Assembly: GCA_000310025.1 (NCBI GenBank)
Contig: FN649741.1
Coordinates: 301,774 to 365,773, forward strand
DNA: 64,000 bases
Direction of reading: 5' to 3'
Origin: Ectocarpus siliculosus
Lineage: Eukaryota; Sar; Phaeophyceae; Ectocarpales; Ectocarpaceae
A program made the position numbers and the translations under genes. Below the pieces are notes generated by a model. That model searched no databases. It worked only from the letters and a program-made list of their open reading frames with translations, and was not told the origin of the DNA. Position 1 is the first letter of the stretch. Every line of letters begins with the position of its first letter. Shown piece by piece: positions 1-64,000 of the stretch.

Positions 1-2
1 AC

Positions 3-2090
3 CATAACGGTCACCGTCAACGTGGTTCGCGAGGGTCGCGCTCTTCCGCAGCTAGCGAAAGTGACGCGTCGGCTTCCGTGGCCGCCAGCAGCTCCAACAG
101 ATCGAATCGAGGCAAACGTGGCAAGAAGCGCTCTGGGTCCAACGGCCGCCGAGAGGAGGTCGCTGTGGAACGCAAGCCTTCGGCGACTAAAAGCGTCAGC
201 AAGGAGGACACGAGTCGTGGCCGCCGTCGTAGCCGGAGTCATAGCAGGAGCTGTAGCCCACGCCGCCGCGGACACTGCCGCGGGCACCGCAGCAGCGACG
301 GCTCGGAGGCACCAGCCTATGAGGATCACTCCCCCGAGGAGATCTTTGACGCAAACCAACCGCACCTGACCACCGATCTTCCACTGGAAGAGCGTCTGGA
401 CCAACCCCTGACAGCCCCGCGTGATGACAGGCAAGTACCGTTGTTGGGTGATGTCGCAGCCAGCGACCACTCATTGATGTCACGCAACAGTGCATTCGTA
501 GGCCATAACGCCCAACCGTTGTCGTCAACGACTGCTCGTGCTCGCCAAGTAGAGATAGACAAGGCTGACGCGCTTGCAGAAGCTGCACGAATCAGAGAGA
601 TCAGTGCGAAGTACATCAAGACGAAGTTTAGGGATATTCGTATACAACCATCGATCCCTTGGCCGGCAAACCTGAAACAGGCAGTGCCGCAGTTGTTAGA
701 TTCTATCAAGGCTGCAGCCTTAGATGTCTTGCAACAGGCTGACCCTTTCATCGATTTTGACAAATCCGATACGTGGGTTCGCGGGTGGGAAAACCCGCTG
801 AAGAAAGCCATCATTAGCGACGTATCCCCAAACAAGCAAACCACTGGTGACCTTATCAGCTCTATCAATGGTATGTTTGTGCAGGTGAAGCAGCGTATGG
901 ACGACGGTATGAACGGAGGAGAAGCTTTCAAGCACCTTCTTCGTCTGATCGCGTCCCACTTCAAGCATGAAGACCGTGGAGACGCCTTGACAACGCTGAA
1001 TGCGTCCGGTGTTCCCAACGGAACTACGTTTGGAGAATTTTTGCGACAGTATCGTACTGCCGTGAACAACATCACGCACTATTCCAGTCTTTTTAGCCAT
1101 AACGAGACTTGGATTGTCGGGATCACAAGGAATAAGATCAACGACCAGTTTTCTGTGATGATGTCTGACTGTTTTCCGGGTGCAAAGCGTACCGCGGCAG
1201 AACCCTACAGTAGTCTGGATGAGATGTGGCGAGTGCTGAATGAGTTCACGACCTCTAAGGTTAAGGCAGAGAATGGCGAGCAATATGCTGCGCTCTCGCT
1301 TAGTGGATTATCGTTGCATTCGCAAGGCGGTAGTCGTTCTCAAGGACGTTCGACGACGCAATCGCAGCAGCCTTGGAGCTCCCAGGGAGCACGTGGCAAA
1401 TCGGTCATGCGTGTTAAGGCAGAGCCAATTCATTATGTGTTTTGTGTTAGCTACGATGCTTGGCCGCTGGCCACCGATGATCATTGGGAGACAGTGCATG
1501 CTGTTGTTTCCAGTGGTTTCAAACGTCAACTCCCCCCCCTTTGGACACCACTCCTTAGGACTAGAGCTGACCGAGCACAAGCGTTCAGCGCGAATGCTGG
1601 CCGTTGTTTAAACTGTCACGGGTCTGGCCACTCCATCAAACACTGTGAACAGCCTTTCACCAATGCTAGTGGTGTACTGAACCCAGATTTAGGTGCACTG
1701 ACTGATGGTGATGACATGTTTCGCCTGTGGCAAGAGCGCTTGCGGTCCTGGAGGACTAAGCCTGCGACTGCCACAACACACGGCTCACGCAACTCGAATG
1801 GCCAACAAAACCGGCGCCGTTCCCACAGACCAGCTCATAGAGTTCAATACGCTGGTAACGCTCCAAACCCGCAACAATACACTCAGACGTGGCATCAACC
1901 GCCACCACAGGGCCTGCTGCAATCTAGTGCACCAGCCCAACAGCACACATTGGTAGCATACCAGCCTCATGCAGGTACTGCTCCAGCGTCTGCCACACAC
2001 GCGCAGCCGGCGTTAAGAATCAACAGCCGACTCCCCGTAGACTCCAACCCAAATGCCCGCACTCCTGGAACGTATAATGCTGGTAACTGA
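3..2090 (+). CDS. gag: Gag polyprotein of the Ty3/gypsy element (5' partial)
   Basis: The frame is already open at base 3, so the start codon lies upstream; the GTG near 78 is not a credible eukaryotic start. The N-terminal 100 codons are very basic and rich in Arg/Ser pairs (SRSHSRS-like), suggesting RNA binding. The middle (about 560-1270) is a predicted helical capsid region with the Trp/Phe-rich pattern of retrotransposon gag. A CX2CX4HX4C zinc knuckle (CLNCHGSGHSIKHC) lies at about 1605-1646 and would bind the genomic RNA in the particle. The tail is Gln/Pro/His-rich. The frame ends at TGA 2088-2090, and the same frame continues open directly after it into the NADAR/protease ORF, so readthrough would give a Gag-NADAR-PR fusion. 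Confidence 0.85.
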   Translation, partial: HNGHRQRGSRGSRSSAASESDASASVAASSSNRSNRGKRGKKRSGSNGRREEVAVERKPSATKSVSKEDTSRGRRRSRSHSRSCSPRRRGHCRGHRSSDGSEAPAYEDHSPEEIFDANQPHLTTDLPLEERLDQPLTAPRDDRQVPLLGDVAASDHSLMSRNSAFVGHNAQPLSSTTARARQVEIDKADALAEAARIREISAKYIKTKFRDIRIQPSIPWPANLKQAVPQLLDSIKAAALDVLQQADPFIDFDKSDTWVRGWENPLKKAIISDVSPNKQTTGDLISSINGMFVQVKQRMDDGMNGGEAFKHLLRLIASHFKHEDRGDALTTLNASGVPNGTTFGEFLRQYRTAVNNITHYSSLFSHNETWIVGITRNKINDQFSVMMSDCFPGAKRTAAEPYSSLDEMWRVLNEFTTSKVKAENGEQYAALSLSGLSLHSQGGSRSQGRSTTQSQQPWSSQGARGKSVMRVKAEPIHYVFCVSYDAWPLATDDHWETVHAVVSSGFKRQLPPLWTPLLRTRADRAQAFSANAGRCLNCHGSGHSIKHCEQPFTNASGVLNPDLGALTDGDDMFRLWQERLRSWRTKPATATTHGSRNSNGQQNRRRSHRPAHRVQYAGNAPNPQQYTQTWHQPPPQGLLQSSAPAQQHTLVAYQPHAGTAPASATHAQPALRINSRLPVDSNPNARTPGTYNAGN

Positions 2091-4142
2091 CAGCCCAACG
2101 GCGGCTTGTCGTTACTCCCCGACCCGCCGATGGCAAAACAGGGAGCAGCTAGATATGTGTCGCAGGATGCGCGTATAGTAGGTACGGTCGAGTGTACCAC
2201 TCCTGTTCCTACAACCGACACTTCCGCTACAAGCGGTAGTGCTTCGACCTCATCGGGTGAAGATGGTGTAGCCCACACTCCCGATCACGGCAGCTTCAGC
2301 GCTGTCGTCAATGCATATACCCCAAGGTTAGGAACTCAAGGAGCGACCTGTCTTGAAGGCGGCTCCCCGAGTTTTAACACAGCTCGAGCAGCTTGCACAC
2401 GCGGCAGCTTCAGCGCTGTCGTCAGTAAATATACCCCAAGGTTAGGAACTCAAGGAGCGACCTGTCTTGAAGGCGGCTCCCCGAGTTTTAACACAGCTCG
2501 AGCAGCTTGCACAACCCACGATTACACCACGTTGCCGCCCGCAAACCAGCCTGAACCATTACGTGTTGGCTACACGAATGCAAGGGTCGGTTTGAGGTGC
2601 GGGTACGGAAGGTCGGGATTGTCGAGCATGCCCAAGAGGTCCGCTCAGACGTCCTCGTGGAAGACCGTTAGGACACCTACGTTGTCGACAATACATGAAG
2701 TGTCGCCGGGTTTAGCCACCTCGAGCGATGCTTTGGACATGTCCACTACGTACGGGTCATCGACAGCCTGCGGCGATACAGCCGATGGAACTCGAGACGG
2801 TAATAAAAGTCACTCGCCGCACGGTGAAGCGAGTATGACCGATTGCGTTGAAAGAAATACGCGTCGATTTCCCGTGGTTTGCGATTCGCGGAGTACCAAA
2901 ACTGAGCGGTCCCCAACCGCGACCACGGAGGTGCTGACAACACCGTATTCGGAGGACGCTCCGATTGCGCCCCTCGCTGAACAAACAGCGAAAAACTCGC
3001 GACCCTCGTCAAGGGAGGTCCGTCATGTCTCCAACGTGATGGATTCTAGCGAAAGCACTACAGACTATACACCCCCACCGGGTTGCGCTGTTGGAAGAGT
3101 AGAGGACTTGGGGAAACAGACATCCCCCTCCTCCGCTATAGCTGGTATTCGTATCTACCCTCCTCCTCCGACCGACGCCAGGTGTTCACCACCAGCGTTT
3201 GATCCGAGCAAGGAGTACTGCACACCTGACATGGTGTTGTTCTGGCAAGCCCCGTCGTTTTTCTCGCAATGGACGCCCTCCGTCTTTACTGTAGATGGTG
3301 TGGAATACTCTTGTGGAGAACAATTCTTCGCGGCTGCCAAGGCTCGTCTCTTTGGCGACCAAGATACGTTGCGGCGGATTATGCGTGTTTCTGACCCGAT
3401 TAAACATAAGCGTTACGGACGCCAAGTTAAAGGGTTTGATGAAGCTGTTTGGGAGCGCGAGCGTGAAAACGTGGTGCGTGTCGCCTCCTACTACAAATTT
3501 TCGCAAAATCCCGCTATGCGACAACATCTTTTGGGCACCGGCGACAAAATGCTCGTCGAAGCTAGCCCATTCGATGCCATATGGGGCATTGGACATCGCG
3601 CGGATGATCCTGCTGCAATCCAACCCTCTTTATGGCGGGGCTCCAATCTGCTCGGCAAAAGCCTGCAGGTTGTTCGAGACCTACTCCGAGAGCACGCGCC
3701 GACGCCGATACTTCCACCACAAGTTTCGTCCGACGCTCAGCTCCGGAATACAATACATGAGGTTAACCCTGCAACGCAAGAGTGTATTTCGACGGCTGCC
3801 GCCGAGGAGGCCGCCCCGTCGTCAGGTTACCGCATAAAATCAGCGCATGTTCCAAGGGATCACAGCGCTGAAGTTCTCGCGGTTACGTCCGCTGAGTATC
3901 ATGAGGAAGATCGTGTACCGTTGCTCGCTGAGCATGGTCCTTGCCTCGTAGGTGGTGTTGTTACAGTTGACGACGCTTCATTTACGACTCGAGTCAAAAT
4001 CCACGCTGGGCCAGCCAAATCACAATATGGTTGCGCCGCTCTGCTCGATTCAGGATCACCGGCCACGTTCATCAACAGCAACGCTGTCGGTACCCCTCAA
4101 AGCCATGGGAGCCATCTCAGAGGCTTGCATATCGCACGGTAA
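2091..4142 (+). CDS. Second retrotransposon ORF: variable region, NADAR domain, N-terminal half of aspartic protease
   Basis: The ORF is in the gag frame, separated by one TGA. The first ATG-type start is not obvious, which fits expression by readthrough. About 380 residues are low in complexity and Ser/Thr-rich and include a 38-residue tandem duplication (2289-2516). Residues of about 383-534 (nt 3237-3693) match the NADAR/YbiA-like fold (DUF1768): aromatic FSQW then FTVDG, the GEQFFAAAKA helix with its conserved Glu at 3318-3320, KFSQNP, LLGTGD, LVEASPFDAIWGIG, and NLLGKSLQVVR. Known NADAR proteins act on ADP-ribose N-glycosidic bonds, including guanine ADP-ribosylation, or in riboflavin metabolism. 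At the C-terminus the retropepsin motif LLDSGSPATF (Asp at 4047) appears, but the rest of the protease lies in the +1 frame. Domain identity is sure; its function in the element is inference. Confidence 0.85.
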   Translation, partial: QPNGGLSLLPDPPMAKQGAARYVSQDARIVGTVECTTPVPTTDTSATSGSASTSSGEDGVAHTPDHGSFSAVVNAYTPRLGTQGATCLEGGSPSFNTARAACTRGSFSAVVSKYTPRLGTQGATCLEGGSPSFNTARAACTTHDYTTLPPANQPEPLRVGYTNARVGLRCGYGRSGLSSMPKRSAQTSSWKTVRTPTLSTIHEVSPGLATSSDALDMSTTYGSSTACGDTADGTRDGNKSHSPHGEASMTDCVERNTRRFPVVCDSRSTKTERSPTATTEVLTTPYSEDAPIAPLAEQTAKNSRPSSREVRHVSNVMDSSESTTDYTPPPGCAVGRVEDLGKQTSPSSAIAGIRIYPPPPTDARCSPPAFDPSKEYCTPDMVLFWQAPSFFSQWTPSVFTVDGVEYSCGEQFFAAAKARLFGDQDTLRRIMRVSDPIKHKRYGRQVKGFDEAVWERERENVVRVASYYKFSQNPAMRQHLLGTGDKMLVEASPFDAIWGIGHRADDPAAIQPSLWRGSNLLGKSLQVVRDLLREHAPTPILPPQVSSDAQLRNTIHEVNPATQECISTAAAEEAAPSSGYRIKSAHVPRDHSAEVLAVTSAEYHEEDRVPLLAEHGPCLVGGVVTVDDASFTTRVKIHAGPAKSQYGCAALLDSGSPATFINSNAVGTPQSHGSHLRGLHIAR
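2289..2516 (+). repeat. 114-bp tandem duplication in the second retrotransposon ORF
   Basis: Two nearly identical units start at 2289 and 2403 (GGCAGCTTCAGCGCTGTCGT...), period 114 bp, so the reading frame is kept and 38 residues are repeated. The copies differ at only a few positions, around 2316 and 2430. This indicates a recent slippage or unequal exchange within a region of low constraint upstream of the NADAR domain. Confidence 0.93.
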
Positions 4143-6606
4143 CTCACGTTCTTGGGGAGGTTTTGGTAAATCCGAGTCTCTTCAGACGTCTGATACAGTC
4201 CGTCTGAGTGTGCAATTTTTCCACGGTGATACGCCTTCGGCTTCTCTTGCCGTTTGGGCGCACATCGTCCCTGCAAACACCATGCAGTTTCCCATCCTAT
4301 TGGGACGCGATAGTTTCATGCGATTTAACACTCGCACGTACCGTATGTTGCCTCCGAGGCCACTGGACAATCGCGTTTTTGGTGAATATACGCTTGCCCA
4401 CCAGGATGATTCTGGTGCGGTCGCGTATGTGCCCGATTTCACAGCCCCGGCGGACCAATTCCAGCTCCGTTATGCAGGGCCAACGGGTACTTCATTGTCA
4501 GACGACCACCAAATGATTGAAGTCAACTTGGTGCGTTCCAACGGTACACCGGCTCTGACCGGTCAATACCTTGTCGACATGTTGCCTGATGTTTCGTCGA
4601 ACGAAGAGATCTTTGTCTCCGACGGGCGTCAGTTTGTGCCGCTCGCGGGCGCTGCAGAACTTGAGCCAGGAGACTTGCTCGGTACTGCTGCCGCCCCGCT
4701 GATGCGCGTCCCGGTAGAGAATTTAGAACAACAGTTTAGTGACGAAGCTGACACTTCATGTTCGGTGCCTGGACCTATTTTGGGTTCTACCGAGGATAAC
4801 GCGGACAGGACCGTCGATCCGCAGGTGCGTTGCCACGATCCCTTCGTGCACAACCTACGATCCACCGATCTTCCTGTGCCGGACCCAGGGAAATCACCCC
4901 CTGCGGCCCCTGCCCCAGCTCACACTTCGCCCTCGCCGCCACCACAGCATGTGATGGAGCGGTTGAGCGCTGAACAGCGAGTTAGCTTTGAGTCATTGTG
5001 GAATCGCTTGCCGCCTCACCTGAAGTTGGTTAAGTTTGATTTACACGGTCCTGGTTGGTCACCAGAGGTCATCACAGAACTTGGTGATCTTTTGCATGAT
5101 TTCCAAGACGTGTTTTCCACATCCTCGACGGATTTAGGGTCCTGTTCCCTGATGCCGTTTGAGATCAAAGTACCTCCGGATTGTCCCCCGGTGACGTCCA
5201 AACCGTACCGTATGAATCCTTTGGTTGCGAAGCAAGTCGATGCCATTTTGGACCAGTATCTAGCTGCTGGCCTAATTCAGCACTCGACCTCTCCTTATTC
5301 CAGCCCCATCGTGGTTATACCAAAGAAGTCTGGTGGAATACGCATCACGGTTAACTTCCCATCCCCCCGAGTCGACGAGATTCTAACGAAACTCAACAGA
5401 GGTTCGATTTTCTCGTTATTCGATTTCACGGGTTCTTTCCACCAGATCACTGTCCACAAGGACACTATCCCCCTTACGGCCTTTGCGACCCCCACTCGTT
5501 TGTTCGAATGGCTCCGCATGCCGATGGGTGCTAGCCAATCCGCAGGCCACTTTGTAAAAGTGATTAACGAAGTAATCAAAGGACTCGATGGAGTCGAGGC
5601 ATACCTCGATGACGTCGTTGTTTTTGACGAAGGCCCACTGCAGCATGTCCGTAATATGCGCACGCTCTTCGAACGGTTGAGAAAGTACGACCTCAAACTT
5701 TCTCCCTCGAAAGCCACCATCGGTACCACCAAGGCTGACTTCTTGGGGCACACCATATCTTCGAAAGGTGTCCTCCCCAACGCCCGTAAAGTAGCCGCCC
5801 TGGCAGGTATGCCCATGCCGACGACCGTCAAGCAACTCAGGTCACTCATGGGTGGTCTGAGCTACTACCGACGTTTCCTCAGAGACATGGCCAAGCGTGT
5901 GAAGTCCATTACGCACTTGCTCAAAAAAGGTGTTCCCTTCGCTTTCACGAGCGACATGGAAACAACTGTTCGCAGCCTACTGGCTGAGCTCGCGAAACCG
6001 CCCATTTTAGTGTTTCCTGATTGGGACGCTATTGCGGACGGTACACGCCCTTTACGTCTTTGCTGTGACGCCAGCTCCGACGGTCTCGGCGCCGCGCTGG
6101 AGCAAGAGCAGAAAGACGGCTCGGTACGGCCGATCGTTTTCATCAGCAGAGCCACGCTCGACGCTGAACGCAACTGGACCGCTCTCGATCTCGAAGCAGG
6201 AGCCGTTGTATGGGCGATCAAGCGTCTCCGCGAATACCTTCGTGGCACACACTTCCGCATCTATTCCGACAATAAGGCGCTGGAAAGTTTGTCAAAAATC
6301 AGCGAGCACAACCCACGCGTCCAACGCTGGATTGAGTTCCTTGAAGCATACAGCTACACGTTGGAGTACCGACGAGGTGCCTCCAACGGAAACGCTGACA
6401 TGCTGTCTCGTCTGCCGATTGAGCCTACTGCCGCCGACATCAACGGTAACAGTCGTTTGACGTCCCCAGAAGACGTTGGTGTGTATCTGATCCGAGCGAC
6501 AGGTCACGCACCACCCGGACAAACCACGCCTGGCGTTGGTTTGGGGTGGGCTGGCGCCCCCGAGCGAGAACGCCGCTTTGGGTGGGCTACCCCTCACTTC
6601 CGATGA
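4080..6606 (+). CDS. pol: Pol block: C-terminal protease half, reverse transcriptase, RNase H
   Basis: This frame is +1 relative to the NADAR ORF. It is formally open from 3952, but sequence resembling protease starts only around 4080-4110 and carries the second retropepsin signature ILLGRDSF at about 4297. A Pro-rich spacer follows (about 4870-4950). Reverse transcriptase spans about 5190-5840: SPYSSPIVVIPKKSGGIR, FDFTGSFHQI, TPTRLFEWLRMPMG and the catalytic YLDD at 5602-5613. RNase H spans about 6050-6290: CDASSDGLGAAL with catalytic Asp, the LDLEAGAVVWA helix, and YSDNKALESL, followed by NADMLSRLP. It copies the element RNA into cDNA in cytoplasmic particles. It stops at 6604-6606 and must be joined by another +1 change to the following linker/integrase frame. 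Confidence 0.93.
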
Positions 6607-7288
6607 TTTTGCGGATTTTCGCAAACACGGGCCTCGAATGAGGATTGACGACCTTGATGCTCCTGCAGGAGAATTCGTCGCTCGTGTTTTTCCGTACGTC
6701 AATGCGCGAGGACCTTTGCGACACCTTGCGGACGATCGTGCATTGTCTTGCACCGACCACTCCGTATTTGCTGTGCCTGAGGTTACTTCCGCTGCAACCC
6801 AGAAAATACAGGGCGCTGTGCCGGCACTCCGGTCTTCAGCTTCTCCTGTTGTGTCTCCGATGAGACCATTGTATAGGGACACCGCCACGGTTTACGGACC
6901 GTCTGCGCGACCCCACACGGATACAGCTGCATTTGCGCTCCCTGTCCACGACACACAGACCGCCGACGATAACTCTCGGTTGCCCCCTGTCGTGTCTCAT
7001 GCGACCGCAACTGTCGACGCCGGCTCCCACTCTGATCGTTTGGATGCCGCCGACTCATTGCCGCCGCCTTCGACCTCTCGGTTGCAACCGCATCGTATTG
7101 ATCCGTCGGAACTGATCTCTACTCGTACGCGTCGCCGAACCGCGGCTGCTGCGGGTCAGCCTCAACCCGATGTAAACTACGGTTTCGGTCCTGATTTGTC
7201 GATCCCCCCACACGTTCCGCGTGCAGGCGCTTCTCGTCGTCAAACACGAGTGACACCAGCTGCCACCACGCCTGAGCCTGCTGTCTAA
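6536..7288 (+). CDS. Pol linker region between RNase H and integrase, unknown function
   Basis: An ORF of about 250 codons in the +1 frame relative to the RT/RNase H block, overlapping its last 71 bases. It reads as coding sequence from about 6600 (DDFADFRKHGPRMRIDDLD), then becomes Ala/Pro/Thr/Asp-rich and probably disordered. No catalytic motif is visible. It ends in TAA at 7286-7288, and the same frame continues into the integrase after that codon. In related Ty3/gypsy elements a tether separates RNase H from the integrase zinc finger, so this is most likely that tether, unusually long. It could also hold a small lineage-specific domain that I do not recognise. Confidence 0.6.
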   Translation: MVWGGLAPPSENAALGGLPLTSDDFADFRKHGPRMRIDDLDAPAGEFVARVFPYVNARGPLRHLADDRALSCTDHSVFAVPEVTSAATQKIQGAVPALRSSASPVVSPMRPLYRDTATVYGPSARPHTDTAAFALPVHDTQTADDNSRLPPVVSHATATVDAGSHSDRLDAADSLPPPSTSRLQPHRIDPSELISTRTRRRTAAAAGQPQPDVNYGFGPDLSIPPHVPRAGASRRQTRVTPAATTPEPAV

Positions 7289-9670
7289 CCTGTCCCAACG
7301 GTGCCTATAGCGCCGCCGGAGACGGTTACCGACGCCCCTACGGGTCCTCTGTTGGGTTTGTCACAACCGGCTGCTGCAGCTGGTAAGGCAACGCCCGCAG
7401 TGGATTCCATGGTCCTCAATCCTGCAGAGTTAGAATTCCGTGAGTCCGTCGAACGCTACACGCGTGCCGATTGGGCGCGGGAACAGCAGAAAGAGCCGGT
7501 GTGTGAAGCCACCATCCGCTACATTCTCCTCAAACGCCCTCAGAGTCTACCTGTCGATTTCTTTGCCAGAGTGTCATATCACTCCAGGCATAGACCCTCG
7601 TTGGAGGATATTCGAGAGCTTGCAGATAAAGGACGCCTCGTCACTGACGATGGCCTTTGCCTCTTGGTACGAAAGAATACCAAGCCCCCGGTCTCTTCTG
7701 ACCGTCCCGGAGGACGAGCTGCACGTCTGTTGAATGACGAACCCACTCGTATTTACGTGCCCATGTTAATGCGACCTTGGGTCATGCAAGCTTGTCATGC
7801 CAACGCCCTCTGCCACCTTGGTACCGCTCGCACGCTCAGCTTGCTTGAGAGGTTTTACTGGTGGATTGGGATGAGTATCAGTACTCGTTGGTGGATTCGG
7901 CGATGTTTGAAATGTCAGGCCCGCAAAACTGCGCGCCAGACTATTCGCTGGCCGATTCTCACGATCCCTCTGCCTTCGGCACCAGGGGTCGCGATTAGCG
8001 TCGACTATTTTGGTCCGCTTCCCACAACTCCGCGAGGTTTCTCGTATATTTTGCTATTCACTGACCGTTTCAGTCGGAGAGCCAATATGTACGCAGTGAC
8101 TGACGCCGAGTTCACAGCTGAAGGTACAGCTGACGTCCTTGTCAATAAATACATGCCTGTTTGGGGATGCCCCCTCAGCATTCTTTCTGACAATGGATTG
8201 CAGTTTTGCTCCAAACTGTCGGTTGCCATCCTAAAATTGCTACGCGTCCGAAAAATTACGACGAGCGCGTACCACCCTAGCGGCAACGGAGGAGTTGAGC
8301 GCGTGAACCACACCATGGCCCAGATGCTGGCGATGGTTGTGAACGAACGACAAGATGATTGGGACATTCATCTCCCTCATGTTGAATTCGCGTACAACAA
8401 CTCCGTTAGCGCTGCAACAGGATTGGCGCCCAATGAGGTGCATATGGCGCGCCTTCCCAGGTTTCCACTGACCGTTTTTGACAACATTTACGCTCGTGGT
8501 CACCAGTCGCTTGCCCGCGATCAGCTCGAGTATTGCAACCTTGCCGCCGATCGGCAACGGCGCTCCTACGAGCTAGTGCGTGAACAACACGCACTCACAG
8601 TTTCCCGTATGGAAAAACGGAACTCGAAACTGTCTGATGCCTTACATAAACTACCTGTTTACGCTACCGGTGGTTGGGTGTGGGTCTACAACCATTTGGC
8701 TACCATCCGCCAAGGTGCCAAACTCACTTCCAAGGCCCGCGCAGACGCTGACTCCCAGGTACTCAAAAAGAAGCTGTCCTTGAATTGGACAGGTCCTTTT
8801 AAAATCCTCGCAGTCGGTCCTTGCAACAAGGCTTCCGATGGCAGCCCGGTGGCTGACAAGCTCCTGTATTTGGATCTTCCCTCCGATATGCCCGGAGTGG
8901 ATGCCAAGCGCCGAGTTTCTGTCGCTCGTTGCAAACCGTGTGCGAACCCACACGATAGTGACGACATGCCTCGGTTCTTGCCTGCAGGCCTCACGCAGTA
9001 TGTTCTCAACAACTACACGACGAAGTCTCCGCCGTACCATGTTACCGCGGACGATGTTTCGGCGCCTGTCCGCAGGCTCGAGGTTGAGAAAATCACGGGA
9101 CACCAGTCGGTTCGAGGACGTGGCGGCGTTATCGCAGTCATGTACGAGACCCACTGGAAAGGTCTTCTGCGGCCCTCGTGGGAACGAGAAATGGACCTCC
9201 AACACTCCCGAAAACAGATTCTTCTGTATTGGGCTGGTACACCCGACCAACACCGGCAGACTAACCGTCTGTATCGTCGCATGCGCATTGGCGCAGCGGA
9301 ACGTGAACTGTCTCGCATCAAAGGCGAGCGGTCCTCGTCGCCCGGGTACGAATATGTTCCCCGCGATGTTTGGGCCCGCCGTTTTCGCAACACCGTGCTG
9401 CCTGTAGGCGCACACTTCTGGTACAAGGCTCAAGACGCTCTATGGTGGCTAGGGAAAATCTCCGGACATACTCCGACTACAAACGTCTTCGTCGTTCGCT
9501 TCCTGGATGACCCTGGACCTGTCAAGATCACCCTCTCCCCTTCGCGCTACACGACAGCTTTGGGAGCTGTTTGTGGTTCTTGGTGCCTTCAGCTGCACCG
9601 AAGTAGTCCCTTCATGCGAGGTATCTTACGCAATGTAGACGAGTCGCGTGGTACGGCTATAGATGCCTGA
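7289..9670 (+). CDS. Integrase with HHCC zinc finger, DD35E core, GPY/F-like module, chromodomain and Tudor-like C-terminus
   Basis: The frame is open directly after TAA 7286-7288. The zinc-binding HHCC module is visible (ACHANALCHLG, later CLKCQ) at about 7790-7920. The catalytic triad is Asp 8003-8005, Asp 8189-8191 and Glu 8297-8299, with 61 and 35 residues between them, the DD35E spacing. NWTGPFKI at about 8790 is the GPY/F-like module. A chromodomain lies at about 9085-9215 (EVEKITGHQ ... YETHWKGLLRPSWE), expected to bind methylated histone tails and steer integration to heterochromatin. A further module at about 9405-9560 (GAHFWYKAQDALWWLGKI, VVRFLDDPGP, SRYTT) looks like a Tudor/Agenet-type reader. 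The protein inserts element cDNA into chromosomes. The ORF ends TGA at 9668-9670. Confidence 0.92.
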   Translation, partial: PVPTVPIAPPETVTDAPTGPLLGLSQPAAAAGKATPAVDSMVLNPAELEFRESVERYTRADWAREQQKEPVCEATIRYILLKRPQSLPVDFFARVSYHSRHRPSLEDIRELADKGRLVTDDGLCLLVRKNTKPPVSSDRPGGRAARLLNDEPTRIYVPMLMRPWVMQACHANALCHLGTARTLSLLERFYWWIGMSISTRWWIRRCLKCQARKTARQTIRWPILTIPLPSAPGVAISVDYFGPLPTTPRGFSYILLFTDRFSRRANMYAVTDAEFTAEGTADVLVNKYMPVWGCPLSILSDNGLQFCSKLSVAILKLLRVRKITTSAYHPSGNGGVERVNHTMAQMLAMVVNERQDDWDIHLPHVEFAYNNSVSAATGLAPNEVHMARLPRFPLTVFDNIYARGHQSLARDQLEYCNLAADRQRRSYELVREQHALTVSRMEKRNSKLSDALHKLPVYATGGWVWVYNHLATIRQGAKLTSKARADADSQVLKKKLSLNWTGPFKILAVGPCNKASDGSPVADKLLYLDLPSDMPGVDAKRRVSVARCKPCANPHDSDDMPRFLPAGLTQYVLNNYTTKSPPYHVTADDVSAPVRRLEVEKITGHQSVRGRGGVIAVMYETHWKGLLRPSWEREMDLQHSRKQILLYWAGTPDQHRQTNRLYRRMRIGAAERELSRIKGERSSSPGYEYVPRDVWARRFRNTVLPVGAHFWYKAQDALWWLGKISGHTPTTNVFVVRFLDDPGPVKITLSPSRYTTALGAVCGSWCLQLHRSSPFMRGILRNVDESRGTAIDA

Positions 9671-9674
9671 TAGC

Positions 9675-9772
9675 ACTGTGGCATTGTTTTCCTTGTTTTA
9701 TGTGTATGTATATGTATGTGTATATGTTTGTGTGTTACATGTTTGTGTTTATGTATGTTTGTCTGTATGTTT
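9675..9772 (+). repeat. TG/TATG-rich simple repeat
   Basis: Degenerate TGTATG/TGTTTG runs directly after the integrase stop codon, in the 3' untranslated part of the retrotransposon. Confidence 0.8.
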
Positions 9773-10125
9773 CCAGCTCGCCCTCTCGATCTATTTTCGA
9801 GACTGGCTATTGCTTCTGTATGTTTCTAGCTCGCCCTCTCGATCTATTTTCGAGACTGGCTATTGCTTCTGTATGTTTCTAGCTCGCCCTCTCGATCTAA
9901 ATTCGAGACTGGCTATTGCTTCTGTATGTTTCTAGCTCGCCCTCTCGATCGATTTTTGAGACTGGCTATTGCTTCTGCATGTTTCTAGCTCGCCCTCTCG
10001 AATATTTCGAGACTGGCTATTGCTTCTACATGTTTCTAGCTCGCCCTCTCGAATATTTCGAGACTGGCTATTGCTCCTTTATGCTTTCCGCTCGCCCTCT
10101 CAATCTCTTTGAGACTGGCTCTTGC
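9768..10125 (+). repeat. Seven-copy 53-bp tandem repeat with a conserved small hairpin, retrotransposon 3' region
   Basis: The unit contains CTAGCTCGCCCTCTCGA, a short loop, TCGAGACTGGCTATTGCTTCT and then TGTATGTTT. Within each unit CTCGA pairs with TCGAG. Later units change in the stem together: CTCGAATATTTCGAG in units 5 and 6, CTCAA/TTGAG in unit 7, and a G-T wobble (CTCGA/TTGAG) in unit 4. The array lies in the untranslated 3' region of the element RNA. Long open frames through it are a by-product of the 53-bp period and lack coding character. Confidence 0.9.
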
Positions 10126-11015
10126 TTTTGTGTTGCGTACTTTCGCGCCCCGTTTGTCACTTCTCGGTCGGTTGTCGAAAGTTTTCGCTCCCCTTTACCT
10201 ATTTTTCAATGCGACCTAGGTTCGTCATTAGTTGCGGTGACACCCAAATTTGGTGCATCATTTAACTCCCCACCCTATGGTTTGCTTTGCATATTTTGTG
10301 GTCCAACGTTCCGTCAGTGCTTCTATTGCATGCCACGGCCAACGTGTTCCATCTTGGTACTTTCTTTAGCATTTTTCTTCATACAATTGGCCTTGACGTA
10401 CACGTAGGATTGTTTTCCTCGCCCCACCCCGATCGCAAGCACGTTGTATCGTGACATGCGAACGTTGTTTTTGGCGTTGGTTCCTGTCCTTTTCTTTGGC
10501 CGTTGTTTACGTTCCCCGGAAACCCCCTCTTTCCCTGCTTTTCTCGATTTTGGTCGACCCCTAGCGGTTTTCCATGTCGTTTGATCCTTTGCAGGCTCGG
10601 TTTTCGTTTCTTATTCTTTATGTTTACATTTCAGCACTCGATCGCATCGTAGCCCCCCTTCCCGTAAGGTTCTGGCTTACTTGATTGCGTATTCGATCGG
10701 TTCATTCGTGCGAGATCGTTTGTGATTTTCTCTTCACGATTTCGTTACTTCGTGTTATGGTCTTTTCGGTTCGGATGTTTTGGTTATTTTTCGCACCCAT
10801 GTGCCTTTTTCCGATTTTATCCACCGACTTTGCCGCCCCGGCTTCTGTGTTTTCTTCTTTCTTGGTTCCGCTTCTTTGGTTTGGTTAACGGAGAGGTGCG
10901 GGTGAGGGTTTTGAGTTGTCGTATCTTCGATCCATCCCGCAATCCTCTTGATTGACTAGAGTCCCTCCGAGGTTTGCTTCTGTATCTGCATCTACGTCCA
11001 CTCAGGGTGGGCTAT
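10126..11015 (+). other. Pyrimidine-rich non-coding 3' region of the retrotransposon
   Basis: About 0.9 kb of T/C-rich DNA on the plus strand, without credible ORFs. A purine-rich stretch near 10889-10912 (GGAGAGGTGCGGGTGAGGG) and a weaker one near 11003-11011 are the only candidates for a polypurine tract. Confidence 0.5.
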
Positions 11016-11324
11016 TGTTATGGTATTTGGAGGTAGACATGTGATCGTGGTTGATCATGGTTATTTGGCGCCGTCGGATGCTAAGACGTGACGTCATGCT
11101 AGATCAGGGCTTTATGCCGAGACATGTGCCCTTCTGTTCAGTGTGTGCGTACAGGTGATCTATGATCGCGTGTGCGTGGGATATTGTGAGTTGGCTTGGA
11201 AAGCGTTAATCAAGAGAAAGAGAACAACGGAAAGCAACAACAACCTGCTACTGTGGTCGGACAAGAGAGTTCCACACAGCTCTAAGGTGATTGATTCTGA
11301 AGGAAGGGGTCAAATACCATTACA
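11016..11324 (+). repeat. Possible 3' LTR
   Basis: A 309-bp stretch begins TGTTA and ends TTACA, the TG...CA rule with a short imperfect inverted repeat. It lies between the pyrimidine-rich region and AT-rich flanking DNA whose composition changes around 11330. The 5' LTR is outside the window, so identity to a second copy cannot be shown; start and length are guesses. Confidence 0.35.
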
Positions 11325-11329
11325 CTAGG

Positions 11330-13200
11330 CTATATACGGAACGAGATGTAACAAACTCTACCTTGTTTGAAGCATGCATACAATGCATATAATATGTAAA
11401 CTATATTTTAAGAACCCTTCCCTCACGAATCTCCAGGTGAAACGGCAAGAAATCAGCCCCCCCAGATCCTTTAACATGCTAACAACTCATTGTTAAATCC
11501 GAAAGATATCCTCACAAATTATCTCCAACTCCCGAAAGTATCGAATGTTTAGATTTGCAGAATGCTATAATATGCATTCTTCGGTATCCACCAACCAATC
11601 TTCTTCTATTTAGAGTCATTTAGGAATCAACCCTCTCGAGAAAATTGAGTCAACAAATCCTCAAGCAGTCAAATACGAAAATTATCTTGGAAATTACGCC
11701 CTGCAAGATCGACAGTACAACATCGAACTGCGGCAATACGTGTCAATTGCTCAGAACAAAATCCTCACGTTACCCCCCCCCTATGATTCTCGACAACAGT
11801 ACAATAGTAGTATCTGTAAGGATTAAATGAAGAAGTATCGGCGTACATTCGGTGTTGATCTTCGAATCGGCAAATCAAACCAGGAACATTAATTCCACGA
11901 TCGGAAACGCAAACTACCCTTTCGAAAGGTAAAACGCGATCAGATATTCAGACATTTCCAAAGGCGAAGCACCAACGAAAAAACGAGAACAAACCACGCA
12001 ATACCACACGAACCCCAGAACACACTTTCTACGCCATTCAGACGCCCTTATCGCATTGAACAACTCAGGTGCTTCGTCGCCTGCTCCTTACCCCGCAGAT
12101 TGTTCCCATACTTGTCTACTACCGCGGTTATTCCTCCTCGCTCCATACAAGGATACATAATCTACATACTGCTGTCTTGAGCTGCTTCCGGCGACAATCC
12201 GTACAATACCATGGTGTAGTTTCATCTATCTCAACACCATCAATACCTCCCACTTGAACGGAAGCCTGCAGTAGATGCCGTGAAAAATATCTCATGAACC
12301 ACAGCTCGAGCACACCTAACGGTCGCCTCCGCTCGGCATATACTATTTGGCGAAGCTGTATGTATGTATTTCATCATATCTCATGCCTCGCAAAGCCATG
12401 CATCTCGGCGTGTACTCCACGGAAACCAGCAAACAACCCCAATGCCCACATCATCATTGATGCGAGTTTTTCATGAATAACCCGGAACAAACCTCATGCC
12501 AAAACAAGCCAGGAAGACCAACTCTACGCCTTCTACTTCTTCCCACACGCGCTACATCATACAACAAGATCCACATGGGAGTGACCCCTCTCAAGGCAGG
12601 TGCCCAGAAAGATGCCAAGCTGAAACGCACTGTGTGAGGTGCGCTCCCCTCCCTGCATAGGGCGTCGCCCCCAAACGGTCGAACAGAAGGTATCGACCAA
12701 AAAAACATAAACCTCTTTCAACCCCCCGTGACTCCAGCTTTTCTGAAATCTTCTACATCGACTTACCCCGTGTGAAAGGCTTAGATTCCTCCCCTTACAA
12801 CAGCAATAGGCCGTGAAACGGCTGAGAAAATCCCGGTTTCGGCCGAGCTTGCTGTCAAGAAGCACGCATAACTCCCAGCACGTTAACCTCGGTTACTCGA
12901 TATAGTTGACCGTGGAGAAATTGTGTGACAAAAAAGTCTCGTGCCTCTCTTGCCGACGGAGAACTCACAGTGTTTGTCAAAGCAACACCCCTACAGTAGA
13001 AAGTCCATATCCGCTCTCTCCAGGAGGCTCCGGCAGCAAACGCGTGCAGTCCTCTGCGAGATTAATTCTGAAGTCCAAGGCGAATGCTAGAACCAGTGGT
13101 CGACATCGGACCACCCACGAAGTCAATGCACCAATGAGGCGGCAAAATTTGGATGGGTGTTGAGTCGCTAACAGCTCGTCACTACTCGCAACAATGCCGA
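11330..13200. other. No gene supported
   Basis: AT-richer DNA with only short ORFs without coding character on either strand. I see no splice-bounded exon, transposon terminus or structured RNA here. Confidence 0.5.
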
Positions 13201-13208
13201 ATTTTGGC

Positions 13209-13403
13209 TTAGGGGCTTGCATGCCACTTGGCAAAGTGCTTGCCGCACCAGCGGGATCCCCACTTGCTCTGGGCGGGGCACGGCTCCCCAGATGAGGCGA
13301 TGGTAGCTTGGCAGATGGGGCCAGCCTTGGGCACTGTGACGACAACAAATTCGCATGGGACAACAGAAATTCGGTTCGCGGGATATTTCGCACCGGGGAG
13401 CAC
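13209..13403 (-). CDS. Candidate terminal exon, unknown protein
   Basis: A short GC-richer open stretch on the minus strand whose translation looks protein-like: VVVTVPKAGPICQATIASS, then GEPCPAQSKWGSRWCGKHFAKW, ending at a stop. It has four spaced Cys and one His that could bind metal, but I recognise no family. No convincing upstream exon was found, so this is a weak call; it could be a chance ORF. Confidence 0.25.
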   Translation of the reverse strand: MLPGAKYPANRISVVPCEFVVVTVPKAGPICQATIASSGEPCPAQSKWGSRWCGKHFAKWHASP

Positions 13404-13449
13404 CTACCACAGACTCAAGGGAAGATAGGGTTCGTCTATGCAAGCACAA

Positions 13450-16400
13450 TTAGACTAATCCAACCAACCGACCAGGCAGGAGCAAGAGCTATTCCTGTAC
13501 AAGAACAAACTAACATAAAGGCGGAACAGGACGCGGGACAAAGTTATTTCCGTCGTACGTTGATTTGGTTTCACTATGCTTTGGGCTAACGAGGCCTCTC
13601 TGCTGAGAGCAATCAGAGATGATCAGAGACGTTCACCAGTTTTTATTACTACCCCCGCGTTGATTCGGCAGTTGTCAAAGCCGTGTTTTCGTGGCACAGA
13701 AGAATGATCACCCCGGAATTTAAGCAATGATGTTGGCGTCCGTACAACGACGACGGGTGGGAGGCTATTGCTTTGTCTCTTTGATCAAGAGGAGCTTTTT
13801 TTCTCAAACAGCAGGGAAGCACTTCCTGGGGCCTCGCCCTTTGGTTCGGAACATCATCTGGAAACCCAAACGCTGCCGACCCTCTTTCTTCCCTGAACGC
13901 CGTAGCTAAATGCTCTTTGTTTTTCTCCCCGCCCTCTCCATGTCTATCGAAGGACACGAACACGTATCTGTCCGAACGACGGCCCGGCGTGACGGGTACG
14001 CCTTGGAAGAGGATAGAAATTGCAGGCGGCACACTGCGTTGTCGATGAAGAACATCACCGACTTGTCTGCGCTCCAGACACGTTGGTGTCAGCTTAACAT
14101 TAGTAACTAAGGAAGAAACCTAGCTGCGGTAGCGTGTGACACGTAGAATTTTCAGCGTGTACCCACGAAACACATGCTCAATGCGCCCCTGTATCTATTT
14201 GCATTGTCGCCCCACGAACAACGCGTGGAAGCCGCGGTTGTACGATGTGGGAGGTATGCCAAGGTATGCCAAGCAATCGCCCCGTCATCCCGACACAAGG
14301 CGTTCTCGGCGACAACGAAAACGAAGACAGAAGCTGTGTACCACCTCTTAACACATCCTGTCATCATCGAACGATGATGGCCGTGTCGGACGAAGATACT
14401 TGACAACGAAAACAGGCGAAAACATTGGCAAAACACGCACGTTCCACGCGTCCTTGTGCGTGGGACACGCGGCATCATGTACGGAAGACTCAAAAGATCA
14501 GTGCTGCTACAATTACATGCACAGCACACTGCGATTCCGTCCAGAGAAGAAGTGAAAACAGGAGAGGAAACGTGTGGAAACAGTGATGGCCCAGACCCCT
14601 GATTTTACGGCAAGGTTGGTGCGGGTTAGTTTCAACTGAATATCCCTGTGGTCCGATTTCACCTGAGATGGAATGACCTTTGTTGTCGAAAAGGCAGTCA
14701 CTTCCGGAGAGCAGCAGTTCTGTTGAAAACAACCCTCTCCGTGTGACCATCACAATACACCGAGGATGATCTACCGCATGATACAGCATGTATTGTCTAC
14801 TTCTATTATTGGTCCAAATTGTGTTTCGAGTATTTTATGTGAAACCTCGAGTTGCCAAAAAAACTTTAGGTCCTTTGACTGCAAAGTCCTGGTACATATT
14901 CCCCGTCAAAGGTTGGTTATCATCTTTGCACACCTTTGGGCTGATGGGTACCACAGAAGTTGTTTCCATGCTTCACCACGGCGGTGCAGGGGAGCCCTGT
15001 GTTTTTCGTCGCCCGGCAGTGACGACGAGCACCTGCATCAAAGCAGGCGGTAAAAAGCAGACGAGGGCGTGTGGTTGCTTCAGGAACGTAAGTCGTTGGC
15101 AGGTCGGAACAGTTCTTCGCACAACTCGTACTTCGGGCATCTATCTTGTCTGTTCACGGCAACACCTCTCTCATTTCTTCCCTTTTCTTCGGCGTGAAAA
15201 GCCTCAGAATATTCGTTCTCTGAGTTCCCACTCAGATGGAATCGGTGACAGTACCAAATAGCACGCCCTGCGACATCTCCCACGCGTCCCTCTCCCACAG
15301 ACCTCTCCAACGCGAAGCTCTTGACGTAGACCAGGAGATATCGCGAGGAGGCCTCTAGATCTCCACAGATCTATTGCACGCCACCTTACGCCCCCCCGTT
15401 GTACCCACGTGTGGTATGCATCGGACGCACTCACCCATCTTGTTCACCACCGGGCGGGACTTTTTCACCTTCGGTTTGGGCATTCCCCACCGTTTTTCGG
15501 TCATGGCAATCGAGCGTTTGGCTGCCCCCCACGAATCCATTCTTACCCACAAGCTTGGGTAGTAGGTGAGAAAAGAAGAGGGGGCGGGAAAGCGGGGCAC
15601 AAAAAACGGATGTGGATGAGGGCTTCGACACATATTGTCTGATCACCGACGGGCGAGGTACAGTTTTGGTGGCAACTTCGGACCGAAGAATCTCAAGAAC
15701 CCTTGTTCTTCAATCTTGACACAGCATCCGCGGCATAGTCTATTAATAGTGCTCAATGCCACCGATGACGGCGTCACGGTACCAACGACGCGTTTTTTAT
15801 TCTTAGCACTCATCATCCCTTTATATTCCAATCTTCCCGCCGTGACCGGACTCGCTGCTTGAGAATCTCTACGTGGTCCGTGCTATTTGGAGATTGACCG
15901 ATATTCTCCAATATTCATTGAAGAAGCTTGATGGAGGGCAGGTTGCATCGAAGTTGTTACAACGCTGCAAATAAACCAACGTGCTACCACAGGGTTAGCC
16001 TGATACACTTCGTTGGGCATACATAACGTAAGTGCAGCACTGGTACCGAGACACAAGTAGTGCGAGTATCACCGGGGGTACGACACCGCACTGTAGCGAT
16101 GATGGATGATTGGCTTTACCGAGCAACTAATGTTGTCGCGTTATCGACGAGACCGGCGGCTCGGAGCCCTCCGCTGCGACATAACTGGGACACGGATATG
16201 TTTCACGTTTGATTGCGATTCGACAATACTTATTGATTGCATTGTAGTATAGATTAAAGTGGAGTTGACCCCGTAGGAACTGTAGGAGAAGCGCGAACAT
16301 GGATGACGTTTTGGGACCACTGCTTCTAGCCCCAGGGATGTCCCAGCCACCCAAACCGGCTCATCAAATATGGAAAAGGGACGTCGACTACGATGTTCGA

Positions 16401-19050
16401 GAAGCCTGCTGAGGAGAAAACGAATACATACCCCTAGCAAAACGCACGTGTTACGAGAATGTGACGGCCCGAAATTGGAGAGTGAGACCATACTGTAGCT
16501 ACACGGTCAATCGTAGGGGCGGAATCCATCCGTCATCACCAAGCAAGTTCATATCGTCGACGGCAGGCAATCGCAGGTGTTGGACAGGCAGGCGGACAGA
16601 TACCAGTTTGTTGTAGACATTCACATTCTCTCTAAATCACGGCACACCTCTCTAAATCACGGGACCACATATTGTTTTGAACCATAAAACAGCTGCAGCA
16701 GTCGTCCCTCCTTTTCTACCCCTCGAGACTAGAGACTATCGCACAAACACATCTTTTGAAGCCTGTGTTTCGGGTGTGTCCCATTCCTTCCGACCCACAG
16801 CGGACAGCGGCGGACAACTGCTTACCATGCCGACACAGCTTCATCGATCAATCTCCGTTACATTTGCACATCTTGTTACATAGGTCACTTCGTAGCTTCT
16901 TGGTTCAACCAGACACACTCACCTAGTCCCTCCTGGCTTCTGGCGCAAAGTTGTTGACGTGCGTGCCCTTGAGGCGGGGACGATGACTGGGTGTACACGC
17001 GGCGGAAATTTGTGTTCATTGATTGTTGATTCATTACAGTCCGGGTTCCATCATCTGTCTGTTTGTTTCGGGATAATTCAAACAGAGTTCTCAACGGGTG
17101 TGTGTGCAGATCAGTATCATCCTACCATCTTCGCGGGACGTACATGACATCTCCCGCGTGGGGGGATATCCTGCACTTAGCACTTTGGGGCCATCTTGTA
17201 TCCGGACAATTGTTCGTGTATCTATCGTGGACGGTGTGTACATTGAGATGCGAGATGCATTTTTTATTTTTTTCAGTATGACCCAACGAATGAATCCATC
17301 TCTATCAGATTCATCTAAGAAAATAGTCTAAGGCAGATTGGCAATGAATTCATAGCGTCAGAGAAAGCTACCTGTATTTCACTGTTTTTCCACGATTTCC
17401 CGAACAGCGCACAGTGACATCAAATACGTTTTGTAAATTAAAAAAAAAAACGGCGGGAAACACCTACTGTCCATGAAATTCAAAAATCTGTAGATTTGAA
17501 AAACTAGTGATGATGCTGTAGACTTCGTTCCATCTTTCTTTCATGATTTTTACCTAATTAATATATTTAACAAACCAGCAAGCTGTCAATATACACTGCG
17601 CCGTGTCCCCTGTGAAGGTTACATTTTACAATATACGACACAACGGAGGGATTCTCCCCGATATTTTGTCGTTGACCCAGTAGAGAACTACAGGGGATGT
17701 ATTGTAAGATGTAAGTTACCTATCTATACAGATGTTTTTGTACTTGGCACCAGCTGGCATCATCACTGGTATAAATCATCAGTGCATAGACTTAAAAAGA
17801 CTCGAAATATGTCCAGTACCCAGCCGGTTTTCCTCCACTCACTGAAAAGACTCCATCACATCCCGTTCGACTGTGGGTATATCTCGAATAATATGTAGTC
17901 TTTCTGTGTGTGTTTTTATTATTCCTTAATAATGACATGTCGACAACGTGGTTCGAATCGGTGCAATTTGTGTCGGTTGGCAATATAATAAGTTCCGCGA
18001 GAGAGAGCATTGCGGCGGATATGGCGGTAGTGACGTGTGCTAGGACCCGTTGTCCTTGTTGAACCGTGTGCGCACATCATGACGGGCACCTGCCTTGAAG
18101 ATGACAGGATACTCACAACACATGCTTGGGGTTGCAAAATACGAAAAATATCGGGCAGTACTGGCGTGGCAAGCCGTGCCAGGCGTTGTAGCCGTGAAGA
18201 GGGGCTTATTATCTCAGCTCTTACACGCCTTGGCTCTGCTTTTCTTCGCTGAGTGTCCTCGTACTGCCGGGGGGCGGCAGTGAGTCTGTACGTTGCCCCC
18301 TTGGGTTTAGGTTGGGTGTGACTTGGGTGTAGGCCTATCCTCACTGCAACCAAGATGTTGTTGGTTATGAGGTCAATTCTGGTCATGTCGACCATATTTC
18401 ATTCTGTCTCGAAGGTTTGGCCATGCCAACCAAAATGGTGTTATTCTTTCTCGACTGATTCAGAGGGAACTGCGTCTCGGACGCTTAGGGTCGAAGATGT
18501 CCCGTTCATCATTTACTCTAAGCTCTTCGTAATTTGTTTGCGACTCAAACTCCGAGTTGGGCAATGCGCTCAATTCCCTATTTCACTACCCCAGGCAGTC
18601 CACTCCATTGGCAGCCTGTAGGCGAACGAAAGCAACGACGAATTTGTTCCAGTTGCACCGGCAACGCGCCGGAAGGTCAGCAATGGCAACAAGAGCTTTT
18701 CTTTATAGCCAGCAAAATGAACTGTACCTTTTTTCTATACTCCCGCTCTGGGAAGCGACGAGCCCAGTCTCTGGGGTTCCTGAATACAGTTGCAGGAATC
18801 GCTTTCCGATGCCGCCGCTTACACGAGGTACAAAGACGAATGCACTCCAAGGCGGGTTACCAGGCCTCCCAACACACCCGGTATCACAGGTGCAGGGTCC
18901 CCTCCCGGAAAGTAACCGCCACAAAGAGACATAAAATTGAACTTCGTTTGTTTGTGGATTGCTGAGTCTCGAAACCAATCCAAAGGGAGACAACAAGGCT
19001 GGCGTGCACTAAGCGGCAAAACTAACTGCGATAGGCCACTACGCAGGACA
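13450..19050. other. Long stretch without supported gene
   Basis: Many short ORFs, none with recognisable motifs or consistent splice boundaries. A minus-strand stretch at about 15370-15560 (AMTEKRWGMPKPKVKKSRP, with CVRC) has some protein-like character and might be an isolated exon. A 15-bp direct repeat (CTCTCTAAATCACGG) occurs near 16629 and 16651. Otherwise I see nothing here. Confidence 0.4.
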
Positions 19051-19055
19051 ATGAA

Positions 19056-19216
19056 TTAGGCCACGCCTGCGTCCGGCATCTCTTCGTCTTCGCCGGGTGG
19101 TCCGCCAACAGGCGGTACCGCGCCATTTTCTCCGACGGTAGTTCGTTCGACTTCGTCGCTCTCGCCCGACGGGGAGCGTTTTCGGCCACGTCGCCGCTCG
19201 CTCCCCTTCTTCCTCC
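19056..19216 (-). CDS. Candidate last exon of an unknown minus-strand gene
   Basis: On the minus strand a pyrimidine-rich tract ending CTTGGCCAAG is followed by a GC-rich open stretch encoding a basic segment (KKGSERRRGRKRSPSGES) and an acidic tail (GEDEEMPDAGVA) before TAA. The composition change at the boundary and the charged, nuclear-protein-like character support an exon. Upstream exons at higher coordinates were not identified, so the gene is unknown. Confidence 0.35.
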
Positions 19217-19219
19217 GCT

Positions 19220-22110
19220 TGGCCAAGAAAACAAGAAGTAGTACGTTAGTCTGCAATGTCTCCAACAAGCGGTGGTTGGTGTTCTCATTCTCGTTGTTCC
19301 TTGATCATCCCAGATTGCAACGTCTATCGCAGTGTCCATTTGCCGTGCGGTTGTGCTTTTCCTTGTTGAATGACGAGCAACAGAAATCCGGTGGCATCCG
19401 AACGTCGCGATTTTTGAGGCTACTGAAAATTATTGCACGGTGTGCCAAATCCATTGGAGTTTCTATTCGATAGCAAAAGCTGAAAAGTGTGCCGCCAAAC
19501 CAAGCACATAACACGTTCAGATGGCCGAGGGTCAACAACCGTCACAGGGGAGTACACAGTGTCAATGAATGTTGGATGATTTTGCGCGAAGAGATCTATC
19601 CGAAAGAAGAACAATACCTGCCAGAGCCTCGGAAATCGTAGGAAAAAAATAAAGTATTCCATTGGAGTAGTTGCAGATCGTGTGCTGAAGTCTCGCCGAA
19701 TAGCTGTCGACGGGAAGCAAGCACCGCCAACGCGCTCCGTGAGTGCGTTCGTTGTCACTATGAAAACTGACCGCTGGCATGATCACTGTAGTTCTGTTGT
19801 TCAAGCGGATTATTTGTGTCTTTAGGTGATTCAAATCTCTCTTGTTAATGGTTGCCTCGAAATGCTTCACGCAGACTCTAACCCACCAAAATGGAGTACA
19901 ACAGAGAGCAATGGAGAAAACATGTAAACCTATGTAGTATGCATACCGACGCACGGTTCGCAATATGGTCGAGAGCCCAGAAACATTCTAAACTTGACAG
20001 TTTCACATATGTCTAGGCTACAGAGGGTCACAAAGTGAGTTTTTCAGACGAATCCTACATCCAAAGGGGGAAGAGTCAGAAATTGGTGTTTATTGTAATA
20101 TATCGTGCCACAGGTAGGTGCTCAACACCCCTGAAAGAAAGAACGATTGGCCGCGAAGATGACACCACAACCATGTAGCTGGTTCAACAAGGGTATGGGC
20201 AGTACTGACACGGTGAATCAAGTTGTCCCGGGGAGAAAGTCGTACCTCTTATCTGTGCAACCAGAGAGGGCATCAGATCAATCACCTGGGTTGTGAGCGG
20301 TGGGTGGGCAAACTTCTGGGACCGTTCAGTATGCCCCAACACTGTATGGGTGGTCTTGGCCAAGTTCAAAGTTTGTTCGGCCACAGAGATGTATATACGT
20401 TTGTCGAGGTGGGAGTGGTTGTTGCGGTCCCTGATTTGTTTTCTCCACGCGCCGAGGTTCTTCGTGCGCATTTTTCTCTAGAAACGATGCGCGTGACTCG
20501 AGATCGTGGTCGCAAAATCCCTCGAAAATAACGGAACGATGAAATAAACTCCTCTTGTGTTCTTTCTTGTGCCTAAAAAAGAGCAAGAAAGACAACACTT
20601 CAGGGCACCACATAATTGGACGAAATGTTTCGAGCGATGATCACATGGGACTACTGTCCTGACGGACCATGAAAAACTCATGCCTGGTAGAGGTACAGCA
20701 GTTAGACGAAATCCTCAAGCGTGGTACACACGGCGACAAAAAAAAATCTTTCGGATGATTTCTTCAGCCGTGCCACGCTGAAGGCGTGAAACATCCATGT
20801 CTGTGTGCAACGCTGCTGGATCGAACGTCGCCAGGTATGGGCTGCTGTGGTTCATACGTTGGGATATTCTCTTCTTCACCATGCTCATTTGTTTCACTGC
20901 TGACCAAGGTCGTGATGTCTGCACCTACGCGCATGTCCCCAAATCGATCACACAGACCATGTGGCGAGGCCGTACGGAATGGAATACTCCAGGGTGCCCA
21001 CACCAAAGCAGGCGCACGCAAAGACCGTCACGCATCACGTCGAGGCTGCCAGGTTCACCACCCTCCAATGAGGGTATTCCGGTATACAAGCCATTCGACA
21101 AACCTCACTCGATCGACAAATTGTTGGTTTGACCTACATAACCTAAACTTAGCCCTAACTTCGGTGCTTACGTATGTGTCTGGGGGACTTTGAAATCTCA
21201 AGAGAAAGTCAGCTTGAAGGGGAATCTGCACCTTGACGGGAACTCTAAGGCTAGAGCTACACAAACACGAAAAAAAGCAATCTCGATATTATATTGTGGA
21301 GATAACACAAATACCCTTCGTTATCTTTGCATGCTGAGCTTTGTGTGTCAGCTGTATCTCGCGAGGCCAACTTTTGTACAAAATAGTTCTGACTGGTTGC
21401 TTTCAAGAGCGCACCCTCCCCTCTACAGCAGCAGCAAAAAACGGCCAACCAAAGGCCACCGTACAACGCAAATAGCCAAAACACGCAACCCACAGACCAA
21501 AAACGACCCTCCCCCTACGCCACAATAGCAGGACGTGCAGGAAGAAAGTGTGGGTGCGTGCGCCGACCGCCCTTACCACACGGGCGAACTTGCATGTGTC
21601 ATGGCACACATGGAAGCGCCCGTGCCCAAAGTAGACAACAACTCAGCATTCGCACAACAATACCAGTGAGGTCGGCACACTCAATCAAGAAGGATTTCCA
21701 GCAGTCAAAAAATCAAGTGCGTGCCCGGCTGTTTCTCGCCGTACCGGTGCTCACAGGAAACACTGCTGTCCATCTATAGATAATACATCTGCCAGTTGCC
21801 AGCTTGACTATCCAAAAACGGATCGGCCCAAAAAGAATGTGACAATGATGCCAAACCCCCATGCTCTTTGGGTGTACTCGGGATTCGACCAGCGACACGG
21901 CAACAGGTGAAGAGCAGTACCACACTTCAGCAACCAACAGCATACAGATCCATGCGTGGTTTCACCCTGATCATGAAGTTGTGGTGACAATCAAACTCTC
22001 AAGGTTCCCAACCTGTAGGTCACATCCACAAGCGATGTGGTATCATCATGTACAGTAGTACACAGTGGTACAAAAGTACTACGATCACACGTGTAGTGCA
22101 CACCCTTAAC
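19220..22110. other. No gene supported
   Basis: Only short ORFs without coding character. It may contain introns or upstream exons of the candidate minus-strand gene ending at 19056, but none could be defined. Confidence 0.4.
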
Positions 22111-22656
22111 TTACTCTAGGCGATGCCTTGCAACAAAGGCATCAACAAATGAAAAGCAATTGTTCGATACCAGCGACAGACGATCAGGATACTTTGCTAC
22201 AAATCCTCGCATGTCGCCAATAGTCGCATCGCTCTCCCCCACGTACACCGACCCGGGAGGCAGGAATCGAAGCTCCCGCTCTCTTAGGTTTCCCGGAACG
22301 TCGTTTCCCGTCAGCAAGCGAAGCGTTGTTTCGAACGCCGTTGGTTCTTTGGGCAGAAAATCGAACAGCACCAAGCGTCGCCCGGTGTCTCTGTCTTCGC
22401 TGTTTGGTCGACCACCCTTCTCGCCTGTGCTTCGAGAGTCTTCCACGATGATGGCGATGTGTAGTTTCACTTGCGGCGGGCCCCCTTCCAGCGGGTATCT
22501 TGCTTTGAACATCTTGAAGTTGGAGCGGTGTGGTGGTGCTACCCCAAGAAGAGCAGAACAGAAACCGAGCTGCCGCAGGCTAGACAGCAGGAGCAGGAGT
22601 AGCGCCGCATGCCAAGGGCCAGCCAGCGCAGCTGCTCTTTGCCCGAGTATCACCAT
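22111..22656 (-). CDS. Small signal-peptide protein with a His ... Asn-Cys arrangement, unknown function
   Basis: A single-exon ORF of 181 codons starting ATG at 22656. Residues of about 13-36 form a hydrophobic leader (AALLLLLLSSLRQLGFCSAL), so it is secreted, ER-routed or plastid-targeted; in heterokonts a Phe just after the leader, as here, can mark plastid import. The mature part has KLHIAIIVED, VLFDFLPKEPTAFETTLRLL, FLPPGSVYVGE and NNCFSFVDAFVARH. A His in a beta strand followed much later by Asn-Cys-x-x-Phe recalls the LRAT/NlpC-P60 papain-like thiol fold, but this is a resemblance only. The start codon lies about 600 bp from that of the divergent SGNH gene, so the two may share a promoter region. 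Confidence 0.65.
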   Translation of the reverse strand: MVILGQRAAALAGPWHAALLLLLLSSLRQLGFCSALLGVAPPHRSNFKMFKARYPLEGGPPQVKLHIAIIVEDSRSTGEKGGRPNSEDRDTGRRLVLFDFLPKEPTAFETTLRLLTGNDVPGNLRERELRFLPPGSVYVGESDATIGDMRGFVAKYPDRLSLVSNNCFSFVDAFVARHRLE

Positions 22657-23259
22657 CGTCTACGCCAGACAGAGCACTGCTGCGGTACAATCAACGCAGT
22701 TGCAGAGTGTAGTGCGCCTAACGCAACAAGGATGAGTGCACAACGCTTTGTGTTTTGGTGTGGTATGGTGTGCACGAGGCAACGCCGCCACTGCACAGCC
22801 GGTAGGGGTCACTCACCATCCGCGCCTGGCGTCGATGGCAGGTTCGTCAGAGCGCGCGTGCGTGACTGTGTTGAAATGACGTTCGCGGATGACTGCATGA
22901 CACATGACACGGCAGCGTCCTGGGCGGCTCGTTCTGGAGCGGTCGGTCGCGGAACTGTCAGGACGTACGCGAGACACGCGGAGGAATCGCCGGCTCCCAG
23001 GTGTCCCAGGTCCCAGACTGCTCGCCGCTTGCTCTTCGTCCTCGCACAAATGAAGCCATCGGAACTCGCCTAGGCTGGTCTTGTTGTTGAGGTGCATGCC
23101 CCTCTTAGTTGTCAGAGCTGGAAATAGGGCAGATCTGTCTTCCCACCGACTCCCTCCTCGCGCGTTCATTGGTCTTGTTGCACCAGTGCGCCAGTTTAGG
23201 AGACAAGGAGCGACAACAGCAGCAGCAGTTGTATTGCTTCGTCGCGTACATCGTACAAG
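22657..23259. promoter_or_regulatory. Intergenic region between two divergently transcribed genes
   Basis: About 600 bp separate the start codons of the minus-strand signal-peptide gene and the plus-strand SGNH hydrolase gene, a head-to-head arrangement. No TATA box stands out. It must contain both transcription starts if these gene models are right. Confidence 0.4.
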
Positions 23260-26200
23260 ATGGATACGTCCGATCTGAATGTCGCGCTCGTAGGGGACAG
23301 CGTCTTAGATGACCACTACTGGCTCGATCACCCTCCAAACGACGTTCGCGCACAAACTGAACGGACTCTCAAGATCGCCTACCCGGATCGGAGCATTCGA
23401 GTGGACAATTTCGCTGTCGATGAATCGACCATCTCGTGTGTCTTACGAGGGCGTGCCCCAGCAGGTGTGTCGTGTGTCGGCGGTGTACGTGAGGGAAAGG
23501 GGTGTTTTCTCCCGTTCTCTTTTCAGCAGTCGGCTCTGAAGATGTGCAACAACAGTCCTACATAGGTATTCGTTGTCGTCATCGTTGTACAAGATCAAAT
23601 GACATAGTTAGGCACCAGGGTCGTAGGGATGCAACATCGTGATTGTGATACATACTTTTATGATGAAAGTAGGTGTGTGCCCTTACTTGCTGTAGCATCA
23701 AGATGTTAATTTCTCGAGCTCACACGTGTCACGTGTGGTTTATGGAGACTGGCTACATATGCAGGTCGCTAGGCCGCACAAAGGTGAGTGCTGCTGCTGC
23801 TGCTGCTGCTGCTGCTGCAACAACAGCGGTGACGATGGGAAGTCCTTTGTCCTTTGTTTGACCAGCCCACTACAGGAATGGCCGAAGAAAGGCGAAGATG
23901 GAGCCGTACCCGGTGGAAGAGGATGGCGTGGTGAGACCATTGAAGCTCTTGCGTGAAGCCAAACCTACGCACGTGGTAAGTGGGTGCCTCGGCGCAACGT
24001 GCACGCTCACTCTACGCGTTGTTAACAAGGAGGGTTCATGGTCGCACCTGTCTACCTGCTGGGATTGTGCAGACCGCGGAAAACGCCGAATTGTTTGTGT
24101 TTCCATCGCTGAACATCCCAAGGAGTCAACCGCTCCCATGCCGCAGGCCGGGAGTGTTCATGTGTAGGATCCAAGGCTGCTCTTTTTTATGGCACTCTGG
24201 CTGGCCGCCATTTTTGAAACGAGGCTTGGTAAACTTCGTACGCATATGGAGCCTGAAAGCCCGGTTGCTCTTCAGACGATCACAGAACCCGGCCTGTACA
24301 TTTCGTCCCGACCGCTGTGCGATCATTGCAGGTGCTGAGTATCGGAGGAAACGATGCCCGCATCCGTTTCTTGCAATCCCGCAACCCGGATGTGGTTACA
24401 GAGCTCATGATAACCGACGGCTTCGTGGCCAACCTCCGCCGGGTGGTGGAGACTATTCGGGCCGAGATAACACCCAACATCATCCTCGTGTATGTGTGAG
24501 TCTCGTTGAACATGGAAGTCTGTCTGTTGGCATCCTGTGGTATCGTTGGTATCAGCAATATTTCCCGTTCCAAGTTATTTTCGATCGCGACGTTTTCCTC
24601 AGAGCAAGGAACCGATGGCTACTGCTACTATGTATTAAAGCCCTCCTGTAGCCCGGCGGTCATACACGTTTCCTCTCACTTTCGTTGGTTCGTCAGATAT
24701 ATGCCCGAGTTCAAGACTTTCCCTCTGCTGAGCATGCTGCCACCGGCACGGATCCTACAACGCCTACTGGTAAACTTCTCCAAGTTTTTCATCGAGGTGA
24801 ACATCATCAATCGGATATGTGGAGGGCGCGGCTCGTTTGCCGTGTTTATGATTGGAGAAAGTAGGCTACGTACTTGATTGTATGCCGATGTTTTGCTCTG
24901 TCGTGCAGGGTTTGACATCCGTTTCTCGCAATTGCTGCGATCTGGGATACTTGAACTCGCAAGCCAGGCTTCTAAGAACACCTGTTATTGGTGAAAGATC
25001 GTGCTCAAACCGCCGCAAACGTTTTTTGGCGAGCGGTGCCGCTCAACCGTTGACCTTACTCCGCCATGTGCGGTGCTTGTAAAGTCGATCCCAAGCCACT
25101 AGGCCCGAGCACCAACTCGTTGCATGTTTTCCCAGGCTGACTCAGCCCAAGCGTTCGTGGTCCTGGCGTGTTTGTGGAGGCGAGTTCATCAGGTTTCAGA
25201 GAAAATACGATTCTTGTTGGGACTGCTGGGGGGCTATCTGTGTCTGCCGGATATTGACGAAAGGGCAGTCCTCCAAAACTATACCCGGCCGCAGCTTTAC
25301 GCCCGTCCAAATCACAAACCGCCCTTCCAAATCGAACGTGCCTACTATGTTTGTTTTCGACGCTCTCCCAGTGTTTGTGTCCATGGTTTGCGGACGACCA
25401 GTCTGTCAAAGCTCACAGGTATGTGTAAGTCCACACGCCCTCAACGACACCCGAGAGGCGAAACGCCTTGATTGCATGCACAACTTATCCACTCATACAC
25501 TCATTATTACACGCGTTATTGACACGATGCCAACGAAAGCCAGTCGATTATTCTGGTTGCCGAGGAATTCTCGTATGCCCACCTAACACGGGACTGCTGT
25601 GTGTTGTGTCTATCCCTTGACGCCGGCTTGTTGCGCCCAGCTGGCTGTGGAGTTCCACCTGCCGATCATCGACCTGTCGAGGACCTTTGACCCCAACAAC
25701 AAGAAACACTACGGATCCACGCCAATCGAGCCGTCAAACGTTTCAGGGCAGTTCATCGCCGACCTTGTCGCGCAGGTGAATTTACGGCAATAGACCACTT
25801 GCAACAGGACCCGCCGCACCAAAAAAATTGCTCTGGGCGGAGGGGAGGTTCTGTGGGGGATATTTTCAAGAAATCATAACTTTTTGCCCCGGGATCGGAT
25901 TTTCATAAAACAATTTGCGTTGGATAGCTGACGAGCTGAAGTTTTTTCTGCGATTTTTGTTTATTTGTTTTGGAAACGAGGCACAAAGATAATGTTATTC
26001 TTAAACGAAAATCAACCCTTTCCCCCGAACTAAATTTATATTTTCTCGAACAGCCTGGGTTATTCAACAAAAACCCAAGATATTCGTCCCCCCGTTTTCC
26101 AAAAAACAAGGCAAAAATCACCAAAAAAACTTCAGCTCGTTAGCTATCCAACGCAATTTATTTTATGAAAATCCGATGCCGGGGCAAAAAGTTATGATTT

Positions 26201-26759
26201 CTTGAAAATATCCCCCACAGAACCTCCCCTCCGCCCAGAGCATTTTTTTTGGTGCGGCGGGTCCTGTTGCAAGTGGTCTATACACGAAGACTTGTTCAGT
26301 TATCGGGCGACGCAATGGAGAGAATGAAGGGCATCAAACACTTTCGCCCGTAGACATACTATGTGTGATTTCGAAGCCGAGGGTTGGAGGTTGCCAAGAG
26401 CATAGAACGCCGCACGCTGCCATAGCCCAGTCCGACTTCAAGTCTAGAAGCTCGTGTACTTCATCATGCGAAGTTGATTTTCCGAATTTTCACGTTTGCC
26501 CAGCTTGAAAGAGTTAGTCAAGTGCTGCACACACAGCAGTCAAAGATGTCTGAATTGAACCGTTGAACAACAGGTGCTGGCGCGATTCCGGTTCGGCGAA
26601 GAGGCTGGAGGAAAGATCTTCTCCGGCACTGGGGGCGAGTTGGTGGTTCATGACCTCGCCCCCGATGCCGCTGCAAGGTTCTCGTACGGGCGAGAGCTGC
26701 AGGCGTTCTTCGATCGCAAAGCCGCCGAGAAGCCGGCTACCTCCTGTGTCATTGGATAA
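23260..26759 (+). CDS. SGNH/GDSL-type hydrolase, six exons
   Basis: Exons by splice signals and phase: 23260-23464, 23866-23975, 24332-24495, 24697-24769, 25641-25775, 26574-26759; all junctions keep frame and give about 290 residues. The start MDTSDLNVALVGDSVLDD carries the GDS block I with catalytic Ser. PTHVVLSIGGND across exons 2/3 is block III (GxND). IILVYVYMPEF, LPIIDLSRTFDP and HYGSTPIEPSNVSGQFIADL follow, as in other SGNH hydrolases; the usual DxxH pair is not obvious near the C-terminus, so the catalytic His is uncertain. A small exon may be missing between 24770 and 25640. There is no clear leader, so it is probably cytosolic. The last residues are CVIG. Intron 1 has a CTG microsatellite and the last intron a MITE. 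Substrate unknown (esterase/acylhydrolase class). Confidence 0.75.
23790..23819 (+). repeat. CTG/TGC trinucleotide microsatellite in intron 1 of the SGNH gene
   Basis: About nine to ten perfect CTG units, just inside a GTGAGT at 23784 that is not used in the phase-consistent model. Confidence 0.9.
25791..26280. mobile_element. Foldback MITE with about 185-bp terminal inverted repeats and TA target duplication
   Basis: The left end TA-GACCACTTGCAACAGGAC (25791 on) is repeated in reverse complement at the right end (GTCCTGTTGCAAGTGGTC-TA, to 26280). The inverted repeats match almost base for base for about 150 bp and more loosely to about 185 bp, leaving a centre of roughly 110 bp without coding capacity. 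The TA flanks suggest Tc1/mariner-type mobilisation in trans. It sits in the last intron of the SGNH gene, starting 15 bp after the donor at 25776. Confidence 0.92.
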
Positions 26760-28516
26760 CGGCAAGGGTGTCAATTGTCTTGTTGTTTCCCTTAGGGTTG
26801 GCGCTGGTTGATGAAACGTAACCGGTGGGTGACGGAAACTACTATTTACTGCTGTGCCCTGAGCCCAGAAATTGAGTAGATTGAGTAGCGCCAACAACAG
26901 CACGAGGAAAGCCGTGCTTACAAACAAAGGTCGTTGTTGTTGTTGTTGGTGTTGAACAACTACACGTGCGAGGGAGAGCAGCGTCAGTCAAATGTCGGAG
27001 AATGCTTTGCTTTCGTGTGGCGGATACAGTGGAGTCGCGCAACGCTGTTTGTGCACTGTTAGGATCTTCAAAAGCAAGTGCACAACGCAGCATATCTTCC
27101 TTTTCATGTCTACTGGTTCTACTGATGTTTTGTGACTGGGTTCGGTTTTTTAGCTTTGCCGACCGAGTGTTTTTCTCTTTCCGGAAACCGTTCTTCTCTC
27201 TGCATTCTTGGGAGATCGGCGAAACGACAGTTGCGTGTGCCTGCCTGCTGCACAATTTTTCATGGAGTGACGACATTAGGTGTCGGTGTAAGGCCCGCAG
27301 CAGCCAGTACGTACACGCTGAACCAGTTCAAAGACCTCTTGCGTGGATAGGGAGGGAGTTTTCGTTGTTAATTGCTTGGTCTACCAACCCATCCATCTTG
27401 CCAAACAGATACGAGTGCACGCTAATGCGCGCCTTGTACAGTACGTGACAAGTCCTGCCAGCAAGGCTTGGAACCGTAAACAAACAGCCTTTAGAATGCA
27501 CTCAAACTGCTGTGCGGCTCAACGTGTCGTGACGAGGGTGAGACAAGCTTTTCCCTCCAGCATACCGCCATGACTTGGTACTGAGGTCAAAATGGCGGAG
27601 TGCGCGTCCGCAAGGGTTCCACTCGGAAGCCGTTGTGAATGCTGTTTCAAGAGTCGTTGCTGGATAAATCAAAACTTCTAACGCCAACCCTTCTGCGTGT
27701 ACCATATGAACCACAACGAAGCGTTTGCCTGCACCGTCCGTCCCCGAGCAAGGATGATTGACATGATTGAGGTTATTGAGATGCACCAACACGGGTCGGA
27801 AACCCTTGGAAAACGTGCACAAAACACAAACACCTCCAACAGGCAGATAACATCATCACCAGTGTCACAAATATTCTCAGATTCTCCTGTCTCCACGCTA
27901 CACCCAAAGCCTGTGCATGACTACATCCTATCCGGCGTTACTCCCTTCATGTAAAACCCCACGACAGGCTGATACGAAAGATGTCCACCTTCAGCCGGTT
28001 TTCCCGCTCTTCATCGTACTAGGCACGGTCACAAATGGCGCGGTACCCTTCATCAACACCACGCTTGCCCGGAGAGCTTGGATTATCCCGCACATGCAAC
28101 ACTTTTTACCGAAAGAGAAGTCAATGCCACCTGTCTAGTGCTTTAACCTACACACCTACAGACCACGAAACAAACCATCCAGTGTGTATCGTAGCATCGC
28201 CCTGATGAAAGACCCTGCACGAGTGACTCGGTCTACATGTCCAAGCCGCCCTCGCCTCCCCCTGGTCGTGTCAGGTTTGGTATTGGTACGACCAACATTT
28301 GAGTCACAAACTCCTCTCTCTTTCACTCAGACCACACCCGCAGCAACCAAAAACAAAAAGCGTACAGCATCAACCCGCCCCCTCCCCAACCCCCCGCCCA
28401 CCTAGAATACAGCAGGCGAACCGATCCAACCCCGAAAATGGCACCCATAAAAAACCGGTCGATCGATCATTGGCCGACTGCAGGTTTGTTACAGATTCTG
28501 TGACAGCTAGCATAGC
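26760..28516. other. Convergent intergenic region, no gene supported
   Basis: It lies between the 3' ends of the SGNH gene (plus) and the PRP40-like gene (minus). Short GTT repeats near 26929-26950. No credible coding exon. Confidence 0.5.
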
Positions 28517-31500
28517 TCACAAGGGGACAGGGGCGCTACCGTTCCCGTTCTCTTCCACCTTGTGCGCGCGTTCCGGTGCAGCCACCCTCTTCTCCGGAGA
28601 ACCGTCTCCACCATCAGCCTCCTTGTCCGCTCCCACGCGCGGTCGCTTGGTGGCAGGAGAGGTCCCCTCGCCCTCGCCATGCTTCTTCTCCTTCTTGCCC
28701 TTGTCAACGTCAATCTGACCTTCCTCGTCATCGGCAGAGTCGACAGCCATAGAGTCCTTGCGGGAGTTGGAGGCTGCCGCGGAGGCATGCTTGTCCTTGC
28801 TGTCCTTGTCGCCGTGCTTGGAGGAGTGGCGATCCTTGTCTTTGTCGCGCTTGTCCTTTTTGTCCTTCTTGTTCTTCTTGGACTTCTTCTTCTCCTGCAA
28901 ACCGGTCGCGGTTTAAGCAAAACACGAGCAGGCTGTCAGCAGGGGTCAAAACGAGATCACCACAACACTAAACACGGTTCGGATATTGTACAGTAAACAA
29001 GGCAAACGTTTTTTCTCTACAGTAGCGTAAGTCAACGGAAACCCACCCACCCATCTATCCGAACATTGCATTTTGGTTTTCTAGATTTCTGTGCTCCTGC
29101 GCATCGAGTGACCTAACAACTCATGACCACAAGCGCATGAAGAACGCACAGCAGCAGTTGGTTCTCCTTCTGCTGTGGTTCCGTGTTCCCGTCACAGTCA
29201 CGCTATCCATTCCATTTTCGTGCAATCAGTCCCGTTTGCCAGGTGGTATTGTGGCCAGAGTAGCGCAGGGCTTGGGGAGCTGCAGTACACATTCAGGTGA
29301 CATTTACGAACACGGGACAAACTTCCGCCTTTCGTCCTCTGGCAAGACTACCCCAAACACTTACAACTTGTTCACAAGTTCCTCTCATGAAGGAGTGGGG
29401 ATCCAATCATGTCAACCTCACAGAGACAGTCCAAGGATTACGATTATTTAGTGCGTTTAGGGGCTCCGAAGAACACCCAATCAATACCGACTGGCTAATC
29501 GACTTTCCATTGCTGAAAGTTGCCTACCCTAGCCAGCACCGCTACTCTACTCTAATAACGGAGTACTGTTATAAACCAGTCAGTCAACGCTACTTTACTT
29601 TCCGTCACGTCAAACTACAACACTCCCGTAGGCGTCGACACACACATTAAGACACCTCACTTCGCTTACTTACCTTCTTGTGCTTCTCCACGGGGGCCGA
29701 GTAAGACTGGTACGGAGAGTCGGGCGAGCGGCTCCTGTGCCTCTTCTTTGACTTCTTGTGGCTGCTGCTGTGGTGCTTGCGGTCTCTGGAGCGGTCCCTC
29801 GAGTCCAGGGACCGGGACCTCGACACCGAACGAGACCTCGACCTGCTGTTAACACAAAGGTAATTTAAACAAAAAACAAGTGTGGGCATGGGGGATGGGC
29901 CGAGGGAGTACATGCACACGACAAAATCGTGTTGTATTTACAGTGGACTGGCGGCTCCAGAGTGATATCTACACGGGTAGGTGTAGCGGCTGTATGCATC
30001 ACATGTATCACGTGTATCGACTGACTACTTAGTTCCTTCATCCATTGAGGCACAGCCAGCTGAAATGACGTACTGTTCTTTATTAGAAGTATTATTAACG
30101 ATACCCTGTCGGAGCGATCACACCATGCCTCCGACTCCGACCGCGCGTAAGGCGTTAATACTGCGGCTTCAGCATATCAAACCTCTGCTAGACAAAATCT
30201 CCATCTTCGAATCTTCGAATATTTCGTGAAATGTTGCATTGACATCAAAACCTCTGCTAGACATACTCTCAAATCCTCGAATCTTAATAATCTTGGGATA
30301 TTTGAGAGAGTGTCGCCCTGTAGCCGAAACCCCAAACAACAAATTGACACTAGGCGATATTCCAGATAGACACTTGGCGTTATTCCAATACCATTCTAAC
30401 AACAATGGTGAAACACTTGCACGACGTCAACGCACTCACCACCACAACCAAAATGGTAGCATGAACGCATGAACGCTACCGGAATCGAGACAAGGATTTG
30501 AACAAGGCAATTAAGTTCGGCGGGAACCGAAACTCCCTGGGATCAACTCAAAGCATAGAATGAGTCTCAATACCAATGCCTGTGCCTCCCCTCTGGAGGT
30601 GGCGCCGTCCCCCCTCTGTGCTCAGTGTACCAAAGAGAGCAACAGCAGGGAATGGCATGCTGTTCCAAGAGAATACTAAAGAACATAATCAACAACGTGG
30701 TTTGCTACGCGTGTAAACCTCACGACATCAGCCAGCAAACGGCCGGGGACCGAAGAAAAAATAAGAACTCCTGGCATCGAACAAAGGATAACATACATCC
30801 GCCAATATCCGCAGCGCAGCGCACCCACAGCCATAAAAAAAAAAAGCAATTTGCAGCATCTCGAACAATTCTGGGGGGGGAAACGTATTTTTAGTATCCC
30901 TGCCCCCTCACCGATCGCTCCTGCTGCTGCCGCGCGAGCGAGATCTGGATCTGGAGTAGGACCTGTCCGAGTAGGATCTAGACGATGACCGTCCCCGCTT
31001 CGAAGAACGCCTGTCGCGCTCCTCCTTCTCGCGTTCCTCGCGCTCCTGGGCGTGCCAGTTGTCAAGTCGGCCAAAAGACGGCACACATTCGTTACAATAG
31101 GTACGAGGGGACAGGGCAGTGTTCAGAGACATGTTGGACACCCAGCAGCTATCGCTACTGTAACCAAACATCACCAGATTCGTTCGATCGTTTACTGGAT
31201 GACACAGTACCTGCTTTTCTCTTTCTGTCAGCTTTCTGATGCAGGAGACCCACGGAAACCAATCACAAATCGCGGTCTGTAGACACGTGAACGCACACGC
31301 AATACATCTATCTCAGGCATCCTCGGGGGGAGTACAATTGTAGGATGTATGATACACAGCGACCGACACGTGTGTCTTTCATCAAAACAACTCGTTTCGG
31401 CACAACCACGTTGTACTACTGTGAATATCACAGTAATACGACGGCAGCACCCTAACTAACGAGCCAGCCAAAACACGAAACGCACTTCTTAAGTGCTACG

Positions 31501-34500
31501 ACAGAGAATTACAAGAAAATTCAACACCGCCCACGAGCCCGTGAACGAAAATATGATCGAGGCCAAACAAGAAACACACTTGCGCATGTGCTACGGCAGC
31601 GACTTGTTCACCTTGCGCTTGGCCTCTCTCTCCAGGCGCATCTGTTCCTGCCGAGCGGCCTTCTTGGCCATCTTCTCCTTCAACATCGACATGTGCTCGT
31701 CGAACATGCGCTTGCTGTCATCCATCGACAAGCCGAGTCCAGCAGGCCAAGATGACAATTCAAGCAGGCGTTATTTCCGGACAGCACGCGGTATCCCATA
31801 ACGCGAAACACACCGCCGCGACCAACAACAAGAGGGGGAGGGGGAGGCGAAAACAGAAAACACGTTAGGAGGAAAGGTCAGAAACACCACTGTATGGGAA
31901 CAACCCCCAAGCGCGAACACACAATGGGAGCGTTGGCTATCTGCTTTGTTTGTCTACACGTGAACAAGAAGATTCTAAAGCTTTCTTTCGACGTGAACGA
32001 CTTCCAAGAAAAGGGTATGTACCGAGAGAGAATCGTCAACTAAATAGTGCTTCGCGTGAGCCCTCTACGCGGGTCTCTTGTATTGCCACGTCACAACAAA
32101 CGAACGATGTTAGGATACCAAAGGTACGCCGGTGAGAGCTGAAAGCTGGTGTCGGTAGAAACCGAACGGCTGCTCTTCTGTGTCCTACAAGGCAACCCGG
32201 GGTACAACCGGCGCAAAGAAGCGCAACCGCAGCATTGCTCCTCGTTAGCAAAAATCCGATCTAATTCGCTCACCAGTCGTCCTCCTCCATCTCTTTCACC
32301 ACGGAGTGCTTCCCGATCTTGTCCCGGCCCTGTTCCCAATCGATGTCGACGTGATCGGAGCGGTAGAAGTAGTCCTCAAGAAGATCGCCAAACTTCTTCT
32401 CGCGACGCTCGCGCTGGCGCTCCTGTTGACAGACAGTAGCAGCAGAGTGTTGGTCAATACTTTCGGCAACTGAAGAGATCACATTACACCAAACATGGGT
32501 ACAGCAGTACATGTTTTCGCAGACAGCCAGGCATGACGAAATCAAACGATGATTAATAATTGCATGCAGAGTGTTTCGTGGGCACGATCATTCTCCACGA
32601 CCAGCTAGCTGCGCCAAGATTTCCAAGTTTTCCCCACCAAGCAAAACGCACACGACCGACGTCGCTGGCAACAATTCATGCACACCCGTTCTAGGTGTAA
32701 GACAAATCAATTTCTCTCGAGATAAGATGCGTGAACCAAAAGTGTCAGCCTGTCTTGGTGGACGACTTGATCGAAAATAGCGAAAGAAACGTTTACATGG
32801 CGGCGACCGGTTCTCGGAACGGAGCTCGCTATATAGTGACTGCGGCGTGTTGTGGTGCCATGCAGCCCGCAAAAAGGCAAACACTAGGTGGGTGGGCGAC
32901 AAAGACGAACAGGCCCGATAGGCGGGATGGGAGAGAGCCGGCAGCGCCTCGTTTCCCTCGCAGAACTTGCAATCGCGTGCCCTGCCAGGAGGAACGAAAA
33001 TGTGGCATCTACCAACTAGCACACGCTACACAACGTCGGGTTTAATATTTGCAAGAATCGCTGCTGGTATGATATCCATGTGGAGCTCACTTGAAAAGCT
33101 TTCCACATGACATGTTTCTTCGCCTTCTTCCCGTACAAAAACTCAACTTGGTACGAGCAACACAGGAAAAAGAACACAAGGCGAGGCGAGCCAGGCCCAC
33201 CACAGGCGTGCGAGACCAACAAAAACAATAAACCATGGCCACGTTGCACCCTACACGGAAGCGGGGGGCAAAAACGCCAACGGAACAGCCACGGGCAGCA
33301 CAGCAGTCCAACCATTGATAATCAAACTCACCTCTTCCTTGCGCTTGACTTGGGCCTTCTCAACCAGAGCTTCGAAGACGATGCCGAGGTTGACCGCCCT
33401 CTTGTCCAGGATCTCCTGGAACACCCTCTTGGGAGGGGGGTCGTCGGCCGCCTTGTCCTTCTTCTTGTCCCCCCTGTCCCTACGGTCCCTCCTGCGGGAC
33501 CCCCTGCCTCCTCCTCGGCCCCTGCTCCCGCTCCTGCTGCGGCTCCTGCTGCGGCTCCTGCTATCGCTGCGGCTGCGGCTCCTGCTGTTCCTGCGCCTCC
33601 TGTCCCCGCTCCGGCTGCGGCTCCTGCTGCGGCTGCGCCCTCTCCTGCTGCCATCCTCACTGCCGTCCTTGTCCTTACCCTTCCCGTTCGCCTTCTCCTT
33701 GCCGCCGTCGTCCTTGTCCTCACCCTTGCCCTTGCCGGCAGCGGCGACGGCCTCCTTAGCGGCCTTCTGCTTCTGCTCGTACTCGGCGCACTTATCGTCC
33801 TCGTGGGCGAGAAGGGCAGCCTCGAACTCGAGCTGCTTCGTCTCCGGCGTCACGACAAACTTGGCCTCCTCCATGAGGGCCTCCACGCACCTCTTGTCGT
33901 CGCGGAACTGCCGCCGAAGGTCGGCCACGATGTCGTCGAAAACGTCCCGGGCGCCGCCGGGCTGGTCGTCCATGGCCTTGTAGGCCTCCTCCTCCTCGAT
34001 CGACCGCTTCAGGTCCTTCCAAGTCGTGTCCGCCGTGATGGCGTTCTCCTCCACCATGCCCTGCAGGAACTCCTTGAAGTCCTCGCGGCGGAGGCGGTCC
34101 TGCCTCCTCCGCTCGTCCCTCTCCCTCGCCTTGCGGTCGTCCTCGGCCTTGCAGAGCTTGGTGACGAGATCGTCCAGCAGCCTGCGGCGGTCGTTGTCTT
34201 CGAGCACGTCCGTCTCTGCGGGGGCCTTGCGCTCGATCACGTCCCTCGAGTCGCGCCAGGTGGTCCGGAAGGTGATGCCGAGGGACAGGTACTCCTCCTC
34301 GAGGAACTCCACGAAACGCTCGGAGGCCAGCTTCTGGGCGGCACGACGGTCCTCCTGAGAGTGACAAGACAAGGCACGGGAAAATATGCAGGCCACGTCA
34401 TGTAAAAACATTTCGATCCAGTGGTTGCAGAGTGTTCCTTCCGAAGTACACATTCGATTGTGACTTCGATAACAACTCACATGTGTCGAGAAAATATTGC

Positions 34501-37500
34501 GGTATTTCCAAGCTCTGAAAGGACGGAAGCAAGAGAATTAACAGCCTCAACGTTGGAGCGAGATAAACATCCGCATCGTCGATTTGCGTCGGAAAGACGG
34601 TAACGTCACCATATTGATTCGACATTTGCCAACGCCAACAACAGCAGTGGACGATGCATAGACCACCGGTGATGTGGTAAAATGCTCTGGCGCAGCACAT
34701 CGAGCTAACGGCAGCGCGGACAACCGCACATATGCACAACACAACACAGAAGGAGGACACATCCGCCGATGTGCACACGACAAAAATTGAGGCGGTACTG
34801 CTCAACAAACATCAATGACTAGCTCAACGACGACAGGACACAGCACTCTCACTACACAAAAACGTACTTCCCTTCATGATGAGAGACAGCACAAAACACG
34901 GCAAGTTAAATAGTGACAACGAACAAACGACTCGCGAGCTTCACCATACACAGCACACAAACGCCCACGTCGCAAGGAGAGCATATTTGTGTCTTTTCTA
35001 CATACTAGCATCGATCGCGCTATCCGCGTAGCAAGGGGTGCTTCTGTGTGTCTTACTATCATAAGCACGCGCTAACCGATTGACCAATGGAAATACGTCA
35101 ACCTCAGCGAGGAGGGTGTAGGTGGATGTATGTATGTATGTGGGTGTGTGTGTGCGGATGTATGTTGTCACCTTCTCCTTCTTGGTCAAGGCCTCCACGA
35201 ACTCGTTGAACAGGTCCTCCCTGTCGGCAGAGTCGGGCACGGCCTTAAAGCGAGCGTCGTCGCGAAGGGTGCGCTCCGCCTCGTCCCAGCGCGACCGGCC
35301 GTCGATCTGCGTGTTCTGGGCGAGCATCTTCATGAAACCCATGCGTGCCTTCTTCGCCTTGGATCGCTTCTCCTCGGCTTCCTCCTTCCGCCTAAGCGCA
35401 GACAATTCATCACGTGCCAACAACAGAAAAAAAGGGGATGGACAACGCGAGTTGTAGTCGTTGTTGTTTTGGCAAACGTGAGACATACAGAGCAAAGGTG
35501 CGGTAAAATCGTGGGCTCCCGCGCTATTATTGTACAGCTGGGTTGAGCAGCAGAGCGCCGACAACGAGAATTGTTGTTCAAGATGTGAGGATGCTTTGTA
35601 GCGCTCACATCCTCTACACCCCCAGGGCGTCCTACCGTCCAAGTGAGGCCCACACCATCTCGCAACACACAGCAACAGCACTACATAGGTACTACATAGT
35701 GTTCGGTGTTCGGTGTTCTTCCCTTCCTCACGCGGTAAGGCGTATAATCCAATACACTTCAATACACTTTTATACTTTTATACGTCGTCTGAGAGTTTCC
35801 GGACTTCGATGCCGGCAAGGCCTCAGGCTTCAGTACATATGTCATAGCCCTGTTGTTGAACATTGCCAAGATTGGTATGCACAGATGCGAAAACAAAGTG
35901 GTGGGTGGGTGTCCGAGATACAATCAGTTTTGCTCCCAGTTGCGTACCTCTTGTTCTGGTACTCCGTCCATGTCTGGCGGCGAGAACCCTTCCTCAGGAG
36001 CTCCCACCGGGGATCGGACTGACAGTACCGCTGGGTCTCAGGCCACTGCAACCATGCAAGAACGAAGGAAAAGGCGAGGGAGCCGAAAAGACAGGACAAG
36101 CGACACACGGGGTGAAACGGCAAAGGCAGCGTCAGCGCACAAAACCGAAAACAGTGCGTACATACAATTGTACCTGGTGGACAACATAAGATACAATGAG
36201 AAGACACACTTCGACGGCGGACCCAGAATGCAGGTGGATAGCCATACATTGTACGCACATGGCTGCCAAAAACAAAACAAAAAAGAGAGCATGTGAAACG
36301 TATTCTTCTAGAAGCTCTCAGCACGATGTACCTAGCAACAAAGGTCAAACGCGCCTAAGCAATGATGAGAAACGTATACTTACAAGCCCCACAGGATGAC
36401 CTAGGTACTAATCGAGAGACGTACGAACAACACTTGAAAAACACTTGAGGAACAGGCGCGCTCGTCCAGTATATCAGTTTCGCCAGCTCAAAACACCAAA
36501 CACGCCTACCGACAAGGCATGAATAAAGACTAAGCAAAAACGAAATGTCAACCGCAGCCGAGCATTCTCCACCTTGGTTGTGCTGGTGACCTCGCACTCC
36601 TTGAGCATCTCGACGAACGCCTCCTTCTTCTCCTCCTCGGTGTTGTACTCCACCTTCGCCACCGCGGGCTTGCCCTTCTTTCCCCCCTTGTTCTTCCCGC
36701 CGCCGGCACCATTCGCGCTGCTCTCGGACGGAGACGCCGCCTTCTCCGGCTCCGGCGCTCTCAACTAGCTTAATGGCCACACCGATCGCCCCACCAGNNN
36801 NNNNNNNNNNNNNNNNNNNNNNNNNNNNNNNNNNNNNNNNNNNNNNNNNNNNNNNNNNNNNNNNNNNNNNNNNNNNNNNNNNNNNNNNNNNNNNNNNNNN
36901 NNNNNNNNNNNNNNNNNNNNNNNNNNNNNNNNCCTTGTTTGCAGGGGTGGCCGTGGCGACAGCGGCGACCGTGGCGACCACGGCGGGGGCCGCGCTAGTG
37001 GCAGGGTTCGCCGCCGGGATTGGGGAAGACTTTACGGTCGGCCCCGTGGCGGCGGCGGCGATCACGACCGGGGTGGTCGGCTTGGCCGGAGGGGCGGAGG
37101 ACGCACCAGCCTGAGCGGCGGCCGCAGCCGCCGCAGCCGTCGCAGCCGCAGCCGCCGCTGCTTTTTCCTGGGGCGTCTTGAGCTCCACCGGCTTGTCGTA
37201 CGAGCTGACGCGCGTGATGGAGTTGTAGTAGTACGGCCTTCCGTCCGGAGCCTTGTGCTCCGTCCACCCGTGAGCCACCGGGGCCACCGGCGGCGGGGCC
37301 AAACGAGGCGGGGCCATCCCGGGCGCCATGGGCGGACGGCCGTACGGCGGCACCATCATCATGGGGGGCACCCCGCCCATGGCCGGGGGCTGCTGGCCGT
37401 GGTGGTACATCGGGTGGTGCTGTTGCGGGGGCATGTTGTACATAGGAGCGGCCTGGTTGTGGTGGTGCTGTTGGTGCTGCTGTTGGTGGCGCTGCTGCTG

Positions 37501-38070
37501 CTGCTGCGGCGCCGGTTGCTGGGCCGAAACCGGCGGAGGAGCGCCTCGGCTCACAGGCGGGGAACTAAAGCTCGACGTCGCACGCTGAGCCGGGGCAGCG
37601 CCAGGCGGCGGGGTGAACCCCAAACCAGCACGTCCCGGTGGCCTCGTGGGGGGTGCACCTCTCGGTGGCGCCCCGGGCGGAGCCCCAGGTGGGGCACCAG
37701 GCGGAGCGGTTGGCGGGGCACCAGGCGGAGCAGTTGGTGGAGCCCCAGGCGGAGCATTTGGCGGGGCCGCAGGCGGGGCCGCAGGCGGGGCCGCAGGCGG
37801 GGCGCCCGGAGGAGCCCCGGGTCTAGCCCCTCCCACCGAAGGGGGCGGCTTCGTGGACGCCGGAGTCGCAGCAGGGGCGCGTGGCGCCTGCGAGAACCGA
37901 GAGAGGGCCGCATCCTGAAGGCCGCCCGGTGCGCGCTGCTGCTCCTGCACCGTCATGCCGGCGGCGACGGCCTTGTCCGACCCTAGGCCGCCCGCTACCG
38001 GCTGAACCCCCTTGTTTTGGGTCATCCAGGCCGGTAGGACCATGCCCCTACCACGCCCGCCGCGACCTGC
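28517..38070 (-). CDS. PRP40: PRP40-like pre-mRNA-processing factor: WW domain, FF repeats, RS segments
   Basis: Phase-checked exons (minus): 36573-38070 (with 135 N at 36798-36932), 35948-36045, 35172-35391, 33332-34354, 32274-32422, 31612-31714, 30912-31045, 29674-29845, 28517-28894; about 1,200 residues. The N-terminus has a Gly-Arg stretch and MVLPAWMTQ, a Pro/Ala/Gly-rich region, then one WW domain (WTEHKAPDGRPYYYN ... KPVELKTP). FF repeats follow: AFVEMLKE/PETQRYCQSDPRW, GFMKMLAQ, RFVEFLEE, FKEFLQGM, a degenerate fifth interrupted by an RS segment, and FGDLLEDYF. The tail is Lys/Arg/Ser-rich (HKKSKKRHRSRSPDS, KKNKKDKKDK). PRP40 bridges U1 snRNP and the branch-point factor SF1 in early spliceosomes, in the nucleus. 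The first exon is unidentified; Met at 38041-38043 is a possible start, but acceptor CAG at 38071-38073 suggests an upstream exon. Confidence 0.88.
36798..36932. other. Assembly gap (135 N)
   Basis: Undetermined bases inside the long N-terminal exon of the PRP40-like gene. The reading frame that is right before the gap differs from the one needed after it, so the gap length is an estimate. Confidence 0.98.
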
Positions 38071-38548
38071 CTGCACACCCAGGACGGGCGGCAAGCAAAG
38101 TAAGGAGGAGACGAGGATGGGAGGGAACGGACGGTGGCAAAACGGACGGCGGTAGGGGGGTAGGCACGTGAGTATCTGCGTATGGCAGCGCTTATATATT
38201 TGTTCTGCCCCCAATGTGGCATCGAGGCAGCTTTATCGTGCCTCCACTGAGGCCACTGCTGCTGTGCGTACATGGAGCTAGGCACGGAGCACGCGGGAAT
38301 GGATGGATGTCTTGTATCGTATCCAGTTGTCCCGACAAACAGCAAATGAAAATGATTTGTGGATCGATATGCACACTGTACTCAGGCCGTGTACACGACA
38401 CGCAAGATGTGTACTTGTCTGACTGACTGTATTCTGCAGAGCACATGATTCGTTCGGTCCATCGCGGATAGCGAGCGAAGCAGCCACTGGACGAGGAGAG
38501 GAAGACCCAGACGATACCAATTGTATGACCCATGGTCAAATCATTCAC

Positions 38549-38673
38549 CTCGGTGGTGCAGTGGGGACGGAGCGCGGTCACGTTGTCAAACAGATGGGGA
38601 CGGGTAGGCAAGTCCCACAAATCAAACAGAATCGCATCATCAGGGGTCTTAAATCCCCGGGCCGGGCGGATGG
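38549..38673 (-). CDS. Candidate upstream exon, possibly the PRP40-like gene
   Basis: On the minus strand, acceptor TTTACTCTGTAG and donor GAG|GTGAAT bound an open 125-bp stretch encoding RPARGFKTPDDAILFDLWDL and then PTRPHLFDNVTALRPHCTTE. It ends in phase 0, compatible with the phase-0 start of the 38070 exon. It could be a 5' exon of that gene, an alternative exon, or part of another gene. I do not recognise the peptide. Confidence 0.35.
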
Positions 38674-40720
38674 CTACAGAGTAAATAAATAGGAGTACAC
38701 ATATACCACCAATCAGTCGCTCGGCAACACCACAAAGCTGCGAGCAAGCGCGGAGTACTTCTGGTCTCCCTACACCCAGCAAGAAAACTCGAGACTCACC
38801 AATGTTGTACGTACTCCAAAACAGAATGAACAAAACAGCCTCACCGTTGTGCAATCCAGCATGAGCATGATAAAAACAACGGAGCACTTCCCGCAAGGCA
38901 CGCCCGGGACGTTGTTCCCTCGGTAGAGCCCAGATGGGTGGGATACACAGTTAGGATATGCAAGCGTTACAGTACAGAAGTTATGCTTTCATACCAGTAG
39001 TAAACATCCCCACCCCCCAATGGACACGCGAGGGTATCTCGACCGCGGGTGCGGACATCGACTTCGCGCGAGAACGCTCCGTGGGATCATACGTGGTACA
39101 TCACCAAGTACGAAATACTTCTACACAGCAGTGCAGTGGGGTATCCGAAAAAGCCGAGCTGCTGTGATGGTATACCTACAATTTCACACCAATCTCGGCT
39201 GCAATATGTTTAGAAAATCAGACTTTGCCTCGCGCTGGAGGCCCAAGTCCCCAAGAAGGATCGATCAGATGCTCGCCGTCCGAACTCCCCCCTGCGTTCG
39301 CTGTATGTTTTACTGGTCCTTGGGAGTGACGCTTGCTGCCAGGGCGAAAAGAGGCTCGAGTACATATGCGTAGTACATAGCGTGCATTCGCATTTCGACT
39401 TTCGTGCGATTGTGTTGTACGCCAGGACGGCGCGAGAGGGTACACACAGGCATCGCACACGCACGCAAGAATATTGGGACATTGGGTGTTCGTTTCTATT
39501 CCAAGTTGGGCAGCAGCCATGCTTCCCCGCAAGAGAATAACAAGCGAGGCGTCGGCGATATGGCAGCATTATGTATCGCACGCGGACCCAGAGCACCGAG
39601 CTTGCTGTGCGCTACAGCAAGCGTGGGCGCTCCGGGCCAACCAACCGAGCGAGCCTCGCGGCGGGTTTTTCTTCGCGAGCGTTTTTGCATTTCATAAAAA
39701 TCGGGGTCGAAAACAATCGCGCCGTGGTGCGCGGGCAGGGTGAGGCGCCCACACACCGCGGGATCACAGCAGGGGAAGGGGGGCGGCGTTAGAAATGCAG
39801 CGCTTGCTTACCATGGTGAAGTGGGTGCGAAGATTGTCGACTGAAACCGGTCAGCTGAGAGTGTATCTCCGAACCAGCCCACGCCCGCCGCGGTTGCTGC
39901 CAAGAAAAGTAAATCTCGAAGAGAGACGATTGATCCAGCTGGATCCCCTACCTCCACGACGTCGTGCGCGATCGGATCCCTCTGCCAGCCCCTCCGCTGT
40001 TGTCCATTCAATTCCCCTCGTCACGTGGAGGCTGCCTGGCTCGTGAAGGCCTTGTGTTTCTGGCTTGTCGTCTCCTTTCTTTGCTTCCCCGAGAGGGGGC
40101 GCCCCGAATTCATGGGTATACCATGTGATTGATATCGTCTGTCGTGCCTCCAGGGGAAGGAGCCGCGGGGGCGCCTGCCTCGTTGCCTGTTCCACCACAC
40201 ACACGGACCTTGCCCGCTCTCGCTCTTCCTCGCTCGCGCTACACACACCGCCCTAACCGACACCACTAGTGGTAAGTGGTTCCCCCAGGGATTTAAGGCA
40301 CTCTTGTCTATCAAACAACCTTTGTTTTCGGAAGGGCGTCTCTGATTTTTACTAGAGGGGTATGTATCGATCGGTCAGAAACCAGGTTTGTTCGTGCGCC
40401 TGCCGTTTGAAAGTTGCGTGCCCCCACGCTGACAAGCTGGCGTCACTGCGAAGTTAACCACACAAGTTGCCACCATACAGAGAGACCGGAGCGTGCTGGG
40501 GTGTGTTTGACGCGTGACCACGTATGGTAAAGCTAGTATAGGGCGCACGTCTGGCACCCATGATGGGTAATTTTCCTGACGGTGATGTTTTCTCCGCTTA
40601 CCGCTGCTGTGGTCTCTCGCCTCTTCCTTGCTACTACGAATTTGTGGCGGTTGGTGCCTTGAACTTGACGATCGACATGATGCAAGCCCAGCCCTCCCAG
40701 CGTTATTGTGCCGAGGAGTT
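38674..40720. other. Divergent intergenic region, no further gene supported
   Basis: Separates the PRP40-like gene (minus) from CKS1 (plus). Contains GC-rich stretches around 39640-40260 with short ORFs on both strands, none with recognisable motifs. Confidence 0.4.
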
Positions 40721-43700
40721 ATGGCTGCCCGCATCGAGTACTCGGAGAAGTATCAAGACGACAGCTTCGAGTACAGGTGCGCCGATCATGAGCCCAAAAA
40801 CAAATTGCAGAAAGTACGACTGCTGTGTTGTATTGTATTAATGTTCCGATGGTCGTCCTCGCTTTGATATTGATGTCAGGGGTACAAGTCACTAAGGGCA
40901 GATGGCATGTCTGGATCTTGTTGCGCCACTCGCTTACTGACGTTTGGCTCTATATAACTTTTATGGCATCTGAATGGGTTCCGCTGTATTTACTGGGACA
41001 TCGGGGGGAGGGCTCGTGTGTTGTTTTAACACGACAGACAGGCCTTTCTACAAATAGTGCGTCTTGTCTGTGCTTGATTGAGCAACTTGTTCGAGGCAAG
41101 ACTAAGATTAAGATTTGCACAAGCTGGATCTCATTGATCTCGAGTTCACAGACGGTGATAATGTATGTCAGCATGTCGCGGTACATCCCTCGGGCGCTGA
41201 TTCCCATGGAGCAGTGTAAGCGACATCTTATCGAGCGATATGATGTCCTGTCATACTTTCCCACGTGCAAGTCTCCTCAAAGGGCCAATCAAGGTTATTT
41301 GCCGGCGTCTTCGCGACCTGTATGCACACATGATCTGTTGCTACATATATATGCCGACAACAGCCCAGTCATGGACACGAGCTTTGCCTCTTTAGGACAG
41401 CGTGCAAACACCTGGCGAGCAGAGACGCAGGTTCCTGCTGCACGTGCATGTACATAGTCCAGGGTTGTGTGGGGTGTACAGTAGGCACGTGGGCATGCAT
41501 GCACCTTATATCATCTGATCTCATCACAGCCAGAAAACTCGAAAAGTCCCTCGGCAGCGGTGCTGCTGCTGCAAACCGAGCACTTTCAAGACAAGCTCTC
41601 TTCTTCCATCAGTATGTAGCAAGTATCAACACTTTTGGTACAAGCATAAGGAGACTAATATTCTACAACAAGCAAGCACAGCAGTGTAGGATAAAAAAGT
41701 CGACCAACCCTCGCAGGCAGCAGCAATCAATCAGGCAATCAGGCGCAGATCTGACGTTGTTTTCGTGAGGCCAACTCCAGCATCGCCCATGATGAGACCA
41801 CGGGAATGGACCGCGTCAAGTGTTGGATCAGTACGGACATATGAAGGTACTGGGTAGAGAGAGATCGGAACGGTTTTTTAATGTGAAGACATCAACAACA
41901 ACCATGATGTGAGAGTGACTTGACTGACTCACGTCTTGTGGGTAAATGGCACTTTGCCACGGTACTTGCTTATGTAGTACAACAAGCAAATGTTAATTTT
42001 CCAATTTCAACATGTCAGTTTTTTTTTTTTGTCGAAGAAAAAGTTGAAGTGTATTGTAAGGATTCAACAATTGTAGGCTGTTTGCGGACTGGTCTCAGGT
42101 CTTGGTCTTGGAAGTCGGAAGCAAGTTCAAAACCAAGACCGAAATTGTATTTCAAAACTGCTTGCGAAGACTGGAGCGTGATTTTTTCGGTCTTGAGCAC
42201 GCGGAAATTTTCAAGAACTTTGCGTTCAATACGACGGAGCCCCTTTGCCGGCGGCGGCAGACAGATGGTTGAGCCGACTCAGAACACAAAACATACGTAT
42301 TTCCGAGCTTCCGCCTCCTCCACCTTAACCCACAAGGAAGGCCACTACTACTCTATCTACTATAACTGCACCCACACCCCCAGCTAACTAAGTAGTCATA
42401 TGTCATGGAGAATAGTGGTGGAGCAACGTACTCATGAACAACAGGTGGCTGGCCCAGTTCAGTTGCGGGGAGTGCATGTGGGAAGCGTAGCGCCGCAAAC
42501 AGCGGAGGCATGCATGTGCGTGCCCCTTCAGCACGCGAACAAGTTGTCATACACATCATCGCAGTCAGTCGTCGACGGAGTCGATCGTCCCCGTCAAACA
42601 AATCACCGCAGCACGGTCCACAGGACACACGTGCTGCAGCTCCTCACGCTCCCACGCCGCTTGAAGCATCCCTAACTCCATCACCTCCGCCTCCACCTGT
42701 GCCGCACTCCTGAGATCTATGCCGCCCGCCTCACCGCCTCGCCCTCCTCAGGCCGGCTTTCTTTGATGATGTGTCGCTCATGAGCATGCATGTAGAGCGG
42801 TTGCTTCGGTTCACACATTTACATCTAAGATGACGCAAAAGTTGCACCATGTCGGCAGCATGCAATGCGCACCGGGTCTGCGGTGCAGTGACGTCTGTCT
42901 GACTGTCTGTCTGGTGGTACTGCTGTAGTTGGTTCGCCATGGTGTCGCCTATGACAGCCGAGTTGTGTGTGTTTGGGCAGCTCCACGGGATGGTGCGGCG
43001 TGTGTCGGGAGGACGTCGGGAGTTGTTGTTGGTGTTGTTGTTTTTCTTCACATTAAACTCGTGTCAGTTGCTAATCCCAAAATCTAGCAAAGACTCGGCC
43101 CGTGGTCAGGGAGTATCTCGGGGTGTGTAGGCCAATGAAAAACTGTTCTTTCAAAGACAAAACTGAGCAAGACAAAATCGGAGCTTTTCTCGGGTCTTTG
43201 GGGGCAATTCGCGAAAGCAAAAGACCAGATTTCTAAAGATCCATCGGACTTCGGCGCTCGGGGGGATAAAAAAGACCAAGACAAGACCAAAATCAGATGT
43301 TCGCAAACACCGTATTGCTATTTTACCCCGGAGCTTTCTGTCGATAGGAGATTGAATTCTTTGTTATGCTCATGAATCTGGAGTTTTGTTCTGTGTCGTG
43401 GACCCCACCACTTCACCTTACCACCTTACCACCTGCGTGTAAACTCCTAGTAATGCCGCAAGTACCGTATTCCCCCAAGGTCCCTCGAAGCACACACCCC
43501 ACGTAGTAGACTTCGGCAGGCTGGCACACCGTAGCTTGCCACCGTAGCCCCCCGCGAGCAAAACCCCGGGTGGGAGGGTGGGAGGGTGGGAGGGCGGGAG
43601 GGTTTTCCCGCTCAATCAACTAACTAACTAGGCGAGGGTCACTAGAACCCGTTCCTCCCTCACACCTTCTGGTAATACATTGTAGTGCTTGGTGGACTGA

Positions 43701-45183
43701 CTCGACTGGCTCTACAGCGGGTCGATCGTCCTTTCGCCTCACAGCAGCAGCCGCAGCAGTGTGAAGTTTGTTGTTGCTGCTCCTGTCGTTCTGTGAACAT
43801 CTACGTCATCACCGCCCCTTCTTGTCTTTCTCCCCGCTGAAATTTCCCCGCGATTTATTTCTTATACATCTGTGCCACTGCACGATTCAGTCCCGCTCCG
43901 CAACCCCCAGATTTCCTTCTCTCAATCTTACAATCTTTTACCTTGCGTGGAAAAAAAAATCCAGCATGTATTGGAATCGCCTTGTGCATGAGGAAGTGAC
44001 ACAAGACCTCCGTCGTATTTACTATTTACTGGAGTTTGGTTTTTCTCTATTGAATGACCCCCGCTTAGCTTGCAGTGGTACAATACCCCCCTTGGGCCAC
44101 TACTACTGTAACAGTCTCACAAATGACAATCGTGCGTGTTTGGACTTGCTTGTGTTTGTCCTGAGAGGGTGCTTTCTTCGCAACTTACAGCAGCATACAT
44201 CACGAAACAATTACTTTCGAAGCGTTGGTTCTACGCTCCCTGTGAAGAGGCGGTAGGGTTGTTGCTGCTGCTGAATATTTCAGTCTGACGGGTCTGCTAG
44301 AAGTAATCCCCGCAGAAATATCAGAATGTGGGATGCTTCTGCAGATAACTATCAGTATTTACTGTTCGATTGTTGTCCATCCATGACACCCGTGCGGTGC
44401 ATGTCTACCCTGACACACACGAAGCGAGCGATACTCCCTGCTCGTCTTTCTCATTCATGAAGTTTTGTTTGCGTCTTGTCCGGCATGGGCAGGCATGTTA
44501 TCCTCCCCAAGGATCTGGCGAAGGGTTTGCCCAAGTCTCGGGTGCTGACCGAGCAGGAGTGGAGAGGTCTTGGGGTGCAGCAGAGCCGCGGTTGGATGCA
44601 CTACGCAATCCACAGGTGTAACATGAGGCGTACAAATAGGGGATGCATTGTCGGTGCAGTCCTTTTTTGCATCATACTTCCAAGTAGTTCAGATTTCAGA
44701 TTGTGACTGGCTCCTCGCTGTCGCAAAAATATCTCTTCAAGTCCAGCAGCGGATGGCGTCCTCATTGGGTAGTGCAGTGCGACAAGGGATTCTGTTCTTT
44801 TTTGCCGTCTCTGGGTGTGATATGGCTCAGCTGAGTTCTTCGTTTGTTGCAGCTGTTGCAAGCCATTCACCTTCGTCTGGCGCCTGCCTACCGTCTGCTG
44901 CTGGTGGTTTCGCCGCTATTTTCAGCTGCGGACCCCACGCTCTCCTAGTCGACCAACCGCCCGCAAACACTTCATGTAACGTTCTTGCTTCTGCCGTTAC
45001 TACTTTCTGTCCGATTTTTCAAGGCCGGAACCTCACATCCTGCTGTTCAAGCGGCCTCTCGGGACCGATCCCGTGTCTGGAAAAGTCGACCCCGTCCTGG
45101 AGCAAGAGGCCAAGAAAGCCTACCAACAGGAACTGGCTGACAAGATGGACCCCGGCACAAACGTAGCCCCCATGGCCATGTAA
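40721..45183 (+). CDS. CKS1: Cyclin-dependent kinase regulatory subunit (CKS1/Suc1 family), three exons
   Basis: Exons 40721-40776, 44493-44615 and 45024-45183 join in phase (AG|G at both junctions) to about 112 residues. [19 protein letters not shown], then [36 protein letters not shown] and [12 protein letters not shown] are the conserved CKS core, including the anion-binding Arg and Trp residues and the HxPEPH segment. CKS binds CDK and phosphothreonine on CDK substrates and controls cell-cycle transitions. The core is about as long as the 79-residue human protein, and a C-terminal extension of about 40 charged residues ([20 protein letters not shown]) follows. Intron 1 is 3.7 kb, long for such a small gene, and holds repeats and a G-quadruplex motif. 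Identification is secure. Confidence 0.96.
43046..43108 (+). repeat. Copy A of a 63-bp dispersed repeat (in CKS1 intron 1)
   Basis: CTTCACATTAAACTCGTG-C/T-CAGTTGCTAATCC... to GTGGTCA, with about 4-5 differences from the reverse complement of 57971-58032. Both copies are preceded by GTT-rich sequence. It is probably a conserved piece of an interspersed element. Confidence 0.85.
43568..43602 (+). other. G-quadruplex motif in CKS1 intron 1
   Basis: Eight consecutive GGG runs separated by single bases (GGGTGGGAGGGTGGGAGGG and onward), ideal for a parallel G4 on the sense strand and therefore in the pre-mRNA. Confidence 0.9.
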
Positions 45184-48100
45184 ACCCTACACTACACACC
45201 GAGGCGTTACAATATACTGTTTACTGCTGTAACGCCGAGAATATTGCGCCACGAAGTTTGCCCTCGTGCTAGATTGGCCATGGGGTCGTGACGAGCGCAG
45301 ATGGACGGGCGGTGTCGAGATAGGCCGAAGCTATGGGAACCTGCGGGATAGCATGGTATGCTTGGAAGCGGTCGTGGGATGGTACCGTTATCTTGATTGT
45401 TATGTGGATCGATTCGATTTTGATTTGATTTGATGCCATTTGATCCTAGCTATTTTTGCTCCGGCAGTACAATAGCAGCACCGGGGAAGGGAAGCGAGGA
45501 GGGCAAGAGTTGCTGTCTCTGCAACTCTTTGTGTAGTGTAGTGTACCGTGAGAGCTTGTTTCGGTTCGCTTGCCGTTGTTTTGTGATGCTTGTGATTTTG
45601 CAAGCCCTGGAGATTTGTTTCGCTTGTCGATGGAGCAGGCGCGGTGCAGCGTGTCTAGAAAATACTGGGTACGACGTGGGGCACTCTCAAGGTTAAGGTT
45701 TGTACGGATACCAGCAAGCCTTTATTTGAACCTCCCGCTGGCCGCGCTTGCCGTATTTATTACGGAGTTGAAAGGGTTGGAGCCGAACGTTTTCTTCTTT
45801 TGTGTACTTTGTACGATTTGTGTGTTGCCCTCTCGCCTCCGTACCAGAGAGTGCTTCGGATCCACTTTGTACATTGACGGGAATGATCCATGACCCGACA
45901 CTTGGGGCCTTGGCCGACAGTCCATGCTGCATGCAGCACTGCAGTGGGGAGTTTTAGTTTTTTCAACCTTTTTCCCGAGAATTTGGGGTCGCCGTAGTAT
46001 ACAATACAAGGTTGGCCACGGAGGTGCGGAGATGTCACACAGGTCTATCACAGGAAAAGGGAGGGGTCGGTATGACGCAGCCAGGTGTCACTAGTTTTGC
46101 CTGTGTGCATGTCACGCGTTAGTATCGTGTCGCTGCGACGTGCACGAAACCATGGTCGAGGACTGCTCCTTCTGCCCTTGTCCCTCAGCTACTGCTGTAT
46201 CCTCTGGATCGATATCGATATGCAGTAAGGGGCGGCTGTTGCGTGCGGTCGAGGTGTCTTGAGCCCCCTCGCAAAGGCGGGCAGCAGTTGTTACTCAACG
46301 GGTTATTCTTGACCGTGCTGGCATCTCTACAAGTACACCGTTGTCTTCGTTTTTTGAGTGTACCAATACACTCATAATAGTCATGGGGTGGTCGTCAGCC
46401 TCCTAGTAAGTAGTCGCGTGTCTTGGTTGTTTGGAAAACGATTTTTTTTCTGCGGCAAGTACTGCAGGCTTTCGTTCGGAGTGGTCCTGGCACCCTGGCC
46501 TTTGGTTGGTTGGTTCGGTTTGGCGTTGGAGAAAATAAAGGCGGCCGCCCCACCCGGAGGAACACGTGGGAAGCACGCACGACAAGAGAAAATAAGCAGC
46601 ATGCGGGCGCTTCTTTGAAAGTAGAAAGAGGAGGAAGGCTAGAAATTTCTTGGTACGCTCTCCAATCTTGACTGACTGTAGATTATTGGCTGGCCTGCTG
46701 TTTGTCGAGAGTTGTTCTTGTGGAGATTTTCGCATAGACTGCGCTCGATGCCTTTGTTGACCATGTATGGGGGAGGATTTGTACATGCTGAAATCTATTT
46801 CTACTTCACTCAACATTTGGCAGACTACTATAGTGTCTGGCTGGGTTCAAGGAGAAGGGGGGGGGTGAGTGCCGTCCTCCCAAGGCCTTCTACTGGTCGC
46901 GACCGTCGTGCCATGCGTTTGATTTCGAGATAATACAAATTGACATTCGATTTCGAGACGGTGGTGATGCTGACACTCAGCTACAAGATAGAAACATTTG
47001 CAATATGGCGTTTTTCCGTTGTTGGACTTGGTTTAAAACATAAGGAGTAGTCAGGTCTGTCCTTGGAAATGATCCTCCATTGCACGGAACGCCTTCTAGC
47101 CCTGCGTGGGCGAGTCAAGGCTCAGTTTTGCCATCACCGTCACCGTTTTAGGTTGACGTGTTTGTTTCAAGGTTGTCGAAGCGGATCTCGATCCGTTCCA
47201 TCCTCTAGCTCCAAGGGATGATGATCCAGTCATCCAATGATTGCACGATTTTTCTCTCGTTCATTGAAAGTGAACTTCTAACATCACTCCATCAGAGGGC
47301 GATAGACCCATACCCAGATTTGGTACCGTCCGCAGACCCCCCGCCTCTACAACAAAAATGAATAGATTTCTACCTCATCACTATGCTATATTCATACCCT
47401 ACACGCCCCTGTTGTATCGTCGTCAACGTCGGTGCCCGCCAAAACTACGAGACCACGTAGATATTCACGCAAAACTGGTATCCTCTGATTGATGGAACAA
47501 AATTATCTGCGCATCAAATAAAAGTCTTGCACAATCTAGTTCGGCCACCGACTGACTGCCGTCGTTCAAGACTCGACGCAACTAGCAAGTGTGGTCACCG
47601 TCAACTTCAAACACCACGTACAGCAGACACACAATACACCAACAGGAGGCAAGCCGACCGAAAAAAAAACAGCGACACAGAGAAAGCAAACACAAACTTC
47701 ATCGGTTTCATTCTTTGGAAGACTTCAAATGTAAAGGTTAATAAGGATGGCTCAACAATAATCAAACGAATCACCTCCCACACACCCAAACTCGCCTCTT
47801 TTCCGCGTGTGATTGCTGACAAAAGAAAAAATCTGTCTTTTGGTTTTAACTAACCATTAAATTACGAAAGGGGACGTTGGTAACCTCGGCATGTCGAAGA
47901 CAGTTGTTCTTCATACTCCGAGTAGTACGCAGATGGCTTACCACGGCCCCGTGGTATGTTTTCTTGAGGGGACGGGGGGGCAGAACACGCTGTGCCCCGT
48001 CAAAAACTTGGCGTGGCTTAAGAGTACCCGACTGCAACCGACCCGCACTGACTTCCTGATGGCTGCTAAACAAACAATCTTGCCTACCTATCTGAAGGTT

Positions 48101-49348
48101 TACATCAATCTGGCAACACAAAACACTCCATCCAGCTTGGCTCGGGACCTGCTGGGTGCGTGGATGGACGACCGCAGCAGGCGACGACCCCCCATTCCTA
48201 CCTTCAGCAAAAGTAAAATAGGTGTGCAGACTAGACTTGGTGTGAATCAAGACAAGACAAGACGAGACACGCTGCTTTCGCCCGAACTCGCCGAAACGCC
48301 TTTGCTTAAAAGTGCCAAATGAAGGCGTAGCCCCACAGAGCTCTTTTTTTTTTTCGTGTACTACTGTAGCAAGAGCAAGACAGACCACAAACCACAGCCT
48401 GCGTGGTGGACCTCTCCAGACTAAATCATTCCTTGCCTTGACCGAGCATACTTGTCCGGCACTAATACTAAATCATATCGCGTGGAATACCTTTGCACCA
48501 TAGGTCAGCGTGCAGCCTATGGATGAAAAGCCTTGCACACGTTGTAATAGCATTGACCAAGGCGTGCATGGGCGTGCATGGGACCACTTTGTACCGTTTG
48601 TACCAAGCACAGCCGGCAACACCAGCCCTGCGGAAAGAACGCGCTTGTGTAGCCACACGCGCGGCCAGAAAGCTTTAAAAGCATTCGGTGCACCAAAGTT
48701 TTATAAACACACCATTTCACCCGAGGGCATGACAGACAAACACGCCTCCACACCTGTCGTATATACTACAAGAAAAAAAAAAAAATCTTGTTGCTTCCTT
48801 TCCTTCTTTCGCCGACCAAACCGGTACACCCGACAGCAATACACCACTCGCTTCGACAACACAACATGAAAATTTGGTCAGAGAAACCACTCCACCAAGC
48901 AAGCGAAAGCTAGGCTAAGCGGTCGGGACAGGGACTGCCTATCAGCCACCCTTGAGGTCGGCGTGCGCTGACGAGTCATTCAGCAACGCACGCCGCCACG
49001 CATACTGCTGCTACTGTTGTTGCTTGCGCTCTCACTAGAAATTCGCTGCACAGCAGTCAGTCTTTATCAGAAAACATGAGAGCTACGTATGGCTGCAGCC
49101 AGTCTGATCTACTTGGGCTGGTGCAGAAGCAGTGTGCACACAACTTGGGCCGGAATCGGTCAGGAGGACAGAATTGCGATCTGCATCTTCGTCTCTCCCT
49201 CTCTCTCTTCCAACTCTCCCTCGTCTACACGCCTGCGCTACATAAACCCCACAGTGATGCTTCCCGACCCCCCTCCAAAGCGAACCGCAGAATTAGCTGG
49301 CTCTTCTCCTTCTATCTAGTTTCATCTCGTGCTCTCGCCGCACTTCTA
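45184..49348. other. Convergent intergenic region, no gene supported
   Basis: About 4.2 kb between the 3' ends of CKS1 (plus) and the caprin-like gene (minus). ORFs are short and have no coding character. An A-rich run (48768-48785) and T-rich runs (46440, 48343) occur. Confidence 0.5.
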
Positions 49349-50075
49349 CTACGACCGTTGCGCACCCTGCTGCTGCTGTTGCTGCTGCTGCTGGGACGCA
49401 CCCCGACCTCCGTTTCCACCGCCCCCGCCCCCGTTCTTACGCCGGCTGGCGGCAGAGGTGCTACCCCTTCCCCCCCCTTTTCTCCCCGCCCCCTGCCCCG
49501 GCTGGCCACCGCCGCCACCGTTACCGCCACCGTTGTTGGACCGCCCGGCACCACCGTTCAAGGCGCTGCCGCGTCCTTTGGGCGGCTGCTGGTGCCTCTG
49601 GTGAGCCTTCCCGGCTTGCTGCTGCTGCTGCTGCTGCTGCTGCTGACTGGTGCTGTTGTCGCGCAAGCCAACGCTTGCCTCGTGGAAGGGAGCCGCCACG
49701 CTGTCACCGCCACCACCGCGTTCCCCGTGCTGCCCGTTAGCGACAGGCTGGTGCTGCTGGTACTGGTGCTGGTGCTGCTGGTGCTGCTGGTGCTGGTGCT
49801 GCTGCCCATTCGAGACGGCGGGGTACTTGTGCTGGTGAGATGATTGGCGATTCCTCCCACCACCATTCGACCGCTGCTGCTGCTGCTGCTGCTGCTGTCG
49901 CTGTCTTTGCGGTGTGGGGGAAGGTATCTCGTCCGCCCAGGCTCCGGACACCGGGGTCTCGACCACAATAGCCGGGGCTTTCTTCTTTGCTTTCGCGGGG
50001 GTTGTTGCTGTTGCTGTTGTCGTTGACGACGGCTGCTGAGGCTTGGCGCTCGATTTACCTTTCGGCGGGGGCTGC

Positions 50076-50120
<45 letters not shown>

Positions 50121-52993
50121 CGTTGGCGCCGCTGTTGCTGACCCCTCCCCCCCTTCTTGGCAAGCTCTTGGGCCTGTTGCTGCTGTGCCGGCGGGGGCGT
50201 CGCTACCACACCACCGCGACTTCCACCGCCGCCGACGTTACCACCTTCCTTGACCCCTGTCGGTGGCACCGCGTGTGCTTGCCTCTCATCGTGCCTAGCC
50301 TCCCCCTTCCGTCCTCCCCGTGAACGCGAGCCCGATGCGCGATTCCGTCCGTTCCCCCCCTTCCCGCTGGTACCAGCCTTCGTGCCCCCTGACACTGATC
50401 CGACGCGCCCGGTGGATACCTCTCCGTTGTCGATGGCGGCATCGCTCGTTCCCGCCGTGGGGGAAGGGCAAACCGGAACAGAGGCCTGAAGCGACACAGA
50501 TAACACATCCAAACGCAACAACAACGGCGGTTGACGAGAATTGATTCTCTTGAGCAAGTTGGCCATTGACGGCGCACTGTTTCCAATACAGGGGTAGCTG
50601 GAGGGTACTATCATGTGTTCTCAGAAGACAAGTCTGCAACATGTGGGGCGGGGGGTGGGGGGGTACCCCGGAGATGTTTTTTCATGCACCACCGGCAGAG
50701 AACACTGTTGTACCTCTACCTCTTATTGGCGGAAACCTGTCTGCAACGGCCCATTCCAAACCTCCGTTGACACTCATGTCCAGCGAACAGCTTCAATCGC
50801 ACAGAAGACTGCCGTGTCGTACACAAAGGTGCCAGACCAAACACGTAGTGACAACAACCCTGAAGGAGGTGATGGGCGGAACGTTGACTACAGCACGGCA
50901 GCCAAGGACACGTTGCCGCGTGCTGCGTTTCTCACACCTTTAAAACGATTGAAACCATTGAAACCGTCACTCTTCTTTACCGGCTACGGTAGTACCACGG
51001 TACGTCACCTGCTGTGCCAACGGCTCTGCTGTCACGGGCGACGCCGACAACACCTGACCCTGAGCCAAGCCCTCTACTTTCGCTCGCTGTTGCAGCTGCT
51101 GCTGCTGCAGCAGCGGCTGCCGTTGCCGCTGCGGCACGCCCTGGCCTCTCTCCGGCGCCCCCGTCAACCCCTCCGGCCGCGCCGCGGGAACTCCCCGCTT
51201 CGCCTTGCCAAGGACACCTCCGCCCCCTCCCGAGACCGCTCCGGCGCCAACTGCTTCCGGGGCCCGGCCAACACCCGTCAAACCAGGCGGCGGCGCGACC
51301 CCAACCGTCGTCGCTACCGCCGCCGTCGCCGCGTCCCCCTCCGCATCGCCCGGCCCTTGCCAAGGGCTCGTCATCCCTCGCTCTAGGTCGACAGCAGAAG
51401 CGGGCCCAACCGCTTGCCCGTCGGCCGGGGGGGCGCTAGGGGTCGGGGAGGGAGAGGGGGAGGGGACAAGGGGCCCCGCGGAATTCACCCACTGCTGCCC
51501 GGGGGGCGCGGTGGCAGTCGACGGAGCAGTGTGTACAGGCGCCGTCGTCGGTCCCCCCCCGGTCGCCGCCGTGTCCTTTGACGCGTGGGGCGCGTTGCGG
51601 ACGTAGTCGGCCGGCGTTAGACTGAAGCCGCCCGGGAGCTCCTCTTGAGCCGCACCGGCGGCGGCGNNNNNNNNNNNNNNNNNNNNNNNNNNNNNNNNNN
51701 NNNNNNNNNNNNNNNNNNNNNNNNNNNNNNNNNNNNNNNNNNNNNNNNNNNNNNNNNNNNNNNNNNATATATTACGAATAAATCTAAAAAGGAAGATAGA
51801 ATATACACCGCGCGTGGTTTTGCGTTCAATATTATATTAATCCCCCATATTACGACGACTCATCAAATACCTGGGCCAATGTCGGATTTATTCTTTCATA
51901 GGTAGACAGAAATCGCCCGAGAAAATCTCATTAATACACGTCGTGCCTAGAGGGGCGGCGCCGCCGCCGCCGCCGCTGTTGTTGTTGTGACGTATTGCGC
52001 CATTGACCATGCCGGGATGATGGGAACTCGGGACACCGGCTGCTGCCGGGTACGGAGGCATCACAGGGGGGGCTTCAGACCACGGCGCCCCTCCCACTCC
52101 TCCTCCTCCTCCTCCTCCGACGATGTGAGACCGAGGGGCGTGCGATGGGGATGGGTGCATCAGGGGCCGGTACGAGTGTTGCTGCTGTTGGTGGTGGTGG
52201 TGGTGGTGGTGGGGTGGGTGCTGGTGACGGTGGTGCTGGTGGTGCTGGTGGTGCTGCTGCTGCTGTTGCTGCGTTGGCGGGGCCCCTTGCGGCCGTTGCT
52301 GCAGGGGCGGCTGCTGCTGCTGCGCGTATCCCCCCCAGCCGCCGCCATTGTTGCCGTACGTCAGGTTTGGCGATCCCCGGGACGGCCCGGGGAGGTTTGG
52401 GCCCGGAGGGCTCGGCGACGGCACCGGTGCTGCCGCCGACAGGCCCAACCCGTGACCCATCCCCATCTGCACCGGCGTCAAAGGCGGCGTGGGCTGCTGT
52501 GGGAACGGAGACCGTAGCAATTGCTGTTGTTGGAGGTGGCGCAGGGGTGGAGAGCCCAGCTCCGAGTGTCGATGGCGAGGCTGCTGAGAGGTTGCGTGGT
52601 TTCCGGTGGAGGAGGGTGGGGGGATACCCCCCGCCGACGGCGCGGGGCCCCTCGACGAAGACTGGGGCCTCGGGCGCCTCTCCCGCTTGGGGAACGCGGC
52701 CTGATCCACCTGGTGTTGTTGCTGCTGCGGACTCGCCTGCTGGAGGTGGGAAGGCTGGTTCGACGCAACAGGTGGCAAGATACCTTCCTCCATCTGCGAA
52801 GCCTGCCGTCCTAGCTGCCCCGTGGTGGGCGACCCCAAGCCCAAATCCTCAGCGGGTGCTTGCGAGCCGCCGCCGCGGTGTCCGAGCGAGGGCGAGGAGC
52901 GTGCGGGGGGGGGCGTCACGTCTATGCCCACGGCGGGGGGAGCGGCCGGCGGCCCAAGCGGTCCCACTTGCCCAGACATTGGGATCCCCAGTT

Positions 52994-53026
<33 letters not shown>

Positions 53027-55846
53027 TGGTCGGGCTGCGGGCGGAAGTTGCCGGCGACTTTGGCGGCCGCTGCTGCTGCTGCTGGTATCCCGAGAGCTCC
53101 TCTCCCCCTCGAGCCGACGCCGCCGGAGGCTGGAACGAGGAAACGTTCCCGTTGCCATTCGAAGGCTGCGGGGCCGGCGGCGGTGGGGCTTCTCGAGGCG
53201 TCGTCCCCTTTGCCGCGCCGTCGGCCTCCGCCTTCGAGGAACTCCCGCCGCCGGAACTCGGCTCCCCGAAAAAGTTGAAGGCTGCGGAGTCCCCCTCAGC
53301 GGCGGCGGCGGGGCCGGCGATGATCTGGCTTCTTAAGGTCGAGACCATGTCGTCCAGCGTCGCGTAGGAAACCCCGGGCGCGACTTCTTTGGAGCCGTTG
53401 GAAGGATCCAGGTACAGCGACGCGCGCTCCACGCTTTGTCCGAGGCAGTCGTCGAAGTCAGCCTCGTCCGGCGGCATGGTCTTGCCCAGGAGCACCTGCC
53501 AGCGACCGCCGTGTACGCACGCATACATTCCAGGAGTGTGGTTTAAACGAGGTGTTCTGCGCGAAATTTACAGACCCATTGGACAGCGGCAGCGGCACCC
53601 CCGCAAACATAGTGCAGGACTCCGGGAGGGACACAAAATACTTAGTGGCGCACGTTTTATTGTGGGTACATTACAGCAGACAGCAGGAGCAGTGTCTCGG
53701 AGTCGAGATGTCAGGTGGTCACGAAACAGTCTGCTAGCGCAGCAAGACAAATGACGCACTGTTGCAAAAAATCAACCAAGCTGCTCGACTCACTCAGAAT
53801 ACGCAACGCGGACAAAAAAGGCTACGAGTGATCCATATGCAACCAACAGGAACCTGAAGGCGGCTTCCCAAAAATCAGTCGCAAGCGGACAACAATCAAC
53901 AAGACACACCACCTACCTCCATCAACCGGCGCGAACCATCCCCACCCTCCTCCCTGAACCCCAGTAATCTATGCATACGCCGCCTATAACAATCCATATA
54001 TAGACATACGCATACCTTGGAGAAGAAATCTACCGCGGTGGGGAGGCGCTCCCCCTTGGCCTCGAACCTGCTCGCCACGTGCAGCAGGCGCAGCACTTTG
54101 GACAGCCCCGTGGCCGCCTCCTTCCTCCCCTTCGCAATGCCCCTCTCCTCTGCCTCCTGCGCCGCCTTCTCCTTCTCCTGCGCCGCTAGCGTCGCCGCCA
54201 CCGCCACCGCCTCGGACACCTCTCTCGGGTCTAGCCCCGGTCGGGGCGGCGGCCCGCTAACGTCCGTCTGCACCTCTGCTTCCTCCGTGGCCAGGAGATC
54301 TGTGGACACGCCTACGGACTCAGTCGCCACCGCAACCTCAGCAGCCGGCTGTTGATCTTGAGGACCGCCGCCCTCTGGGCCGGGGGCCGGGATGGACAGG
54401 GCCGCCGGTGGCTGTTCCGGCTCGGGAGCGGCGGCGATGGACAGGCCAGTCGGCGGCGGCGGCGGCGGCGGCGGCGCGAGCAGGAGCTTAGCCTTTTCGG
54501 CCGTCTCGCGCTCCTCCACGTCTTTGGCGACAGCTTCCATGGCGGCTTTCACGCGCTCGTGCTCCGACAAAGCGAACTCTAGCAGCGGCTTGGTCTCGAG
54601 GAGCTTGAGCTGTTCTTCGTTCAGGTGCTGGGCGAGGGAGGGAGGGAGGGAGGGAGGGAGGGAGAAGGGACGAGGGCGGGTGAGGGTGATCAACGGGCGA
54701 GGGTGAAAAAAAAAAACTATCCGCCCACATCGGGGGAACGGTTCTCGACGAAAGGGAGCTATGTAGATCATGAGCACATCCATCTTGCGGTGGCGAGCTC
54801 ACATGCATTCTGGCGGCTTTGCTTCCTAGTGTAAAAAAAAGAAGGTGAAAGGGTCAGCGCGATAATGTTCAAAATTAACCGTGGTGGTCATGTGCATGAA
54901 GTGGATGACCGCCACCGAAGCGATCGACGCTTCATCGGTTCATGGGTTCTTCAGATGCGACTACTTGTAGTGTCAGTAGCGGGAACCGCCCGGTAGCGGC
55001 CAGATACCATGAACCAACCCTAACTGATGCAGATTAACGACTACTGCTGGTCACAAGTTGTAGTTAATAATTAATAGCACTGATGCCACACAAGGGGTCA
55101 CAATTCATCTTTGAAGAGTGACAACAAGTCCGAATTTCGTGTGGTCTTGCTCCTGTACCTAATACCTGTTCAATCGACCATCTCCCAACCATCGCCCGTG
55201 GCGGAGTCTACGATATCAATTGGAAACCCTCCTGGCCGCTGTAGTCCGAAGGTACGCAGCGATTGGCATCCTACCGACCGCAACTGATGTCAAACAACAG
55301 AGCAAGCTCTACTGAGGGCGAACTTTTCAGGAGGATTCGGCGAGTTTACAGCACAGCTCTGGCTACACAAGTGAAGGTAAAGGGCACATACTCTCGATAC
55401 GACGGCACCGCAGGTACTGTAGCTGTCAACCAACAACAGGGAACGCCAAAGAGTTGTATCAGGCCGAGCCGGAAGCAGCGTTCAACGATTCAAATTTTGC
55501 TCTCTCTGCTGCTGTGTATCTCACCGCTGCTGGACCTCCGGCACAGAAAACCATACAATTTCTTCACCATCTCCTGCCAAACTCGACGGACCAGCGCGCT
55601 GCTCACCTTGCCGGACGCACTAAGGGCCTCGGTTTTCTTGATCTTCTCCATCTTCTTCTTCAAGCCTCGTGCCTTCTTGCTCAGTCCGGCGAGGTAAGGG
55701 TTGCTCGTCGTCGCATCATCCTCCTTGCCTCCTCTCATGCTGGTGTCGGCGAAAGCTCTCTGGGCGACCAGCTGCTGTGGTGCACCGGACGACGCCATGA
55801 TCGAGTTGGACCTGTTCGAGTCCTGAGTGTCGGGACTGGGGCTCAT
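49349..55846 (-). CDS. Caprin-like coiled-coil, Gln-rich probable RNA-binding protein
   Basis: Exons (minus): 55607-55846, 54016-54627, about 51948-53495, [AT-rich piece and gap], 51009-51666, 49349-50485; defined junctions are phase 0. The first three exons resemble the caprin HR1 region: KKARGLKKKMEKIKKTEAL, LNEEQLKLLETKPLLEFALS (compare LNxDQL in caprins), and after a variable Glu/Ala-rich spacer DFDDCLGQSVERASLYLD and VSYATLDDMVSTLRSQI. The rest, about 1,000 residues, is low complexity: polyQ, His/Gln, Pro, Gly-Gly-Asn and RGG-like basic stretches, ending GAQRS. Caprins bind mRNA, dimerise through HR1 and enter stress granules; a similar cytoplasmic role is inferred. Start ATG at 55846, with a second Met 16 codons on. 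Family assignment is moderate; that it is a real gene is clear. Confidence 0.65.
51667..51766. other. Assembly gap (100 N)
   Basis: Exactly 100 N, the usual placeholder for a gap of unknown size, within the caprin-like gene. Confidence 0.98.
51767..51945. other. AT-rich segment next to the gap, foreign to the surrounding exon
   Basis: About 180 bp of AT-rich DNA (for example ATATATTACGAATAAATC) between the N gap and a very GC-rich coding exon. It interrupts the low-complexity exon of the caprin-like gene, which would otherwise run on. No known element was recognised. Confidence 0.7.
54632..54662 (+). repeat. (GGGA)n microsatellite forming the polypyrimidine tract of caprin-like intron 1
   Basis: GGGAGGGAGGGA... 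on the plus strand. On the transcribed sense (minus) it reads (CCCT)n directly before the acceptor CTCGCCCAG at 54628. Confidence 0.9.
54908..55016 (+). repeat. Copy 1 of a 110-bp dispersed repeat with hairpin
   Basis: ACCGCCACCGAAGCGATCGA... with the inverted repeat GAAGCG-ATCGA-CGCTTC, ending near ACCATGAACCA. A near-identical direct copy is at 60203-60314. It lies in intron 1 of the caprin-like gene (opposite strand). Confidence 0.9.
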
Positions 55847-56670
55847 TTCACACCCTCGGCTCTCCCAAGTCTCCCTCTCCTCCGTGTGTCCTGAGAAGAG
55901 AGGAAGGGGTGGTTGGAAAAGGGTACATACAAAAGTCTACGTAGATCAGATTGTCGCGCGGCGGAGCTTCAGCAGCACGTGGAGTCGCTGGGATCAGCAC
56001 AAAAAATGGCGCCAGTTACTGGCGTGTCGGAAAAGGGATGGACAGAACGAGGACACCAAAGGCACGATGGGCCCACCGTCTACAACGTGTTTTTGTTATA
56101 TTTCGCCCGCGAACAGCAGTACAGCACGACCCGGGGTACGAATTTCGAATGGAGTCGAAAGACCCGCTCTCACCAGAAAAACGCGCGGAGCAGACGAGAT
56201 CCAAGCGCCCGCTTTTGAGGCTCTGGAAGTCTCGACCGGTTCTTTAAGATAGCCAGGTGTCAGCAAGGACAAGTGGCAGAGCGGTGAACACGACAAACGA
56301 CGGAAGCGAGCGGCCCTTTGGTTTCTCGCAGGTAAATCCCAGCAGCCTTCTAACTTCTTCCACGCGTATGGCGTGGTATCGGTCAATTTCAGGCTTTTGA
56401 GCAAAGGGGGGCCCGCAGATGAGACAAACAATCGGGTTTTCACGGATACGTTTGAGGCCTTCTTGTAATTTAGAACGTTTCGTGCTTTCGTTTTTTTGTG
56501 TTGGGTTTTTCGTTTCTTCGAGTCTGCGTGTGCGGTGTGCGACGCTGCGACGATGACTTGAGTGTCTCGGCAACAAACGAACAGACCCTACATAAAGAGG
56601 AGCGAGATGGGCGAGATGGGCAAGAGAGATTGTTGGAAAAAGAACAAAAAACGTACTTCTACAAGTAGGC

Positions 56671-57735
56671 ATGAGATATACGAAGACAGCAGCGCTGCAC
56701 AGCGGGAGCGTCTCCGACCATGTCCTTGCAAGAGACCAAGTTGGCGACTCGATACCATTTTCAGCACAGCATGCGGTGATGCTCCGGCGTCTCCAACGCA
56801 GCCGGCTTCAAAATACACTCATCAGGCATAAAGCGCAGCGGTTCGTGGCGTTAAAAGCACTTCGTCAATCATGTGAGCTCCGCCGGCAGCTTACCCACGC
56901 GCAGGCCGCTGCGTCATCTGTAGCTGGCGGCCGGCGTGCAAACCCGACCCCTCCACCACCGCTGGATCCGAGCGTGAAAGCGCTCATCGAGAAGCTCACA
57001 GAGATTGCAGACATCCTTCCATCAGCACATAACGGTGAGCGAACCCTGCTTGGGCAGTCGAGACAAGGTGTGCCTTGGGGGTGGGGTGAACCAAATGAGC
57101 AACAACGGCCACGAGCATACGCGCAGAATGCCATCCAGCGCAACGCCTCTCGCGCAGCGACAACTGGTGAACCGGATGCTTCGCGAGGCCCGTCTGTTGG
57201 AGGTGATGTGTTGAACCAACTCGACTCAGTTTTACATCACGCCGAGGACGGTGAAGAAGTGGATATGGCGGGGCGGGGCGCGCAACAAGATCCAAGCGCG
57301 CTAAAGGAAGAAGACTACATGGATCTCGCAGAGGAAGACGACGTTCTGGGCCAACAGCTACGCGAGCTAGACTCCAACATGAGCACAATGTTCCAAAACC
57401 TTGAAAATAATGTAGGGAAGGACGGCAAAAAAGACTCCGATTTGTTCAAGAGCGCCGACGCTCAAGAGAACCGCTCCAAGGAAGAAGATGCAAACAAGAA
57501 ACGCGAGGAGCAAGGCCGACAGAAAGAACGGGCGGCCCTCCTGGCGCAGCTGAAGGGCCTGTCTGATGGTGGGCTGACAAGGCGTCCGAAGTGGCGATGG
57601 ATCGCGGAGGGCGTCCATGACCCTCCCCCCGACCGGGTCTTGAAGGGAAGGCACCTTTGGAAGGCAGCGGCGTTGCTGATCATCGTGTTTTTCGTCCGGC
57701 CGAAGAGGACGCTCATGCAACGAAAAGCGAGGTGA
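56671..57735 (+). CDS. Uncharacterised protein or 5' part of a larger gene
   Basis: A 354-codon ORF starting ATG at 56671. The first codons may be untranslated; sequence looks clearly coding from about 56780 (MLRRLQRSRLQNTLIRHKAQ). Features: a basic helical N-terminus, DPSVKALIEKLTEIADILPS, a Gly/Ser-rich middle, an acidic helical segment (LREL, NMSTMFQNLENNV), a Lys/Glu/Gln coiled coil (NKKREEQGRQKERAALLAQL), and a short hydrophobic stretch near the end (AAALLIIVFF) that could be a membrane anchor. No family recognised. GTGAGC at 57035 and CGCAG at 57122-57126 could define an intron, but splicing it broke the frame in my check. It lies head-to-head with the caprin-like gene, 0.8 kb away, and may belong with the next segment. 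Confidence 0.5.
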   Translation: MRYTKTAALHSGSVSDHVLARDQVGDSIPFSAQHAVMLRRLQRSRLQNTLIRHKAQRFVALKALRQSCELRRQLTHAQAAASSVAGGRRANPTPPPPLDPSVKALIEKLTEIADILPSAHNGERTLLGQSRQGVPWGWGEPNEQQRPRAYAQNAIQRNASRAATTGEPDASRGPSVGGDVLNQLDSVLHHAEDGEEVDMAGRGAQQDPSALKEEDYMDLAEEDDVLGQQLRELDSNMSTMFQNLENNVGKDGKKDSDLFKSADAQENRSKEEDANKKREEQGRQKERAALLAQLKGLSDGGLTRRPKWRWIAEGVHDPPPDRVLKGRHLWKAAALLIIVFFVRPKRTLMQRKAR

Positions 57736-57970
57736 GATACTGCCTCTTGTTACATGTAGCTCCGGTGCTCGGATCGTACATCATCAATGTATGGTGAATC
57801 CAACCACGACTACCTACAATATCATATGTAGGTTTCAGAGTTGGGGAACGTTCAAGTCCTCATTTTTCAAATTGTCCCACTGCCTTACTGTAGACTTGGA
57901 AATGTCGAACACACCCTTTTCTTGCTAGTTTGCGTGTTCTTTAGATCTTCTGATGGCTCTAGCATTTTTG

Positions 57971-58032
57971 TGACCACGACCGCGTCTTTGCTAGATTTTT
58001 GGATTAGCAACTGGCACGAGTTTAATGTGAAG
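57971..58032 (-). repeat. Copy B of the 63-bp dispersed repeat
   Basis: Reverse complement of 43046-43108 with a handful of substitutions. It lies between the two plus-strand coding segments at 56.7-57.7 and 58.1-60.0 kb, possibly in an intron. Confidence 0.85.
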
Positions 58033-58074
58033 GCAATAACAACAACAACCCATCCGGTTGAGCGTACCAAGTGT

Positions 58075-60010
58075 ACCCGCGCTCGAGGGCGACGTCGAAG
58101 AAAGAATGAAAAACATGTCAAAATTCCCACATGGTACTGAAAGGGCCATGCAGGAGCGCGAGTATGCAGGGTACAGCAGACTATACGTCGAACTTGACGG
58201 AGAGGTGTACAACAAAATACTCCACATCTACAAGACTAAACAGTCCTTAGGTGCAGCGAACTGTTCGGGAGGGTGTTCGTCCCTTATTTGATTCTGTTTC
58301 ACGTGAGATCACACGTATCTCTACGTTCCTTTCAGTGTCACCCCGAGCGAAACTACAGTATCAACCTAGTGGCTGACAACCCCGTGCGTGAGATTCCTAC
58401 CGCTGCGCACAACGCTTACATCCGGCCCTGCGTCGGCCCGTTGTTGTAAATAGTATGGACAATGTCTGACTGGCGATAATTTTTATGTCGGGGCGCACGA
58501 TTATTTTGTCGTTCGCGTTGCTCTCAGGTCCAAGGACCGCGATACACAAGACTGGAACGCGACGCTGACCATCTACTTCGACCGATGCCAGACGTGGCTA
58601 CTGAAAGCAGCGAGGGTGCCGGTCGGTAATTCTGTGCTCAAGAACAGCGCACTAAACTTTCGGCTGAACCGCCGAGACGGCAAGAGGGAGGCTTTCGGCG
58701 GGGGGGGCGCTTCAGGGGGCGGGAATGCCAGAGGGGGCTTCGTGAGCGCCCTTGTCAGGAAAGTGGCTAGAGGGATCAGCCATGAGAGCCTGGCGCTGAC
58801 GCTCATGCGCCTAAAAGTGCACGTGAAAGGTGTCTTGAACGGCCTGACTCAGGAGATGCCTCCGACGGATATCATGACTTTCTTCAGCTACCTTGCGGCC
58901 GACGGCAACTACTTCCCAGACGGTTTCTTTTTCGAGGAGGAGACCAAGATGCTCGCGTTCGACGAGCTGGGCGCCGTGCGAAACCTCACCCCGAACACGG
59001 ACCGTCCTGACGACTTCGAAGACACGCTCTACGCCCTGCACAACAGCAAGGCATTGGAGGAGGAGCTCGCAGCTAACCACCAGGGCCACCACGAAGGTTT
59101 CTTGGACGCGCACCACCTGGGATGGCTGGTTGACGCTGGACACAGTCTGTTGGAGGGCACGAAGGCGGGCATGGCTGGCCACGCCGCCGCCACCGCCGCC
59201 GCGGCTCGGCCGACCGACTTGAGAGCAGCCGTCTTGCACGGGCGCGAGCACCTCCCCGGGAAGTTCAGGCCGCTGTATCGCCACGAGGCAAACGGTCAAT
59301 GGCTCGACACGTCGTTTGTGGAGATGATCCTGACCAACTACCTCATGGTGCGGGTGTTGATCCCGTGGATTTTGCTGTACCCGCAAGAGTCCGGACTGGT
59401 CCCGTCCAGCGGCGTGAAGCAGTCGCTCCTCATGCACAACTGCCAGGTGCTGGCTTCGACGGTGTACCTGATCGTGCGGATTCTTCGGCCGGAGCTCACG
59501 GTTCCCAACGCCGATACCATGCAGGCGGCGATGGTGGAGGAGACCGAGCGAGCGGCAAAAATCGCAGCTGCTGCTGCTGCTGCTGCTGCTGCCGCCGCAG
59601 ACGATGACAGCAATGACGGCAATGACAATGACGAGGGGCAGGACAGCAGCAACAGAGACGAGGCCGGCCGAGCCGAATCGGGAGAGGCAAAGAAGGGAGG
59701 GGCGAAGACGAACAAGCTGGGTGCTCGCAGGCGGGGAAGTCGCGCTGCCGCGCCCGTGATACGGCCGAGAACTGTACGGGAGATCATGCAGGCGAGGCGG
59801 TACGTGAGCGTCAGCGATAGGCAGCTGGTGCCCGGGTTGTTGCCGGATGCTTACTTCTTGCCGTTTGCGGAGCAGATGAGACCGTGGGTGCTACAACTCG
59901 CGGCCGAGTTCGACAGCTGGATGCAAAAGGTCGTGGCCGAAGTCATGGGCAAGGTCGAGAGTAGCGCCATGAGACAAGAGCGGGCAGCACCAAAGGATCA
60001 GGCTGACTGA
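58075..60010 (+). CDS. Uncharacterised multi-exon protein
   Basis: The main exon is 58528-60010: acceptor CTCTCAG, then an open frame of 493 codons to TGA (SKDRDTQDWNATLTIYFDRC, later TNYLMVRVLIPWILLYP and MHNCQVLASTVYLIVRIL, helical and hydrophobic). A run of Ala, then an acidic Asp/Asn/Glu stretch (about 59560-59660) and a basic linker (GARRRGSRAA) precede a conserved-looking C-terminus. An upstream exon ending at 58250 (RLYVELDGEVYNKILHIYKT) is well supported. A short one at 58336-58380 (acceptor TTTCAG) is likely, but its phase does not fit simply, so the junctions are unresolved. No family recognised. It may be the 3' part of the gene beginning near 56.7 kb. Confidence 0.55.
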
Positions 60011-61530
60011 ACAAACGCTGTAGTTCGGCAAAATGTACCCTAGGTTTCAAACGGCTTGCCTCAAAACACACGGACATGTACGGGTGAAGCGCGAGCTCTC
60101 TCCAATGGTTCCCTGCGGCCAACGTCGAAAAACTACCACTCATGTCAGATGGTTGCATGCTTGCTCGCGAAATGACAACGTCTAGGTTGCACCCCAATTT
60201 TTACCGCCACCGAAGCGATCGACGCTTCATCGGTTCATGGGTTCTTCAGATGCGACTATTATTTGTAGTGTCAGCAGCGGGAACCGCCCGGTCGCGGCCA
60301 GACACCATAAACCAGTCTGAGCTCGTGTCAACTCTCCCTGGATTGCACGGATCCGTGACGCTGCTCGGGCCCGAAATATAGAAACTGCCACCGGATGGTT
60401 GGAATAAAATGTTTACTTTCTCCGTGCAGTGAAACACACTACGACCCTTGTTCAAGTATCGGTGATGCAGTGCATGTTAGGTATTGTTTTCCCTCCGTCT
60501 ATCTACTGGACTGCACAAGAGTACAATGACACGACGATGACGCATAGCTACTCTACATACCAAGCTCTTTCTCCTGTGTTTGAAAAAAATAGTCCTTCTT
60601 ATAATTACTGGCTGCTGGTATTACTAGTACTTAAAAGCACTGCCCCTTTCAAGGTATTTTATTTATTAACACACAACACGGCCGTAACTATCATGATCAT
60701 GGTTGTCATCACGACAAAGGAAATCTAGTTGAAATTGTTTCACATATGACGTCGATACACACGGGGGTACCACTACACCACGCACACAGGGTCCATGTCG
60801 GCAACCACTCCCAACCTCTCCTCCCTTCCCCGTACCCAACAAACTGGACACACGAAACACGTACCGGTTGACAAAGAGTATCACGGACACGGACTGAATA
60901 GGCATCATACCTCACACAAAAGTGACATCGAAAACAATCACTCCACCTAACCACCTATAACCACCTAGCCCACCCAACCACCTACGTCATTGGCCTCAAC
61001 GGAAACCATCTCCGATCGCACCGACACTCTCGGTAAACGACCAATCCGGGGAAACGTTATTCGCGCGTTCTGCGCAGGCCCGGCGAAGCAAGCGATGCTC
61101 GTTCTGCCGAAATTTTCCCTGCAAGGGGCTTCCGCCCAGCGTGCTACCAGGACATCGACGTCGGCGCGCATGTACAACGCGCCCGAAACTCAAGCGGTAA
61201 ATGTAGCAGTCAGTCTTGTGCTGACCGTCGATTTTGGGTCAGATCGAGCGATCAAGACTCTTCCCTCGCTGCTGATGGCTGCAGATAGCATGCAGCGTGT
61301 TGAGACGACGATGCAAGAAAGCTGTTAGTAACTTAGCTGCGGAGACCACGGCACACGAAGCGAGTGTTGCATGCGAACAATAATCCTTCCAAGATGGGAA
61401 CGGCTTCGTCGGCAGCGGCGATGCCTGTTCATCGCTCGAAGCAACAACAAAAAAGAAACTGCCCGCACAATTCTAAAGACGATAGAGGATTGCTTAGCTT
61501 CTTTGTGCAAATGGTTACTCAAATTCTTCA
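60011..61530. other. Intergenic region, no gene supported
   Basis: Contains the second copy of the 110-bp repeat and otherwise short ORFs. One at 60990-61328 (plus, about 112 codons) has no recognisable motif. Confidence 0.4.
60203..60314 (+). repeat. Copy 2 of the 110-bp dispersed repeat with hairpin
   Basis: Same orientation as 54908-55016, with the same GAAGCG/CGCTTC hairpin. It differs by a 3-bp insertion (CTATTATTTGTAG versus CTACTTGTAG) and a few substitutions. Confidence 0.9.
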
Positions 61531-61533
61531 AGA

Positions 61534-62598
61534 GGGGAGGGGGGGGGGGGGGGGGGGTACCCTTTTGTTTTGCATGCCTTAACGGTTAAACCATTGACCC
61601 CCCCTCCCCCAAAGGACGGAGCATTTTTCCCCCAGGACCAATCCCCGATGGCCAATCGTTCCTTCCTACTTTGCCAAAGGGGGCTCAAAAATGTCTTCCC
61701 CAATTTGTCTATCCCACCCATGTTCCTTCCCCCCTTTTCAAACCCCTTTTTACCCCCCAGTACCCCTACCGCCCCCCCCTCTCTATTCCATGCCTCAAAC
61801 ATCTCCCTGTACGTCACTTGTATTATTCCCAGCTCAGTCATGTACACTTCCCTCTCCTTTTCGTACCTCGGACATTCCGCGACTACATGAACACTGTCTT
61901 CGCATTCGAAGCCGCAATCGCATTTGAAGTTATCGTCTTCGTCGTCTACCGTCCTATGTCTTCGTCGACGTTCGCGAAGGCCTATCTCCCCGGTCCTGAA
62001 TTTGACCTTAAGCTTTGTCCCTGCATCCATTGGTCCATGTAGGTAATCCTTGAACCCTATTCCTTCTTTCAACATTCCGTGCACTTCTAGACCCTCCTTA
62101 TCCTTGGATTCTTTCCTTAGATTATGTTCTTCTCTGTCGGCACAAGCAACAGATATCTTCTTCTTGAACCCCTGTAGACCCTCCGTTTCCAGCGTTTCAT
62201 CTTCGTCGATGTCCAATCCCTTCCATACGTCCTCTACAACCTTGACCCATTCCGTGGGTTGTCTACCCCTCTTTTTGTTTGCCCACTTCGCCTCCCATAC
62301 TATTCTCGGCAACCTCTCCTCTCCCATCCCGCACATGCGATACTGCCATGTCAGCTTCCTTACGTCTCTTCCCGACCGTAGGGATCGGATCCCCAATTCT
62401 GCCCTGACTGCTGCATTACTTGTGCGCTTGGAGCATCCTAGGATGATTTTCGCTGCTTTCATCTGCGCCGCCTCGAGTTCTTTCACTACCTTCTTATTTC
62501 CTTCCCATACTTCTCCGGCGTACTCTAGCGGCGGTACGATTACGCTCTTCAACACCGTCAATTTGATGCGTGTATCAAGGTGCGGGGGGGGGGGGGAG
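61534..62598 (-). mobile_element. 5'-truncated non-LTR retrotransposon (LINE) fragment, C-terminal part of ORF2
   Basis: The minus-strand translation shows the tail of a LINE reverse transcriptase: IKLTVLKSVIVPPLEYAGEV, ELEAAQMKAAKIILG, RAELGIRSLRSGRDVRK, and a C-terminal zinc-finger pattern CDCGFECEDSVHVVAECPRY near 61890. The endonuclease and the RT catalytic core are absent, so it is dead on arrival. About 330 codons are free of stops, implying a fairly recent insertion. Both ends meet long poly-G (plus strand) runs, at 61534-61557 and 62582-62597. It lies in an intron of the partial gene at the right edge, about 55-70 bp inside the donor at 62651. Confidence 0.85.
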
Positions 62599-62651
62599 GG
62601 TAAACCCCCCGCAAATTGATTGCAGGGCGAACCGTCTGTTATTTGTCTCAC

Positions 62652-64000
62652 CGTACGTCGACCTGAGTTGTCGCCGTTCTTTTCGAGAGCCGGCACGCCA
62701 CCGCCCTGTTGCCCTTGCACACGCAGACTGTTTTCCTCCGCAGCTGCGACCGCTGCTGCAGCCTCCAGTGTGCCTGTTTCCGCCCGCTGACCGTTTCCCC
62801 CGGCACCCTCTCTCTCCTCCCCCCCCTGCACGGCCCTCTCCTGCTCGCCGAGGGGCACGCCTAAGTCCCTCATTACAGCCTGCAGCCGGTCCTCTATCGG
62901 CTGCGCGTCTTCCTCCGACCGGGGGTGATCCTCCTCAAACAACAACCGCGCGACGGGAGGGCTTCCCCTACCTCCCTCGTGCTCCTGCCTCTCTGCCTCC
63001 ACCCCCCGCTCCGCGCCAACACCGACTCCCCCCGAGTCAAGCTCGCGTCGTCTCCGCGACCCGCCTTCATCGGTGACAATCCTTCGGGTGTTGGGAGGAT
63101 AAGCATCCTCCCGCATCGCGACGGCGATCCCCTCGTTCGCCGGTAGCGACACGCGGGAGGCGGCGCTGTCGCGGCCGCTGGTTCCAGACCACGTAGCCCG
63201 GCGAGGCCCCAGATCTCGTTCTGGTAGGAGGGAGTGGGCCCTTGGGCTACCGCCGGCGGTGGCGTTGTCGTTGGTGCGAGCTCTAGAACGGCCACTTTTA
63301 GGAGAGAAGGATAGCTCTTGCGATGCAGGCACGGGTTGGGTCTGCGAGTGTTTTTATTGTTGGCAGAGTGTCACAAGAATTATGGTTCCAGAAGGGGGAA
63401 CCGATTGCTGGATTTTTGGCGGCGAAGAAAGCTCGCGTGCCTGATACTGATATTTGCGAAGGGGAGAAAGCTTGAGTCGGACACCGATTGACATTGAGCT
63501 TCGATTCCACCACGATTTTAATCCTGCACTCTACACAGGGATGGGTGTATGAGCAGATAACTAACAAGTAGGTACAGAAATAGGGGGGGGGTTGCAGCAC
63601 GCGAGCAGCAAGCATCTCGTCGCGAGCGCACTGTTACAGCAAAAACTACCTATTTCTGCGAACGATGCTTGGCCCTTTGCACCTTGCTCACCTTCCCAAA
63701 CGGAGATCGCTCACCTTCCCAAACGGAGATCGCTGGACCGAAGACGGTTTCCCGTTTTTCTTGGGGCTTTTCTTCTGGGGCGACCTAAACGACGGCCGGC
63801 GGGTTGGTCTACCGCCACCCTTGGCACCACCGCCGTTGTCGCCGTTCTTGGGCGTGGCGGCGGCGGTGGCCTCGGCGTCGGCGTTGGCGTTGATGGCGTC
63901 GACAAGCCGGCGAAGATTGCGTTCTTCCGGGCTGTCGGACACCGGTTCGGTCATCGTCCCACCGTATTCTACCGGGAGGAACTGCACAGCAGCGGGGTAG
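62652..64000 (-). CDS. Uncharacterised protein, partial, at least two exons
   Basis: The upstream exon runs from the window edge (or ATG at 63952-63954, MTEPVSDSPEERNLRRLVDA) to about 63715, ending RSPFGK before GTGAGC; it is rich in Ala, Gly, Lys and Pro. The second exon is about 62652 to 63300 (acceptor among TAAAAG/TTCTAG) and encodes a disordered, charged segment with a helical patch (IEDRLQAVMRDLGVPLGEQE) and an Ala-rich run. It ends at CGTACG|GTGAGA. The open frame continues by chance through the intron into the LINE, giving a 605-codon artefact. No family recognised. The exon end at 63715/63692 has a duplicated donor. Confidence 0.5.
63686..63731 (-). repeat. 23-bp tandem duplication containing a splice donor
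   Basis: CTCACCTTCCCAAACGGAGATCG occurs twice in tandem on the plus strand. On the minus strand each copy gives TTTGGGAAG|GTGAGC, so two identical donors lie 23 bp apart. Confidence 0.9.

Follow-up and report, generated by a model that had tools for sequence, protein, structure and literature searches.

What is a NADAR (YbiA-like) domain doing inside the polyprotein of a Ty3/gypsy retrotransposon, how is it made, and where did it come from? These questions are raised by a locus of Ectocarpus siliculosus that lies in a window of 64,000 nt, i.e. the whole stretch of DNA analysed here (assembly GCA_000310025.1, contig FN649741.1, positions 301,774 to 365,773 of the forward strand), in which the initial annotation, made from the letters alone, had placed such a domain at 3237..3693. 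This placement was borne out by the Pfam profile search that the annotation had called for: in the open frame 2091-4142 (plus strand), residues 384-533 (nt 3240..3689) matched PF08719 with an E-value of 8.6e-47 and 159.9 bits (cut-off, 35.1), a whole domain of the YbiA type covering profile positions 2-163 of 163. All the motifs cited in the annotation are present in the translation of this frame. The window NADAR also matched 8BAU (phmmer, E-value 3.8e-18) and E. coli YbiA, 2B3W (sequence search, E-value 2.4e-10), the former being taken as the Phytophthora nicotianae protein because its residues fit the numbering used in PMC11543638. Both belong to the same family as the element NADAR, and 8BAU served for the comparison of active-site residues, but they are stand-alone proteins whereas the element NADAR sits in a polyprotein. 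An AlphaFold2 model built from seven sequences had a mean pLDDT of 70.6, with residues 103-135 mostly below 50. Judged by the sequence matches, a chance resemblance is out of the question.

The element that carries the domain is 14,229 bp long and starts 2.9 kb to the left of the window (G000:C16:298869), of which it occupies positions 1..11324 on the plus strand. Its 5′ LTR (L031:1096-1404) and its 3′ LTR (11016..11324; TGTTAT...ATTACA, then CTAG) are identical at 309 of 309 bases, and a 4-bp target duplication, CTAG, is found on both sides of the element. Because the two 309-bp LTRs are identical, the insertion is young. The 3′ part of gag, an open frame continuing from L031:3343, fills positions 1..2090 and ends in TGA; a CCHC zinc knuckle, CLNCHGSGHSIKHC, could be read from its translation at 1605-1646. 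The in-frame UGA that closes gag (2088..2090), in a UGA-C context kept across families, forms the boundary with NADAR-Pol and is followed by a fast-evolving linker (2091..3239), the NADAR domain and, 0.8 kb past the start of the latter, the aspartic protease active-site motif ALLDSGS (4038..4058 by motif scan, within ALLDSGSPATF at about nt 4038). That is, NADAR and the protease motif do share a single open frame, as annotated initially, but gag is cut off from it by the TGA at 2088-2090. No Pfam protease domain matched in the element, and the protease is known by its motif alone. Further downstream on the same strand are the reverse transcriptase (RT; PF00078, 5347..5757, E-value 1.7e-21), RNase H (PF17917, 6043..6351, E-value 9.7e-32), the zinc-binding domain (PF17921, 7757..7930, E-value 4.7e-13) and the core (PF00665, 7979..8278, E-value 1.4e-9) of the integrase, and a chromodomain-like stretch (9080..9232) for which PF00385 gave an E-value of 0.01 and 16.2 bits, under the cut-off of 25.1. 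The order protease-RT-RNase H-integrase (by Pfam, the protease by motif), the TG...CA ends of the LTRs and the target duplication are as in Ty3/gypsy elements (Metaviridae), in agreement with the class given initially to the polyprotein, the RT trees holding the families of this genome only. The 3′ non-coding part contains 7.1 copies of a 53-bp tandem repeat (9762..10131, detected by TRF), the unit of which includes a short inverted repeat, TCTCGA...TCGAGA.

The Pol of the window copy is broken while its NADAR is intact: the frame shifts twice, once downstream of the protease motif and once in the interval from RNase H to integrase, a stop lies at 7286-7288, and 12 RT codons of sister copies are missing. 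Some of the Pol indels may be assembly errors, and longer open frames exist in other NADAR copies of the genome. To the left of the window, upstream of gag and in the gag frame, a Ser/Pro-rich frame of 653 codons (L031:1381-3342) is closed by a TAG, which is also TAG in three of the five readable other copies and GAG in the remaining two (a sixth copy could not be aligned). Within the linker, TRF detected a 114-bp tandem duplication (2288-2513); in two other copies of the same family (family A below; L003 and L009) the UGA lies 114 bp nearer to NADAR, fitting one duplication unit. Elsewhere in the window, a long inverted repeat at 25790-26281 (192-bp arms, 92% complementary, 108 bp apart) could be a foldback element or else a hairpin giving rise to small RNAs, and a host PRPF40-like splicing gene with WW and FF domains occupies 33254-38232 on the minus strand. 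The exons of this gene (about 33.3-38.2 kb) are 97% identical to an Ectocarpus sp. 13 AM-2016 protein over most of the stretch searched; since the translation of the frame in 36358-38232 has a run of X, a run of N must lie there. Together with the cellular NADAR gene of the host (see below), this identity places the host in Ectocarpus or very close to it; a rubisco search, made to the same end, gave no match.

The statement of the initial annotation that no such Ty3/gypsy element was known turned out to be wrong, as a NADAR-retrotransposon fusion belonging to the Gypsy-12_Ec32 lineage has been reported from Ectocarpus sp. 7 (Dinatale et al. 2025, PMC12477816). A retrotransposon lineage with NADAR is therefore already described in print and the fusion is not new; what was not found in print is the conserved UGA, the estimates of selection, the count of active-site residues across copies and the link to a host gene. 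The likeness of the window element to Gypsy-12_Ec32 is drawn from the published description; the Gypsy-12_Ec32 lineage has a C-terminal chromodomain, to which the PF00385 match of the window element, under the cut-off, may correspond. The words readthrough, read-through and stop codon are absent from the main text of PMC12477816, and no other paper on NADAR in retrotransposons was among the matches listed in a literature search. The oyster Tx1 LINEs with a NADAR-like ORF1, mentioned in the same report (PMC12477816), also have NADAR in a retrotransposon, but they are non-LTR elements and the domain is divergent. Likewise, animal plus-strand RNA viruses are described that join NADAR and polymerase in one polyprotein, as here, but these are RNA viruses and their NADARs are of another lineage (PMC9503650). 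Other domain partners were seen in database proteins, namely ADP-ribosylglycohydrolase (P0015 and P0016), a macro domain (P0017-P0020), and NUDIX and winged-helix domains together (P0011).

Given that the host possesses a cellular NADAR gene (see below), the domain could be a neutral passenger, i.e. a host exon caught by this copy. It is, however, present at no fewer than 150 NADAR-coding places in the genome (150 of 230 candidates were scored with PF08719, and all 150 were over the cut-off). For at least 74 of these 150 NADARs, an RNase H follows on the same strand at a distance of up to 12 kb (1.4-2.6 kb in 72 cases); among the matches listed, no NADAR is preceded by a same-strand RNase H, and in four cases one lies on the opposite strand. 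The pairing used the 150 scored of 411 RNase H candidates, 74 of which were paired; with 150 of 230 and 150 of 411 candidates scored, NADARs without a paired RNase H are not countable as partnerless. From the best-scoring 150 of the 230 candidates, 70 copies were studied (30 loci plus 40 of the other 120), and these form seven families, A to G, with 54-80% NADAR identity between families, the window copy belonging to family A. Two single-member clusters, L069 and L070, resemble frame-scrambled copies of families B and C and were excluded from the residue counts, leaving 68 copies.

Nine positions are ADP-ribose contacts or have been tested by mutation in NADARs (PMC11543638, P. nicotianae numbering). 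The residues matching those of 8BAU are kept at all nine in the window copy, and in the 68 copies they are kept in 67 (E43), 64 (K50), 66 (K75), 68 (R79), 67 (W89), 67 (R93), 68 (E125), 66 (D130) and 67 (W133) cases. K75 makes no ligand contact, and its counterpart is described as dispensable for catalysis (PMC11543638). The mark of the YbiA subfamily is Glu, not Asp or His, at position 125, plus E43 and K50 (PMC11543638); all three are in the window copy and, as counted above, in 68, 67 and 64 of the copies, respectively.

Selection was estimated by maximum likelihood, since pairwise dS between families is mostly saturated, using one copy per family picked without stops in the stretch. For NADAR, ω was 0.077 over 143 codons, with lnL of -2783.1 when free versus -2998.1 at ω = 1, a cost of 215 log units; for RT-RNase H, ω was 0.025 over 364 codons, and fixing it at 1 costs 830 log units. 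NADAR thus evolves faster than RT-RNase H, and the dN/dS comparison across copies that the initial annotation had proposed points to strong purifying selection on the domain. The linker, at 22-44% identity between families, is far below the NADAR domain in conservation, the latter reaching 54-79% in the same comparison. At the level of sequence, NADAR is hence common to seven families, under purifying selection and with its active-site residues kept; being placed in gag-pol and maintained by selection in all of them, it is a component that the element makes use of, rather than a stray exon captured from elsewhere.

The protein trees of NADAR and of RT-RNase H, the latter built from families of this genome only, give the same family order, support being weak (46) at one node of the NADAR protein tree. 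In a tree of NADAR codons, the position of family E does not correspond to that in the RT tree. Because the two protein trees agree, the fusion is old, and one acquisition before the families split is the simplest reading of the trees. The lineage is also not limited to the copies of this genome, since in P0001 and P0003 to P0008 (55-72% identity) a protease-like motif could be recognised by eye behind NADAR. Two ways in which the initial annotation could be wrong had been named in it, namely the lack of a significant NADAR match and a captured host exon in this copy only. Neither corresponds to what was found, with an E-value of 8.6e-47 for PF08719 in the first case and, in the second, at least 150 places, seven families, active-site residues kept, purifying selection and agreeing trees. 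The neutral passenger is refuted for the lineage, and we give it practically no credence.

As to the source of the domain, Dinatale et al. 2025 proposed a bacterial one, the blastp matches outside Ectocarpus being almost only bacteria (PMC12477816), whereas our trees put brown-algal cellular genes closest. In an 87-row tree, the elements and five stramenopile cellular genes (the brown-algal P0028, P0038, P0042 and P0078, plus P0036) were split from the bacterial rows (95/89), and the same split was obtained with a longer alignment that included the host's own gene (96/93), in which the elements did not form one clade. P0056 of Chrysoparadoxa, also a stramenopile, grouped among bacterial and other rows in the 87-row tree, and AU tests rejected neither alternative (p 0.348 and 0.343 with 87 rows, 0.308 with the longer alignment). 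A motif before the domain, FDxxxEY, is found in seven of the eight element rows of this genome (the remaining row begins too far downstream to include it) and in all six brown-algal genes. Among the 16 database rows labelled as element, a label assigned by eye, seven have the motif before the domain, with EY in five and TY in two; P0022, P0023, P0030, P0043, P0098 and P0141 are short and no protease motif was seen in them, nor in P0009. The same pre-domain motif occurs in 9 of the 13 bacteria, with VI or VV instead of EY, and in 11 of the 32 other rows, as VI, VV or, in Chrysoparadoxa, VY, so that the EY form is absent from the 13 bacteria and the 32 other rows.

The closest kin of the element NADARs in the trees are the brown-algal cellular NADAR genes (96/93, with AU tests excluding no alternative), and our best guess is that the element NADAR shares ancestry with a brown-algal cellular NADAR gene. 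Direct transfer from bacteria, as put forward in PMC12477816, seems less favoured by the best trees, while P0056 and the AU tests speak for caution. A viral source was considered and rejected: in 15 IMG/VR loci, identity in the best tblastn segment did not exceed 49%, whereas the brown-algal genes reach 51-58% and most of the other listed proteins 47-61%, a loose comparison as the alignments are different. The cellular NADAR gene of the host (G000:C24:2125206-2127066, minus strand; L122) was read as four exons, and its highest identity, 92%, is to P0028 of Ectocarpus sp. 13. Its product has an N-terminal Cys/His-rich stretch that is common to P0028, P0038, P0042 and P0078 (Ectocarpus, Pylaiella, Scytosiphon). 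A stress-induced Ectocarpus NADAR (DUF1768) gene with two predicted introns, Esi0017_0056, has been described (PMC7922944).

How, then, is a domain translated that lies behind the stop codon of gag? In all seven families the end of gag is TGA followed by C, and UGA-C is a leaky stop context. For families A to E, 26 of the 30 loci with upstream sequence align at the site (four do not), and TGA is present in all 26, in the NADAR frame in 17 and shifted out of it by indels in nine. Family F has TGA in three of four upstream stretches, two of them in frame (the fourth stretch is unalignable), and family G has it in its sole stretch, out of the NADAR frame. The linker, compared in one copy per family picked without stops, is open over 291-443 codons in the chosen copy of each of six families; in some of the copies not chosen it is interrupted by stops. 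Its first in-frame Met falls at codon 14 in family A, 354 in B, 37 in C, 221 in D, 41 in E and 32 in F, that is, no conserved Met was found behind the UGA in the linkers of six families, one copy each. Because UGA-C is kept in seven families and no Met is conserved, Pol, NADAR included, is probably made by readthrough of the UGA. Family B is a case in point, as its 353 codons open before any Met would make little sense unless translated through the UGA.

Alternatively, NADAR-Pol could be expressed by splicing, from an internal promoter or by re-initiation. A 3′ hairpin behind the stop is the usual helper of readthrough, and a 3′ structure behind this UGA is not supported beyond coding constraint. 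A conserved RNA hairpin had been a candidate and was dropped. Each of the seven families does allow a six-base stem in which 5 or 6 of the 6 positions pair, but per family between 489 and 4128 of 5000 synonymously recoded sequences reach as many pairs; the energy stands out in families A and E only (18 and 21 of 1000 recodings), and in six of eight sequences the hairpin has no clear advantage in stability over its synonymously recoded versions. Moreover, Tca2 of Candida albicans, another element and one in the abstract of which NADAR is not named, has the same layout with a single UGA between gag and pol, and this junction directed no readthrough in a yeast reporter (PMC2194720). Weighing against these routes are the common frame of gag and Pol, the UGA-C in 7/7 families, and the linker that is open in the chosen copies with its Met unconserved. 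In addition, while the UGA is kept in 26 of 26 alignable loci, the in-frame TAG upstream of gag in family A is a sense codon, GAG, in two of the five readable other copies. We therefore consider a route other than readthrough unlikely.

A NADAR made by readthrough, and so placed in Gag-Pol, would be packaged. Gag would be translated as far as the conserved UGA-C, and a minority of ribosomes would pass the UGA to yield Gag-linker-NADAR-PR-RT-RH-IN; the NADAR would enter the particle in Pol amounts, and presumably be released by the protease. Inside the particle, or where the element integrates, it would cleave ADP-ribose from guanine, another base or an end of the element RNA or cDNA, and ADP-ribosylation by host enzymes or stress would thereby be undone. 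The NADARs assayed on guanine-ADP-ribose were active, the oomycete one included (PMC11543638, PMC11125620), and viral NADARs have been proposed to counter ADP-ribose-based defence or to serve RNA repair (PMC9503650); de-ADP-ribosylation in vitro is not always equal to protection in cells (PMC11125620), and an N-glycosidase activity on riboflavin intermediates has been ascribed to YbiA as well (PMC9503650). By analogy with the assayed enzymes, we infer that a particle-borne ADP-ribosyl hydrolase shielding the nucleic acid of the element is likely. The full reading of the locus, i.e. a recent, defective copy of a Ty3/gypsy lineage whose Pol starts with a NADAR that would be made by readthrough, packaged and active in de-ADP-ribosylating the element's nucleic acid, is in our judgement evenly poised between right and wrong.

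The same conserved active-site residues could also serve RNA processing or act on small NAD/ADP-ribose metabolites instead of ADP-ribosylated bases. RNA ends, NAD caps, signal nucleotides or another N-glycoside would then be candidate targets, the RNA intermediate being processed or a host signal lowered. Processing of the RNA intermediate was suggested by Dinatale et al. (PMC12477816), and soluble ADP-ribose derivatives or RNA-repair products have been proposed as substrates of viral NADARs (PMC9503650), but the activity on guanine-ADP-ribose of the NADARs assayed (see above) argues for the bases, and we regard a metabolite or RNA-processing role as possible rather than probable. Still less probable, and to our minds quite doubtful, is a role as an ADP-ribose reader that would bind ADP-ribosylated chromatin or proteins and steer assembly or integration. 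Such a role would draw on the fact that binding and catalysis share one pocket, and the integrase of the element has a chromodomain-like tail, albeit under the Pfam cut-off; chromodomains are thought to steer integration or assembly from the other end of Pol. What speaks against a reader is that E125 is kept in 68 of 68 copies; in the E. coli C7 enzyme the Asp at the equivalent position is required for hydrolysis (PMC11543638). This residue also contacts the ribose, so that its conservation would still be compatible with a reader.

Hydrolysis is the function that we prefer. In its most specific form, the proposal would be that particles of the lineage contain a nucleic-acid de-ADP-ribosylase encoded by the element itself, which would be made within Gag-Pol by UGA readthrough, share ancestry with a brown-algal cellular NADAR gene and counter host ADP-ribosylation of the element's RNA or cDNA; we put it forward tentatively and with more doubt than confidence. 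Residue conservation and selection show that the domain is used, and readthrough of the conserved UGA is its probable mode of synthesis. If the de-ADP-ribosylase reading is true, brown algae would have an ADP-ribosylation defence against retroelements. Moreover, if the particle does carry an active hydrolase, ADP-ribosylation of nucleic acids would be a real pressure on brown-algal retroelements, and this would point to an unknown host enzyme.
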